A stretch of DNA of 64,000 nt from Aphrocallistes beatrix (Eukaryota > Porifera > Hexactinellida > Sceptrulophora > Aphrocallistidae): contig OY725488.1 of assembly GCA_963281255.1 (NCBI GenBank), positions 11,815,524-11,879,523 of the forward strand. Reading direction: 5' to 3'. The notes under the pieces are model-generated. The model saw only the letters and a program-made list of their open reading frames with translations, was not told the origin of the DNA and did no database searches. Below, in pieces: positions 1 to 64,000 of this stretch. Both the position numbers and the translations under genes were made by a program. Position 1 is the first letter of the stretch. Every line of letters begins with the position of its first letter.

Positions 1-530
1 ATCATATCGATCTGAAAATATGATATTCGAAATCTACACTCCTAAAAACCCCATGTCAACCGTTGGAAGCTATTCTCTAGCATATTTTTGTAATTTGTTT
101 ACTTTATGTATCTAGTATTGTAAACAAAAGTAAACAAATAATTTATCATATCGATCTGAAAATATGATATTCGAAATCTACACCACTAAAAACCCCATGA
201 CAACCGTTGAAAGCAAGTTTCTTGCCTATTTTTGTAATTTGTTTACTTTATGTATCTATTGTAAACAAAAGTAAACAAATAATTCATCATATCGATCTGA
301 AAATATGATATTCGAAATCTACACCCCTAAAAATCCCATGTCAACCGTTGGAAGCTAGTTTCTAGCATATTTTTGAGATTTGTTTACTTTATGTATCTAT
401 TGTAAACAAAAGTAAACAAATTGATCATCAAATTTACTCGAAAATATTATATTCGAAATCTACACCCCTGAAAACCCCAAGTCACCCGTTGAAAGCTAGT
501 CTCTAACATTATTTTCAAAATTCATCAAAT
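1..530. repeat. 141-bp minisatellite inside family B
   Basis: Units begin with atcatatcgatctgaaaata at 1, 145 and 286, and a diverged fourth begins near 424, giving periods of 144, 141 and 138 bp. Each unit contains gtttacttta and its near-complement taaacaaaagtaaac, so a unit can form a hairpin. The same units recur at 48480-48780 and in reverse at about 6220-6430, always inside family B. Confidence 0.85.
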
Positions 531-919
531 GGTGTGAAAATATGTATATAAAGGTGTGAAAATATGCAGATAATCTTTTTTATTGCCATACACTATAATA
601 CATTTAAGATATCAAACATAAGTTGTGGCTTTGAAGTATTAATAACAATGACGATCTATTTATTGTAATGTCGTACTTGTACAATGATTTCTATTGTGAT
701 AGTGTAGTCATTTATTTTGTATAGAAAAGGTGCGAAAATTTGTTTTCCATTTTTTTTGCAGAGATGTAAAAATTTCGCTTAGATCTTAGAACTTAATCGT
801 AGTCATACCATTTGACACCTACATGTCAATTTTCACACCTCTATGACTTCCCAATTCTTCAATCAATTCGGACAAACACACCCACAAACAAAAAAATCCT
901 AGCATTTTAATATATAAGA
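1..919 (-). mobile_element. Non-autonomous Helitron-like element, family B, cut by window start
   Basis: Read on the minus strand the element starts with TC at 919 next to a host A (T at 920 on plus), the A|TC arrangement expected of a Helitron 5' end. It runs left through a block shared with 48370-49104 and the minisatellite at 1-530, and its 3' end lies outside the window. The shared parts are the run around the Helitron 5' end, the stretch naming tgccatacactataatac, and the 141-bp units. No coding capacity is seen. Family assignment is inferred from the 3' end of sister copies at 6610 and 48370. Confidence 0.7.
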
Positions 920-939
920 TATGACGATCAGATAATGAC

Positions 940-1136
940 AGCAAGCTCCTACTTCGCTTAATCGGGACAATAATTCCCGATTAAGCGGAGGAGAATAAAG
1001 TTTTTCTTCGCTTAATCGGGAATTATTGTCCCGATTAGCCGATCAATTTAGAATGTAACAAATCCGTTCCCTTTCAACTTGTCCCGATTAAGCGGATTTC
1101 CCGATTATCCGTCTCCCGATTAAGCGGCTTCCACTG
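940..1136. mobile_element. Pogo-like short element
   Basis: The stretch is built of inverted copies of cttaatcgggacaa and its complement. The right edge ccactg at 1131-1136 is followed by TA, as in Tc1/pogo-type termini (CAGTGGAAGCCGCTTAATCG when read inward on minus). The left edge is degenerate. Copy 2 of the surrounding duplication lacks it: its TA-ccttcttt junction is uninterrupted at about 3459. Confidence 0.65.
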
Positions 1137-1219
1137 TACCTTCTTTAGTTGAGCTTTGCATTTTTGCCAATTTTCCAATACTATTTAGGTATATTGTTAA
1201 GGTATATTTTACATACATA

Positions 1220-1770
1220 CAAGCGCGCTTCGCTTGCTTGCGCTGCGCGGCTGGCGGACACTTTGTGTCCGCCGGAGGCTCCCTTCGGTCGCCTGGAGGT
1301 GACATCGGTTAATTAAACGGGATATATCATCTCTAAATATGTCCATCTTAGTTTTAAAATCGATATCACTCGAAAAAACACCAAATTTGTCAATTTTTAA
1401 AATTTTTGATGAGTAATGATGACGTCATAGCAAAGTGATGAGTCATCATTTTTTGATGATAGTTGCATCATATGTGAGACGTGTTAGTATACAGATTCTA
1501 CTAAAATTTCAGCCTTCTATCTCCTATAATGGCTGAGTTATGCCCGAATAACTGTGTTGCTTAACTTTTAAAAATGTGACAATGACGTCATAATTCCATG
1601 ATGAGTCGACATTTTTCTCTGAGCTCAGAACTTACTGGAGCCATAGCCAAAAGACTCCCACATGCCAAAAATTAGCTTTCTACGCCCGGCAGTTTCTTCA
1701 ATCAATTCGTTACAGATATATATATATATATATGTACAAACAAACAATAATCGAGTTTTAATAGTAAGGA
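1220..1770 (-). mobile_element. Non-autonomous Helitron, family A
   Basis: Minus-strand 5' end TCCTTACTATTAAAACTCGA begins at 1770, and the 3' end is at 1220 with ...AAGCGCGCTTG. Flanks are A and T, as for Helitrons. A near-perfect hairpin (ggcggacac / gtgtccgcc) lies about 40 bp inside the 3' end. The terminal tetranucleotide is CTTG rather than the usual CTRR. The paralogous copy at 3843 shows the host sequence without this insertion, which fixes both edges. The body contains tgacgtcat palindromes. Confidence 0.85.
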
Positions 1771-1904
1771 TGATATGATGTCATGCATATATGATAGTAC
1801 TAAAATATACGACTGAATTACATATTTGAATATAATGAATAGAACAACGTGAATTATTACAAAACCAGATTCAGAATTAATAGACCAACCATGAATAATT
1901 AATT

Positions 1905-2061
1905 CAGGGTTGCCGTGGGAATGGGAATCTGTGGGAATTCCCATCGGAAAACCCACAGATTCCCATATGGGATGGGGATGACTTTAAGGCTATGGGAATT
2001 CCCACATGGGGGAATTTGTGGGATTCTGTGGGATTTCCTGTGAGTTTCTGTGGCAACCCTG
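1905..2061. mobile_element. hAT-like MITE, CAGGGTTGCC ends
   Basis: A 157-bp element with perfect 10-bp terminal inverted repeats CAGGGTTGCC, filled with tgggaattccca-type self-complementary motifs. The relative at 38291-38425 has ends cagggtttcc / agcaaccctg. I see no clear 8-bp target duplication (left aattaatt, right gtaaattt), so the hAT assignment rests on the end sequence only. Confidence 0.65.
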
Positions 2062-2424
2062 GTAAATTTTGTAATATTCTAAATTTTCACACTCCTAAAC
2101 ACTTTCGAGCTTAAAACCATATGCATAAAGGGGCGTCTCCCGCTCCTAGAAAATCCTTGAATTTCCTTTGGTTCAAAAATACAATATACCAAGATTGTGG
2201 GTATGGTGTTACTTTCGATATAGGAAATTCTACACATAGTCATCAACAGCGAAATACTGCGAAATCATTACGTGTAGGATGAAGATATAGGACTAGGATT
2301 ATTTTAAATTATAGATTGATACAAAACAATGTATACACATAAATAATATTTCTCTAGTATCCTTTGTGATGTAAACAAGGTTGTTCAACATGGGCTACCA
2401 GTATATTAATTACAATACAATCTT

Positions 2425-2607
2425 TCATGGATTCCAAATATTAATGACAGAAAAAAACACGTTTAGCGTTAACAGACCAGTTGCATCAATTGCATCTAAC
2501 TTCACGAACAATCTGTATTCATTTAGGAACATATCAACTTTCTCTCGAATGCGAACTTTAAATGTTCCGACATCATTATTCCTGTAGTGTCTGCTTGAAG
2601 TCTTCAT
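2425..2607 (-). pseudogene. Truncated paralog of the 3992-4666 gene
   Basis: About 50 codons match the start of the intact neighbour (NNDVGTFKVRIREK here, NNDVKEFRFTVRND there), and the 5' flank also matches for some 270 bp. The remainder of the coding part is missing. Sequence at 2062-2424 does not resemble the intact copy, and the 3' flank reappears at 1771-1904 beyond a transposon. This is a decayed or partial duplicate. Confidence 0.7.
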
Positions 2608-2880
2608 TAATTGTATTTTGTAATTTGTTTTATTTTTATTGTTTGTTATTTTTAAATATTTGTATCATTTTTATAGCATCTTAGAGTTTGAATAGGAAAT
2701 TACAGTTTTCATTGAACAAATTCTGAATAATATTAAATAATTTTATTAACTCGTTAGGAAAGTTTGCCTTTTCTTAATTTGTTTGAGAAGACTAGTATTA
2801 AATCATCAAATTTGTACAGTAATATTGCTACATAATTTTATAACTGTTTATTCCAACCTGATTTACTAGAATTTGTTTTG

Positions 2881-3420
2881 CGATATTGGAATCATCACAT
2901 GTTGATTATAGCGTATGAAAAATTCCAGAATCGAATTGGTTGTCATAAGTCTGTCCTGATTGCTTCTTAATATTATTAAGATTCCCTACAAGTAATAACT
3001 AGAAAGAACCTTTCACTATGCAAAGTCCAGAGAATTCCCTATTATGCACAATAATATTACTTGTATCCTCTTTCTAAATGCCAGTAAAGTATTAGACACA
3101 GTATGTGAATATATTTACAGCCGAGAAGGTTAAGCACCTTAAATTGCATTTAATTTCCTGAATAAATTCACATCAGTCATCAGTACGAGAAGATATGGAC
3201 ATACTTTACCCTCAAGATTTTAAAGCTAAGCTAACCTTAAACGGAGGAAGAACTGTCGAATAGAACTTCTCCTCATCGTTTACATGAATTACCGTTGAAA
3301 TTTGTTTAATATAAATTATTCCTATTAATTCTTGAATTGGTCGACCTAGACAATGAACCTGAACTAGAATGGATTGAAATATTCTTGTTGTTTACAATCC
3401 AATGCAAATATTTTTGGTTG
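2881..3420. other. Spacer between duplication copies
   Basis: Non-repetitive A+T-rich spacer between the two copies of the segmental duplication. I see no reading frame, terminal repeat or hairpin worth naming. Confidence 0.5.
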
Positions 3421-3539
3421 AATGACGATCAATGTCAGAATATAGTTGATTGTTGGAATACCTTCTTTAGTTGAGCTTTGGATTTTGCCAATTTTCCAAT
3501 ACTATTTAGGTATATTGTTCATGTATATTTTTACATATA

Positions 3540-3840
3540 CACTACCCAGACAAAAGTATTTACACACTTCATTATCTCACGTTGATTTAATACTACGTAA
3601 AATGGGTCTATTTATGAAGATTAATACTCCGAAACGGTAAGTGATACAACTAATCGGGTTCAAATTCAAAATATTCGAATAGTTATTGTAGGATATTTCT
3701 AATCAATTATTAATTCTCAACGTTTTCAAATTATAAATCACTGCCACCTTGTGTCACATATGTTCCTTTTTATCACTATACATGATGGTGGTATGGGGAA
3801 TAATATAGTATAGTGTACGAATACTTTTGTCTGGTTAGTG
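3540..3840. mobile_element. Tc1/mariner-like MITE
   Basis: 301 bp with terminal inverted repeats cactacccagacaaaagtat and the complement of atacttttgtctggttagtg, flanked by TA at 3538-3539 and 3841-3842. The acaaaagtatt core is typical of Tc1-like termini. There is no coding capacity. Copy 1 of the duplication lacks the element. Confidence 0.85.
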
Positions 3841-3991
3841 TATATGATGTGATGTCATATGTGATATATGATAGTACTAAAATATACAACTAAATTACAT
3901 ATTTGAATATAATGAATAGAATAGCATAAATTATTACAAAATCAGATTCAGAATTAATAGACCAACCATGAATAATTAAAAAGAAATAATT

Positions 3992-4666
3992 TTATTCAGT
4001 AGTAGTGTTGCTATTTTCAGAATCTTCATCAACAAGTATTATCCCGTATTGGTAGTATTCATTTGGTGTAGGATAGAGGATTTCGTAGATCTGAATTTGT
4101 TGTAGGAGAGAGTTTTCGCTGAAAGGACTTTTTCCTGACTCAGTAGTTTGTTCTGTCATCAAACTCATATCCAAGTTACTATCTTGTTGCAAAAGGTCTT
4201 GATAATTGTGTTCACTGTTTTGGTATAACGAGAGGTTGCATATAATTGGATGTTCAGTATTTATTTGTACGTTGATATCTGATCCATCACATTCCATAGT
4301 AGCTACTTGTAGATAAGGAGAGCTATCACGTTCTTGTTGATAATGGAGGATTGGTTTTCTTGAAGACTGTTTTGGTTTCTTTGGTTTCCGTTTTGAGTCG
4401 TGTTTCCTCTTCCATTTACGTTTATTGAAACGAGTAATCTCATCTTGAATTGCATTCTCTGGGATGGAAATGAATGATTGCTTCCTTAAATTGTTGAATT
4501 TTCTTTGCTTTATCACATCTAGTGTCCCATACACAGAGAAGTCTATATACAGAAATTTCAGTCCCATGGTATTTAACCATACAAATGATTGGTATGCTTT
4601 CAGAAATCTTTTAGCAGTGGCATCGTTTCGAACTGTGAAACGAAATTCTTTAACATCATTATTCAT
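3992..4666 (-). CDS. Unknown basic protein, possible nuclear factor
   Basis: A 224-residue frame starting at an ATG that is conserved, with its upstream flank, in the truncated paralog. I recognise no family. The first 55 residues are the part kept in the paralog (NNDVKEFRFTVRND...). Residues about 85-108 are very basic (KRKWKRKHDSKRKPKKPK) and look like a nuclear localisation or DNA-binding segment. The C-terminal half is rich in Q, E, S and T, ending in an acidic patch (VDEDSENSNTTTE), a make-up common in transcriptional regulators. There is no signal peptide or membrane segment. Nuclear role is inferred from composition only; it could instead derive from an unrecognised mobile element. Confidence 0.6.
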   Translation of the reverse strand: MNNDVKEFRFTVRNDATAKRFLKAYQSFVWLNTMGLKFLYIDFSVYGTLDVIKQRKFNNLRKQSFISIPENAIQDEITRFNKRKWKRKHDSKRKPKKPKQSSRKPILHYQQERDSSPYLQVATMECDGSDINVQINTEHPIICNLSLYQNSEHNYQDLLQQDSNLDMSLMTEQTTESGKSPFSENSLLQQIQIYEILYPTPNEYYQYGIILVDEDSENSNTTTE

Positions 4667-4937
4667 ATTTCTGGAATGTATTTTGTAATTGGTATTATTT
4701 TTTGTTCTTTGTTATTTTGAAAGATATGTATCATTTTTATAGCATCTCAGAATTTGAACAGGAAATTACAATTATCATTAAACAAATTCTGAATAATATT
4801 AAATAATTTTATAAACTCGTTAGGAAATTCCTCCTTTTCTTAATTTGTTTGTGAAGACTAGTATTAAAGCATCAAATTTGTACAAGTAATATTGCTACAT
4901 AATTTTATAACTGTTTATTCCAACCTGATTTACTAGA

Positions 4938-5190
4938 ATTTTTGGCATGTAGGTGTTTTTTGGCTATGGCTCCACTAAGTTCTGCCCATCATGGAATTAT
5001 AACGTCATTGTTGCCTTTTTAATTATTAGAAATTTTCAGTTTTTCGACCATAACTCAGCCATTTTAGGTGATAGAAGGTTGAAATTTTAATATAATGTGT
5101 ATATTAATATATCTCAAATGTGACATAACTATTATCAAAAAATGATTACTCGTCACTCTGTTATGACGTCATCATTACCAAGGTTGGGTT
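4938..5190 (+). mobile_element. Helitron family A fragment
   Basis: Matches the interior of the copies at 1220-1770 and 15774-16229 in reverse, with blocks ggctatggctccactaagtt, ataactcagccat and gacgtcatcatta. Neither end is present. It abuts the right edge of duplication copy 2. Confidence 0.75.
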
Positions 5191-5559
5191 TTGTCCTGTC
5201 CAAAACTGGTTTTGGACGGACAGTGGGAAAAATTTTTTTGTTTTAGCGCAGTAAAAATCTACGAAGTTTCGAAGAAATATTCAAACAAGAACAGCATATA
5301 ACCTTACTTGTAAATGACAACTGGTGCTAAGCTCCAGACGAGGGCAAGATATATCCAAAAAGAACCAAATTCAAAAACTTAAAGACTACTTAATCTTCAT
5401 GCTGAATATTCTTGTATGAACGAAATTTCATTAAAGTTATTAAAATCGTCACCTATTAATATTCTTATTAGCATTGAGTATTAACCAAAAGTAATTATAA
5501 ATTGATTTCACCTGAAACCTGCTCAATAGCTAATGAACTGTTCACTGGGATTGGCACCA

Positions 5560-5730
5560 TTCAGCTTAGGACCAATTTTCCATAAAAAAATTGGCCCGGG
5601 TGGACCATTCCATGTAAAATTAGTCCATAGTAGGACCAAGGTTTTCAGCGTAATACTCGTACCGATTTTCCCTGAAAAATTGCTCCCCCGGACCAATTTT
5701 TCGCGGATCAATTTTCCAGTGACTGGCCTA
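5560..5730. repeat. GGACCAATTTT minisatellite fragment
   Basis: Variants of ggaccaattttccatgaaaa alternate with their complement, ending in ttttccagtgactggcc, which mirrors the inner edge of the pogo-like element at 37840. It is probably a remnant of that element. The open frames across it are artefacts of the repeat. Confidence 0.6.
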
Positions 5731-5781
5731 TTAGCACACGTGATCTCACTTCTCATTTTATCCATCTCTTTTTTAATAATA

Positions 5782-6056
5782 CAAGCGCGCTTCGCTTGCT
5801 TGCGCTGCGCGGCTGACGGACACTTTGTGTCCGCCAGAGGCGCCTGTGGTCACCATTGATTAATTATATGAGTGATAACATCTTTAATTACGTCTGTCCT
5901 ACTGTTATAATCGATATCGCACGAAAAATCACCAAAATTATCAAATTTTGATGCGTAATGATGACGTCATAACAAAGTGATGAGTCTTCATTTTTTGCAA
6001 GCGAAGCGCGCTTGTATATAAATAAATATACATTAATCGAGTTTTAATAGTAAGGA
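5782..6056 (-). mobile_element. Non-autonomous Helitron, family A, internally rearranged
   Basis: The minus-strand 5' TC is at 6056 (host A beyond) and the 3' CTTG at 5782, followed by a T. A second copy of the 3' end, in the opposite orientation, lies inside at about 5997-6015 (gcaagcgaagcgcgcttg). That second end suggests a nested or template-switched insertion. Confidence 0.75.
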
Positions 6057-6610
6057 TATTAATACATTTTACGGCACTACGATAAACTGTCATTGTTATG
6101 AATATTTCAAAACAAAAACTTATATAGGTATATTAATGATAGTATAGTGTATAGCAATAAAAAGGTCATATGTGTATTTTCATACCATTATATGCATATT
6201 TTCACACCTTTTACGATTTTTGAAAAATATGCTAGAGACTAGCTTCCAACAGTTAATATAGGATTTAGGTGTAGATTTCAAATATTATATTTTTGCATCT
6301 ATATGATAAATTATTTGTTTACTTTTGTTTACAATAGTTACATAAAGTAAACAAATTCCAAAAAAGTGTAGAAAATTGCTTTCAACTGCTAAGGGGGTTT
6401 TATCTGTGTAGATTTCGAAATCCTTTATCAAGGCCCTAACTTTTCTTCTGCAGTTCTGAATTCATAATTCAACTTAGATAAATAACGTGTTTTAGTAGAG
6501 AATTAGAAAGCAATCAACCGTTTCTTTGCTACCTCCATTTGCCCGCAGGGCGAATCTGCGAACACACAGTGTCCGCAAGCCGCCCAACTCAAGCAAGCGA
6601 AGCACGCTTG
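6057..6610 (+). mobile_element. Helitron family B copy, 5'-truncated
   Basis: Plus-orientation family B: a reversed block of the 48780-48900 type, then about one and a half 141-bp minisatellite units, then the hairpin region and the shared 3' end agcaagcgaagcacgcttg ending at 6610 before a T. The 5' TC end is missing, cut off at the adjoining family A copy. Confidence 0.75.
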
Positions 6611-6907
6611 TGACTAGTAAAATGCTATCTTCCTAGAATCTTAAGTTATGCTAGATAATTTGCCAACATTTGCTAATTTTAGTTAGCCGAATAAGCAAGA
6701 TTAAAATGTAATGAAGCAATTCATCAGAAATAGCTTTTAAATTTTTACTTTCTACATTTTAGCAATGATGAAAGGGTTTTTTTAAAATTTGGTATTTTTT
6801 AGAAATTAGCATTATAAGCAAAAATTAGCCTATATATAGTACTACTCTTTCTTTACAGATTAAATACTTTCATTTAAACTAATATTGCTTTAGTAGTATA
6901 GTATAGA

Positions 6908-8056
6908 ATGGTGCTTGGTATTATTGAAGACATTGAGATTAGCACACTGATGCCAGCTATCTCCTTTGTCATTATACTTTCCATTATCTGGGACATCTTT
7001 TTTATTAAAAGGATCAGGCATCTCGTTTTGTTGTATCGTGAATGTATTGAGAAGGCAAATACTGATCCATTTGGGAATTTCTTAGAAGCAGCTCATCATT
7101 GTAAAGTCGAAATTCACAAATACACATTTTTACTTATAATGAATGTCACCGAATTTGGTGCGATACAAATCTATGCATTGGGAGCAGCTCTTGCATTTAC
7201 ACGACAGCCTGACGACATTCTAGATTCGTCAAGATTTCATATCCCCAACTGTACTACTAAGTTTGTTCATTTTAATAACATAATGATAGAGGCTATGATC
7301 GCAAATCCATCCGTTTGCATACTTCTATCCATTGGACAAGCTGGACTGTTGTTCTCGATGGCTTTAGGGATATGTCTTATGAAGTATCTTGATGTGAAAT
7401 ACCATGACATATATGGAAAAACAGCTCGATACATTCGAATGTTTCTTCTGGTCTCAATAGTGTTTGGAATTTTCTTGATCATCGCAGGATCTGTCCCCCA
7501 ATTGATCATGATTAAAATAGTTGTTGAGCCAATATTGCAACTAATCTACTTCAGTTTTTGGTTCAAACACGCACGTACCTTTTACAAGACACTGAAATGG
7601 AGGACAATTGAATTTCGTGTAAGAGGTGAATCCAATCGAGTTGTAAAGAGATCTCTCATCAGTAGCTATCAGTTTGTAATCATAATGGGTTGTATGTTGA
7701 TCAGTTATGCCTTCTTTATCCTCACTGAATTTCTAATACAATACTTTATATTGATCGCTATCATTCTATTTTACGGTCCTTGCATCTTGAATTATCTCTA
7801 TGCTACTCCAGACTACCAAACACTTCTCGCTACACAGCAACAAATCGAGGCTCTACAGATTGCCAATACAGTTATCAGATATTTCTCGACATTTCTGATC
7901 ATATCAGCATCTGCCATAATTGGATCACAATACGTACTGGCTACTTGCTTATTCTTTGGGCAAATAATCGTGAGGAAACTGAAATATCGATTTGGGTATA
8001 TTCCCACCAGGTTTAGACCCAGTTTGACTGATTCCCTCCTCGCAGTTCCTCAATGA
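6908..8056 (+). CDS. Multipass membrane protein of unknown family
   Basis: A 382-residue frame from an ATG 50 bp after a pyrimidine tract ending in ttctttacag (6858), which looks like a 3' splice site, so a 5' UTR intron is likely. By eye there are about eight hydrophobic segments, near residues 15-33, 72-97, 131-155, 175-195, 198-216, 250-275, 277-295 and 330-355. Basic loops such as KTLKWRTIEFRVRG suggest cytoplasmic faces. There is no cleavable signal peptide. The extracellular-looking stretch near 100-125 has a Cys and an Asn-Cys-Thr sequon. I do not recognise the family; a divergent receptor or transporter is possible. A second frame inside it is a shadow. Confidence 0.7.
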   Translation: MVLGIIEDIEISTLMPAISFVIILSIIWDIFFIKRIRHLVLLYRECIEKANTDPFGNFLEAAHHCKVEIHKYTFLLIMNVTEFGAIQIYALGAALAFTRQPDDILDSSRFHIPNCTTKFVHFNNIMIEAMIANPSVCILLSIGQAGLLFSMALGICLMKYLDVKYHDIYGKTARYIRMFLLVSIVFGIFLIIAGSVPQLIMIKIVVEPILQLIYFSFWFKHARTFYKTLKWRTIEFRVRGESNRVVKRSLISSYQFVIIMGCMLISYAFFILTEFLIQYFILIAIILFYGPCILNYLYATPDYQTLLATQQQIEALQIANTVIRYFSTFLIISASAIIGSQYVLATCLFFGQIIVRKLKYRFGYIPTRFRPSLTDSLLAVPQ

Positions 8057-8316
8057 GATTTGTATTATAGAGACAGACTCATACTTTATTTTGTTCTAAT
8101 TTGCCTATATAAATAATCATTAAATTTAGTCTAAATATTAGTAAAATATCAAAATATATCTTCATCTTTTGTTATGCAATATTTATAGACTACTTTTAAG
8201 AAGGGGTAAGGGACAGGTTTTAATAATGCGATTCATACAATTCTATTTCATATAAATTATTGAATACAGGTATTTTGATTCGATTATTTGAGTTTTAAAA
8301 GTTTTTTATTATCAAA

Positions 8317-8345
8317 CAAGCGCGAATTGCTTGCTTGTGCTTTCT
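8317..8345 (-). mobile_element. Solo Helitron 3' end
   Basis: The run caagcgcgaattgcttgctt is a decayed form of the shared Helitron 3' terminus. No other element sequence adjoins it. The rest of 8057-8649 is A+T-rich downstream sequence with nothing else recognisable. Confidence 0.5.
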
Positions 8346-8649
8346 AGACTTAAGTTTCTATACTAGTGCCTACGCGTGACAGTAAATAAGTAGCACCAGA
8401 ATTTTTAAAAATAACAAATATTGATAAATGAGAACAAATTTGAGGCGATGAACATGGTTTAGTTGGCGAATTAAATACAAAAGAGTTAAATGGGGAATCT
8501 TATCAAACTCACTCTTTGGAAACCAGATAAATAATATAAAAGAACACTAGATAATCTACTGAATACTAAAAGAAAAAAGTCAGAGCTTAAGTAATCTCAA
8601 ACACACGCTATCATCTAACCTAACAATTGAGTTTGCAAACTGTAAAATG

Positions 8650-11600
8650 CTACGCAAGAAATAGTTGATAATGTTGGTCCAAGTTCTGTAGAACTTGTTG
8701 CTTCGTAATATTCCTCCAAGCATTTATTCTGGGATTATGTAAGTAGCCGTAATGTCGTATCAGTTTATTCTGAAAAGTATAAGTAAACCATTGCCAATAT
8801 TTTGACTCTTGAGCATCATTAGCTTGAATAGTCCAAGCACTAAACCTCAGACCAGCTCTTTGCATTTCGTCGTAGTAATAACTCTGACCTTTGTAAGTAA
8901 ACAAATGACGATCTCTAACACTGACAGTGCACTCACTCAGATGCATTTGATTGGAAGAGTATTCAGTTCCTCCATTTACAGCATCAACTCTATGTAACGA
9001 ACCACAATAATGTTTTTTGTGGTTTCCACTACTAAGTTGGCAAGGTTCGCGGCAAAATGGACACTTTCGGGTGCAATCTATTTTCGTTTTTATAAATCGA
9101 TAAAGGGAATCTGATTCATCAATTATTTGTCGCAAGAACCAATCCTTCCAGTTAGTTTCTTCTGAAAGAGTTTTTATGTCGGACTGAAAAAAATCAGCAA
9201 GTTGCTTGAAATCTTGTATATCATAGGTATCTAATACTGTTAGTGCCTCAAGCCTTAGAAAGCTCACACTTGTAAGGATTTTAAAATGGAAGGTCGATTT
9301 CCATGATTGCCATGAGTTAGCATTTGCAGTTGAATTTGCTGATGTTAATAGTGGTGAATTAAATTCTTAACTTGGTCCAAAATGAGAATTTCTAACTTTG
9401 ATTGAGATTTGTGTAGATAAATGTTGAATTGGGTACGAACCCATTTTCTTATACATTTATTCGGATTTCGGATGTAGTGAAGAAACCCGTGGAAATGTGG
9501 ATTGTCAATTAAACCTTTCAAAATACCAAGTTGTATTGTTCCCTTACTCCTCAAGATGTCTTGCTTATCTGTAAAAAAACTTTGAACAGCCAGATTGTTT
9601 GATTGTTCTGCCAGATATGTTTTCATGCCCTCTAAAACGAGCTGGGCTAAATGAGTAGAGCAAGCTTTCTCGCTTTGTGCTTCTCTTACAGCATTTCTAA
9701 AAGTATGATAATACACATCCTTCAATTCTTTCAACTGTCTCTTGATTGAAAAAGAGTCAATGTATGAGCTTTGCAATGACTCAAATTCGGGAATAGCCTT
9801 GCAACATTGATAAAATGCCATCTCATGTATAAAAGAGCGTTTGAATTGGACTTTGAATTCGGATTTATCATATTCATCTTCGTTGATTGATTTTATCTTT
9901 CTAGAAATTGTTGTACAAAATTGAAGGAAATAATTTTGATCATAATTTAGGTTTTTAAGAATTTTAGAAAGAAAATCTTTGCATAATAATGATATCTGGT
10001 TTAGATAATCGTAAATAGTGTCAAAAACTTGCTTTCCTTTAAGATCAAGATGATTTCTTCCTCCTGATGAAATAGCCTTCATAATAGGATTCGAGAGATG
10101 CTCAAAATCAGATTTAAAATCAAATAAAAGACATAAGTCTGATCGGAAAAGGCGAAATTTTGCATTACCTTCTTTATAATAATTTTTAGTCTTTGAGATG
10201 CGATCTTGTAGTGAAGGGTGATATTGAGGAAAATTGGGAGAAGATGTAAAAAATGTACACATATCTAATTTAATATCTCTCTTTTCAATCTGTGTTTGTT
10301 TTACATTTAAAGACTGTATCTGAATTTGCCAAAACTTTTCGAAATCGTCAAAAATCTGGCCTTCGTCAAATTTTAGAGAGCTGCTAGTATCCTTAATAAA
10401 CTGCTTTATGTTCACGACTAGAACTTTTTCAATCTCAATTTTTTTCCTGTTCAATTGAATTTGACTTTCTACAATTTTTAATTGTGTATTGTACTTTTGA
10501 AGAGTTTCTTTCTGCATTATTCTGCGAATCTCTTCAAAATTATCTTTAGTTCGATTTTCCCACTGAGTAAAAATATCAGCTTTTTCATTCGTCACGAAAA
10601 AATCACTAATGAGCTGTTTCTCTTCATCTTTATAGGCTTCGTTACAAAATGTTTTGACCTCAATTTCAATATCTCTTTGTGTCTTAGTGACTTGAGCCAT
10701 ATTAGATAAGATCGCAAACACTTCAGTCTGCCATGCATTTATACACTGTATATATCCATAGTACCATTCACTTATAGCATTGTCCAGATCACGTTGAGCG
10801 TTTATCTCTTGAATATTCTTGAAATGAAACACGAAATTTTCATGCAATATCGCATCCCAGAGTTGAATGATGTTGACACCTAGGGATGAAAGTTTTCTTG
10901 GAGAATTGCTGGAAATTTTAAGGATTTTTGATTTTAAATGGAAACATTCTAAACTATAGTTCTCATTAACAGGGGCCATCGGAGGGTTTCCCTTGTAAAG
11001 GGATGGGAAGTATAGGACATCTTGTTCGGGGTCAAACTGAATTATATCGGTGAAGTATTTGTATGGCATATTTTCGTGTTTAGCTGCTACCTTCGTCATC
11101 TCGTTCAGTTTCGAGATGAGAGCATTCCTAACTGGTGCCAGTTTATCTCCGCATAACAAACTCGTCACGTTTTGATGAACAAAAATGCACTTCGGTCTGA
11201 TCCAAGTTAAATTCATTCGTAAGAATGCATTGACTGTAATTTGAAGAATGTCCTCCATGTCTGTAGGGTTTTCGCCCATTATATTAATGATGGTTAGGTT
11301 GCTAAGCCCAATAGCAAACGTTGCTAACTCATTGTCGTGAAATCTACTCACATCGCTGTCTAATTCGGGAGCACGTAGACCCTCTGTGTCTAATACAACC
11401 AGGTAATCATATCCAAGAGAATCCGACAGGTCTTCCGAGACTGGGATCATCTGCATGAAGACGCCTTTAGTGCAACGACCTGCAGAAACAGCAAAATGTA
11501 GCCCAAACATCGTGTTAAGCAGAGTACTCTTGCCACTGCTCTGTACGCCTAGGATTGAGATTATATTGATACGCTTATTTCCAACAATTGATTTCAGCTG

Positions 11601-13984
11601 CTGCAAGACATGAGATAGCCAGGTTGTAGGTACATTCGACACATCTCCATCGAGAATCTCGAGGGGATAGCCTTGAAGCAATAGATTGGCTGCCACTATT
11701 GGTAGCTTGTCTACTTTAATTGGCAACCTTTTGTCCAAAACTTTCCTTTGTTCATCTGAAGCAGATGTATACGCTTCAAATACCTGGGACAATTCACGTA
11801 TAATATGCTCGAATCCTAAAGACGATTTGCTCAGATTCTTAGCAGATTCGTGGAATTTAGAATTTATCTCAGGTTCCTTAAGATCTGAGTAAGGCCCTGG
11901 TTCTCTGCTGGTAGCGGGATTGTTCTTCAACTTAGAGAGTTCATTATGCTCTTCGTATAAGTGGGGCAAATGTTCAGTGCAGATTTTGTCCAAAGAGAGT
12001 TGTAATTTGTTCCAAAATAGTTCTGAGTAGAAAGGTTTGATGAAACTAAAACGACAAATTTTCAAAATATCATAGAGGAAATTTATATTAGAAATGCCAT
12101 TAAGGATTTGTATCTGCTGATTTCTGTATTCATTCATATGATCACGCAGTTCGCTTCTGTACTCTTCTAGGTTACTATCGTGACACTTCTTTAAACGAAC
12201 ATTCTCCGTATGATGTAAGCTCCAATCTCCCCAAGGCTTCCCTTGAAGGGGGAAATATTCGTCTTTAATAAGACGGAGAGCATTCGGATTATTTTCAGAC
12301 GATTCAAGCAGCAAGGGTTTCATAATTAGGTCGGTTTCAAGCTCAGATTCTTTGAAATGAAGTTCGTTATAATCAATCTCCAATCCATGATTGGCACTTT
12401 CAATATGATCTGCTAGTGAAGATAATTGCTCAGCTGGATCTTGAGAATGCAGGTTGATTAGACGACATAGATTTTCGATGTCTTTCGCTCTGTTGTCCTT
12501 ACCTAATACAACAACATGCCCCGAATCTCCCCGAACATTAGGACAAGACCGAATCATGCTTCTAGCTTCAGCAGTCGCATTCGTAAATAGACAGACTATT
12601 TTTGAACCAGATTTGTCATAGAGATTTTTTAAAGATGCAGTATCGCTTTCTTTTAGATTTTCAGGGCAAAATAGTAGAAAAATTTTATTTGAAATTAGTT
12701 GAAGAAAGTTTAACTGTTTTAAATGAGAGAGTGCGTTACCTCTGAGGTTAAGAAACACAATTGGATTTGCAAATTTATCCTGTGAACCTTTCCTAGGAAG
12801 AAACCAGGACAACTCAACTGTGCCATCAAATAGCAAACGTGTCTTAATGCTGCCAGGGCTATTACGATGCATAAAACAATCATGATCCAAACCAAGGATA
12901 TCATTCAACATTTGTGACTTGGAAAACTTGTCTGAAGTCGCTTCTCCAACTCTAATAAAGCTGATTACAGGCATGGGTTCATTGAAGAGAATCGATTCTT
13001 TCGCTTTATCATCTTCAGATCCTTTCTTCCACTCGCTAGAAAGAGATTGGAAAGGGAAAGCGAGGATTTTCGGTTCGCAGGTTGAAGGGTCATTAACTAT
13101 GAGAGGTAAAGAAAGTTTACATTTCGCTAATTTTTGCAATATTTTCCGTTGGAATAGAGCGTCGGATGAGAGATAAATAAATAGAAAAACATCAATCGGG
13201 TAGACTTCTTTGCTAGTTCCAGAGCTTGACTTCTCATCCAACATATCCCAGATATCAGTGGCATCACTATCCGCGGGTGGAGACGCAACATCCTGGACAG
13301 GAATAGAAATCTTCCGGTTGGAGTAATCAACGAGAAGAATCTTTTGAAGCATAATTTGACTCAATTCTACCCATTTAGGATTATTATTAGCTTCTATATC
13401 TTGCTTTCTGAGGCTAATCCCAGATAAATAGTGAGATTGTCCAAGAGGCTTTTGATTCAAAATGTTTGTCATGTCCGAAAGCAATCCACACAACTCAATA
13501 TAACCTAAACGAAGAGAAAAGTAACGTTCCTTCGAATAGCTAAGGAGTAATGACAAAAATATTCTAACCAACCTTCAGCATCTTTGGAACAACTCTTCGA
13601 GTAAGGTGATGAAAAATGCTGGAAGTTAAACGCTCCATTAGACTCAACAGCCTCGGAATGGGAAATAGTTGGCGTCTCTTCACTCAATACAGATTCTAAA
13701 TCTGCTTCTGATTGCTCATTGCTCGAATTATCGTCTACTTGATACTGTAAAAAGTCCGCTTCCATATCAATTTCGACTCCTTGATCAGCTTCCAGTTCTC
13801 CACTTGGCATTGAATCACTAATTTGTGAACTCGAAATATCGTATTTTACGTCGAGACTCTAGAAAGGATGCCAAAAACATCATTTCAAAGTTTAGATTAA
13901 CTAAGGAGGAAAATTACTTACATCAAATTGTTGCTCGAAATCCGCATCGATTTCTGTTTCATCCGAGTAACTCGCTGTCGCCAT
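8650..13984 (-). CDS. VLIG/GVIN-like very large GTPase
   Basis: A protein of about 1,700 residues related to interferon-inducible very large GTPases (GVIN/VLIG, URGCP). Exon 1 is 13922-13984 (ATG at 13984, 21 codons, acidic). A 63-nt intron with GTAAGT donor and TTTCTAG acceptor (13859-13921) follows, then an acidic lead, then the main frame ending at 9345. The G domain starts about 675 residues into the main frame: P-loop GVQSSGKST, switch DTEGLRAPELD, and the VLIG block GENPTDMEDILQITVNAF. The last part (8650-9340) has the family's Cys/His-rich tail, CPFCREPC followed by LHRVDAV. The frame shifts twice, near 13505-13570 and near 9340-9350, each fitting a one-base change. A micro-intron is possible at the first. 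Known relatives are cytosolic; function here is inferred. Confidence 0.8.
13859..13921 (-). other. 63-nt spliceosomal intron of the GTPase gene
   Basis: The minus strand reads ...caatttgat|gtaagt...ctttctag|agtctcgac. Both neighbours are in phase 0 and join in frame (QQFD then SLDVKY). It is the shortest clearly supported intron in the window and marks the genome as one with compact introns. Confidence 0.75.
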
Positions 13985-14250
13985 CAAAACACAAAGAATT
14001 TTGCTAATCTGGCTAAAGAGAAACAATCAAAATTCGTTAGAGAAATCCTTAAAAATCAAAAAATTAATACCATGAGTCATTTCGTATAATAAAGCATTAA
14101 TAATAATTACTACTACCTGAAATGATTTTCAAGTCGCATGAAAAATAGACTTTCAAAAGGTGTTCTAATAGTTTGTAGTACAGTCGAAACCGTTTTTTTC
14201 TCACTCCGGCTTATCTTTACTTATCGTTTTTTTCTTACTATTTCAGAATA

Positions 14251-15475
14251 TTAATTAATCAAATCTATATTATTAAAACACGCAATATATTCCCCCTTCA
14301 ACTTTCTGCAGCGTTCCCATCTTTCCGGAGCACTAATTTCCGGGACGGGACGGGTTAAGATTCTTAACCCGTCCCGTCACGGAAATTTGACATCTTGATT
14401 CGTCTCGTCCCGGAAATTAGGTATCTAGATTTTCCGGGACGGTCCCGTCCCGTACCGGAAATTATGCATGCCCTCTTTCCTGAAGCTTACCTATACCCGT
14501 AGCATAGAAATCGGGAGGGGTCCCTTTTACCCACTGATTTATCTCACGCTCCAGGTCCTTAAATGCACTAAATCTCTTCCCGCGAAGCGGTCTCTTCATC
14601 TCCCCAAACAACCAGTAGTCGCTCAGGGCTAGGTCTGGACTGTAGGGTAGGTGGGGAACAAATTCAAACCCCAAGCGATGAATGGTCTCCTTCGTTTGCT
14701 TGCTGACATGCGGTCTCGCATTATCATGTTGGAGTAACACTCCACGGCTAAGTTTCCCACGTCTCTTTCTCTTGATTGCCTCTCTTAAATTTTCAAGTTG
14801 GATATAATAATCACTGTTTATAGTGGTCTTCCCAGAGAGCCAGTCAATGGAAAGTATCTCCTGCATATCCCAGAATAGTGTAGCCATCCGCTTACCGGCG
14901 GACGGCGCACTCTTCGGTTTGATAGGGACTGGTTCATGCTTCCGCTTCCATTGACTGCTTTGAAATTTAGTCTCCGGTTCGTAATAATGAAACCACGTTT
15001 CATTCCCTGTCACAATGCGATCGAGGAAGTTTTCCTCACCCTTCCAGGCTGCAAGGAGTTCGCGACTTTCACCCCTTCTCGTTTGCTTTATTCAGATAGG
15101 AGCTTTGGCAATCGCGAAACAACTCGACTCATCTCCAAATTCTCGAATAATTCTATGAATCGTTGTTTTTGGAATGCCCACCCTCTCTTCTAACTCCCTG
15201 ATAGTAACACGCCTGTCTTCATCCATTATCCTCTCAATTAGTTCAACGTTACCTTTGAGCCTGGAGCTTTTCGGACGTCCTGTTCGGACAGAGTCTCCGA
15301 AGGTATCCCACCCATCCTCAAACCTTTCAACCCATCTGTATACAGTGCTTCTGCTAGGGCACTCACCCCCATACACGATCTGCATCTCTTCTAGGATCTC
15401 TCTGCGCGAATATCCGCGTTCTAATAAAAACCAAATATTATTACTACTACGCATACTTTCTCTAGAATGTTCCAT
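14251..15475 (-). pseudogene. Mariner transposase, inactive
   Basis: The N-terminal part (15092-15475) has the paired helix-turn-helix of mariner transposases, with RTGRP linker. The catalytic part is 14462-15013, and the C-terminal end (WERCRKLKGEYIACF..., stop at 14251) lies beyond an inserted mini-element. The D,D34D triad is defective: the first Asp is Asn (VTGNETW in place of TGDETW), while LLQHDNARPH and SPDLALSDYW are intact. The two main frames are also out of register near 15013-15092. The right mariner end, with ttggggcaacccttg followed by TA, is at 15644; the left end is not recognisable. Confidence 0.9.
14328..14473. mobile_element. hAT-like mini-element, family C, inside the mariner
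   Basis: Member of the GGGCATGCCTAATTTCCGGG family. The right end ggaaattatgcatgccc is good and the left is degenerate. The flanks tctttccg (14320-14327) and tctttcct (14474-14481) are an 8-bp duplication with one mismatch. Removing the element brings transposase residues KLQER and WERCRK together, so this insertion postdates the mariner. Confidence 0.8.
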
Positions 15476-15773
15476 TAGGTCAAATAAAGATAGAAATTCA
15501 ATTATGCACTTAGAACAGTTCTACTGTAGTCAATCTAAAGTGTAATTGAAGAAGCTTCAAATTAATTAACATACTATAAGCCTACTCGACTGGTATGATG
15601 AAAGTGATAATTCAAAACGGCCAAGACTTTTGGGGCAACCCTTGTACTATCGTTTTTCTTACTGTTTGAACCTATAAAGAAATAGAAATAAAAAACCGGT
15701 TTCGACTGTACCATATTACAAGCCACGACAAAGCTACGTACTACCGAGGCGTCATTTGTAAAACTATATAGTA

Positions 15774-16229
15774 TAAGCGCGCTTCACTTGCTTGCGCTGT
15801 GCGGCTGGGGTCACATTGATTAATTATAAGGAAAATAACATCTCTAAATACTTCTGTCCTACGGTTATAATCGATATCGCACGAAAATCACCAAATTTAT
15901 CACTTTTTAAAATTTTGATGAGTAATGATGACGTCATAACAAAGTGATGAATCATCATTTTTTTGGTGATAGTTGCATCATATGTGAGATATGTTAGTAT
16001 ATAGATTCTATTAAAATTTCAGCCTTCCATCTCCTATAATGGCTGAGTTATGCTCGAATAACTGTATTGCTTAACTGTTAAAAATGTGACAATAACGTCA
16101 TAATTCGATGATGAGCTGACATTTTGCTCTGAGTTCAGAACTTAGTGGAGCCATAGCCAAAAGACTCCCACATGTCAAAAATCAGCTTTCTGTGCCTAGC
16201 AGTTTCTTCAATCAATTCGTTACAGATCG
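15774..16229 (-). mobile_element. Helitron family A copy, 5'-truncated
   Basis: The 3' end aagcgcgcttcacttgcttg is at 15774, followed by the family body to caatcaattcgttacagat at 16229. The TC end is missing. It lacks the hairpin insert present in other copies. Confidence 0.8.
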
Positions 16230-16383
16230 TTTTGCACTATTAATCTGTCGGTCGATATTGATTTTATTTGATTGACTTTCCTAATAGTCCACTTTAAATT
16301 GATACTCTCTAATTATCCATATGGAAACCTTATAAAAACGCTTTGATGTAAAAAACGAAACTTATATTCCCAATAGCTCTATA

Positions 16384-16423
16384 CCGTATTTCCCTGAATA
16401 AGCGCTTATTCGAAGCAATACGG
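16384..16423. mobile_element. 40-bp palindromic element with TA duplication
   Basis: ccgtatt...aatacgg, nearly a perfect palindrome centred on gaataagcgcttattc, flanked by TA on both sides (16382-16383, 16424-16425). The orphan paralogous upstream copy near 21150-21195 lacks it, so it is a true insertion and not a host hairpin. Confidence 0.75.
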
Positions 16424-16529
16424 TAATTCTAGAATTACTGAAGGGATTAGACATAGCTCAAACATTCGAGACTCCTCAATTAGACGGGTAAGATTCAGAA
16501 TATAATATTTTCCACATTTTCACTCAATT

Positions 16530-18380
16530 ATGGATACACTACCTTAATCTGATAATGATCAACTTTATCTCTCTCACTTGAATTCTAATTCACATTTTTG
16601 TCTAGTTAGATCATGAACGATAACTTTCAGTGCATTATTGATACTGTACTGAGCTGATCAATTAGTTTAATGTAGACGTGTATAATAAATTATTTATAAA
16701 GATTAGTGAGCGAAATCTGATTTGTGTACAACAGTTTAAAATATGCTTTACTTACCTGATAAATATAAATGAACAAATGAACTGTTAAAATAAGAACTAA
16801 CTAATTTTTTAAATATATGCAATAAAGAATGAACAAATTTACCATTAGTGAAATGGACTTGCTCGATAGTAAACATGAGAAAGAAGTTGAAAAATATGTA
16901 ACTGCCCATCCAGTTGTTAAGGGCAAGAAGTTAAGGTTAGGAGGTAAGAAAGTTTGCATTAGTTTGAGTATCATTAGTATCATATTCATATGGATAGTCT
17001 TGCTTATCCCAATCACTGTGATCATTATTAGCGTTGCAGACAATAATCAAAGTGCTTTTTCAACTGTGAATAACACTATTTTCAATCTCCTCCCTCCCAT
17101 TAATGTCACTTCCAACTACTCTAACTTTACAATAGAGCGTGTAGAGTGTGTGGATAACTTTGTTTATGTGCCTGGAGATGAAATATGCTATCCGGAATGT
17201 GATTGGAATCCTTCGAGAGATGATAGCGTGAGAATTGTCCATTTGATTTTGAAAATTTTGAGTATTTTCAGTATTGTGCTGTGTACAGCTACACTGATAG
17301 CCTGGTTACTGTTAAGCTGCATTGATTGGAAGAAATTTCGATTCCGTTACGATTTCCAACTTCCTCGTACTTCTCTGTTCATGGTAGTGATGTGTAGTTT
17401 GTTCCTCGTAGTCCTCAACGCGTCTATTGACCTAATGCCTCGAGATTTCTTTTTCTGTCAATTCACTGAAAATGGACAATCCTACTCACTTCCTCACTTG
17501 TTCTACTCAATCAGTAACATTTCTTACAACAAAATAGTTTTGAATGTGATTGGTGCGCTCTACCATTATCTATTCCTAGTGACTATAGGTTGGGTTATAT
17601 TGTCACTAATCGACGTCAATATCCTTCTATTCTTTCCTTTTTGGAGAGGAAGTTTCAGGAAAAAACTTTTAATTTTCTTGATTCAGTGCCTAGTTTGTTT
17701 TGGGATCAATTTAATCCCTGTGCTTATTCTGATTTCTGTGGATCCGCAATCACCTTACGTAGCTTCCTCTTTTTTAATTTCTTTCAGTACTCTGAATATT
17801 TGGACGTATTTATTCCTCATCAATATGCCACTTTTCCTCGCACCTGGAATGTTGATTTCATTGACGATAGTGATTGTCACGAAATTACGGATAACATCTA
17901 TAGAATCCCAGAAGCAGACAGGCCACAAGATTAAACTGACAGATCTCGAGAAGAAATTGATTGTATATGCCATTGTTTTGATGGCTTTATTGCTTTTCCA
18001 AGCAATCAATACTATTGTTTTGACAACATTTCCTCCTGAATACTTCCAGTTTATAACCAAGTTCATCCTCTGCATGACTGTCAACAGTCCCATACTGACT
18101 CTACCTTCTAACCTCACTGGCAGCAATGCTACCTTGAATGACACAGTGCCTGTGTACAGAGAAAACCCTTATGGAGATGTGGATGCTTGTAGAATGTTGG
18201 AGTCAGAAGCTAGCGTACTTCTTCCTAAATTCAGTTTCATTCTTTTTGCTTTATTATCTCGCTTAATTTGGTTGCCTATTTTTTTTGTTCTCGTTCCACA
18301 AATTACTTTGAAGCAGTTGAAAACGTGGTACAAAAGTGTAAAGGATTCTATTCTCAAAATGCACGTCCCTTAACAATGTA
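16530..18380 (+). repeat. Receptor gene duplication, unit 1
   Basis: From gatacactaccttaatctga, the upstream region and gene match unit 2 at 18998-20830 closely, including about 290 bp before the start codon. The two were tandemly duplicated with shared regulatory sequence. Confidence 0.85.
16829..18373 (+). CDS. Frizzled-like multipass receptor-type protein, copy 1
   Basis: 514 residues starting at an ATG conserved with copy 2. An N-terminal cytoplasmic stretch of about 42 residues is followed by a hydrophobic segment (43-67). Next comes a short ectodomain with several N-glycosylation sequons (NNT, NVT, NYS, NFT) and spaced cysteines (VECVDN, CYPECDW), then about seven more membrane segments starting near 134. 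The stretch CYPECDWNPSRDDSVRI before the first of the seven, and WKKFRFRYDFQLPRTSLFMVV after it, resemble the hinge and first loop of class F receptors. There is no cysteine-rich Wnt-binding domain and there is one extra N-terminal anchor. Receptor function is inferred; a divergent adhesion-type receptor is an alternative. Confidence 0.7.
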   Translation: MNKFTISEMDLLDSKHEKEVEKYVTAHPVVKGKKLRLGGKKVCISLSIISIIFIWIVLLIPITVIIISVADNNQSAFSTVNNTIFNLLPPINVTSNYSNFTIERVECVDNFVYVPGDEICYPECDWNPSRDDSVRIVHLILKILSIFSIVLCTATLIAWLLLSCIDWKKFRFRYDFQLPRTSLFMVVMCSLFLVVLNASIDLMPRDFFFCQFTENGQSYSLPHLFYSISNISYNKIVLNVIGALYHYLFLVTIGWVILSLIDVNILLFFPFWRGSFRKKLLIFLIQCLVCFGINLIPVLILISVDPQSPYVASSFLISFSTLNIWTYLFLINMPLFLAPGMLISLTIVIVTKLRITSIESQKQTGHKIKLTDLEKKLIVYAIVLMALLLFQAINTIVLTTFPPEYFQFITKFILCMTVNSPILTLPSNLTGSNATLNDTVPVYRENPYGDVDACRMLESEASVLLPKFSFILFALLSRLIWLPIFFVLVPQITLKQLKTWYKSVKDSILKMHVP

Positions 18381-18652
18381 TAGTTCTTTATTCCGTGTTT
18401 ATTTGTCTGTATATACTCGTTAAAGATTTGAAATAGGCTGATTTCATTTAATTATGTCTATTTTGCTTGTATATATAATTTTGTTGGATATTCTAGTCAA
18501 ATTGTTGCACCTGGGATTTTCTATTTATAGTAAAGGCCTCAAATTTTTATTGCTTCTCTGCCCAATATGATTTTGACCGGAAATGACGCGACGCATTCCA
18601 GGGGCAACCTGGGTTGAAAGTTTGGTTTTGCTTTTTAGTTCCGTTCCTATTA

Positions 18653-18953
18653 CAGTACACCCTCGCTAATCCGAACACATGATTCTTACAATCCGGACAC
18701 CCAAATATATTCTTATTCGTCTCTATGCTTTGAATTAACGTTTATAATCTGATATCAATCAAGATGATTGAGAAACTTCGTTAAAAAGCAATTATGACAA
18801 AATAATTTAAATAAATTTTCTAATAATACACATTTATTATAGTTAATACCCCATTGAATTAGTGTTATTTCACTAATCGGAACAAATTCACTAATCCGAA
18901 CGATTTTTTTGAGAAATTGGCACACAGCTGTTCGGATTAGCGAGGGTGTACTG
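18653..18953. mobile_element. Pogo-like MITE, perfect 24-bp ends
   Basis: A 301-bp element with perfect terminal inverted repeats beginning CAGTACACCCTCGCTAATCC, 24 bp each, flanked by TA at 18651-18652 and 18954-18955. It lies between the two receptor genes. The perfect ends suggest a young insertion. Confidence 0.9.
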
Positions 18954-18997
18954 TATAGGAGAAATTGCTTCAAATCTGACCATATTCCTTATAATTA

Positions 18998-20830
18998 TAG
19001 ATACACTACCTTATTCTGGTAATGATCAACTTTATCTCTCACTTGAATTCTAATTCACATTTTTGTCTAGTTAGATCATGAACGATAACTTTCAGTGCAT
19101 TATTGATACTGTACTGAGATGATCAATTAGTTTAATGTAGACGTGATTAGTGAATTATTTATAAAGATTAGTGAGCGAAATCTGATTTGTGTACAACAAT
19201 TTAAAATATGCTTTACATGCTTGGTAAATATAAATGAACAAATGAATTGTTAATAATGAGAACGGAATTTTTCAAAAAATATTTGCAATAGAGAATGAAC
19301 AAATTTACCATTAGTGAAATGGACTTGCTCGATAGTAAACATGAGAAAGAAGTTGAAAAACATGTAACTGCTCATCCAGTTGTTAAGGGCAAGAAGTTAA
19401 GGTTAGGAGATAAGAAAGTTTGCATTAGTTTGAGTATCATTAGTATCATATTCATATGGATAGTCTTGCTTGTTCCAATCACTGTGATCACCATATACGT
19501 TGTAGACAATAATCAAAGTGCTTTTTCAAATGTGACTAACACTATATTCAATCTCCTCCCTCCCATTAATGTCACTTCCAACTACTCTAACTTTACAATT
19601 GAGCGTGTAGAGTGTGTGGATAACTTTGTTTATGTGCCTGGTGATGAAATGTGCTATCCGGAATGTGATTGGAATCCTGCAGGAGATGACAGTGTCAGAA
19701 TTGTCCGATTAGTTTTAAATATTTTGAGCGTTTTTGGTATTGTGCTGTGTACAACTACACTGATAGCCTGGTTACTGTTAAGCTGCATTGATTGGAAGAA
19801 ATTTCGATTCCATTACGATTTCCAACTTCCTCGTACTTCTCTGTTCATGGTAGTGATGAGCAGTTTGTTTCTCGTAGTTATTAACGCTTCTATTGATCTC
19901 ACGTCTCGAGATTTCTTTTTCTGTCAATTCACTGTAGAAGGACAATCCTATTTACTTCCTCACATGCTCTATACTATCAGTAATGTTCCTTATTTCCGAC
20001 TAGTTACACACATCGTTGGTTCACTAAACTATTACCTATTTTTAGTGACCATATCTTGGATTATATTTTCATTAATAAACATTCTTGTCATTGTTTTCTT
20101 TCCTCAATTGAGAGAAAGTTTTAGAAAGAGAATTTTTGTTTTCTCTTCTCAATGTCTAGTTTGCTTTGGATTCACTTTAATCCTTGTGGTTATAGTGATA
20201 GCTATAAATCCAGAGTCTCCATTCGTAGGGGTGGATTTCTCTTCTTTCTTTACCACTCGAAACATTTGGGCTTTTTTAATTTTTTTTACAATCCCCTACT
20301 TCTTAACCCCTTCACTCGTAATCTCACTGGTAATAATCATTGTAGCGAAACTGCGTGTTACTTCTCTTCAATCCAAAGAAATCACAGGACACACAATCAA
20401 ATTGACAGACCTGGAGAAGAGATTAATCATATATATTAGCATTTTGATATTATTAGTGTTTTTTCAAGGAATTGATTTTATTCTCCTAATAGTCCTTTCT
20501 CCTGAATACTTCCAGTTTGTAACCAAGTTCATCCTCTGCATGACTGTGAACAGTCCCATACTGATTCTACCTTCTAACTTTACTGGCAGCCTTGCTACCT
20601 TGAATGACACAGTACTTGTGTACAGAGAGAACCCTTATGGAGATGTGGATGCTTGTAGGATGTTGGAGTCAGAAGCTAACAACCGTTTTCCCAATTATAT
20701 TCCACTATCATTTACTGTGCTTTATCGCTTGACCTGGATTCCCATATTTTTCGTCCTCATTCCACATATCACACCGAAACTGTTGAAGAAATTAATTGCG
20801 AATGTGAAAGAGAGATATTCTTCCTGAACT
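18998..20830 (+). repeat. Receptor gene duplication, unit 2
   Basis: Counterpart of 16530-18380. The first half of the coding region and the C-terminal ectodomain are nearly identical to unit 1, while the middle transmembrane block is clearly more diverged. Confidence 0.85.
19295..20827 (+). CDS. Frizzled-like multipass receptor-type protein, copy 2
   Basis: 510 residues, same architecture as copy 1 with the same start context. The N-terminal 200 residues and the segment from ECFQF-type PEYFQFVTKFILCM to VDACRMLESEA are almost unchanged. Residues about 225-390 (several membrane segments and loops) differ markedly, and the tail ends in VKERYSS in place of DSILKMHVP. Such mosaic divergence fits gene conversion of the ends or selection on the central membrane block. 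A (TTA)n tract follows the stop. Confidence 0.7.
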   Translation: MNKFTISEMDLLDSKHEKEVEKHVTAHPVVKGKKLRLGDKKVCISLSIISIIFIWIVLLVPITVITIYVVDNNQSAFSNVTNTIFNLLPPINVTSNYSNFTIERVECVDNFVYVPGDEMCYPECDWNPAGDDSVRIVRLVLNILSVFGIVLCTTTLIAWLLLSCIDWKKFRFHYDFQLPRTSLFMVVMSSLFLVVINASIDLTSRDFFFCQFTVEGQSYLLPHMLYTISNVPYFRLVTHIVGSLNYYLFLVTISWIIFSLINILVIVFFPQLRESFRKRIFVFSSQCLVCFGFTLILVVIVIAINPESPFVGVDFSSFFTTRNIWAFLIFFTIPYFLTPSLVISLVIIIVAKLRVTSLQSKEITGHTIKLTDLEKRLIIYISILILLVFFQGIDFILLIVLSPEYFQFVTKFILCMTVNSPILILPSNFTGSLATLNDTVLVYRENPYGDVDACRMLESEANNRFPNYIPLSFTVLYRLTWIPIFFVLIPHITPKLLKKLIANVKERYSS

Positions 20831-21129
20831 CTCAGAACTCTTGCCTTGTCTCTGCATTATTATTATTATTATTTTGTAAAATGCTATCTAATCATAACTG
20901 AATTTGTACTTAGATTTAATTTTGTGTTTCAATTCTGAATATTTGTGGTGTATTTTGGGAAATAATATCTTGAATTAATCCAATCCAAATATGGGCTACG
21001 TCAATGGGGATGCAAATTGATATCTACGTATATCGTCTCGCTATGCAAAATTTACTATATCTAGAAGTTTTTACACAATCTTTATGATAATATTTCTCTA
21101 TACTAATTTACACGTTCGAAATAAGTATA

Positions 21130-21350
21130 AGAATATGTTAATGCTGCTGAAATCTATACTCCCAATAAATCGATCCTAGATTTACTAATGAGATGAGACA
21201 TAGCTCAAACATCAGAAACTTCTCAATTAGATTGCTAAAATGTAAATTATTTCCATCATTTCATTCAAATATGGAGATACACAATCATATTCTGGTTGTA
21301 ATTAAATTTTCAGGTTTCTCACTTGAACCCTAATCCATATTACCTAGACA
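21130..21350 (+). repeat. Orphan third copy of the receptor upstream region
   Basis: The run from actcccaata through gacatagctcaaacat to the cctagacaaa stretch matches 16363-16610, upstream of receptor copy 1. It is followed not by a gene but by A+T-rich sequence and then the Helitron at 21446. Either a third receptor copy was lost or only the upstream part was duplicated. Confidence 0.7.
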
Positions 21351-21784
21351 AAAAAAATCAACATTTATTATTCCTAATTGATTATTAATTAATTATTTTT
21401 ACTGAACGAATCACTTACATAATGTGATGTAGAAATATATTGTAACAAGCGCGCTTCGCTTGCTTGCGCTGCGCGGCTTGCAGACACTGCGTGTCCGCAG
21501 ATTTATTAGGCCGCTTGGGGATATTAGAGAAACAATTCGTCGCTTTCTTGTTTTATACTAAGTACGCTGGATTGTTATTTATCTACGGTTACATTAATGA
21601 AATCAAAACTGTAGCAGAAATTTTGTTTCGTGATAAATAGAATTTACTTCCTATTAAGTCAACTAATCCTGAATGTAAGCTCAATTTGAACGCACAAAGT
21701 TCACCATACTAACGAATAGTACACAACACAATTAAACCAATGGAATAATCAGTGCAGGATACTAAAGTCAGTAGAATTGTCGAG

Positions 21785-22387
21785 CTAACTATTATAGAAT
21801 GGATCAAAGTGTTCCATGCCTATCTGATGGTGAATCCGGTGAAATAAAACACCTAATTTACGACCATCATAAATAGGGTCACACTCTAAAGGAACTTCCA
21901 GCTGTTCATGAATATAAACTGGCTGGATATTCCAATAGTGAGGATCTATGTCAGTAGCATTAATTGACAATACATTTATCCGAGCCAAAGCCCCTATCAT
22001 ATTCAATTCAGTGTTAGTACCCCACTCATTGAGAACAGATACGCGATCCATATGCTCAATCAGTTCCTGTTCACTGAAAATGCCTGATCTACGCATAACG
22101 TTATAGAAATGCGCTGGAGTGCTCTTAAATTTGGAGATCAGACTGTGTTTGAGAACACGATAAGAGCTCTCACTACCAAAAATGACATGAGACAGAGTCC
22201 GATAGAGACAGTTACCGTCGCCATACACTGGACACAAATAAATTTGAGGACCAAATTTATTGCGCAGTCTAGCTTTAAGTGACTGATAGTAGTGCAAAAT
22301 AGGGCCTCGCGACATTATATCTTCTCTATTCGGTAAAATCGCTTCATTCTCCAACCCGATTGATAGGGCCAGCTGATTATATCGCAT
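21785..22387 (-). pseudogene. Helitron OTU-protease segment
   Basis: About 200 residues with the OTU cysteine-protease signature GDGNCLYRTLSH (Cys nucleophile) and a C-terminal His in MEHFDPFY. OTU domains are a known cargo or fused domain of some animal Helitrons. It is out of frame with the helicase part, overlapping it at 22315-22387, which fits a one-base change in what was one long protein. Confidence 0.85.
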
Positions 22388-24339
22388 TGCGAGAGTAAAG
22401 TTATTAATGAGAGCGATTTCCGAATGTCATACTTGGATGCAGTCATACTTGGATGCCTAATAATTGCATTGAAAACAACATCAGACGATTCAAATGTAAC
22501 GTGATTACTCTGAAAAGCATTATTTTCAGGATCCTCCAATGTAACAACGCTACTCTGACTGAACTCGAAGATTTTTGATACTTTACTCTTCCTCTCAGAA
22601 TCAGCCATGATTACCCTCTTTTTGGCATGAGAAAGAACTGGTGACAGCTGAGAAGAATCGAACGATATATCATCCAGCGAAAATGAATCAATCAAATCCT
22701 GGCAAGATGACGAAGGCTCTCCAACGTGAGTTAGAAAAACCTCCCGATATACGACATTCTTAACCAATACTCCTCCTCCAGTAGACTGTTGTCCTCCACA
22801 AACCATGATCTTCAAACCGCTTGGATTCTGAACGCGACTAAGAGCCACATAGAGTTGACCATGACTGAATATGGCTTCAGGGGAAGGGAGGAAAATACCA
22901 ACAGTCTCTAAACTCTGACCTTGACCCGTATTTATTGTGATACAGAAAGCAGGCCGTACTGGGAACTGTCTTCGCTTTAAGATAAAGGGAAGGCCAGAAT
23001 CTGAGGGAGTAAGTAGTGGAATGCGAGGAATGAATACTCGAGTTCCCGCATGGATACCTGCGGCAATCTCTGCGTCTATAAGACGTTTAGTAAACGATCT
23101 TACAGTCAAGCGAGTGCCATTACACAAACCCTGGGCAGAATCAAGATTCCGCAGGAGAATGATAGATGCAAACTCTTTAAGCTTCAGACGATGAGGGGGC
23201 ATACCATTAGGATTTAGAGAGTTCAAGAACTCCGTGGGGTATATGGCAGCCTGCGTATCATCAACTGAATCTGCACTTTAAAATGTTTGATCATCTCCAG
23301 GTATCTGTCGCATAACGTAATCGTTTATGGCATCTACTGTCTCATTCTTTGGAGACATTAAGATGCGGCGACTCATGAAATCCTGATCAAGGTAATTATT
23401 CACAATGTCACCATAGACAGAAGAAACCAAATCAGAAATATCATTTCCCGGGACAATAAACTTGTCGTAGATGTGAATCATGTGATTCTCATCTTCGAGC
23501 TCAGTGCCCTCTCCAACCCTCAATAAGAAGTTGGAGAACTCACTCACTTCAAGTGAGTCCCGAGAAGATAATTTCCGTAGGCGCATATTAATAGTCAAAT
23601 TTAAAACCTTAACATAACGCCAGAGAGATGACCTGTTGAGACATGCAGAAGCAACATCACCTCTGGTTCCTCGTCTAATTACAGGTAGAATCTGACGGAA
23701 ATCACCTCCAAATACCATAACCTTGCCGCCAAATGGTAGATCGCAAGAGCACTGGTCTCTCAGAGTTCGATCCATGCATTCAGCAACATGCTTATGAGAC
23801 ATTGGAGCCTCATCCCAGACCAATAAACTTGCACGCTGGATGAGACGGGCAAGCACACTCTGCTTAGTAATGCTACACGCAGAATGTGCATTGGTCGAGA
23901 GAGGAACTTTCATTCTCAAATGTACAGTCCTGCCACCATTTAGGAGTGCCGCAATCCCCGAAGAAGCCATCGCGAGGGCAATCTCTCTCCTAGAACGGAC
24001 CTTGGCTAACAGTGTATTGTAAACGAACGTTTTACCTGTACCGCCAGGTCCGTCCACGAAGAACACCTTAGGATAGACCGCGGAATCATCAATGGCCTTC
24101 ATCACAGTGTTGAAGACAATCAGTTGGTCTGCATTGAGCATTGGCACATTGACACGCACCATTTCCAACTGATCACTAACACAATAATCAAGTTCATTCT
24201 GGATGATTCTGGGTTCTTCGTACGGATTACGCATATGCTTAGGGACAGGCATACCTGGGTAATCCTCTAAAGACTTTCCATGTCTCTGTAAGCGATTCTC
24301 AATATCCAACAATGCACAGTTTAAAATGTGCTCATCCAA
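22315..24339 (-). pseudogene. Helitron Pif1-like helicase segment
   Basis: A single frame interrupted by one TAA at 23278. The upstream part has P-loop GPGGTGKTF, the DEAPM Walker B and GGDFRQILPV. The downstream part has ADSVDDTQAAIYPTEF, NTGQGQSLETVGI and HGQLYVALSRV, the C-terminal motifs of Pif1-type SF1 helicases fused to Helitron Rep. It would unwind the donor strand in rolling-circle transposition. As read here the frame is not continuous. Confidence 0.9.
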
Positions 24340-26206
24340 TTGGACGCAAGAACTACTCGCTTAGCACGACACAGAAAGTCCTCAGATATAGAGGCCTGAT
24401 GGTGTTCCCAAAGGGCTAAGGGATCAGTTGGGACACTAAATAGGAGGATCGTGACAAAGAGCTGGCGCATCTGTGGGGGCATCACAGAAACAGCCGCTTC
24501 TGCCAAACACTGATCTAACTCCGTGTCATCTTCCAACAATCCAAGTCTGCGCGCGGCCTCCTTAAAGCTTTCACAGACAGTACCATCAGCGAGAGTACGG
24601 ATGTCCTGAAAACTCGTACATCCTGTGGCATGGTTGAGGAGCATTCTTAGATAAAAACGCTCCCCTTCACCGGGATGAGCTGCATACATGCGACCTATCA
24701 TGGTGCCATGCCCCTTCACTCTCAACTTCCATTCGCGCTTCGATTTATCCCATACAAACTCATCGGGGGAATTAGTATATGTAACCTCCCTAGCGCAATG
24801 GAATTCCTGGTTTACAACAAACCATCCAGTCAAAGTGGTGTGCCTTTGTCGGCTCAACACATCATCAAGCTCAGCCTGCTCTGGGAAATAAACTGGCTGC
24901 TGATTCTCAAGATGCAGAGCTAATCTCAACACATGTGGCAGATTCGCGTGGAGCTCATACGCAAAGATACTATAACACGCTTCAGTGGCAGACACATACC
25001 GGGCATCTAAGTAAGTCGATATTTCATCGACGCACTTTTTCTTTCCGGCAGCCTCTGCCTCCTCACCACCTGACTTAAATTCTACAATAGCTCGGTCGTG
25101 TCCTTTGTACACGTATTTGTATAGATATTTTACTGCACTCACTGTACTACAGATTTCTACGTTAATATGAGCATTAAACTTCAACAATAAAAATGGATTG
25201 TAGGGTACAACCCATCTATTATCCAAGCGTGCCCCACCTACATTAACAGCACGGTCGTCGTTTCTACAACGATACAATGGGTAGCCATCTTCAGACGTTG
25301 TAGTAACTGCTGAAAATGCCTTTGGGAATCTCTTAGAGCATTTCCCGTCTTTTAAACAGGGACAAAACAGGGACCACATGCACCGTGCATCATACAGCGT
25401 TTAACAGTAGCGTGCAGTCGAGGTTGGAGAATCGGGTCAGGGAGCTCAGCACACACAATTCTATCATACTCACACGGTTCCCTGGGCGTATCATGATCCG
25501 ATAGAATAATCAGAATGTGCGCGTGAGGAAGACCTCTCTTTTGGAATTCAATAGTATAAACATGAGCAAGAGGTTTGCCCAATATGTGTTTATTCATAAG
25601 ATCCGAAATCAATTCTCTCAACTTCAATATAAAGACTCTAACCACTAAATCAGGGCGTTCAGACGCTTTCTGATATAATATGAGAGCGAACGTAATCTCC
25701 TCCCATTGCGGATTACATGCAAATGTAATGAAATAGTCTGGCTTACCATATTTCCGGACTATACTCATTGCATCCTGGTACAGCTCGAACATCTGCCGAG
25801 GAGAGCCAGTATAGGAGGAGGGAAGCACTATCTTACGTCCCAACTCTCTGGAGTCTACGTAACCGGCAGCGACTGCATCAGCCAATCCACAGTAAAGATC
25901 CACACGAATCTTCTTCTGATTGGTCCTGATGTAGTTCAGATGCTGCTGTTCTATCCTGGCGTATACATCCACAGCATACTGATGGAAAAGTCTACCACTC
26001 AGGTGTAGAGGACTCAAGTGGCTCCGTACCATCAGTCGGTATGCATAATACTCCATAGCGGTGACATTTCCTCCCCCTTTCGAGTGAGGAATGTTGAGAT
26101 GCCAGCCGTCTTCACCAAGCGGGAATAGTAGGACATAGCGCAGTGTATCGTACGCACGGTGAGTCTCGGTAATGTGCTGTAGACCGCCCTTCCGCGCGTA
26201 CAGCAC
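24321..26206 (-). pseudogene. Helitron Rep (HUH) nuclease segment
   Basis: Two overlapping frames (25352-26206 and 24321-25379) make up the replication initiator. The HUH metal-binding motif is RGLPHAHILI and the catalytic tyrosine region is KYLYKYVYKGHD, the two-Tyr arrangement of Helitron Rep. The break lies between them, near 25360. The family cuts and rejoins single strands at the TC and CTRR ends. Both catalytic motifs look intact. Confidence 0.9.
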
Positions 26207-26939
26207 TATATCCCTGCTGGCGACCTCTTCTCCATAACCTCACCCTCTCACCCGCCCAGAATTTTGCCTGACACACGGAGCAGCTGTATGTCATACTGCC
26301 ACCTGAATGCTCGTCGACAATACTATCAGGAACTTCGGTGGCAATAATTGACCTAGCAAAATTATGGACAATGCGAGATTTAACTCTCTTAGCATACAAC
26401 TTAGCCTGGTACTTCTGACGTGAGCTGGCTTGCTCTTCTGTTTCGCAGGCTATGTTCCAGGCTTGTCGATTCCGCTGGTCTAGGAGAAGAACTTGGCGGG
26501 CCTCCTCCGTCTCACTGTCCAAGTGGGATGTCTGACGATCCCGCTTGTCTAGGAAACGAATTTCGCGAGCGTCCTCCGTCTCACCGTCTAAGCGGGAAGC
26601 CTGACGCTGACTCAGATCAAGGCAGCGTGCAACTCTCTTCGTCGGAGTCTCAGTTCGCAACCGGGAACCCTGCTTTTCAGCCAAATCTCTCAGGCGGGCT
26701 CTTCTCCCGGTAGGCGTCTCTTTTTTCAAGTGAAGCCGAGTGCGATCTCGCATTTCTCGAAGACGCCTCCCTTTGGACTTGGGGGTCAGGACTCTCAAAC
26801 GCAGCATATTCCGTTCACGATCATGTTGCTGACGAAGGAGTCGCTCTTGAGGAGTTTCTTTGTCTCGAACTTTCCTCACTCTCTCAGCTATAGTGCCACT
26901 TTGATGGGTTTGGCGCCCACGTTTAGTCAATTTAGGCAT
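26112..26939 (-). pseudogene. Helitron N-terminal Arg-rich zinc-finger segment
   Basis: ATG at 26939, then heptad-like repeats of the form R-x-x-ETP/E-x-x-R over about 140 residues, then YSCSVCQAKFWAGE, the C-x2-C finger that precedes Helitron Rep in many animal copies. The frame moves into the Rep frame across 26112-26206. The repeats are likely DNA-binding helices. Confidence 0.8.
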
Positions 26940-27634
26940 ATTCTAATTTGGAATTCAGAAATAATTAGGACAAAACACACTCAAAAAGTATTCGCTTATA
27001 TTGAAATATAATAGGCCTAATATGAATGGCAATAGTCATGCTATGAATTACGTAATTGCTTGCGGCAAATATTTCATGTTTTAAAATTATACAACTAAAT
27101 TGGTTAATTAGTAAACATTCGTTAGGTTGCAACTACGTAGTTGGTAGACACAAAGTGTCCGAAGAAGGCGCGCTTTGACACCTGGGGTCACATTGATTAA
27201 TTAAAAGGGAGATGGCATCTCAAAATAGGTCTGTCATACAGTTATAATCGATATTGCACGAAAAATCACCAAATTTGTCAATTGTTAAAATTTGATGCGT
27301 AATGATGACGTCATAACAGGGTGATGAGTCATCATTTTTTGATTATAGTTGTGCCATATGCGAGATGTATAAATATACATAATCTATTAAAATTTCAGCC
27401 TTCTATCTTCTATAATGGCTGAGTTATGCTCGAATAACTGTTGTGCTTAACTTTTAAAAATGTGACAATGACGTCATAATTCCATGATGAGTCGACATAC
27501 TTACTGGAGCCATAGCCAAAAGACTCCCACATGCCAAAAATCAGCTTTCTACGCCTGGCAGTTTCTTCAATCAATTCGTTACAGATATATATATATATAT
27601 ACACAAACATTAATCGAGTTTTAATAGTAAGGAT

Positions 27635-27635
27635 G

Positions 27636-27694
<59 letters not shown>
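27635..27694. repeat. (AAT)n microsatellite at the Helitron edge
   Basis: About 20 perfect units directly beside the Helitron 5' end. The poly-Ile frames over it are artefacts. Confidence 0.95.
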
Positions 27695-27696
<2 letters not shown>

Positions 27697-28055
27697 AACC
27701 TTCCAATTTTATTGGTCAGCAGAATTTGTCTTGCCTTGAGGGAAATTGTAAAATTGTGAATATTCAATCCATATAAATCATTTATTTGTATAATAAACTG
27801 CCATTATTGCCTTAAAAAAGGAAGCTGTATCGGCCGATACGTCACAACGGGCTGGAGAGAACCTTGCAAGGAATATGGTTTATATTATTGACAAAAAGAA
27901 TTAAGATTCATACATGCATGCATGCGTACTTATTTAGTATGTATTATTGTCATTCATGCAGTCATAGGTACATATCCAATCTCTATATAAGTATTTAAAT
28001 TGATAAAGAAAGGTATTATAAGTGTTTTAATAAGATTTATTTATTCATTACAGTT
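27695..28055. other. Upstream region of the transporter
   Basis: No gene seen. It contains a palindrome atcggccgat near 27830 and a short (catg)n run near 27936. The tract tttatttattcattacag ending at 28053, two bases before the ATG, looks like a 3' splice site, so a 5' UTR intron may end here. Confidence 0.5.
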
Positions 28056-29369
28056 ATGAAATCAGAGTTTCCTACATATTTCGCAGCATTTACCTGCTAT
28101 GTTGCTATTTTAGAAATAGTATTTATTATGGGGTTTATCTCTCCTACTTGGAAGCAGCTTATTGAAGAGGAAATCATTAGCAAGGAAATTTTGTCTGTAT
28201 ATGCATCTATTTCTTCATTGGGACTAATTGTGGGCTTCATCTTGATGCTTTTCTGTCTGCAATGCCAAATCAATAGCAATACACTAGCAATCTTAACTTC
28301 TGTTGTAGGTGCAAGCGGATGGTTAATGATAATTAGTGCTGTCTCAGCATCTGTAATAATATCAGGAATGTTTTTGGTTGGTCTAAGTTTAGGTTTTTCC
28401 GAATTATTCGCCGAATTGTACATTAGAGAGATAAGTCTCAGTAGTCAGCGGAAGGTTTTGGGTGGGATTATTGGATTCTGCTACAGAATTTCAGTTTTCT
28501 TTGTTTATGCGTTAGGAATTTGGCTTTCCTTTCGGTGGTTGGCAGTTGTAGGTTTGTTAATTCTTCTTCTTCTCGTTTTTCTGATCTCTATCAATCCTTT
28601 ATCTCCAGAGTGGTACGTTAGCCAAGGACTAGAAGAACAAGGAAAGCAGACTCTTCTCTATCTACATGGGAAAGACTTTGATGCTGATGCTGAGCTACTT
28701 AATATCCGAAATGATCTTTCCAATAAGCAGTTTACATGGATCGATAGCATTAAGGCGTTACGGAATTGGAAAATATTGAAGCCCATCCTTCTTATAACTG
28801 CATTGACATGTTTTAAGGAGTTAGGTGGTTATGATGTAATGTTGTCCTTATCTTCACACATCCTAGAAAATCAACAAGGCATGGATCCTAAAGTGGCATC
28901 TCTCTTCTATCCGATATTCTTAATAGTAGGTGCAATCTTTTCGATGATTATTTACAAATTTTGTAAATTGAAATGGCTTATAATAGCAGGAAATGTTCTA
29001 CAAACTCTATCTCATCTCTCCATGTCTATTTATTATTTCGTTTCAGATAGGTACTTCCACTGCACAGTTGAAAATTCACAAATTTGTCAAACAATCTCAT
29101 TTTGGCCAATAACTAACGTTGCTCTTTTTGCATTTGCGTTCTCTCTTGGTTGGGGTCTAACTTATTCTTCTCTAATCACGATTTTGATAGTTTCTTATCG
29201 CGAAATTTCGTTACTTATTCCCAATCTTACATGCTGTGTTTGTATGTTCTCTGTCATCAATTTGTTCTATTTTTTGCTGAATACAATTGGAGCTTTCAGT
29301 ACATTTTTGTGTTTGGCTGTAGTTAATCTAACTTCTATTTTTTTCGTATATTTTTCCATAAATATATAA
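28056..29369 (+). CDS. Major-facilitator sugar-porter-like transporter
   Basis: 437 residues with about twelve hydrophobic segments in two groups of six and a hydrophilic central loop (about 190-240). The loop entry PLSPEWYVSQGLEEQGKQTLLYLHG matches, in part, the PESPRWL...G...A...L..LRG junction of SLC2/Tret1-type sugar porters, and REISLSSQRKVLGG fits the motif between segments 4 and 5. An Asn-free ectodomain loop with paired Cys (FHCTVENSQICQ) lies near residue 340. Polyadenylation signal aataaa follows at about 29386. Substrate cannot be read from the sequence; plasma-membrane location is expected from the family. Confidence 0.8.
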   Translation: MKSEFPTYFAAFTCYVAILEIVFIMGFISPTWKQLIEEEIISKEILSVYASISSLGLIVGFILMLFCLQCQINSNTLAILTSVVGASGWLMIISAVSASVIISGMFLVGLSLGFSELFAELYIREISLSSQRKVLGGIIGFCYRISVFFVYALGIWLSFRWLAVVGLLILLLLVFLISINPLSPEWYVSQGLEEQGKQTLLYLHGKDFDADAELLNIRNDLSNKQFTWIDSIKALRNWKILKPILLITALTCFKELGGYDVMLSLSSHILENQQGMDPKVASLFYPIFLIVGAIFSMIIYKFCKLKWLIIAGNVLQTLSHLSMSIYYFVSDRYFHCTVENSQICQTISFWPITNVALFAFAFSLGWGLTYSSLITILIVSYREISLLIPNLTCCVCMFSVINLFYFLLNTIGAFSTFLCLAVVNLTSIFFVYFSINI

Positions 29370-29511
29370 TTAATATATCATGCTCAAATAAAATATTCTA
29401 AAGAAACTTGTATCCGTCAGTTTATTTGTTGTCTTCTAAAGGGTATTGGGACAATTTATAAAGCTTTCCAAGATTAATAATTTGGGAAGTAGCAGTGTTA
29501 CTACTTAAAAA

Positions 29512-29546
29512 TCCTTACTATTAAAATTCGATTAATGCATACATAG
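29512..29546 (+). mobile_element. Solo Helitron 5' end
   Basis: A|TCCTTACTATTAAAATTCGA followed by ttaatgcataca, matching the family A/autonomous 5' end, then cut off at an unrelated gcgagcgaagcgagcg-rich stretch (29547-29625) of unknown origin. Confidence 0.65.
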
Positions 29547-30021
29547 GCGCCAAGTTTTAGAAATGAAATAAAACCTGGGGGGCAAGAGCGAGCGAAGCGA
29601 GCGATGTTAAGGGGTGTCTGACAGGTTTCATAAATCTACAAATTAATTGATAGAAATATATTATAGACTTTACAGAATTCGGTTAATACGTATTCTCGTT
29701 ATTAATACTCCATTTATGCTATTCCAAATCATTTGGTAAAAATTCACAACAGGTTAACTACTGGAAAATTTATCAAGTTTAAATACAGAAGCTTTTACAA
29801 GAAATGTAGGACATAAATTGGTGTGTTAGTTATTTGTATAATACAATAAGACATCTGAAATAATAGTTCCGTTTTTGCTTTTTGCTTTAATTCTTCGCAA
29901 GAGTTCCAAAGTGCTTTGCTTGAGATAATTTTGGCGTATAAAGAGTACTATTTTTAGATATTTTCAGAAAATATTTTACCATGATTTACTGAGTGAGTTT
30001 TTAGGCTTTGCTACCATAAGT

Positions 30022-30798
30022 TTATTTGTTTGGCATTTTCTGTTGGTATTCGTACCATAGTGTCCATAACTGCCAATACTTCTCGATTGTCCACATCTGG
30101 CTGAATTTGTATTCGAGGTAGCAGTAAAATAATCTCATTATATTTGCGTCAATCTCTAGGTGTTTTGGCCAGGAGAGAGTTAGTTTTAAAGTGAGGTTAT
30201 TCTCATTTTTAGTGGAGAAGGATAAGGTTAACTTTAATAATTCTTGAGAAGAATCGGATTGGTTCTGTGCTATATCTGATTGCTTGTGAGGTGGTGGATC
30301 TGTATTTGCGTCTGAATTCTCAGTAAATTCAACATTGATGTTATCTTGAAATAATTCTACAGAACCATCTTTAAAATTAAAGTCTTTGCTCTTTCCAGCT
30401 AATTCTTTAATCTCTTTCTCATTCATAATTAAACTCCCCACTGTATCAGTAGTCTCACTCATCATGAAGCTATACACTCCTTGTAACACTGCTGACACAG
30501 TGTACGCAGGTTTCCAACACTCAGGATGGAAGTCACTCAATTCAAAGCAAACTCTTTCATTAGTTTTAAAGCGTCCGTTAGGCGTAATGAACCGAATGGA
30601 TGGAGGAGAGAAAGGATAATCTTCAGAGAACATTAACATTCCATGATATTCTCCTCCTTCAAAGAGAGTACCATTAAGTCCTGTAAATAAGAAGTGCCAT
30701 TCTAAAATTAGACTTTCTTTGATTCTAGCTTGAATGTTTTCTGGCGGAGATAGATAAAATTTTTTGTATTCGTTATGAAGTCTTTTCGTTGCTCGCAT
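30022..30798 (-). CDS. UBC6/UBE2J-like ubiquitin-conjugating enzyme, short form 1
   Basis: 258 residues, ATG at 30798. The E2 fold fills residues 1-150: RATKRLHNEYKKF helix, EWHFLFTGLNGT, YPFSPPSIRF, and TPNGRF, which replaces the usual HPN in the UBC6/J class. The catalytic Cys84 is in ERVCFEL, followed by DFHPECWKPAYTVS. The tail (150-258) is polar, then Trp/Tyr-rich (MWTIEKYWQLWTLWYEY), with no membrane anchor, unlike canonical UBE2J proteins. It would pass ubiquitin or a ubiquitin-like protein to an E3. Closely matches 34306-35070. Confidence 0.88.
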   Translation of the reverse strand: MRATKRLHNEYKKFYLSPPENIQARIKESLILEWHFLFTGLNGTLFEGGEYHGMLMFSEDYPFSPPSIRFITPNGRFKTNERVCFELSDFHPECWKPAYTVSAVLQGVYSFMMSETTDTVGSLIMNEKEIKELAGKSKDFNFKDGSVELFQDNINVEFTENSDANTDPPPHKQSDIAQNQSDSSQELLKLTLSFSTKNENNLTLKLTLSWPKHLEIDANIMRLFYCYLEYKFSQMWTIEKYWQLWTLWYEYQQKMPNK

Positions 30799-31653
30799 TG
30801 AAATTTAGCGATTGTAGTTATTATTAAATAGCTATTTCACAAGAAAAACACACGAATTAAAACAATAGTATGAGTAGTTAGAACATGTCTAGTGAATGCA
30901 TTATTATTAAGTTGTGGGTCATGTTTTAAAATATATTTCAGTAAGTTCTATTTTCCATTGTACTTGTATTTATTCTGAGGGAGCAAAAAAATGCAACAGA
31001 TAGCTATTAGGTATTTTACGATCCACAAGTGCACAATAACATTTTTAAGATCACAAATGCATCGCAAACAAAGTAAATATAGTTTATCACAGTGAGACTA
31101 ATTTGACCAATCCCTAGCTAGAATATTCTCACTTCATTTCGCGGCCCTTTGTTGGTTGTCTGACGGCAACATGGATTTCCTATCAGGACCTCAATTTAAG
31201 TGAGAAATGAGAAACAATAGGATAGCTACCGATTCAATAAATAATTGTAGCCGTACAGTGCAATATATTGATTAACAACATATTTATAACATTGCTTTTC
31301 TCAATTGAGATTGAATTTGAAATGTAAAATTCCCACTGAGGCATAATGAAATTTAAAGTACACGGTATCTTCAGTTAAAACTGAAGCTGAAAAACTAAAT
31401 TAGGACAACTCAGTTAGTAGCCATAATGTTAGAACTTGCACCTCCAGTGAACATTAGACAAGGCTACCAACATATATTATTTTTAACAAGTAATTTGAAT
31501 TTCAGCTACTTACATAGTGTACCAGAATATTTAAGGTAGTGATATTTTTCAAACCAATCCCTAACAGTATTTATACACATATAGTACTTGTAATATTTGG
31601 ATACACTGTTGCTAGTTAAATTACGTAATATATACTCAATCTCCGATTATATA

Positions 31654-33015
31654 TTACGATTTCAATTTATAGTTTCCATCTTTGGGAGTTAATCTCAATA
31701 TTTTTGCTTTTGTCATATTCTTCCCTTTCTCTTCAAATTTCTCCTTTTGAGACAGGTTATCACTTGTAAGGTACTTGTTTTTCAATGTAAATGTAGTGCT
31801 ACATGATTTCTCCCTAGTAAGATTAGTGTCAATCTTGATGCCTTGACTTAATGTCGGTTTACCTCTCTCTTTCGAGTTTCCATTTACTTTAGGAGTGAAG
31901 ATATTGTTATGAGCTGTTGGTTTGTCCTTAAGTACGTTGTTAGTCGATGTTTTTTTTGTTTGAGTCTTACGTGACTTTACTATATAATGTGGTACTAAAT
32001 GTTCACTATCTTCTGGCGGTTCCGAGGTACTGGTCACATTATCTTCTTGTATTTCCTTACTATTATTAAAGCCATTAGAACCTGATTGTTGAGATATATC
32101 TGAAATTGAATCTGAGGATACAGTAGAGTTACTGACTTTTCCAAAGACATTATCAGATAAAATTAGTTGATCAGCAGTTTGTGTGTATTTGGATGGCTGT
32201 GGTATTACATGCGATGGTTTCGATTTGAAACTGTTGGTAAGTTTCGTATTCTCACTTGAAGGAAACCTTGCATTGTCAGGCTGACTTTCAAATAAATCAG
32301 TCAATGTACTAACTAGTCCAATTTTATTAGCTTTATCTATTCCTAAATTTCCCACTATGTCGATAGTATCATTTGGTTTAAACTCCTCAGGTGATACATA
32401 TGGCTCCAAGATATCTGGTGAAGAATTGGATTTGCTCTTTTGAGATGAAATATCTGGTTCATTGATTGGTATAGGTATTGGATCAGTTTCAGAATTCTCA
32501 GTTAGTGCAGCTTTGATCTCATTTTGAAATAATTCTGAAGTGCCATATTGAAAATTAAATCCTCTACTTTTTGCAGCTAGTTCTCTTATCTCATTTACAT
32601 TCCTTTCTAGACTTCCCACTGTCTCAGTAGTCTCACTCATCATGAAGCTATACACTCCTTGTAACACTGCTGACACCGAGTACGCAGGTTTCCAACACTC
32701 AGGATGGATCAATGTAAAGAAAACACTCTTGTCTGTCTCGAAGCGTCCGTTAGGCGTAATGAACCGAATGGAGGGAGGAGAGAAAGGATAATCTTCAGAG
32801 AATATCAATATTCCATGATACTCTCCTCCTTCAAAGGGTGTACCATTAAGTCCTGTGAATAAGAAGTGCCATTCTAAAATTCGATCTTCTTGGAATGCAA
32901 CTTTAATATTTTCAGGAGGAGATTCTATAAATTTCTTGTATTCGTTATGGAGCCTCTTCGTTGCTCGAACTATACAATAGCTTTTTATGGAATGTTTTGA
33001 TTGGAGAGTACTCAT
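31654..33015 (-). CDS. UBC6-like E2 variant lacking the catalytic Cys
   Basis: 453 residues, ATG at 33015. The E2 core is well kept (RATKRLHNEYKKF, EWHFLFTGLNGTPF, TPNGRF, HPECWKPAYSVS), but the active-site strand reads ETDKSVFFTLIHPECW: Phe at the position of the catalytic Cys (residue about 99) and two residues fewer than in paralogs, which have ERVCFELSDF. It should be unable to form a thioester. Residues 160-453 are a Ser/Thr/Pro/Lys-rich tail without a membrane segment, matching 35928-37328. The frame is otherwise fully open, so a non-catalytic (UEV-like) adaptor is possible, as is early decay. Confidence 0.85.
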   Translation of the reverse strand: MSTLQSKHSIKSYCIVRATKRLHNEYKKFIESPPENIKVAFQEDRILEWHFLFTGLNGTPFEGGEYHGILIFSEDYPFSPPSIRFITPNGRFETDKSVFFTLIHPECWKPAYSVSAVLQGVYSFMMSETTETVGSLERNVNEIRELAAKSRGFNFQYGTSELFQNEIKAALTENSETDPIPIPINEPDISSQKSKSNSSPDILEPYVSPEEFKPNDTIDIVGNLGIDKANKIGLVSTLTDLFESQPDNARFPSSENTKLTNSFKSKPSHVIPQPSKYTQTADQLILSDNVFGKVSNSTVSSDSISDISQQSGSNGFNNSKEIQEDNVTSTSEPPEDSEHLVPHYIVKSRKTQTKKTSTNNVLKDKPTAHNNIFTPKVNGNSKERGKPTLSQGIKIDTNLTREKSCSTTFTLKNKYLTSDNLSQKEKFEEKGKNMTKAKILRLTPKDGNYKLKS

Positions 33016-33232
33016 CTAATCACAAAAAGTGAAATAGACATTTAGTTAGAAAAATGTATACTTTTACATAAAATTTCAAATTGAAAGAGAGCCACAATGA
33101 TCTAACAATATATTGAATTCTCGCTATGCTAAATTCAACTTTGTCAAATTTCTACTTGTTATTCCGAATCAAGTAATGAATAAATTTAGACATTATTATT
33201 GAACAATTTTGAAGATCAATTTATTTGGTGTC

Positions 33233-33890
33233 ATACTGCTAGGCGTTCGGTTTTCTCTCCCACGGACTTGTGGTGTCAGGGTGAGGAGTCCTAGGGACAT
33301 CTCAGCTGGACCCTGGCACTTTTACACCGAGTCAGTCCTGCCCCAGGTTTGATTTAGTATTTTCATATCTTGGCATTTAAATTAAGAAGTATTTACGTTG
33401 GAGATGTGAGTTACTACTAGTGGATCCCCGTCATGTCCAAAGCAAATTTATAAAAATAACTGCCAATGGAATGCTATTTCTCTAATTCTATAAGAATTTC
33501 GAGGCAAATCGAGTGATTCTTGCTTACAAATGACATTCCATAATAGTTTGAGCCGATTATAATTAAATATATCAGCTTATAACTATCAGATTTATATATT
33601 AGCGAGATTTCAGTTCGAATGCGGGCTTTACCACCCCTTATGCGGGCCAAGAGGTTTGACCTTTGCTTTTCTCGCCTGAGATTGAAACTGTAATGTAAAA
33701 TTCTCTCTGAGGCAAAATGAAACTAAAAGTGCACTTTATCTTCAGTTAAACCTGAAATTGAAGCTCAGTTATGATAATTTACGATAATTCAAATCAGTTA
33801 GCTGCCCTAATTTTACGACTTGTACCTCCAGTGAGCATAAGTCTGAATTTCAGAATAATTTGGAGTCGTTTATTTTTATCCAGTAGACAG
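33233..33890. other. Non-duplicated insert between E2 duplication units
   Basis: Unique to this spacer. It includes a G+C-rich stretch (33240-33350, cccacggacttgtggtgtca... and ctggaccctggcac) of unknown origin, and further right sequence resembling the intergenic part of the units (33660-33840 with 31300-31450). I see no gene. Confidence 0.5.
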
Positions 33891-34305
33891 GTTTCGTAAA
33901 TCTACAAATTAATTGATAGAAATATATTATAGACTTTACAGAATTCGGTTAATACGTATTCTCGTTATTAATACTCCATTTTTGCTATTCCAAATCATTT
34001 GGTAAAAATTCACAACAAGTCTATTACTGGAAAATTTATCAAGTTTAAATACAGAGGCTTTTACAAGAAATGTAGTACATAAATTGATGCGTTAGTTATT
34101 TGTATAATACAATAAGACATCTGAAATAAAAGTTCCGTTTTTGCTATTTGCTTTAATTCTTCGCAAGAGTTCCAATGTGATTTGCTTGGGATAATTTTGG
34201 CGCATAAAGAGTGTTATTTTTAGATATTTTCAGAAAATATTTTACAATGATTAACCGAGTGAGTTTTGAGGCTTTGCTACTATAACTTTATTTGTTTGGC
34301 ATTTT

Positions 34306-35070
34306 CTATTGGTATTCGTACCATAGTGTGCATAACTCCCAATACTTCTCGATTGTCCACATTTGACTGAATTTGTATTCGAGGTAGCAGTAAAATAGTC
34401 TCATTCTATTTGCATCAATCTCTAGGTGTTTTGGCCAGGAGAGAGTTAGTTTTAAAGAAAGGTTATTCTCATTTTTAGGGGAGAAGGATAAGGTTAACTT
34501 TAATAATTCTTGAGAAGAATCGGATTGGTTCTGTGTTACATCTGGTTTCTTCATCTTGTCTGGGGGTCGATCTGTATTCGCGTCTGAATTCTCAGTTAAT
34601 TCAACATTGATGTTATCTTGAAATAATTCTACAGAACCATCTTGAAAATTAAAGTCTTTGCTCTTTCCTGCTAATTCTCTTATTTCTTCCTCATTCATCA
34701 CCAAACTCCCCACTGTATCAGTAGTCTCACTCATCATGAAACTATACACTCCTTGTAACACTGCTGACACAGTGTACGCAGGTTTCCAACACTCAGGATG
34801 GAAGTCACTCAATTCAAAGCAAACTCTTTCATTAGTCTTAAAGCGTCCGTTAGGCGTAATGAACCGAATGGAGGGAGGAGAGAAAGGATAATCTTCAGAG
34901 AACATCAACATTCCATGATACTCTCCTCCTTCAAAGGGAGTACCATTAAGTCCTGTAAATAAGAAGTGCCATTCTAAAATTAGACTTTCTTTGATTCTAG
35001 CTTGAATGTTTTCTGGCGGAGATTGATAAAATTTTTTGTATTCGTTATGAAGTCTTTTCGTTCCTCGCAT
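34306..35070 (-). CDS. UBC6/UBE2J-like E2, short form 2
   Basis: 254 residues, ATG at 35070, nearly the same as the product of 30022-30798. The core motifs TPNGRFKTNERVCFELSDF with Cys84 and HPECWKPAYTVSAVLQG are intact. The polar region near 170 differs (DRPPDKMKKPD) and the tail stops at LWYEYQ, a few residues earlier than in form 1. No transmembrane anchor. It is probably soluble and active if expressed. Confidence 0.88.
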   Translation of the reverse strand: MRGTKRLHNEYKKFYQSPPENIQARIKESLILEWHFLFTGLNGTPFEGGEYHGMLMFSEDYPFSPPSIRFITPNGRFKTNERVCFELSDFHPECWKPAYTVSAVLQGVYSFMMSETTDTVGSLVMNEEEIRELAGKSKDFNFQDGSVELFQDNINVELTENSDANTDRPPDKMKKPDVTQNQSDSSQELLKLTLSFSPKNENNLSLKLTLSWPKHLEIDANRMRLFYCYLEYKFSQMWTIEKYWELCTLWYEYQ

Positions 35071-35927
35071 TGAAATTTAGCGATTGTAGTTATTATTAAA
35101 AAGCTATTTCACAAGAAAAACGCACGAATTAAAACAATAGTACGAGTAGTTAGAACATGTCTAGTGAATGCATTATTATTAAATTGTGGGTCATGTTTTA
35201 GAATATATTTCAGTAAATTCTATTTTCCATTGTACTTGTATTTATTCTGAGGGAGCAAAAAGATGCAACAGATAGCTATTAGGTATTTTACGATCCACAA
35301 GTGCACAATAACATTTTTAAGATCACAAATGCATCGCAAACAAAGTAAGTATAGTTTATCACAGTGAGACTAATTTGACCAATCCCTAGCTAGAATATTC
35401 TCACTTCATTTCGCGGCCCTTTGTTGGTTGTCTGACGGCAACTTTGATTTCCTATCAGAACCTTAATTTAAGTGAGAAATGAGAAACAACAGGATAGCTA
35501 CCGATTCAATAAACAATTGTAGCCGTACAGTGCAATATATTGATTAACAATATATTTATAAATTTGCTTTTCTCAATTGAGATTGAATTTGGAATGTAAA
35601 ATTCCCACTGAGGCATAATGAAATTTAAAGTACACGGTATCTTCAGTTAAAACTGGAGCTGATAAACTAAATTAGGACAACTCAGTTAGTAGCCATAATG
35701 TTAGAACTTGTACCTCCAGTGAACATTAGACAAGGTTACCAACATATATTATTTTTAACAAGTAATTTGAATTTCAGCTACTTACACATAGTGTACCAGA
35801 ATACTTAAGGTAGTGATATTTTTCAAACCAATCCCTAACAGTATTTATACACATATAGTACTTGTAATATTTGGATACACTGTTGCTAGTTAAATTACGT
35901 AATATATACTCAATCTCCGATTATATA

Positions 35928-37328
35928 TTACGATTTCAATTTATAGTTTCCATCTTTGGGAATTATTCTCAATATTTTTGCTTCTGTCATTTTCTTCCCT
36001 ATCTCTTTCAATTTCTCATTTTGAGACAGGTTAATATCACTAGTAAGGTACTTGTTTTCCAGTGTAAATGTAGTGCTACATGATTTCTCCCTAGTAAGAT
36101 TAGTGTCAATCTTGATGCCTTGACTTAATGTCGGTTTACCACTCTCTTTCGAGTTTTCATTTACTTTAGGAGCCAAGATATTGTTATGAGCTGTTGGTTT
36201 GTCCTTAAGTACGTCGTTAGTCGATGTTTTTTTTGTTTGAGTCTTACGTGACTTTACTATGTGTTGTGGTACTAAATGTTCACTATCTTCTGGTTGTTCC
36301 GAGGTACTGGTCACATTATCTTCTTGTATTTCCTTACTATTATTAAAGCCATTAGAACCTGATTGTTGAGATGGATCTGAAATTGAATCTGCGGATACAG
36401 TAGAGTTACCGACTTTTCCAAAGACATTATCAGGTAAAATGAGTTGATCAGCAGTTTGTGTGGATTTGGATGGCTGTGTTGTTACATGCGATGGTTTCGA
36501 TTTGAAACTGTTGGTAAGTTTCGTATTCTCACTTGAAGGAAACTTTGCATTGTCAGGCTGACTTTCAAATAAATCAGTCAATGCACCAACTTTTTCACCG
36601 CCTTCTCTACTCGTTCTTGCTAGTCCCATTTTACTTTTTTTTTTTATTCCTAAATTTTCCAATGTATCGATAGTCTCATTTGGTTTAAACTCCTCAGGTG
36701 ATACATTTGACTCCAACATATCTGGTGAAGAATTGGATTGAACTTTTTGGGATGAAATATCTGGTTCATTGATTGGTAAAGGTATTGGATCAGTATCAGA
36801 ATTCTCAGTTAGTTCAGCTTTGTTCTCATTTTGAAATAACTCTGCAGTGCCATCTTCTAAATTAAATTTCTTGCTTGTTCCAGCCAATTTTTTTATCTCA
36901 TTCTCATTCCTTTCCAAACTCCCCACTGTATCAGTAGTCTCAGTCATCATGAAGTTATACACTCCTTGTAACACTGCTGACACAGTGTGCGCAGGTTTCC
37001 AACACTCAGGATGGAAGTCACTCAATTCAAAGCAAACTCTCTCGTCTGTCTTGAAGCGTCCGTTAGGCGTAATGAATTTAATGGAGGGGGGGGAGAAAGG
37101 GTATTCTTGGGGGAACATCAAAACCCCATGGTACTCTCCTTCATGAAATGGGGTACCAATAAGCCCTGCAAATAAGAAGTGCCATTCTAAAATTAGATCT
37201 TCTGGGAATGCAACCTTGATATTTTCAGGAGGAGATTCTATAAATTTCTTGTATTCCTTCTGGAGCCTCTTCGTTGCCCGACCTATGTAATGGCTATTTA
37301 TGGAATTGTTTGATTGGAGAGTACTCAT
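35928..37328 (-). CDS. UBC6/UBE2J-like E2, long form with active Cys
   Basis: 466 residues, ATG at 37328. It is the partner of 31654-33015 but with an intact active site (TPNGRFKTDERVCFELSDF, Cys99). The 300-residue tail is Ser/Thr/Lys-rich with KSRKTQTKKTSTN and repeated SSPDMLE/EEFKPNETID acidic stretches, is predicted disordered, and has no membrane segment. The core region around YHGVLMFPQEYPFSPPSIKF is more diverged from the other copies than the tail is, and its plus-strand complement is unusually G-rich (gagggggggg near 37083). Confidence 0.87.
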   Translation of the reverse strand: MSTLQSNNSINSHYIGRATKRLQKEYKKFIESPPENIKVAFPEDLILEWHFLFAGLIGTPFHEGEYHGVLMFPQEYPFSPPSIKFITPNGRFKTDERVCFELSDFHPECWKPAHTVSAVLQGVYNFMMTETTDTVGSLERNENEIKKLAGTSKKFNLEDGTAELFQNENKAELTENSDTDPIPLPINEPDISSQKVQSNSSPDMLESNVSPEEFKPNETIDTLENLGIKKKSKMGLARTSREGGEKVGALTDLFESQPDNAKFPSSENTKLTNSFKSKPSHVTTQPSKSTQTADQLILPDNVFGKVGNSTVSADSISDPSQQSGSNGFNNSKEIQEDNVTSTSEQPEDSEHLVPQHIVKSRKTQTKKTSTNDVLKDKPTAHNNILAPKVNENSKESGKPTLSQGIKIDTNLTREKSCSTTFTLENKYLTSDINLSQNEKLKEIGKKMTEAKILRIIPKDGNYKLKS

Positions 37329-37584
37329 CTAATTAAATAAGGCATGGAAATTAATATTATACTGGAGAAACTGTCTATTTATGCTTAAAATACAAATTCG
37401 AATCGAAAAGTGCAATGATACTCTGATCAAATATATTCCAACTGTGGTTATACTATATATCCATATTTTGTAAAAATGCTACTTGTTATCTTAGAATCGA
37501 GTGACGGATTAATTTAGACATCATTATTGAACAATTTTAAAGATCCTATCATTTTAAACAAATGATTCATGGACCTATAATACG

Positions 37585-37800
37585 CATACATGCCAACCTG
37601 AGCCATGATAAAAGCGGGACGCAGCGTTGAATTTCGCGGGACATGGCGGGACGCCATAGAATGTGCTATACATGGAACACAAAAAAGCGGGACATAATGG
37701 GGAAATTTCATGTAAAAGCGGGACACTCGAGAAAATTAGCTCAATAGAAGAGCGAAAAAAGCGGGACGTCCCGCCAAAAACGGGACAGTTGGCAAGTATG
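37585..37800. mobile_element. MITE family D, CATACATGCCAAC ends
   Basis: 216 bp. Ends catacatgccaac and gttggcaagtatg are inverted with one mismatch. Interior is rich in gcgggac motifs. The 6-bp run aatacg flanks both sides. Relatives lie at 40670-40847 and, decayed, at 44010-44180 and 45660-45860. Confidence 0.7.
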
Positions 37801-37852
37801 AATACGTGTACAATATACTCGAGGAGGATATTATAGGTACAGTCGACTCCGC

Positions 37853-38085
37853 TTAATAGGGCTGTCACTGGAAAATTGGTCCGCGAAAATTTTGGTCCGG
37901 GGGACCAAAATTCCATGGAATTTTGGTCCCCCGGACCAAAATTTTCAGGGAAAATTGGTCCTACAATGGACCAATTTTCCATGGAATTTTGGTCCGGGGG
38001 ACCAATTTTTTCAGGGAAAACTGGTCCGGGGTGTACCATTTTTTTTCAGGGAATTTTGGTCCGGGGACCAATTTTCCAAAGGAAT
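37853..38085. repeat. Self-complementary minisatellite, block 1
   Basis: Units of the form ggaccaaaattccatggaat and ggaccaattttcagggaaaa, with complement-strand symmetry through ccatgg and ttttcc/ggaaaa. Long open frames across it on both strands arise from the 33-bp period and are not genes. Confidence 0.85.
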
Positions 38086-38290
38086 TTTGGTCCGCCATAA
38101 CCATTATTTCAATGAAAAATGCATCACCATTTGGAAAGGATGTCAAGCCCCAGTGGCGCTGCGGTAGCTGTTATTAGGTCTAGTTATTATAGTTGGAATA
38201 GATAGGCACTCAATAGGATAAGCGTTCAGATTTTAGAGAACAGAAGAAATAAAATACACTTCTTAGATTTGAGATTAGCTAAATATGTAT

Positions 38291-38425
38291 CAGGGTTTCC
38301 GTGGGAATTAAATTTCAATTCACATTCCCATCCCATTCCCATAAAATTCCTGTGGGGATCCCCATAGGAATCCTATGGGGATCCCCGCCGGGGAAAAAAT
38401 CACTCCCATTCCCACAGCAACCCTG
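38291..38425. mobile_element. hAT-like MITE nested in pogo-like element
   Basis: Ends cagggtttcc and agcaaccctg, interior with ggggatcccc palindromes. Same family as 1905-2061. No clear target duplication. Confidence 0.65.
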
Positions 38426-38769
38426 GTCTATTGGGACATGTCCAGTATTTTAGTTAAAACGGGGGATGTCCGCAGCTGTCCCGTCCTGTCCCGGATATTA
38501 GTAACAACTATTGTTTAAGTGTTGGTATGACTAGAATTAGTTACTTCTTAGTATCATACTGTGATATAACAAATCCATAACAATACAGTATTAGTATGTA
38601 ATTGGGGATAAATATATTCAGGAATCTTGAGTATTGTCCATCTAATGTATTGAATACTAAATATGAATTGTCAGTCCGGGGTCAAACAACTTCGACAATT
38701 AAAAGTATAAAAATCGAGGATGTCAAATGATTGATAGAATCTAATTTTCAATGAAAGAATTAGTCTCCC

Positions 38770-39100
38770 AGACATTTTTTTCTGAAAGAAATGGTCCCCG
38801 GGCCAATATTCCCTGAAAAAAATGGTCTCACAGGACCAATTTTCCATGAAAAAAATGATCCCCCGGACCAATATTCCCTGAAAAAAAATGGTCCTTCCGG
38901 ACCAATATTCCCTGAAAAAAATGGTCACCCCCCCGGACCAATTTTCCATGAAAAAAATGGTCCCCCCCGGACCAATTTTCCCTGAAAGAAATGGTCCCCC
39001 GGACCAATTTTCCCTGAAAAAAATGGTCCCCCCGGACCAAAACTCCATGGAAAATTGGTCCATAGTAGGACCAAAATTTTGGTCCCCCCGGACCAAAATT
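38770..39100. repeat. Self-complementary minisatellite, block 2
   Basis: About nine units of the form ccggaccaattttccctgaa followed by aaaaatggtcc, in the same sense along the block and inverted relative to part of block 1. Confidence 0.85.
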
Positions 39101-39416
39101 TTCGTGACAGGGCCACTGTTTAATCGGGCCACTTTTGGCAGGACCCGAATAGCTCTCACACATAGAAGCTAATACAAAATATTTTCGGTTAATAGGGTCC
39201 TCCGCTTAATCGGGGCAAAATGTCCTCTGACCGATGTGGCCCTATTAAGCGGAGTCGACTGTATATACAAAATACAATTATGACACAATTAATCAATAAA
39301 AAATAATTATTGTAACATGAACAAATCATCAAGTTATTCTGTAAAAGTACTAGCTAAAGCTTTATGATCCAATCTTAATACACGTACAAGTTTGAACGTT
39401 TGTCACATTTAGTAAT

Positions 39417-40232
39417 CTATATCCACAATTTTGTTTGTACAGGAGCAGGGTTACAAAAGATTAACTTTTTATCGGTACGACACACCAGACTCCCACCATT
39501 TGGATTGGTAAGGCAAATGAAGCAAAAGGTGTCATTGCACATTCCACAAGTCACATGATGGCAACCACTCTTGAGCTCAGCGAGTGTAAAGCACGAGGGA
39601 CATGCTCTGAATTTGGGGATAGCTACAATAGTCCCAGCCTTATCCTTGATATCAATTTTAGGACAATTACGCAGTAGTTCGATTTCCTTTCTCCTACACC
39701 CATCACGCCCACAAATCTCTTGATTCTGTCCATTGATCCACTGCCTCAAGCAATACCAACAAAACGCATACTCCATCTGTTTCTTGCTAGTGCACAAGGT
39801 GCATATTACCCGGGGCTTGTCACCTTGAATCCTCTGACAAAAACTTTGACAACTCGGACATTGCTGTATGTCCTGACTCCCACAAAAGTTAATTGAAATA
39901 GCAGTATCTAGGAAATGTTGTTCATCCTCTTTAGGCAGTCCGAATTTGATAATGTCTTCCATGGAAATAATGTCTCTACAGTTTGCACAGCTAATCTCGT
40001 ACTTCAAACGTTTAATTTGCTTCCAGGTCCAATCAAGCAAATCATCTGGACAGATGAAATGGCCGCATTTCATTTCAAGACCGCTGTCATCATCGCAAAC
40101 ACAGCATTCTCCTTTTTTATGAGGGAATCGAACCGTTCTAGTCTCGTCTCTATTCGCTATGAAGTAATCTGCTCCTACTCTGACATTCCAGATTGGACAA
40201 TTGCGCGCATCAGGTCCAAATTTGCTTGCCAT
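39417..40232 (-). CDS. RBR-type E3 ubiquitin ligase, copy 1
   Basis: 271 residues, ATG at 40232. RING1: CCVCDDDSGLEMKCGHFIC...CANC (about 43-95). IBR: CPSCQSFCQRI...CTLC...CWYC (about 128-175). RING2: CPSCFTLAELKSGCHHVTC..CNDTFCFIC (about 215-250), in which the Cys of SGCHH is the expected thioester-forming residue. RBR ligases accept ubiquitin from an E2 onto this Cys before transfer. There is no membrane segment. The N-terminal motif YFIANRDETRTVRFPH is shared by all RBR copies in the window and is not one I know from elsewhere. Confidence 0.9.
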   Translation of the reverse strand: MASKFGPDARNCPIWNVRVGADYFIANRDETRTVRFPHKKGECCVCDDDSGLEMKCGHFICPDDLLDWTWKQIKRLKYEISCANCRDIISMEDIIKFGLPKEDEQHFLDTAISINFCGSQDIQQCPSCQSFCQRIQGDKPRVICTLCTSKKQMEYAFCWYCLRQWINGQNQEICGRDGCRRKEIELLRNCPKIDIKDKAGTIVAIPKFRACPSCFTLAELKSGCHHVTCGMCNDTFCFICLTNPNGGSLVCRTDKKLIFCNPAPVQTKLWI

Positions 40233-40316
40233 TTCTACACACTAATTATCTCTGATAATCACTATTGATCAAATAGAATTAAATTTATTAAGAGCAGAGT
40301 GAGTGAAGGGAATAAT

Positions 40317-40418
40317 GGGCATGCCTAATTTCTGGGACGAGACGAGATTCCGTCCCGGAAATTAGGTATCTAGATTTTTCAGGACGGTCCCGTCCCTTCT
40401 CGGAAATTAGGTATGCCC
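40317..40418. mobile_element. hAT-like mini-element, family C
   Basis: Ends gggcatgcctaattt and aattaggtatgccc. Flanks ggaataat and ggaataac form an 8-bp duplication with one mismatch. It lies just upstream of RBR copy 1. Confidence 0.85.
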
Positions 40419-40669
40419 GGAATAACTTAGTCATCCTATATAGCGACTTGTCATTGGAAAAATGGCATTTGGGTGCTACATATTAAAGGAATTTCAAAAT
40501 ATCACATTTTTTAAAATTTGGCATACATAATGCAGTATATACAGTTCCAATTTTACGATTAGAATATCAATAAGCAGCGTTTTTTCTAATTTTCGGAGAA
40601 GGCGGACAATTTAGGAAGTGCAACCGATAATCCGTTGGTCTGCCATAAGTATTCAGTCCAGTTGTAGAA

Positions 40670-40847
40670 CATACACGCCAACTTGAACCATGATAAATAA
40701 GGGACGCTGCGTTGAATCTCACGAGACATTGCGGACGCAATAGAAAAAGTATTATACATATTTTTAAAAAAGCGGGACACTCGTGAAAATTAGCTCAATA
40801 GAAGAGTGAAAAAAGCTTCCCACCGAAACGGGAGAGTTGGCAGTATG
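40670..40847. mobile_element. MITE family D copy
   Basis: Ends catacacgccaac and gttggcagtatg. The interior matches 37585-37800, including gaaaattagctcaatagaag. Partly decayed. Confidence 0.65.
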
Positions 40848-41309
40848 GTAGATTTTGGACCGGTTAGACCAAATATTCGTAGGGGCCATTTTCCATCCTG
40901 GAAGAACATTTTAGTTCGAGTAACTTAAATGCGCCAATATATCAGATATTTTCAGCCCAGATTAGATGTTAATATACTATGATTTATAAATATACAAATA
41001 AAGTATAAGGTAAAATATCGATAATATGCTCAAGAGATTGTAGAGCATATTATAAAAACCTCAATGACAGATCCTGGAAAAAAACAAGAGGAGGGAACCT
41101 ATGCCCTGAGAAAGAGTGCAAACCCTAGCAAACAAAAGTAGGAGATACACGAATCAGTACTATTAACAATGTAACCCGGTCTAAGCGAATTTTAGTAATT
41201 GGGAATCAATACGCGCATACATCAGGACAAAAATGAAATTGATTCGGTATTCCATAAAGCGTGGTCTAATTTTCGGAAAAATCTTGATACCTAGTATTTT
41301 CCGGGATAG

Positions 41310-41625
41310 GAATGGTAAGGATGCATAATTCCAGGGATTGGGGGGATAAAATCCCCAATTTCCGTTTGTTTAAGAAATTAGGTATCTCAGGCCTCTCAAC
41401 CTGTATCTAACTAAATCATGTGATGGTTTGTAGCTAATCGTGAGAGATGGTAGAATAGTATAACGAACAGTGGTCCTAAATCGTGAGAATATAGAACAGT
41501 AATCAAGCATGCCTAATTTCCTGGACTAGAGGGGTTAAGATGCCTAATCTACGGGAAGGGACAGAAAAAGTACCTAACTTCCGGGACGGGAGGGGTTAAG
41601 ATGCCTAATTTCCGGGCCAATGGTC
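41310..41625. repeat. Decayed family C repeats
   Basis: Two degenerate patches (about 41310-41390 and 41505-41620) with gcatgcctaatttcctgg, cctaacttccgggacggg and related runs of family C. The surrounding 40860-41680 has no gene. Confidence 0.6.
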
Positions 41626-41686
41626 TCATATTACAGCGAAAATCGTGAGACGCACGACGAGATCTTGTAAGTTGAGAGCCCTGGTA

Positions 41687-41826
41687 CAGTGGAATTTGCT
41701 AATTTGTAATTCCCTTATTAGCAATATTGCTCTATTAGCAACCAACCAATTTTCAGGTCCCAGGTGAAGTTCTTGTGTTGATTTTGTTCCCTTATTAGCA
41801 ACCATTTTATGAGCAAAACTCCACTG
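41687..41826. mobile_element. Pogo-like 140-bp MITE
   Basis: Ends CAGTGGAATTTGCT and, complemented, CAGTGGAGTTTTGCT, flanked by TA at 41685-41686 and 41827-41828. The interior repeats cttattagcaa. Confidence 0.75.
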
Positions 41827-42322
41827 TAGTTAGGATTGGTGTGTGTAGCCTGATTTTAGGTACCTAATATTTTTTGAAAACTTTTAATCCAGTTATTCGG
41901 TTTTCCTATTCTACAATTTATGCCACCATAGCCACCATTAATCAGTAGAAATAATTATTAAGTGTCGAAAGTATAGAAAAATATGGTGAAAATAGAAATT
42001 ACTGCTATGTTATTCACGTTTTAAATTAGATATCCCTAACACACTGCCAAAGACAACGAAAATAATTAATATATTATAAATGTTACAGTTAATAATACTT
42101 TCTAAAGTCAATAAAATCAGAACATTCCCGTTTCTTTAGTCTTTTATCAATACGAGTTAATCCGATTTTTATACTTTTTTAGACAGAGCACTAGTGAAAA
42201 TATAAAATACGCATATATGTACAATTGTAGTTCAACTAAAATATTATGTAAACGAATCACAAATTTAAGAATGTTGTTAAATTTCACAAAAATAGAACTC
42301 ATCTCCTTTTCCAGTTTCAGGA
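41827..42322. other. A+T-rich spacer downstream of the modifier gene
   Basis: No reading frame or repeat recognised. It probably includes the 3' UTR of the minus-strand gene that ends at 42323. Confidence 0.5.
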
Positions 42323-43349
42323 CTATGCGTATCCTCCAGGAAGCCTCAGAACCATCATAACAGTAGAATTATCGCTTATGCCATAATCGGTCAACTTCAT
42401 TTGTTTTCCAGATTGTTCCACTTCTAGCTGCTTATTCCCATAAATCAGCCTCTGATTTTCTTCATCAATGCCAGTCTTTGCTAAAAGTTCCCTCTTCAAA
42501 TCTTGAACAGTATACGTCTATATAAAGAAAATGAATTAAGAATACAAAACAAGAAATGAATTTTGAACAAATCAAAATTCAACTTGCGCACTCATTTCCC
42601 CATTTTTAGCTTAATTACTTAGCCTAAGTACCCACTTTGAGATCTAAACTATGAAGAATAGATCCCCGTTTGTCTATACGTCCATTAGTGCGTGAGGAGT
42701 TAAAATAAAAACATAATTTCGGCTCAATCGTAGATTTTCAATATCAGTAGAGCAGTACCGCATATTGGGTATTCTAGCTCAAAATCTCAGGAAACATACG
42801 TATATATCTTACTTCTCATCAACCCAACAGCACCCATAATTAAATTAGTATAGTGCAACTTCCTTATCTACAGTGCCGGACCCTTTCTGTTTTGCTCTTT
42901 GCAAATCTATAGAGCAGAAGTTTGTAGAGGCCCGCCTTGTGGGCTCCTAATAGGCCCCTCAGGGCCTGAGCCCTGATACTACAGCACATTTAGCTCCCCT
43001 TAATGCAGCCCTGCAGTAGAGTATCAGTGGACTCTGATTTGTCTTATTATTTGTTTTTTTTTTAAAATCTTTTAAAACTAGTATTGCCGCTAGGAACATT
43101 CACATTTGACATGTATTCATACATGATACCCACAATCCTACTTTATTAAAATGTAAAGCATAGACACTATGATAAATTATTTAATATATTATTGAGAAAG
43201 AAGAGAAATTTACACTTGCTATGACTTAAAAATTATTAGAAATCAATTGAATTCTGGTAAATAGGTCTACTTACCGCCATTTTGTTTTTCTTTATCAGAA
43301 TAGTCTTGGTTTTTCCCTCTAACCCCACAACAAATATTGTATTCGCCAT
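42323..43349 (-). CDS. Ubiquitin-like modifier precursor, two exons
   Basis: Exon 1 is 43275-43349 (25 codons from ATG at 43349), with a GTAAGT donor. The intron is 757 nt. Exon 2 is 42323-42517 after a TATATAG acceptor. Both join in phase 0 to give 89 residues. The start TIFVVGLEGKTKT matches ubiquitin's QIFVKTLTGKTIT. The middle NQRLIYGNKQLE matches QQRLIFAGKQLE. The end MMVLRLPGG matches LVLRLRGG, followed by Tyr-Ala, so a protease would expose Gly-Gly. Ubiquitin's hydrophobic patch (Leu8, Ile44, Val70), K11, K27, K48 and R72 equivalents are present; K6 and K63 are not, and R74 is Pro. About six extra residues follow KQLE. R72 favours a ubiquitin-type E1. It sits between two RBR genes. Confidence 0.82.
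42518..43274 (-). other. Intron of the modifier gene
   Basis: GT-AG intron with a G+C-rich patch at about 42870-43015 (gtgccggaccctttctg ... gcagccctgcag) that resembles a decayed mobile element. Much longer than the 63-nt intron of the GTPase gene. Confidence 0.7.
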
Positions 43350-43499
43350 CGTGATATAATCAAGAAATTTAATGTATCTTATACATACTATACACACTTT
43401 TATAACTTTATTAGAACATTGATGAACTTTTAGGAAGTGCAATGACGTTCTAGTCTTTCTACAGCCAATACTGAGAAAATGGGAAATATGACTCATCTA

Positions 43500-44530
43500 T
43501 TACATTGTTATTGTAAGGATATCAAGTTTAATTATTCAAGAAAGTATGACCTAAATCAAAGATAAGATTCAAACTAACACCGGAGATATTGACCAACACA
43601 AAAGTGATCATATAATTGATCTCAAATGTATATTACTTTAATAAGCTCATCTTGAACGTATTATATCAATAACAACATCGTAAAGAAACAACAATAATAA
43701 TCTTAAAAATAGCGCATTTTCATATTATACGTAGTACGTTATGAAACATAACATACGGTATGATCATATTCTTTATTGCCGCTCCTAGTATAGGATATGC
43801 CTTAAATCATAATCAACGTGGTGCGTCGGTCCGCCCTTCAGCTCGCCCCTTGAAATTATATTGGACCATATATTCCTTATATGGTAGAGACTTGAACCTG
43901 ATACAAATTCTGAAAAACTTGCACACTTCTTCACAAAGGGTGTTAGAATGTAAGCGATCAACCAGTGGTAGACTTTATGGGAGTTGTGGGTGGTAAATAA
44001 TTGCCCCACACACATTATAAGTAGTATTATAGTGGGACAAAGTATATCTGTATTAATCTTACACTGAAAAGTGGGACAATTCCACCTTTTCGAACGTTTT
44101 CGCAGTACATAATTTTAACATATATCCGAAAAAGCTGGGCATCCAGCCAAAGACGGGACAGTTTACAAGTATGGCTTCCGAATAGCTCTACTTTACATGC
44201 CACCTTATATAATTTAAGTCCTCAAAGTTCTCACCTGATGAAGAAATACCTTAGATAGTCATAGTACAAGCTTCTAAATCGGGGCATTTAATGCATAAAA
44301 AAGAGAGTCCCACGGTTTGAGAGCGTTACTTTATCGTAAAGTTCAGCAACTATATTATGTTATTGTCTTAGGGAGAAAAATAACGACTACATAATAGAAA
44401 ATTACAACACAGCAATAAAGGTAGATATCCATAGACTTTTAACATTCAAGCTGAAATACTTAGTTACTAATTTACAAGTCAAAATATGATCAAATTCACA
44501 AAAGCACCATGTACATAAAATAGTCTCCTC
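43500..44530. other. Spacer with decayed family D repeat
   Basis: No gene seen. A family D remnant (gtgggacaattccacctttt, agacgggacagtttacaagt) lies at about 44010-44180. The small frames here show no domain. Confidence 0.5.
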
Positions 44531-44537
44531 TGATAAA

Positions 44538-45371
44538 TCAGTTTCTCAGCCTAGTTTGTATAGGAGCTATGGCACATTGCCCACGACATATCAAACTGCC
44601 GACTTTGGTTTTGGTGAGACATCTAAAGCAGAACTTATGATGGCACACTTTGCATATCATCTCATTACAACCCTCAATATGTTCCACAACTGTGAAGCAA
44701 TTGGGACAAGCTCTCATTTTAGGGAATTTAATACCGTGTTCGGTTGCAAAATCTTCAAAATATAAAAACCCAAATCCATGTCCATATGTTACCTCTCCAC
44801 AATTCTGCAACTTTTCGAATATAACGCTTTTACACCCAGGGTTCTTGCAATCCTGATAGTTCCCCGGATTATTCCACGGTTTCAAGCAGCTCCAACAGAA
44901 GATATTATTTTTCTTCTTTCTAGTACAAATAGTACAGATGACCTGTGGACTGTCAGTTTGTATCCTCTCACAGTAGGTATCACAACCCGGGCATTTCTGT
45001 ATATCCTGACTTTCACAATAATTTACTAATATAGCAGTATCTAAGAACTGTTTCTCATCACTATTAGGTATCCCAAATGTAATGATATCCTCCATAGAGA
45101 TAATAGCCACACAGGTAGGGCAGTTAATCTGATGTTTCGAGCGCTTTATTTCGTCCCAAGCCCAATCTAGTACATCATCCGGACAAAGATAATGGCCACA
45201 CTGCATTTTTAAACCGCTATCATCTCCACAGACGGAGCAGCTGTCATTAGGATGAGGAAATGAAACAGTTCTCGTCTCGTCTCGATTCTCTATGAAGTAT
45301 TTTCCTCCAACTTTGATGTCCCAGATTTTAACGTCACGGACATCTAGTGCACTTTTGCAGGCTTCAGCCAT
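44538..45371 (-). CDS. RBR-type E3 ubiquitin ligase, copy 2
   Basis: 277 residues, ATG at 45371. N-terminal YFIENRDETRTVSFPH box, RING1 CSVCGDDSGLKMQCGHYLC...CPTC, IBR CPGCDTYCERI...CTICT...CWSC, and RING2 CPNCFTVVEHIEGCNEMICKVCHHKFCFRC with the acceptor Cys in EGCNE. Continuous frame. Upstream, 1.8 kb away on the opposite strand, lies an E2 gene, the same head-to-head order seen at 57.5-59.1 kb. Confidence 0.9.
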   Translation of the reverse strand: MAEACKSALDVRDVKIWDIKVGGKYFIENRDETRTVSFPHPNDSCSVCGDDSGLKMQCGHYLCPDDVLDWAWDEIKRSKHQINCPTCVAIISMEDIITFGIPNSDEKQFLDTAILVNYCESQDIQKCPGCDTYCERIQTDSPQVICTICTRKKKNNIFCWSCLKPWNNPGNYQDCKNPGCKSVIFEKLQNCGEVTYGHGFGFLYFEDFATEHGIKFPKMRACPNCFTVVEHIEGCNEMICKVCHHKFCFRCLTKTKVGSLICRGQCAIAPIQTRLRN

Positions 45372-47199
45372 TTCTAATCAGTAATAAGAAAATAAAGCAC
45401 ATGTATTCGAGGAAAGTTATTAGGTAAATTTGCACAGCGAGCAATAGTATATATCATTATATCATTTATAGATATAATTAATGCGAAGATTACACAGGCG
45501 TAGTGTAATCATATTTTGCCCTTCAAGACAAGGGCGTAGCCAGCCTCAAATTCAGGGGGCAGAATAAGATCCATACAATGGATAGAAATTCGTCCCCCTA
45601 ATTCTGAAAATCTGGTAGGGGCTTTGGAATGAGCGGAACGGGTGAAGATAGGGAGACCTCATACATGCCAACCTCTACAATGGAAAAGCAGGAAGTAAGT
45701 ACTATTTTAGTGGGACATTGAACTATTTAGCGGAACTGGAACTTAGTCCCACACTGAAGTGTGGGACAATTCCACTTTTTGAAATGTTTTCGGAAGAACA
45801 TTTTCAACACATGTCCAAAAAGCGAGAATCCCCGCCAAAAATAGTCCAATTAGAAAATATGAGATCTGGCGACCTCGCTCCCTGAAAATCGATTCACCAT
45901 TAAGACATTATATAAACCTAGTATAAAATTAGACTAGTCAATTGGGAACTCCGCTTAATCATGAGAAATAATTACTTTGATGGGTCCCAATAAAGCGGAG
46001 TCTACTATATACGGTAATTTTTATATTACTTGAATTATTTATTAACATATGAAAGAGTCGCCCTTTCATAAGTTTATTAGAAGTACATTTTTCTTTGAAC
46101 TGTATATATTATGTATAGATAGTTAATAGACATAATAAGTACTAAAAGGCACCCACGATTACTGAACTCCTACAGAGGTTCTGAAGCCGAAAACTAAATG
46201 TCGTACAACAATACGGAGGAAGCCAATGAACCTCACTTGTGATTATTCAATTTCGTATAATGGGAAAACTTGAGAGTGCGAAACTGTTCTAAGGAGTAGT
46301 ACAACAACATGGTACTAGTAATAGTATATTAGAATAATAGATAAGAAACTGAAGGACTATGTGGAAGATTAAATTTCATTAATATTACCATATTACTTAT
46401 ATTATACTGAATCAGATAGAATATAGACATACATCGAGTCAAATTCCTCTTTCTAATAGTAGTTGATATTTATTGACAAGAACAGAGTAGAATTTGTGAA
46501 TTAACACAGCTTAGATAATAATAATGTGGACCTGACATGTTACAGACTGATAAAATAATCAAAGATTATTATTGCAAACAAAAATAATTTTGCAATGCTG
46601 AAAACTTAACATTATTCCCCTTCGCTTAAATTAACTTTGACATTGCAATCTTAACAAGGGGTCAATGATCTCTGTCGCAGGACCTGTCTGGTTTATGTCA
46701 AAATAAGCACCGTAATGAGTAGGATCTTGATTAGAAAAGATCAATATTTTCGAAAAATAGATTCACTCATATTTCAGTCTACGTAGTACTATAGCAGTTC
46801 AATATAATACGTGTATATGGTCACTGAATGTAACTCTATACCAAGTATGCATTCAGTACACTCAAAATATCACATCAGTGTAAATGATGGTATACCAGAT
46901 GATACATGTTTATAATTAATTTAAGAAGAAAGATTGTTTATTACTTTGAAGTGTAGGAGTATTCAGCCGCTTTGTTTATAATTAATTTAAGAAGAAAGGT
47001 TATATTCTTACTTCAAAGTGTAGGAGCCACTCTGTCATCTCCTCACATATTTTTTATCAATACGTAATAGCTAAAATACAGCTGCTAGCATATACAATTT
47101 TGTCGCTATAAATCTCCAATTTACTTGTAAAAAACAACCAACGTGACGCATTCGTTGCGAGAAACTGCCACGATTAATAATGTTGAATTTATTGAAAGA
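45372..47199. other. Region between divergent RBR and E2 genes
   Basis: Holds no gene. A fragment of the gggcgtagcc hAT-like family is at 45530-45625, a family D copy at about 45660-45860 (catacatgccaac at the left), and a pogo-like end at about 45945-46010 (gcttaatcatg / aaagcggagtctact). The rest is A+T-rich and may hold the promoters of both genes. Confidence 0.55.
46908..47034. repeat. 66-bp tandem duplication before an E2 gene
   Basis: Two adjacent copies starting tgtttataattaatttaaga at 46908 and 46974, both ending near gtgtaggag. It lies 170-290 bp upstream of the E2 start and could double regulatory sites. Confidence 0.75.
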
Positions 47200-48009
47200 A
47201 TGCTAGATTCAGATAGAATGAACGGTCACATCATGTGCCGTTCTACAAAGAGATTGAGGAAAGAACTCAATATAATAACTAAAGACCCAATTCCTGGAAT
47301 AGACCTACGCGCTAATGAAGAGAACATCCTAGAATGGCATTTCGTTATACACGGGAAAGAGGATACTCCCTACTATGGCGGAATGTATCACGGAAAACTC
47401 ATATTTCCTCCAGACTTCCCTTTCAATCCTCCAAAGATTATATTCCTAACTCCGAACGGTAGATTCAAGACGAATGAACGTATCTGTTTCAGTTTGAGTG
47501 ACTTCCATCCTGAAGAATGGAAACCTGCCTTTTCAGTTACCACGGTATTACAAGGAGTAAAAGACTTTATGCACGATAGCACTGAGACTATAGGTAGCAT
47601 GGAGACGAGTGAGAAAAAGAAGAGAAAACTTGCTAAGAATAGTTCTACTTTCAATCGTCAAAATGTCATTTTCTGCCAATTATTTCCCCAACTGTGTGAA
47701 GGCATAAAAATGGATTTAGAAACTAGAGAAACCGCACGAACATATGGTGAAGATGTAGAAAACTCTCGGAGTCAAGGTGAGGTTAAAAATACCTTATTCT
47801 CTCGTAAACTACGAAAGTGCATAAAGAGGATGAATACTGTTATCGGTTTCTTATTAGTCTGCCTAACACTATTTTTAGGTTTGTTACTGCTAGCTTTGCT
47901 CTTCACATTGACTGGGAATTCTGGAATTAATATAAGAACTACGTATACGCCCATACTTTATATTGATACATTATATACTTTTTATATGTGGCTGTTTTTT
48001 GGATCATAG
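47200..48009 (+). CDS. Tail-anchored UBC6/UBE2J-like E2, copy 1
   Basis: 269 residues from ATG 47200, chosen because MLDSDRMNG aligns with the starts of the sister genes; the frame is open further upstream but without an ATG. The E2 core is RSTKRLRKELNII, EWHFVIHGKEDTPYYGGMYHG, TPNGRF, with catalytic Cys96 in ERICFSLSDFHPEEWKP, and SMETSEKKKRKLA as in UBE2J. Near the end a hydrophobic segment (VIGFLLVCLTLFLGLLLLALLF) should anchor it in the ER membrane with the E2 in the cytosol, followed by about 35 lumenal residues. Confidence 0.9.
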   Translation: MLDSDRMNGHIMCRSTKRLRKELNIITKDPIPGIDLRANEENILEWHFVIHGKEDTPYYGGMYHGKLIFPPDFPFNPPKIIFLTPNGRFKTNERICFSLSDFHPEEWKPAFSVTTVLQGVKDFMHDSTETIGSMETSEKKKRKLAKNSSTFNRQNVIFCQLFPQLCEGIKMDLETRETARTYGEDVENSRSQGEVKNTLFSRKLRKCIKRMNTVIGFLLVCLTLFLGLLLLALLFTLTGNSGINIRTTYTPILYIDTLYTFYMWLFFGS

Positions 48010-48369
48010 AAAGATTTCAGCAGGTGTGAGAGGGTTTCTTTACACCCTCACAGTTGTGCAATGTATTGAACTCAGATGACATCATCTTATATAGTAAGAT
48101 GCTAGGGTTTTTTGTTTGTGATGTTTGTTTGTCCGAATTAATTGAAGGATTTGAAAGTTATAGAAATATGATAATTGTCATTTAAGTGCCAAATAATGAG
48201 TCTACAATAAGTTAGCATCTCTAAATTTTGGAAAAATCTATACAATATATACAGCTTCTCTATCATGATAGGAACTAATTGTACGCCCCAAAATAGACTG
48301 TCATTGTTATTAATACTTCAAAACAATAGCTCATATACATATGTATATATCTTCACATCTTTATTAACA

Positions 48370-49104
48370 CAAGCACGCTTCGCTTGCTTTCGCTGCGCGG
48401 GTTGCGGAGACTGCGTGTCCGCAGAGTCGCCCTGCGGGCGCCTGGAGTTACTCAATCTAACATATTTTGAGAATTCTTTTCCTATATATAAATATTGTAA
48501 ACAAAGGTCAACGAATAATTTCTCATATGGATCCGAAAATATATTCTAAATCTACAGCACTAAAAACCCCATGTCAACCGTTTAAAGCAAGTTTCTAGCA
48601 TATTTTTGAGATTTGTTTACTTTATGTATCTAATGTAAACAAAAGTAAACAAAAAATGTATTATATAGAGCTGAAAATATGATATTTGAAATCTACACCC
48701 CTAAAAACCCAATGTTACCCGTTGGAAGCTAGTATCTAGCATTATTTTCAAAATTCATCAAATGGTGTGAAAATGTGTAAATAATATTTTTTATTGCCAT
48801 ACACTATAATACATTTTAGATATCAAACATAAGTTGTGGCTTTGAAGTATTAATAACAATGACGATCTATTGTAGTGTTGTACAATGGTTTCTATTATGA
48901 TAGTGTAGTCATTTATTCTGTATAGAAAAGGTGTTTCCATTTTTTATGCAGAGGTGTGAAAATTTTGCTTAGATCTTAGGACTTAATCGTAGTCATATCA
49001 TTTGACACGTACATGTCAATTTTCATATCTCTACGACTTGCCAATTCTTCAATCAATTCAGACAAACAAAAAAACAAAAAAAACTAGCATTTTATTATAT
49101 AAGA
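48370..49104 (-). mobile_element. Complete non-autonomous Helitron, family B
   Basis: Minus-strand 5' TC is at 49104 (A beyond) and the 3' AAGCGTGCTTG end at 48370 (T beyond), with hairpin tgcggacac / gtctccgca. It contains two 141-bp units (48480-48780). It is inserted in the opposite orientation into a plus-strand family B copy. This copy joins the family B body to the 3' terminus used by the OTU Helitron. Confidence 0.82.
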
Positions 49105-49152
49105 TAATTCCAAAATAGGCTAGAAACTAGCTTTCAACTGTTGATACGTATA

Positions 49153-49299
49153 CAAGCCCGGCGAAAGCAACTTTTTATTGGTCCGGCCATAGCAAAGTTG
49201 GTCCGGCCAAAAGCAGATTTGCATATGAAAATAAGCCATAATGACATAAAATTGGTCCGGCCAAAGCCGGGCCGGCCGGACCAGTTCCGTCGGCCCTGG
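49153..49299. mobile_element. Short GGTCCGGCC-rich element
   Basis: An insertion inside a family B minisatellite unit. Repeats of ggtccggccaaa, edges caagcccggc and gtcggccctgg, possible target tata on both sides. A weaker relative may lie at 50720-50805. Confidence 0.5.
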
Positions 49300-49691
49300 T
49301 ATAGGGTTTTTAGAGGTGTAGTTTCCAAATATCATATTAAATGGTAGACAATGGTCCAAGGTTTTATTCATTCATTTTTCTGTAACGTAGGCGATTTATC
49401 GTTTTAGGTCACTGAGTGTAAGCCTATACATATTAAGTATGCCTCAGAATATCATATTAAATATCATCCACTTAATAACGCTAATAGATAATATAGACAA
49501 AGTGTAAGACTATCTGATGCTTCTCTATCTCACATTTTGTAATAATAACCAAATACAGATACTTTAAATTGTAAAATTTTGTTAATATACTCTCTAATTT
49601 ACTTATTAAGGCCTTTAAGTTTAAGCATTCGCTGCTAGATATAAAGTTTTATAATTGATAATTTATGAAACATTTAAGCTTTTATTGTAGA

Positions 49692-50672
49692 ATGAGTGAT
49701 TCAGATAGAATGAACAATTATAATATTTGCCGCGCAACGAAGAGATTGACCCAGGAAATATATTTAATATATAAAAACCCAATTCCTGCTATAGATGTTC
49801 AAGCCAATGTAAACAACATTCTTGAATGGCACTTTGTTATACACGGGGGAGAGAATACTCTCTACCAGGGTGGCATGTATCATGGTATGCTCATATTCCC
49901 ACCAGAATATCCTTTCAGTCCTCCGATGATTCTATTTTTGACTCCGAACGGTAGATTCAAGACGAATGAACGTATTTGTTTCAGTTTGAGTGACTTTCAT
50001 CCTGAAGAGTGGAAACCAGCCTTCTCAGTGACTACTGTATTACAAGGAGTTAGAGAGTTTATGCACGATAGCACTGAGACTATAGGTAGCATTAAGACGA
50101 GTGAGATTGTGAAGAGACAATTCGCTGAGGGTAGTTCTGCTTATAATAGTCAAAATTACACTTTTCGCCTCTTATTCCCCCAACTATGTGAAAGAAAAGA
50201 AGGAGATTCAGAGAATAGTGTGGTTGTGACTACTAATTCTCTAAACTCATCACAAAGTGAAATCACTACAACACAAGGAGCTATTCACGAAACTGGATTT
50301 CGTAGTGAATCAACTCAAATTCCTCCAAACGGGATTCTATTACTAAGCAGTAATGCAAATCCGCCGCATAATATCCCAACCACTCCGCGAATATTCGATA
50401 CAGCTAATCGTAGTTATGGTACCTTCCCTAAAATTGAAGCCTCCTCCATAGAGAGGGGAATCATCTATTCAGGTAGACAGTGTATTGATTTTACCTCAGA
50501 AGAATGGGATATTATCCGTCGTCAGAAGGATGTTGAAAAAGTACTTTGGAGAATAAGGAGGATTGACTATATCAACTGTTCCAACTTTCTCTGCTCCCTA
50601 CTTTCATTTTGCTTGATACTACTACTTGTGTTATTCATATTAACTGGAATATATTTGAAAACTATTCTTTGA
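49692..50672 (+). CDS. Tail-anchored UBC6/UBE2J-like E2, copy 2
   Basis: 326 residues from ATG 49692 (MSDSDRMNNYNICRATKRL, aligning with sister genes); an in-frame ATG at 49665 would add nine residues. E2 core with EWHFVIHGGENTLYQGG, TPNGRF, catalytic Cys96 in ERICFSL, DFHPEEWKPAFSVT, and SIKTSEIVKRQFA. A variable polar linker of about 130 residues follows. The C-terminal hydrophobic segment (FLCSLLSFCLILLLVLFILTGI) places it as an ER tail-anchored enzyme. The linker has no similarity I can see to the other copies, while the E2 core is nearly constant. Confidence 0.9.
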   Translation: MSDSDRMNNYNICRATKRLTQEIYLIYKNPIPAIDVQANVNNILEWHFVIHGGENTLYQGGMYHGMLIFPPEYPFSPPMILFLTPNGRFKTNERICFSLSDFHPEEWKPAFSVTTVLQGVREFMHDSTETIGSIKTSEIVKRQFAEGSSAYNSQNYTFRLLFPQLCERKEGDSENSVVVTTNSLNSSQSEITTTQGAIHETGFRSESTQIPPNGILLLSSNANPPHNIPTTPRIFDTANRSYGTFPKIEASSIERGIIYSGRQCIDFTSEEWDIIRRQKDVEKVLWRIRRIDYINCSNFLCSLLSFCLILLLVLFILTGIYLKTIL

Positions 50673-51000
50673 TTACTTTGATACAGTATATTACTATATA
50701 TTTTCTGGGATTGGAGGGAATGGTAAAGGGAATGGTCAGGTTTGAAACCGAATGGTCAGGTTTGAAATCGGACCACCCGGACCAGTGGCTACGGTCCTGG
50801 TAGGTGCACAGTTCTTAATTGAGTGTTGATGTTAGACCAGCCATATCCACTCCCCTTGTTATAGTTTAATTTATAATTACTTGAACTTTTAGTGATGATG
50901 AAACATTATATGGAGATTTGCACTTGATCCTTTAATTTTCAAAATATGCTGTATTGATAGTTACTTACAATTATATATCCACATTCATTCAATTAGAATT

Positions 51001-52001
51001 ATGCACTTCTTAATTGTCCTCCCGCTCCTCTATTCGCTAAATCTAGTCTTAATCCCGATCCAAGCATTCGATATTTTCTCCGCTGGTGCTGCGGTGATAG
51101 GAGGAGTTGCAGTCATTGGTTCGAATGTCTTCTGTCGTTACAATGAATGCTGTGATTAACCATGGATTTCACACGATTTCAACAATCTAAGCCAGAGCTT
51201 AGAAGATAATCTGTTTGGACAGCATTTGGTCCAGGAAAATGTTGTTAAATTGATTAGAATCCATCTGACTAACCGTAAATCACAGAAACCGCTAGTACTC
51301 TCGTTCCACGGCGAAACTGGAACAGGTAAGACCTGGGTCAGTAGGTTGATAGCTGAGAGCTTGTACAAAGAAGGAATGAATTCTAAATTTGTCAAGTTTA
51401 TTCACGTCCCGCATTGGTTTCACGATCCAAAGAAGACAAGTGAGCAAATTGAAAACCTTCACGACACAATCAAGTCAACTCTTAAGAAGTGTAAATATGC
51501 ACTGTTCATTTTCGATGAAATACATGTGATGAACCTAAAGTTTTGGATGAGTTGAGTGTCTACATGGACTATAACCCTCCACCAATGGACGGGCTCGACC
51601 TGACAAGAGCCATCTTTATCTTGATTGGAAATTCTGGCGCACCAAAAATTTTCTATTTCATGATTCAACAATTCCTGGATGGGAGAGATAGAAATTCTAT
51701 TCGTATGAAAGAAATGCAAAACTTTATTAGTGATACGATATATAGCGAAGAAGGTGCATTCCAAGGCACAGAAATTGTAACTAGGCATGTTATTGACGCT
51801 TCAATCCCGTTTCTGCCACTGGAAAGAATTCATGTAGCCAGCTGCATTAAGCGAGCAGTTAAGGAAATGGGTTGGAAAGTTACTAAGAGTCTAATCGAGC
51901 AGGTCATGAAAGATATCAGATTTTTCCCAAAAGACTTGAATAGGTTTGCAGAACACGGCTGTAGGATAGTCGGTGATATAATGACAGAACTAGATTATTA
52001 A
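51001..52001 (+). pseudogene. Torsin-like AAA+ ATPase, decayed copy
   Basis: ATG at 51001 begins a signal peptide (MHFLIVLPLLYSLNLVLIPIQAF). Then come FCRYNECC, LFGQHLVQENVVKL, Walker A GETGTGKTWVS, Walker B ALFIFDEIHVM, and the C-terminal ASIPFLPLERIHVASC and HGCRIVGDI of torsins. Compared with the copy at 53704 it has an in-frame stop just after FCRYNECCD and a one-base loss near 51540 (aacctaaag against aatcctaaag). Two breaks and a conserved remainder suggest recent loss. Confidence 0.85.
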
Positions 52002-52278
52002 TGTTGCCTTTTTTGATGAAATTTTGCATAATTACTGATACATCTTTTGTGATATAAAAGTAATTCTTTGATTTATGGCTAACTTTTGGCTATAGTGTAT
52101 AGCCATACGATTCTCCATTTGTTTTTGGCTGTGAGTTATTTTAAAAATATTATTTTTGAGTGAACGTTAGAGTTATATTTTTCTCCGCTGTGATCTCATT
52201 TTACTGTAAAAATTTAGGATATTTTAACCATTAGATTTTTTAGTTTGGCGACTAATCGTACTAGATTTTAATGTTTTG

Positions 52279-52334
52279 AAGTCTTAATTTGTTTCCAAGC
52301 TGAATCTAGCAGGTTTTCTATACATGAAATGACT
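52279..52334 (-). pseudogene. RBR ligase relic
   Basis: gaagtcttaatttgtttcca and the following ~35 bp match the RING1 region of the RBR gene at 57310-57365 (tail of WSWKQIKTSKHE) and the relic at 55240. Only a stub remains. Confidence 0.6.
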
Positions 52335-52387
52335 CAACGCATTATGGCTACTCTCATCACAGTACATTAAAATCTGTTATATTCTCA

Positions 52388-52592
52388 CCTACAGATCTAA
52401 CTCCAGACCTAGTGGGATAACTCCACCATCTCCACCTGGAGAAACTGCAAACCCTGAAGAAACACTTCTTACGCCAAAAGAAACTGTTTTGTCTAAAGAA
52501 GAGTCTTCATTACCTCGTGTAATTACTAAAACCTCTGGAGAAGAATCTCTAATACCTAATGAAACCATTTTAAAGAACAGAGACCTATAAAC
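52388..52592 (+). pseudogene. E2 tail relic
   Basis: About 200 bp (cacctacagatctaactcca onward) match the Ser/Thr/Pro-rich tail coding region of the E2 gene at 62510-62700, with tail phrases ITPSSPPEET and KTSGEE recognisable. The E2 core is absent. With the neighbouring RBR stub it marks a deleted RBR-E2 pair. Confidence 0.7.
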
Positions 52593-52599
52593 TCATAAT

Positions 52600-53700
52600 T
52601 GAATTCGCAATCGTTTCAAACCTACAAGTAGATACGACGTATACGTAACTCCATTCTGATGGTATTATTTGTTATGGTAATGCATAGTAGTATGCATTGG
52701 ATAGTTGTAATTTCTTCTGTGTGAATTATCAAAATTTTTTAAAAAAAGTTTAAAACATAGTGAGTTCATTCATTCTTAGTGTTCACTTAAATAGAGTAAA
52801 TATCATATATCGAAATAACATTACTTTTCTATATTCATGCGATATCAAATCGCATTAATATAGAAAATTAATGTTTCCTGGAAAACGGGGCAAATAACCA
52901 AACAGGTTCACCGGGTCAGGAAATCTTGACCCGGTCCAAGCCTGATCCGAACCCTTCGGTTAACCTAATTACTATATCCAGGGTATAACAAAAGTGTTGT
53001 CACCCTAGATTATTCATAATTGTGCTTGATTGATATCGAACCAATAGTAATCAAATACAAAACTCTTACCTGTCGTTAGCTATCACGCATTGCTATATTT
53101 TATGACATCACACCATTTGCGAAATACACTTTTCCTTTCTCATTGTCAAATTTTTGTTCACCTATTAATTAGAGCTTGTATTCAAAGGTGACACCACTTT
53201 TGTTACACCCTTATATGAAATTTGGAAATGATTCTACTTAAGCAAAGAGAATTGAAGGCATAATAAATCCTAAATTTCTAACCACTCCTTCATTATGTGC
53301 TGAAAATCAACCTTAATAAACTACGTACAATAGAAATACGTAGCACATCACATCTTTAGTTCGGTTTGTCACTTTGTGTTTCCCGACTACATTACGTACA
53401 TGTACGTATGATTCTCTAATCAATATAAATGATACTTACAATCACTTATCTGAACTACAGCTTTTCGAACTTAAGTTCGAAACATTTTCATTTTTGTAGG
53501 TGGAATGTTTCTCAGAATTTTGATTTTAATTTTCCAACTGAATTTTCCTTTATTTATTAGAATTTATGTTCTGTTCATCGAGTGAACTGTTTTAATTAAT
53601 GTACCTTCCAATTTATAGGTAGTTCACTGAACATCAAATCCATACTTTTGTCAATATTTATATGTACATATATCCACCTTAATCCAATCCATTCATTAGA
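52600..53700. other. A+T-rich spacer upstream of the torsin gene
   Basis: No gene, terminal repeat or duplicated block recognised, apart from the last ~110 bp, which match the upstream sequence of the decayed torsin copy (ccattcattagaattatg). Confidence 0.5.
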
Positions 53701-53703
53701 ATT

Positions 53704-54700
53704 ATGCGCTTCTTAACCGTCCTTTCGCTCCTCTACTCACTAAATCTAGTCTTAATCTCGACACAAGCTTTCGATTTTTTCTCCGCTGGTGCGGCAGTAG
53801 GAGCAGCTGTAGTCAGTTGGTTTGTTTCAAATGATTACTGTCGTTACAATGAATGCTGCGTCAAACCATGGATTTCACACGATTTCAACAATCTAAGCCA
53901 GAGCTTGAAAGATAATCTGTTTGGACAGCATTTGGTCCAGGAAAATGTTGTTAAATTGATTAGAATCCATCTGACTAACCGTAAACCACAGAAACCGCTA
54001 GTACTCTCGTTCCACGGTGGGCCTGGAACAGGAAAAACCTGGGTCAGTAAACTGATAGCTGAGAGCTTGTACAAAAAAGGAATGAATTCTACATTTGTCA
54101 AGTTTATTCACGTTCCGCATTGGTTTCGTGAATCAGGGGAGACAAGAAGGCAAACTGAGAACCTACACAACACAATCAAGTCAACTCTTAAGAAGTGTAA
54201 ATATGCACTGTTCATTTTCGATGATGTGCATGCGATGAATCCTAAAGTGTTAGACGAGTTGTTTGTCTACATGGACTATCCTCCACCGATGGACGGACTC
54301 GACCTGACTAGAGCCATTTATATCTTGCTTGGAAATTCTGGTGAAGAGAGAATTAACGAATTCATGATTCAACAATTCCTGGATAGGAGAGATAGAAATT
54401 CTATTCGCATGAAAGAAATGCAAAACTTCATCAGTGATACGATATATAGCGAAAAGGGCGCATTCCAAGATGCTAAAGTTATATCTAGGCATGTTATTGA
54501 CGCTTCAATACCGTTTCTGCCACTAGAAAAAAAATCATGTAAAGAGATGCATTGAGCGAGAAATTAAGGCAATGGGTGAAAAAGTTACTGTCAAGATAAT
54601 CGAGCAGGTTATGGAAGGAGTCAGATTTGTCCCAGAAGACTTAGATAAGTTCTCAAAATTCGGCTGTAAGATGATCGGTCAGATATTAGCAGAATTATAA
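53704..54700 (+). CDS. Torsin-like AAA+ ATPase
   Basis: About 331 residues if one A in a run of eight near 54525 is discounted; as written the frame turns off after LPLEKKSCKEMH and the conserved C-terminus continues in the next frame. Signal peptide 1-22, CRYNECC (46-52), FGQHL (73-77), Walker A GGPGTGKT (105-112; animal torsins usually have GTGKN), Walker B FIFDD (170-174), DASIPFLPLE, and sensor-2 Cys region FGCKMIGQI. Torsins are lumenal ER/nuclear-envelope ATPases that need membrane cofactors such as LAP1/LULL1. Neighbouring E2s are predicted to sit on the other face of the same membrane. Confidence 0.88.
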
Positions 54701-54961
54701 ATTCCTTAGTGTTGCCTTTTTTGTCGAATATTTTGCTCAAATACTGATAAATATTATTCTCATACATTCAATATTTGTAATATAAAATAGCTATAGTATT
54801 TAGGGCATATGATTCTCCATTTGTTTTTATTTGTGAGTTATTTTGAAAATATTATTGTGAGTGAACTTTAAATACAGTACTTTTATTTATTTTATTATTT
54901 TATTCCCGCAATCTCATTCTAGAACTATTCTAGTACTAGAATAGAAAATCTCTCTAAGGCA

Positions 54962-55163
54962 TCCTTACTATTAAAACTCGAGTATTGTTTATATATATAT
55001 CAGACCAAAATGTCAAATCATCATGGAATTATGACTGTCACCTTTGTCACCTTATTTGTAATTAGAAATCTCAGTTTTTCGACTAAGTGATAGATAGAAG
55101 GCTGAGATTTTAATATAATGTATAGTATATCAATATATCTCAAATAAGCAAGCGAAGCGCTTG
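54962..55163 (+). mobile_element. Short Helitron family A copy
   Basis: A|TCCTTACTATTAAAACTCGA at 54962 to gcaagcgaagcgcttg at 55163, 202 bp, with much of the body and the hairpin region deleted. It is inserted between a torsin gene and an RBR relic; the paralogous interval at 52190-52280 is uninterrupted. Confidence 0.8.
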
Positions 55164-55214
55164 CTTTTATTAACATACGTTGAATAATTTGTTTGCCGAT
55201 TAAGCTATCGTACT

Positions 55215-55465
55215 AGATTCTGGGGTTTAGAATTCTTGATTTGTTCCCAAGCACAATCTAGCAGATCATCTGGACAGATGAAATGGCCGCAATTCATTCT
55301 AAGACGGCCTTATCATCAAACAAACTTTGCAATATGCTTTAGAATGAGGAAATGAAATGGTTCTAGTTTCTTCCCGATTATCTACGAAGTATTTCCTTCC
55401 ACTTTAACAAACCAGATTTTAACATCAAGCGTATCAAGGACACTTCTGCATGCTCCAGGCATTCC
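55215..55465 (-). pseudogene. RBR ligase 5' relic
   Basis: Matches the N-terminal box and RING1 part of the RBR gene at 57325-57552 (start atgcct near 55463, ENRDETR-type box, CGHFIC region), with several breaks and no IBR or RING2. The upstream sequence also matches that of the intact gene. Confidence 0.75.
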
Positions 55466-56330
55466 TAATTACAATGATCAAGGTTGAAAAATATCTTTAA
55501 CTATACGTAAGCTATTAGATGTAGTCATGGGCGTAGCCATGGGGGGCCTGGGGGGCCTGGTCCCCCCAAAATAAATGAATCACTTTGAAATTTGAAATTT
55601 GATCTAAATAATGGCCCCCCTCAAATATATCCAGCCCCCCAAATAATATTTGGTCGCTACGCCCATGGATGTAGTCCATACATGCTTACTATCCCGTTTT
55701 TACATGAAATATCCATTATGCCTCGGTTCTTTGGATTGCATATATCATACCATTCTATTGCGTCCCACTCTTGGCTGCAGCCACTAGTCCCATCTCAACC
55801 ACCTGACTATTTTTGAACAATTTATCCTCAAAAAAGACTATTCTGTTCCTGTCAGACTAGTTTCAATCTGACATTAGTACCAACCGGACCACTTTACACC
55901 TGGTGTCTACGATCTTGTCTCGAGAAATTCAACACTAGTCATGATTTAATCATAGACCATAGTTAACATGAATGCTTTAGGCCTTCCTCAATAATTATGT
56001 TTGAATTTGAGTAAGCTGAGCTGGGTTGGGAAATGTCTAATGTGCCAATATAGAATACTAGGGTATATACTGACAAAATTAGATAGGCAAATAGAAGTGA
56101 AAGAATATTATGCATAAGATTGAATTTCATCAAATGAATGACTATACACAAGTAATATTCACATTATACGAGTAGAAGGATTGGAATTGGAACAATATTA
56201 AAACAAGACTAGTATATATCACTTAGTGATTTATAGATTTATCAATGATTTTCCAAGGTGATAAAATCAGGTTATATTTTATACAAATAGTATTTTGTGT
56301 TGAAATTCCAGTGATACTGGAAACTTGACA
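55440..56330. repeat. RBR upstream duplication, copy 1
   Basis: Resembles 57540-58360: ctatacgtaagctatta, gtccatacatgc, cattctattgcgtccca, aagaaattcaacactagtc, and the ggccttcctcaataattatg block. Each copy received a different hAT-like element, at 55526 here and at 57764 in the other. Confidence 0.75.
55526..55667. mobile_element. hAT-like 142-bp MITE with perfect 8-bp duplication
   Basis: Ends CATGGGCGTAGC and GCTACGCCCATG. Perfect target duplication gatgtagt at 55518-55525 and 55668-55675. The interior is rich in ggggggcc / ccccccaa. The matching interval upstream of the intact RBR gene has no insertion. Confidence 0.92.
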
Positions 56331-56732
56331 CCAAAATTGAATCACAATGCAAGCACCTTGGCTTCTCGGACGATACCAGGCTGGTTACCTATAAATGCTG
56401 GCCGACCACTAGATAAACCCTGGTATAAGTACGTGCTACTGTAGTTTCTTGAGAACTAAATACACATATACTGTTTTCTACCAATCCTAGACTTTGTTGA
56501 AAATAGATAGAAAGGTAGCCGATGTCCAATCGATTAAGCGTGACTGACAAATGTTATTTAGACCTGCTCCATGCCTAAGCACTTAATGTGAAGATTGAGC
56601 ATTGTAAATAATAGTAAATTACAATTGTAGACACTCATGAACTTCAAACTTCAATCTAAACATAAGTCGAAATCTCAAACAAAATAATTACAAGCTACTA
56701 CATAGAAATGAAGTCTATTACTCCTTAAACTT
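55676..56732. other. Spacer downstream of the intact RBR gene
   Basis: Left part belongs to the RBR upstream duplication. The right part (56330-56732) shows no gene or repeat that I recognise and probably includes the RBR 3' UTR. Confidence 0.5.
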
Positions 56733-57552
56733 TCAGCTCAACTTAGTTTGTACAGGAGCTGGAGTACACGTGAGGGTTTCGTAAGTTCTTCCACGGCATA
56801 TCAAACTCCCTTCTGCTGTCTTGGTTAAACAAATGAAGCAAAACCTTTCTCCGCATTTGCAAGTCATTTCGTTACAACCGCTTTTATGTTCCAAAATCGT
56901 GAAGCATTTTGGGCATGCTCTCACTTCTGGGGTAAATATCACTTTCCCTAAAGCGTCTCGAAATTTCTTTTTCTTACAATTTTGTAACTGTTGGAATTTA
57001 CTGCTTTTGCAATCTGAGTTTCCACAATCCTGATAGCTACCAGGATTATTCCACGATTTCAAGCAACTCCAACAAAAGATATTGTTTTTCTTCATCTTTT
57101 TCGTGCAAACAATGCAGATAACCTGTGGGCTGTCAGTTTGTATCCTTTGGCAGTAGGTCTGACAACCTGGACATTGCTGTGTATCCTGGCTTTCACAAAA
57201 GTTTACTGAAATAGCTGCATTTAAGAGCTGTTTCTCGTCATCATTAGGTAGTCCAAACTTTATTATGTCCTCCATGGAAATAATGGATGTACAGGCAGGG
57301 CAGTTTATCTCGTGTTTAGAAGTCTTAATTTGTTTCCAAGACCAATCCTAGGAGATCATCTGGACAGATGAAATGACCGCAATGCATTCTAAGACCGCTG
57401 TCATCATAGCAAACATTACAGAGTGCTTTAGAATGAGGAAATGAAACGGTTCTAGTCTCGTCTCGATTATCAATGAAGTATTTTCCTCCCACTTTAACCT
57501 CCCAGATTTTAACATCAAGAGTATCAAAGGCACTTCTGCAAGCTCCAGACAT
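56733..57552 (-). CDS. RBR-type E3 ubiquitin ligase, copy 3, one frame break
   Basis: ATG at 57552. The N-terminal box YFIDNRDETRTVSFPH and RING1 start CNVCYDDSGLRMHCGHFIC are in one frame to about 57350. The rest (RING1 end CPAC, IBR CPGCQTYCQRI...CIVC...CWSC, RING2 CPKCFTILEHKSGCNEMTCKCGERFCFIC) is in another. A single extra G in cctaggattgg explains the shift. All zinc ligands and the RING2 acceptor Cys are kept. It is head to head with the E2 at 59099. Either a recent loss or a one-base sequence error. Confidence 0.85.
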
Positions 57553-57763
57553 TTCTAATTAACATAATCAAGGTTAGGAAAATATCATTAACTATACATA
57601 AGCTATTAAAAGTATAATATAGAGTCCATACATGCTAAATGTACCTTTTTTCACTCTTCTACATAGTTAAGTTTCACGAGTCCCGTTTTTACTTGAAAAT
57701 TCTCCATTGTACCTCGCCTTTATGGATAATATGTCTGATACTTTTCTATTGCGTCCCACCTTG

Positions 57764-57952
57764 GGGCATGCCTAATTTCCGGGACGGAACGAGTCAAGAT
57801 GCTTAATCTCCGGGACGGGACAGAAAAGGTACCTAATTTCCGGGACGGGACAGGTTAAAATGCCTAATTTCCGGAACGGGATGCCGTCCAGTCCCGGAAA
57901 TTAGGTATCTAGATTTTCCGGGACGGTCCCGTGCCGGAAATTAGGCATGCCC
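57764..57952. mobile_element. hAT-like element, family C, long form
   Basis: Ends gggcatgcctaatttccggg and its complement at the right. Flanks ccaccttg (57756-57763) and ccactttg (57953-57960), an 8-bp duplication with one mismatch. Inside, four direct copies of a ctaatttccgggacggga unit. Confidence 0.88.
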
Positions 57953-58576
57953 CCACTTTGTCCCAAGAAATTCTACACCAGTCCTGATTTAATCATGGAC
58001 CAAGTTGACATGTATGCTTAAGGCCTTCCTTATTAATTATGTTCGAATTTTAATGGAATGCGGATGAGCATCTAGCATCTAACATCTAAATTAACGACTG
58101 ATTAGAAATGTTTAAAATTTTCGTGGAAACCAAGCGGGATTTAAAGGTAGGTTTCAATCAAGTAATTAAAAAATATCCACATTTGATTAAGTTGAGCTCG
58201 GATGGTATATTGTCTAAAGTACCATTATAGAACAAGAGTATATAGCAACCTAATTAGAGAAGGGAAGAGAGTAAAGGATTAATAATATTATGCATGAGAT
58301 TGAATTTCATCTAAAGACTATATGCAATTAATATTCAAGGTACCTAAAGCGATATTAATTACCTTTAATCTGTAAAGAGTTTTTATACTATCTTCTTCCT
58401 CACCATCATTAACTTATTCTATTTTCCAATGCTGCTAATAATTTGCGTATTATTCTACCACTTCTCCCTAATCGTCTACCAGTAGGCAATGGGTTTCAAC
58501 TAGACAAGATAATTAACGCAATAGTGCAGCAGATGAAACGAGTATACGTAGATGCATGCTACTATGTGAGGGGAAG

Positions 58577-58763
58577 CAGTCAAATTGTACCAACTGCCAA
58601 CTCTTTTAAAAGCACCAAGTCAACTCATACCATTAGTAAAGTCAACTCGTATCGACAACCAAAAAGTCGACTCGTACCACTACCGAAATGGAATGTAAGC
58701 GAAAAGTCGGATTTTCTGTTGATGAGTTGACTTAACACGGGTATACTTGGTACGAGTTGACTG
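58577..58763. mobile_element. AGTCAACTCGTACC inverted-repeat element
   Basis: Ends cagtcaaattgtaccaa and, complemented, cagtcaactcgtaccaag, with further agtcaactcgta copies inside. No target duplication recognised. The open frame across it is incidental. Confidence 0.55.
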
Positions 58764-58774
58764 AAATTCAAAGC

Positions 58775-58936
58775 GGGCATGCCTAATTTCGGGACGGGAC
58801 GGTATCTCATCCCGGAATTAGGCATCTTAACTCGTCCCGTCCCGGAAATTAGGTACTTTTCTGGTCCGTCCCGGAGATTAGGTACCTAGTAGATTTTCGG
58901 GATAGTTCCGTCCCGTCCCTGAAATTAGGCATGCCC
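58775..58936. mobile_element. hAT-like element, family C
   Basis: Ends gggcatgcctaatttcggg and aattaggcatgccc. Interior repeats gtcccggaaattaggtac. Flanks (ttcaaagc / acggtagc) do not match, so the target duplication is lost or the edges are off. Confidence 0.75.
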
Positions 58937-59098
58937 ACGGTAGCTTAGGAAAAGGAGTAGAAGAGTGGTGATGTCATGATATGTCTTAACGAACTTGACA
59001 ATTGGGGAATATGTAATATAATTAAGAGAAATTACTGTTCAATTTAGACATTCTAGACAGTAATTATACAATTAGCGATATCATTGGTTGACAAGAAT

Positions 59099-59944
59099 AT
59101 GACCGATGAAGACAGAATAAACACTTATAATCTGAATCGCGCTACGAAGCGATTAATCAGAGAAATCGATATGATCTTTGAAGACATAATTCCTGGAATA
59201 GACCTACGCGCTAATGAAGAGAACATTCTAGAATGGCATTTCGTTATACACGGGAAAGAGAATACTCCCTACTATGGTGGAATGTATCACGGAAAACTTA
59301 TATTTCCTTCAAACTTCCCTTTCTGTCCTCCAAAGATTATATTCCTAACTCCGAACGGTAGATTCAAGACTAATGAACGTATCTGTTTCAATTTGAGTGA
59401 CTTCCATCCTGAAGAATGGAAACCTGCCTTTTCAGTGACCACTGTGTTACAAGGAGTTAGAGACTTTATGCACGACAGCATTGAGACTATAGGTAGCATT
59501 GAGACAAGTGAGAGTGAGAAGAGACAACTCGCTGAGAGTAGTTCTACTTTTAATCGTAAGGATATCACTTTCTGTCACTTATTCTCTCAACTGTGCGGGA
59601 GAAAAGAAATGGATTCTGAGAATTGCTCGAGTGAGCGAGCAAGAGAAATAGTTTGTACTTCAAAAGAAATAGGAGTAGAAGCCTCATCACCTAATTTACC
59701 CTCTTCAACGGGAATACTTGCAGATGAAGAGACTATTATAACTAGTAGTTTCTCAATGAATGACGATACATGTGCCCTCTATCCTCAAGAGAAAGATAGA
59801 AATACTCTACTTGATCAAAAATATCGACGAAACAAAAAATTGATTGATTATATTATTATTTTTATCATTAGCGGCATTTCCCTTTTCCTGCTCCTGCTAT
59901 CTCCAGGAATAATCTTCATATTAGCTAGAACTAATTATACATAA
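59099..59944 (+). CDS. Tail-anchored UBC6/UBE2J-like E2, copy 3
   Basis: 281 residues from ATG 59099 (MTDEDRINTYNLNRATKRL); the frame is open a little upstream without an ATG. The core is nearly identical to copy 1: EWHFVIHGKENTPYYGG, TPNGRF, catalytic Cys96 in ERICFNLSDFHPEEW, SIETSESEKRQLA. A ~70-residue variable linker leads to a hydrophobic anchor (IIIFIISGISLFLLLLSPGII) and a very short lumenal end. Divergent from the RBR gene ending its 5' side at 57552. Confidence 0.9.
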   Translation: MTDEDRINTYNLNRATKRLIREIDMIFEDIIPGIDLRANEENILEWHFVIHGKENTPYYGGMYHGKLIFPSNFPFCPPKIIFLTPNGRFKTNERICFNLSDFHPEEWKPAFSVTTVLQGVRDFMHDSIETIGSIETSESEKRQLAESSSTFNRKDITFCHLFSQLCGRKEMDSENCSSERAREIVCTSKEIGVEASSPNLPSSTGILADEETIITSSFSMNDDTCALYPQEKDRNTLLDQKYRRNKKLIDYIIIFIISGISLFLLLLSPGIIFILARTNYT

Positions 59945-60071
59945 TACTCAATTTTGATATGTTGTATCCATATATTCCACATTACTATTACTGCTTTTGA
60001 TGCTTGTATATTTTAAGCCATGAATTGTATGAATTTACACTAACTAATATGAAGGAAATCGGTTGTTAACC

Positions 60072-60128
60072 ATGTATGCCTAATTTCCTGGATGGGATGC
60101 CGTCCCGTCCCGGAAATTAGGCATGCCC
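60072..60128. mobile_element. 57-bp hAT-like mini-element, perfect 8-bp duplication
   Basis: Essentially just the two ends of family C (atgtatgcctaatttcc / ggaaattaggcatgccc) joined through gccgtcccgtccc. Target duplication tgttaacc at 60064-60071 and 60129-60136, perfect. Among the smallest elements for which boundaries can be proved from one copy. Confidence 0.92.
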
Positions 60129-60509
60129 TGTTAACCTGGGATACAGCACCTCCAAGTGGCTCCAGTGGAAGGTACACATATTGCGTTGATAACATTTGAT
60201 TTTACATTCTTCCCATTATCGTTTCTAATAAATCAATATTACATACAGTACATATCTTGTGAGTAATTATTTAAAATATAAACTCGCTTGCCCCTACTTT
60301 GTGTCTGCACTAGCCGCCCTTTAGGTGACTTTTTTCCATCAAATCATTTCATTAATTTGCAGATTATTATTCGAAAAAATGTAAACATGTTCGATTATAA
60401 AAGGATATCAAAATATATGAATATAGTCAGTCAAATCTATTTTCAAGTCTATCAAAACAATACTATAACTGTAATGAGAAAGATAATGCAAGATTTGATA
60501 AGAATAGTA

Positions 60510-60620
60510 TAGTCGACCCCGATTAATAGGGTCACATCGGTCAGAGGACATTTTCCCCGATTTATCGAAGGACACCATCAACCGCAAACATTTTGTAATG
60601 GCTTCTATGTGGAGAGTTTT
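60510..60620 (+). mobile_element. Solo end of the pogo-like element family
   Basis: tagtcgaccccgattaatag at 60510 after TA, followed by gtcacatcggtcagaggaca and on to tggcttctatgtg, matching the right ~135 bp of 37840-39261 read inward. No opposite end. Confidence 0.7.
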
Positions 60621-61049
60621 ATAAGTGAGATAGCATTTTAAGCTGCTAGTAAGCACACTAGAAGTTACTGGAGATGGAAAGTTACCTTTATTAAGTTTGG
60701 TGCGATTTGAGTTTCGAAAATCACTGCATTCAAAGATAAAAATGAAATTACGAAAGTTAATACAATATTTAGTGGAATTAGATTTGCATATTATGGAGGG
60801 ATAATCTATCGGTCTGGTGATGTAAAAAGTTTGAGACGAAAAATGTGAAGTAAAACATATACAAGTATGTACAAGTACATGCATAATATGTACTGCGACA
60901 AGGTAGATCTGTAATTGAGTCACCACACACTGTTATGGAAAAATTCTTCTCACTCTTTTAGTAGTTACTCGAGAATTTCTAGCCTAACAGAATGATATAA
61001 AAGGACATAGTGCGGAGTTGAATTGTCCTAATATGAGTAAAAGCCTCTG

Positions 61050-61240
61050 TGGGAATTTGGTAGATCTTTTGATCCCGGTTAGATGGACTAATAAAAATAT
61101 AAAAACTTGCATCGGGCTTGACTAAAATATAAACTGATATCTGAAACCTGTTAAACAAACAAAAATTCCCGAATTTGGCAAAAGCTGGAAAGCCAGGGTC
61201 TAATTTTGAAAATTTTACCATATCCTATTTTAACAGGGAA
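61050..61240. repeat. Repeat shared with 63725-63930
   Basis: Both hold tggcaaaagctggaaagcca-type sequence followed by ttttgaaaattttaccatatccca and acatacgtgtaca. Nature unknown; neither end is defined. Confidence 0.5.
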
Positions 61241-61394
61241 ATACATACGTGTACATATTGACCTGTGTTTTACAATGTATTTATTTATTCTTCAAATTAC
61301 TCGTACTTTTGAAAACTTCAATACGTTTACACATTTATTAATACGTATAGTTACTTGATATTGAAAACGGATACAGTGATAAATTAGTAAAAGA

Positions 61395-63204
61395 ATGATT
61401 GATGAGGGCAGAATAAACATTTTTAATCGAGCTACAAAACGATTGAACAGAGAACTCACCATAATAACTAAAGACCCAATTCCTGTAATAGACCTACGCG
61501 CTAATGAAGAGAACATCCTAGAATGGCATTTCGTTATACACGGGAAAGAGGATACTCCTTACTATGGTGGAATGTATCACGGAAAACTCATATTTCCTCC
61601 AGACTTCCCTTTCAGTCCTCCAAAGATTATATTCCTGACTCCGAACGGTAGATTTCAAGACGAATGAACGCATCTGTTTCAATTTGAGTGACTTCCATCC
61701 TGAAGAGTGGAAACCTGCCTTTTCAGTTACCACGGTATTACAAGGAATTACAGACTTCATGCACGACAGCATTGAGACTATAGGTAGCATTGAGACGAGT
61801 GAGAGTGTGAAGAGACAACTCGCTGAGAGTAGTTCCACTTTTAATGGTGAAGATGCTATTTTCTGTCACCTCTTCCCCAAAGTGTGTGGAAGAAAAGTAA
61901 CAGATTCAGAAGATAGTTCGAGTGAGTCTAGTCCTTCTAAGAACCCAAAAGCGTTTGCAGATACAATTCCCCCAGTTAGAGAGAAAGCCCTGCCACATAC
62001 AACCCAATATCCAACGCTGCCACCCATAGATCTAACTCTAGCACCTAGTGAGATAACTTCACTATCTCCACTTGAAGAAACACTTGTGTCTCAGGACACT
62101 TTATCTCCCACATCTTCTAAACGCAAAACAATTGAGTTGGAAGAGATACCAGCAGACAAAGGGTTCCCAAATGCTACATATTCACAAAGAAAACTCCCCT
62201 TTCCAGAAAAAATGATTCATCGACAAATCCTCTCACCGGAAACTATAGTTTCTACAGTTAGAGAAAAGATCCCATCACCTGATGAAATTATTAAAACCTC
62301 CGGAAAAGAACCTAGTGGAACCATTCAAGAACAGAGAACTATTACTCATCCACCACATACCACTCCTTCAGTCGATATGCCAAAAAACACCAGGAGGTGG
62401 ATTCCAGATACAATTTCCCCAGCTGGAGAAAAGACCGAATTTCATGATGAGATATCTCCACCACCTAGAACCCAACCTCCAATATCTACTGAAATAACGC
62501 TATCACCTACCCACCTAACTCCAGTACTTATTAAGATAACTCCATCATCTCCACCTGAAGAAACTACAAGGCCTGACGAAACTTTTAGGTCAAAGAAAAC
62601 TGTTTTCTCTAGAATAGAGTTCTTATCACCTCAAATTATACAAAACAACAGAAAAGAATTTACGATGCCTAGTGAGACCATTCAAGAACAGAGAAGTAAT
62701 GCAGTTCCACCACACACCACTCCTTCAGTCACTAGACCAATGCTTTACTCTGTAAGATATGCTGATGGAAAAACTTCCTCTAACGAAGTAAAACCTTCAC
62801 AGAATGTTTCTCTGAGACCATTCATCAGATCTCCCTTTTATCCCAAACATCAAAATCTTGGGAAAAATCCTGAGACACTAGAAAGCATTAAAGTGGAAGA
62901 GAGACATTCTCCTCCAATCGGACCTTCAGAAACTACATATTCAGACAGAAACCTCCCTTCTACGTCCAAAAGAATAATTTCTCAACAAACTCTCTCACTG
63001 GAAAGGGAAATATGTCCAGATATAAAACAAATGCATCCATCTATAGATGTTATCACCCCAGTAGGTGGAGAAATCCGTCACCAGCAGGAGGAATATAAAA
63101 GTCAGCGTAACACCAGGATTAATTCCATGATTGGTGTTTTCGTAGTCCTTATTTTAGCTCTAGGCCTACTATTGATAGCACTCCTCTTCACGCTAGTTCA
63201 GTAA
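61395..63204 (+). CDS. Long tail-anchored UBC6-like E2, one frame break
   Basis: ATG at 61395. The first 85 codons (MIDEGRINIFNRATKRL ... TPNGRF) and the rest from NERICFNLSDF (catalytic Cys about 94) are in neighbouring frames. An extra T in agatttcaag, compared with agattcaag in paralogs, explains it. Joined length would be about 600 residues. The E2 core is followed by a ~330-residue Pro/Ser/Thr-rich region with imperfect repeats (KISPSPPEET-like, SETIQEQR, HPPHTTPSV twice) and a C-terminal anchor (MIGVFVVLILALGLLLIALLF). The repeat tail recalls mucin-like or heavily modified linkers; its role is unknown. The E2 copy with the longest tail here. Confidence 0.82.
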
Positions 63205-63299
63205 TTTGTATCGAGTAGAATCATTTTATCCTTGTTCCCTTTTAAACAACGGAATTATTACCAGAACCCAGAGGAACAAGCTTGCTATACCTAATAGCA

Positions 63300-63480
63300 T
63301 CACTTTGAATGAAAATACATTTATCATCTATCCAAAACTTGCTCTGAAATCTCGACGAAACACCAAGAGGATTTATTTTTATCATAGCCTCCCTTTCCCT
63401 ACTCCTGCTATTGCAAGTACTGCTATTAACATTAACAAGAATTAATTATCAAGATACTCAATTTAAAATGTTGTATCATC
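63300..63480 (+). pseudogene. E2 membrane-tail relic
   Basis: tctcgacgaaacaccaagag through cctactcctgctattgcaag to atactcaatt matches the anchor-coding end and 3' flank of the E2 gene at 59820-59960. The E2 core is absent. Confidence 0.7.
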
Positions 63481-63545
63481 TTCTCTTAAAATTGTTTTTT
63501 AAAATTTATTAGTTCTATTGAATTCTCTGCTAAATTTTAGAATAT

Positions 63546-63705
63546 CAGCCTACATTATAGGCTTAACACACTCAGGACAGCCAATCTCATATATCATGTT
63601 ACTTAACTAATCCCATTCCCGAGTTAGAATACAATCTGGACAAATGAAATGGGCACATCCCATTCGTAAACCGCCACTTTCATCATAGCAAGTAGTACAT
63701 TGACC
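63546..63705 (-). pseudogene. RBR ligase RING1 relic
   Basis: The minus strand reads QCTTCYDESGGLRMGCAHFICPDC, then YEIGCPECVKPIM in the continuing frame after a stop, clearly the RING1 of the RBR family. IBR and RING2 are missing. The start of the gene would lie near the window edge but is replaced by a repeat. Confidence 0.75.
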
Positions 63706-63724
63706 TTTTCATTGTTGACTCCAG

Positions 63725-63930
63725 TTGACCGGAGTCACCGGACCGATAAAATTTTGCCTCGACGGGGCCTGAACCTATAAATATAAATTGCGATCGGAAA
63801 CATGTCAAGTAGAAAGAGGATACTTCTTGGATGGCAAAAGTTGGAAAGCCAGATTCAAATGTTGAAAATTTCACCTTATCCCATTCCATTTCAGTTTCGG
63901 TAGCAACGAAATATGTACATGCAATGGGTG
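63725..63930. repeat. Repeat shared with 61050-61240
   Basis: See the partner block. Begins after a ccagttgaccggagtcaccgg stretch that is itself partly self-complementary. Confidence 0.5.
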
Positions 63931-64000
63931 TAGTGCAAGGGAAACGGCACTCCCTTATTAATTTTCAAAGTGATACCACTTTTAACATTTTCCTTGACGG

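Follow-up and report, generated by a model that had tools for sequence, protein, structure and literature searches.

Introduction

Ubiquitin is a near-invariant 76-residue sequence ending in LRLRGG, and SUMO has a long N-terminal extension and a QTGG end. The ISG15 system consists of ISG15, UBE1L, UBE2L6 and HERC5. In parkin, the ubiquitin-like (UBL) domain lies within the same chain as the RBR (RING-IBR-RING2) part and has no processable Gly-Gly, and UBL domains act as RBR-regulatory parts in parkin or LUBAC. To our knowledge, animals are usually thought to have a small, fixed set of UBL modifiers, with the enzymes scattered over the genome.

According to the available text of one study, the ubiquitin E1 insists on Arg72 but tolerates variation at positions 71, 73 and 74, and residue 72 of NEDD8, which is Ala, sets the E1 (PMC3731359). 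The E2 enzyme UBE2J2 is able to act on Lys, Cys, Ser and Thr residues, as stated in the accessible part of another source (PMC9527308). Among prokaryotes, the available sections on the Caldiarchaeum operon (PMC5654768) and on bacterial Bil operons (PMC11354881) describe a modifier encoded side by side with its enzymes, an arrangement resembling that of the locus considered here. This locus lies in a stretch of 64,000 nucleotides of the glass sponge Aphrocallistes beatrix, which we analysed as a whole and call the window. A sequence-only reading of the window had proposed a hidden UBL modifier gene amid E2 and RBR E3 genes, and we found both kinds of gene around it.

Results

The window contains an intact two-exon ubiquitin-family gene

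The sequence-only reading had modelled the gene as two exons, joined in phase over a GTAAGT donor and a TATATAG acceptor and encoding 89 residues, and this model held. Exon 1 (43275..43349, minus strand) comprises codons 1-25 (MANTIFVVGLEGKTKTILIKKNKMA), the intron (42518..43274, minus strand) spans 757 nt in phase 0 from GTAAGT to TATATAG, and exon 2 (42323..42517, minus strand) adds 64 codons and a TAG stop. When joined (43349-43275 plus 42517-42323, minus strand), the exons yield a phase-0 product of 89 aa, MANTIFVV...VLRLPGGYA, in which the codons equivalent to Gly75-Gly76 (42332..42337, minus strand) precede a Tyr codon, an Ala codon and the stop.

A profile search of the 89-residue product, proposed earlier as a check on the family claim, matched the Pfam ubiquitin family (PF00240, E = 1.7e-11), and ubiquitin was also the top match in PDB sequence searches, which places the window UBL in the ubiquitin family at the sequence level. 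Compared with human ubiquitin, 34 of 76 aligned residues are identical (45%). The Leu8, Ile44, Val70, Lys11, Lys27, Lys48 and Arg72 equivalents that had been listed for the protein are all present, with Lys33 besides, and equivalents of Lys6, Lys29 and Lys63 are missing. Position 74 is indeed Pro, an unusual residue there, and the two-residue tail is Tyr-Ala. The earlier description needed amendment at the loops: the insertion after KQLE, put at about six residues, is really five (3+2), and another insertion, of four residues where the exons meet, had been left out. Judged by its sequence, the window UBL gene is a real, intact member of the ubiquitin family, predicted to be spliced and expressed.

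The protein had further been held to be neither ubiquitin, NEDD8 nor SUMO, and we arrived at the same exclusions. Identity with ubiquitin itself was rejected on the 45% identity, the LRLPGG end and the insertions, identity with NEDD8 on Arg72, found in 14/14 cluster copies where NEDD8 has Ala72, and identity with SUMO on the lack of an N-terminal extension and the RLPGG end.

Fourteen linked paralogues share the gene layout and the Gly-Gly terminus

We searched the assembly that holds the window (100.5 Mb in 28 contigs; the window contig is called C1) with the window UBL protein and obtained at least 40 matches. Fourteen two-exon UBL paralogues lie within 316 kb (C1 11.67-11.99 Mb). Both exons were recovered at the first pass for 11 of them, and exon 1 of the other three by a profile scan, so that a homologous exon 1 is present in 14/14. 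The intron is in phase 0 and in the same place, after codon 24-28, in all 14, and its length ranges from ~60 nt to 2 kb. Because 14 paralogues have this same two-exon layout and intron position, the window UBL is more than a chance frame, and with a whole family behind it the case for a modifier is much better than a single gene could make it. Two further exon-1 remnants for which no exon 2 was detected lie in the cluster, one of them ~0.4 kb upstream of an RBR.

The window UBL ends in LPGG-YA, and the C-termini of the other copies are LPGG-YPPS, LQGG-YLSS, LPGG-GGIQAF, VRGG-Q, IHGG-YSS, LPGG-ICS, LPGG-S, LPGG-YPLS, LPGG-CPSL, LPGG-FA, LPGG-CVSYS, LPGG-CVS and LSGG, the last without a tail. 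A Gly-Gly that is free or lies behind a short tail, which characterizes a type I modifier, is thus found in 14/14 cluster copies. Arg72, Gly75 and Gly76 are present in every one of them, and positions 71, 73 and 74 vary, as does the tail of 0-6 residues. When the 14 exon-2 products were aligned together with a protein from Oopsacas minuta, only six columns were invariant, three of which are R72, G75 and G76. This C-terminal conservation is, as far as the sequences and the available text of the source go, the same pattern as the requirement of the ubiquitin E1 (PMC3731359), and the C-terminus appears to be the part of the UBL that selection keeps. The hydrophobic (Ile44-type) patch is largely retained across the cluster.

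Five stray family members lie off the cluster, three on C12 and two on C16, and none of the five retains Gly76; the two entered in our residue table are also without Arg72. Being outside the RBR linkage described below, these strays would serve as a natural control for the retention of Gly76 in the cluster (14/14 cluster versus 0/5 stray copies, Fisher p = 8.6e-5 assuming independent copies), a value that overstates the case because the strays may represent no more than two lineages and an additional exon could possibly restore the end.

Other matches to the window UBL include polyubiquitin-like arrays. An array of ubiquitin-like matches at C15:555005-583810, with frames of 113-680 aa, looks like diverged polyubiquitin. 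Another tandem UBL family (L008) occupies C20:483170-491779 with frames of 236-280 aa, and in the one member that we read the UBL ends in GLEGG and is followed by a Cys-rich stretch.

Selection was assessed as Nei-Gojobori omega over 16 UBL copies, including two strays, and pairs were kept if the proportion of synonymous differences was below 0.7. Omega was 0.14-0.51 in the 56/120 UBL pairs with unsaturated synonymous sites and 0.12-0.32 in 33/91 RBR pairs. There is purifying selection among the UBL paralogues of this one genome. A dN/dS near 1 in related species had been named beforehand as evidence against the gene; among same-genome paralogues the values are not of that kind, and the window UBL, being too diverged, enters none of the 56 testable pairs. 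When it is compared with the other 15 copies, its changes still lie mostly at third codon positions (0.62-0.69, compared with 0.35-0.48 at first and 0.26-0.43 at second positions).

Every cluster UBL is followed by an RBR gene on the same strand

Downstream of the window UBL lies an RBR E3 gene (39417..40232, minus strand), a single open frame with its own Met and with IBR matches. A second RBR, for which we found no UBL of its own, lies upstream (44541..45377, minus strand), and a third, recognized by its domain matches, is split over two frames and probably frameshifted (56733..57558, minus strand). The genes neighbouring the UBLs have the RING1-IBR-RING2 order with the catalytic RING2 Cys, and this Cys is present in 20/22 aligned RBR proteins (22 of 26 RBR-search matches were aligned). 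The structure model of the upstream RBR (P0121) resembles solved RBR ligases, which is consistent with this assignment. A genome-wide search with the RBR yielded 37 matches, every one of them between 11.40 and 11.99 Mb of C1, which were merged into 30 loci, some of them fragments; no RBR of the cluster subfamily was found by it outside C1.

If only UBL, RBR and E2 genes are considered, the next gene downstream of the UBL is a same-strand RBR in 14/14 cases, at distances of 572-3968 nt. When gene types were shuffled within strands in 100,000 trials, none of the shuffles matched this number (mean 4.5, maximum 11). How far the UBLs differ from one another in amino-acid sequence also correlates with how far the RBRs downstream of them differ (Mantel r = 0.805 over 12 pairs, the two pairs whose RBRs are broken by stops being omitted; 1 of 20,000 permutations was as high), a correlation that tandem co-duplication of pairs would also give without functional partnership. 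Sixteen of the 30 RBR loci follow no UBL. Neither the paralogue family nor the pairing with RBRs had been recognized in the sequence-only reading.

We also considered that UBL and RBR might be a single spliced gene encoding a parkin-like protein, in which the stop after Gly-Gly would be intronic. The common strand and the 0.6-4 kb spacing in 14/14 pairs would suit such a gene, as would a fused protein, P0145, described below. Against it, the six donor hexamers used by exon 1 occur in the last 90 coding bases of 0/14 UBLs, and a narrower GTRAG donor test of the UBL ends found none; looser GTNNG sites are present in that region of five of the 14, in positions that differ between genes, and the window gene has none. 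Moreover, each of the ten RBR frames that we examined starts with a Met of its own 0-14 codons from a stop, and the UBL and RBRs of Oopsacas are listed as separate proteins. We rejected the single gene, which we think very improbable, on the donor-site tests and the Met of the RBR frames, and two genes would be the better reading of these sequences.

UBE2J2-type E2 genes are abundant in the cluster

Merging the E2 matches of the cluster left 29 loci, of which 12 belong to group A and 17 to group B; one locus is a 51-residue fragment. In the window, group B is represented by four minus-strand frames, of which 35928..37328 (466 aa), 34306..35076 and 30022..30804 have the catalytic Cys and 31654..33015 is a pseudo-E2 in which it is replaced by Phe. 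Three group-A genes (47131..48009, 49662..50672 and 59057..59944, all plus strand) have, by eye, a hydrophobic C-terminal stretch. One group-A protein, that of 47131..48009, had human UBE2J2 (2f4w, E = 1.2e-55) as its best match among PDB sequences, and this match, together with the TPNGRF...CF.LSDFHP context, identifies a UBC domain closest to UBE2J2. Across the cluster, the catalytic Cys is present in 12/16 E2 domains examined, one of these with an in-frame stop just after it; it is replaced or lost in three (Ser, Phe, deletion), and in the remaining one the frame is disrupted at this point. Each of two long frames, of 739 and 697 aa, combines an E2 domain that has the Cys with one that does not. 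The Cys-less domains at C1:11666989-11667468 and C1:11948457-11948927 each share a long frame with a Cys-bearing E2 domain, which recalls an E2/pseudo-E2 pair in one chain. Elsewhere in the genome, E2-like domains occur in long frames, mostly > 800 aa, as tandem repeats at C7:242700-389832 and C2:1455694-1491802.

An RBR followed by a group-B E2 was seen six times, a number reached or exceeded by 40,490 of the 100,000 shuffles and hence not above chance. Because RBR-E2 adjacency is no better than in shuffles, the E2 is weaker as a third partner than the UBL-RBR pair.

Searches within the cluster for ThiF and E1 catalytic-Cys-domain matches, and for USP-type proteases (UCH, PF00443; the protease search covered the USP family), found none, and the idea that the cluster encodes its own E1 or USP-type protease was rejected on this ground. 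A tandem array of thirteen long and two short USP-type (UCH, PF00443) matches extends over 37 kb at C17:3630818-3668145 and is a candidate source of UBL-processing enzymes.

Relatives of the UBLs and RBRs occur in other genomes

Among the 120 of 359 proteins listed, the best single-domain relative is a 91-aa protein of another glass sponge, annotated as 'Polyubiquitin-like [Oopsacas minuta]', which has the same loops as the window UBL and the end VVRLPGG-NRYFH. The RBR relatives include two Oopsacas proteins with 50-53% identity; the contigs given for the UBL and the RBRs of Oopsacas differ in length, so that linkage in that species is not implied. The fused protein P0145, from a 2656-nt contig, joins a partial UBL ending in SRLPGG to an RBR that matches the cluster RBRs best (5.6e-40) and the other RBRs compared much less well (~1e-5). 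Its UBL is without the loop insertion and nearer to the polyubiquitin of the genome than to the cluster UBLs, and the frame begins near the exon-2 boundary, as though exon 1 were upstream. On these sequence features, P0145 is independent support for a link between a PGG-ending UBL and an RBR and is not an orthologue of the window UBL. As a bold reading, its RLPGG might be a cleavage site, comparable to ubiquitin-ribosomal fusions.

Further genes and gene decay in the neighbourhood

A 1409-aa open frame at window positions 9345-13574 encodes a very large GTPase of the URGCP type (PF25683, E = 3.2e-118), and two tandem torsin-like genes, the first split over two frames, lie at 51160-54555. Mariner-like transposase pieces (14462-15520) and a broken Helitron-like helicase region (21785-26942), both identified by eye, are also present, and a NACHT-domain (NLR-like) gene is close to the cluster at C1:11639953-11643333. 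The cluster itself shows gene decay in its orphan exon-1 remnants, broken RBRs and pseudo-E2s.

Discussion

We think it probable that the window gene encodes a UBL modifier, one of at least 14 tandem paralogues that seemingly co-duplicate with a downstream minimal RBR amid UBE2J2-type E2s, and that it works in the following way. The two-exon transcript would be spliced to an mRNA for the 89-residue pro-UBL, whose short tail, here Tyr-Ala, a cellular protease of the deubiquitinase type would trim to expose Gly-Gly. The ordinary ubiquitin E1, which demands Arg72, would then charge the UBL and hand it to an E2, perhaps one of the UBE2J2-type enzymes of the cluster, and the downstream RBR would accept it on its RING2 cysteine and pass it to targets. 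The best reading is hence of an amplified UBL-RBR cassette that would borrow the ordinary E1, with splicing, processing, use of E1, E2 and E3, conjugation and targets all predicted from the genes.

The sequence-only reading had suggested that the protein may be the dedicated substrate of the cluster. The diverged UBL with its processable Gly-Gly fits that suggestion, but it is not unique, since it has 13 paralogues in the cluster and all 14 genes have an RBR next downstream, and a dedicated role of the window UBL is suggested by linkage and correlated divergence. That reading was thus right on the gene and near the mark on its role.

A wider proposal, which we regard as possible though doubtful, has a dozen or more UBLs, each co-inherited with a matching RBR and served by UBE2J2-type E2s and pseudo-E2s, evolving by birth and death under immune-type conflict, with distinct marks written by different pairs within a single animal. 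Such marks might possibly be placed at the ER membrane and might possibly involve non-lysine bonds, of which UBE2J2 is capable. A defence or immune role for the UBL-RBR cluster is a plausible guess, drawn from the expansion, from gene birth and decay, and from the NACHT and URGCP-GTPase neighbours.

Several other explanations of the locus have to be weighed against the cassette. The UBL might not be conjugated at all and might instead be a detached regulatory subunit, binding the RBR via its Ile44-type patch, and the one-to-one neighbourhood of UBL and RBR, their correlated divergence, the natural fusion in P0145 and the largely retained patch would all agree with this. Such a subunit has no need for a free Gly-Gly, however, yet three of the six invariant columns are R72, G75 and G76 while the tail is variable, and the five stray copies were found without Gly76, and we consider this explanation unlikely. 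We likewise give little weight to the view that the genes are divergent ubiquitin paralogues, acting promiscuously in the general machinery, for example by altering chains, and linked to RBRs by an accident of duplication. Ubiquitin as top match in the search of solved structures, an Arg72 that suits the ubiquitin E1 and the other ubiquitin-like arrays on C15 and C20 speak in favour of it; the same-strand, one-to-one neighbourhood with RBRs and the lack of Gly76 in unlinked copies speak against it. That the window gene is a chance or decayed ubiquitin-like frame seems hardly credible: the orphan exons, broken RBRs and pseudo-E2s do attest to decay in the cluster, but both exons of the window gene are intact, it is one of 14 paralogues of the same layout, and omega is well below 1 in the testable pairs. 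A chance frame or pseudogene was accordingly rejected on paralogue layout, intact exons and omega.

If the cassette reading is taken up again and set beside known systems, its chemistry would match that of known ubiquitin-like modifiers, and the arrangement is what would be new. With ubiquitin the window UBL shares the family, Arg72, Gly75-Gly76, the Leu8/Ile44/Val70 patch and Lys11/27/33/48; it differs in Pro74, in the four- and five-residue insertions and in having no Lys6/29/63. Unlike polyubiquitin, the cluster UBLs are single units with a short variable tail and an intron after codon 24-28, and they are multicopy and divergent. The group-A E2s resemble UBE2J2/Ubc6 in the best match of one of them to the human protein, the TPNGRF and FHP context and, by eye, the hydrophobic C-terminus; the sponge differs in having 29 merged loci in the cluster, three of 16 domains without the catalytic Cys and two double-domain frames. 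As in parkin and other UBL-RBR proteins, a ubiquitin-like domain is associated with an RBR, but in the sponge the UBL is a separate gene with Gly-Gly and a tail. Like the ISG15 system, the cluster would comprise a modifier that is restricted to one lineage, prefers particular E2 and E3 enzymes and may serve immunity, all putative on the sponge side. ISG15, in contrast, is built of two ubiquitin domains and works with an E3 of the HECT type, whereas the sponge has one domain, RBR E3s, UBE2J2-type E2s and linked tandem copies.

In the open-licence literature, as far as its available text extends, we found no animal in which a family of modifiers had been amplified in parallel with a family of ligases. 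The nearest parallel in arrangement is prokaryotic, and the archaeal pro-modifier of Caldiarchaeum is, in the available text, also short-tailed after Gly-Gly (PMC5654768). According to the accessible sections, an E1 and a protease of the JAB/JAMM kind belong to the Caldiarchaeum and Bil operons or lie next to them (PMC5654768, PMC11354881), whereas the sponge cluster is eukaryotic, has introns and no E1 match, uses RBRs instead of a small RING and is amplified ~14-fold. The matched and mismatched UBL-RBR pairs that it naturally provides could show how modifier-ligase specificity evolves, and the cluster is also a candidate for a defence system in a lineage that branched early from other animals. 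It has the look of a home-grown system for tagging proteins that exists alongside ordinary ubiquitin. If modifiers and ligases were indeed amplified together, the glass sponge would have a eukaryotic equivalent of the ubiquitin and Bil operons of prokaryotes.
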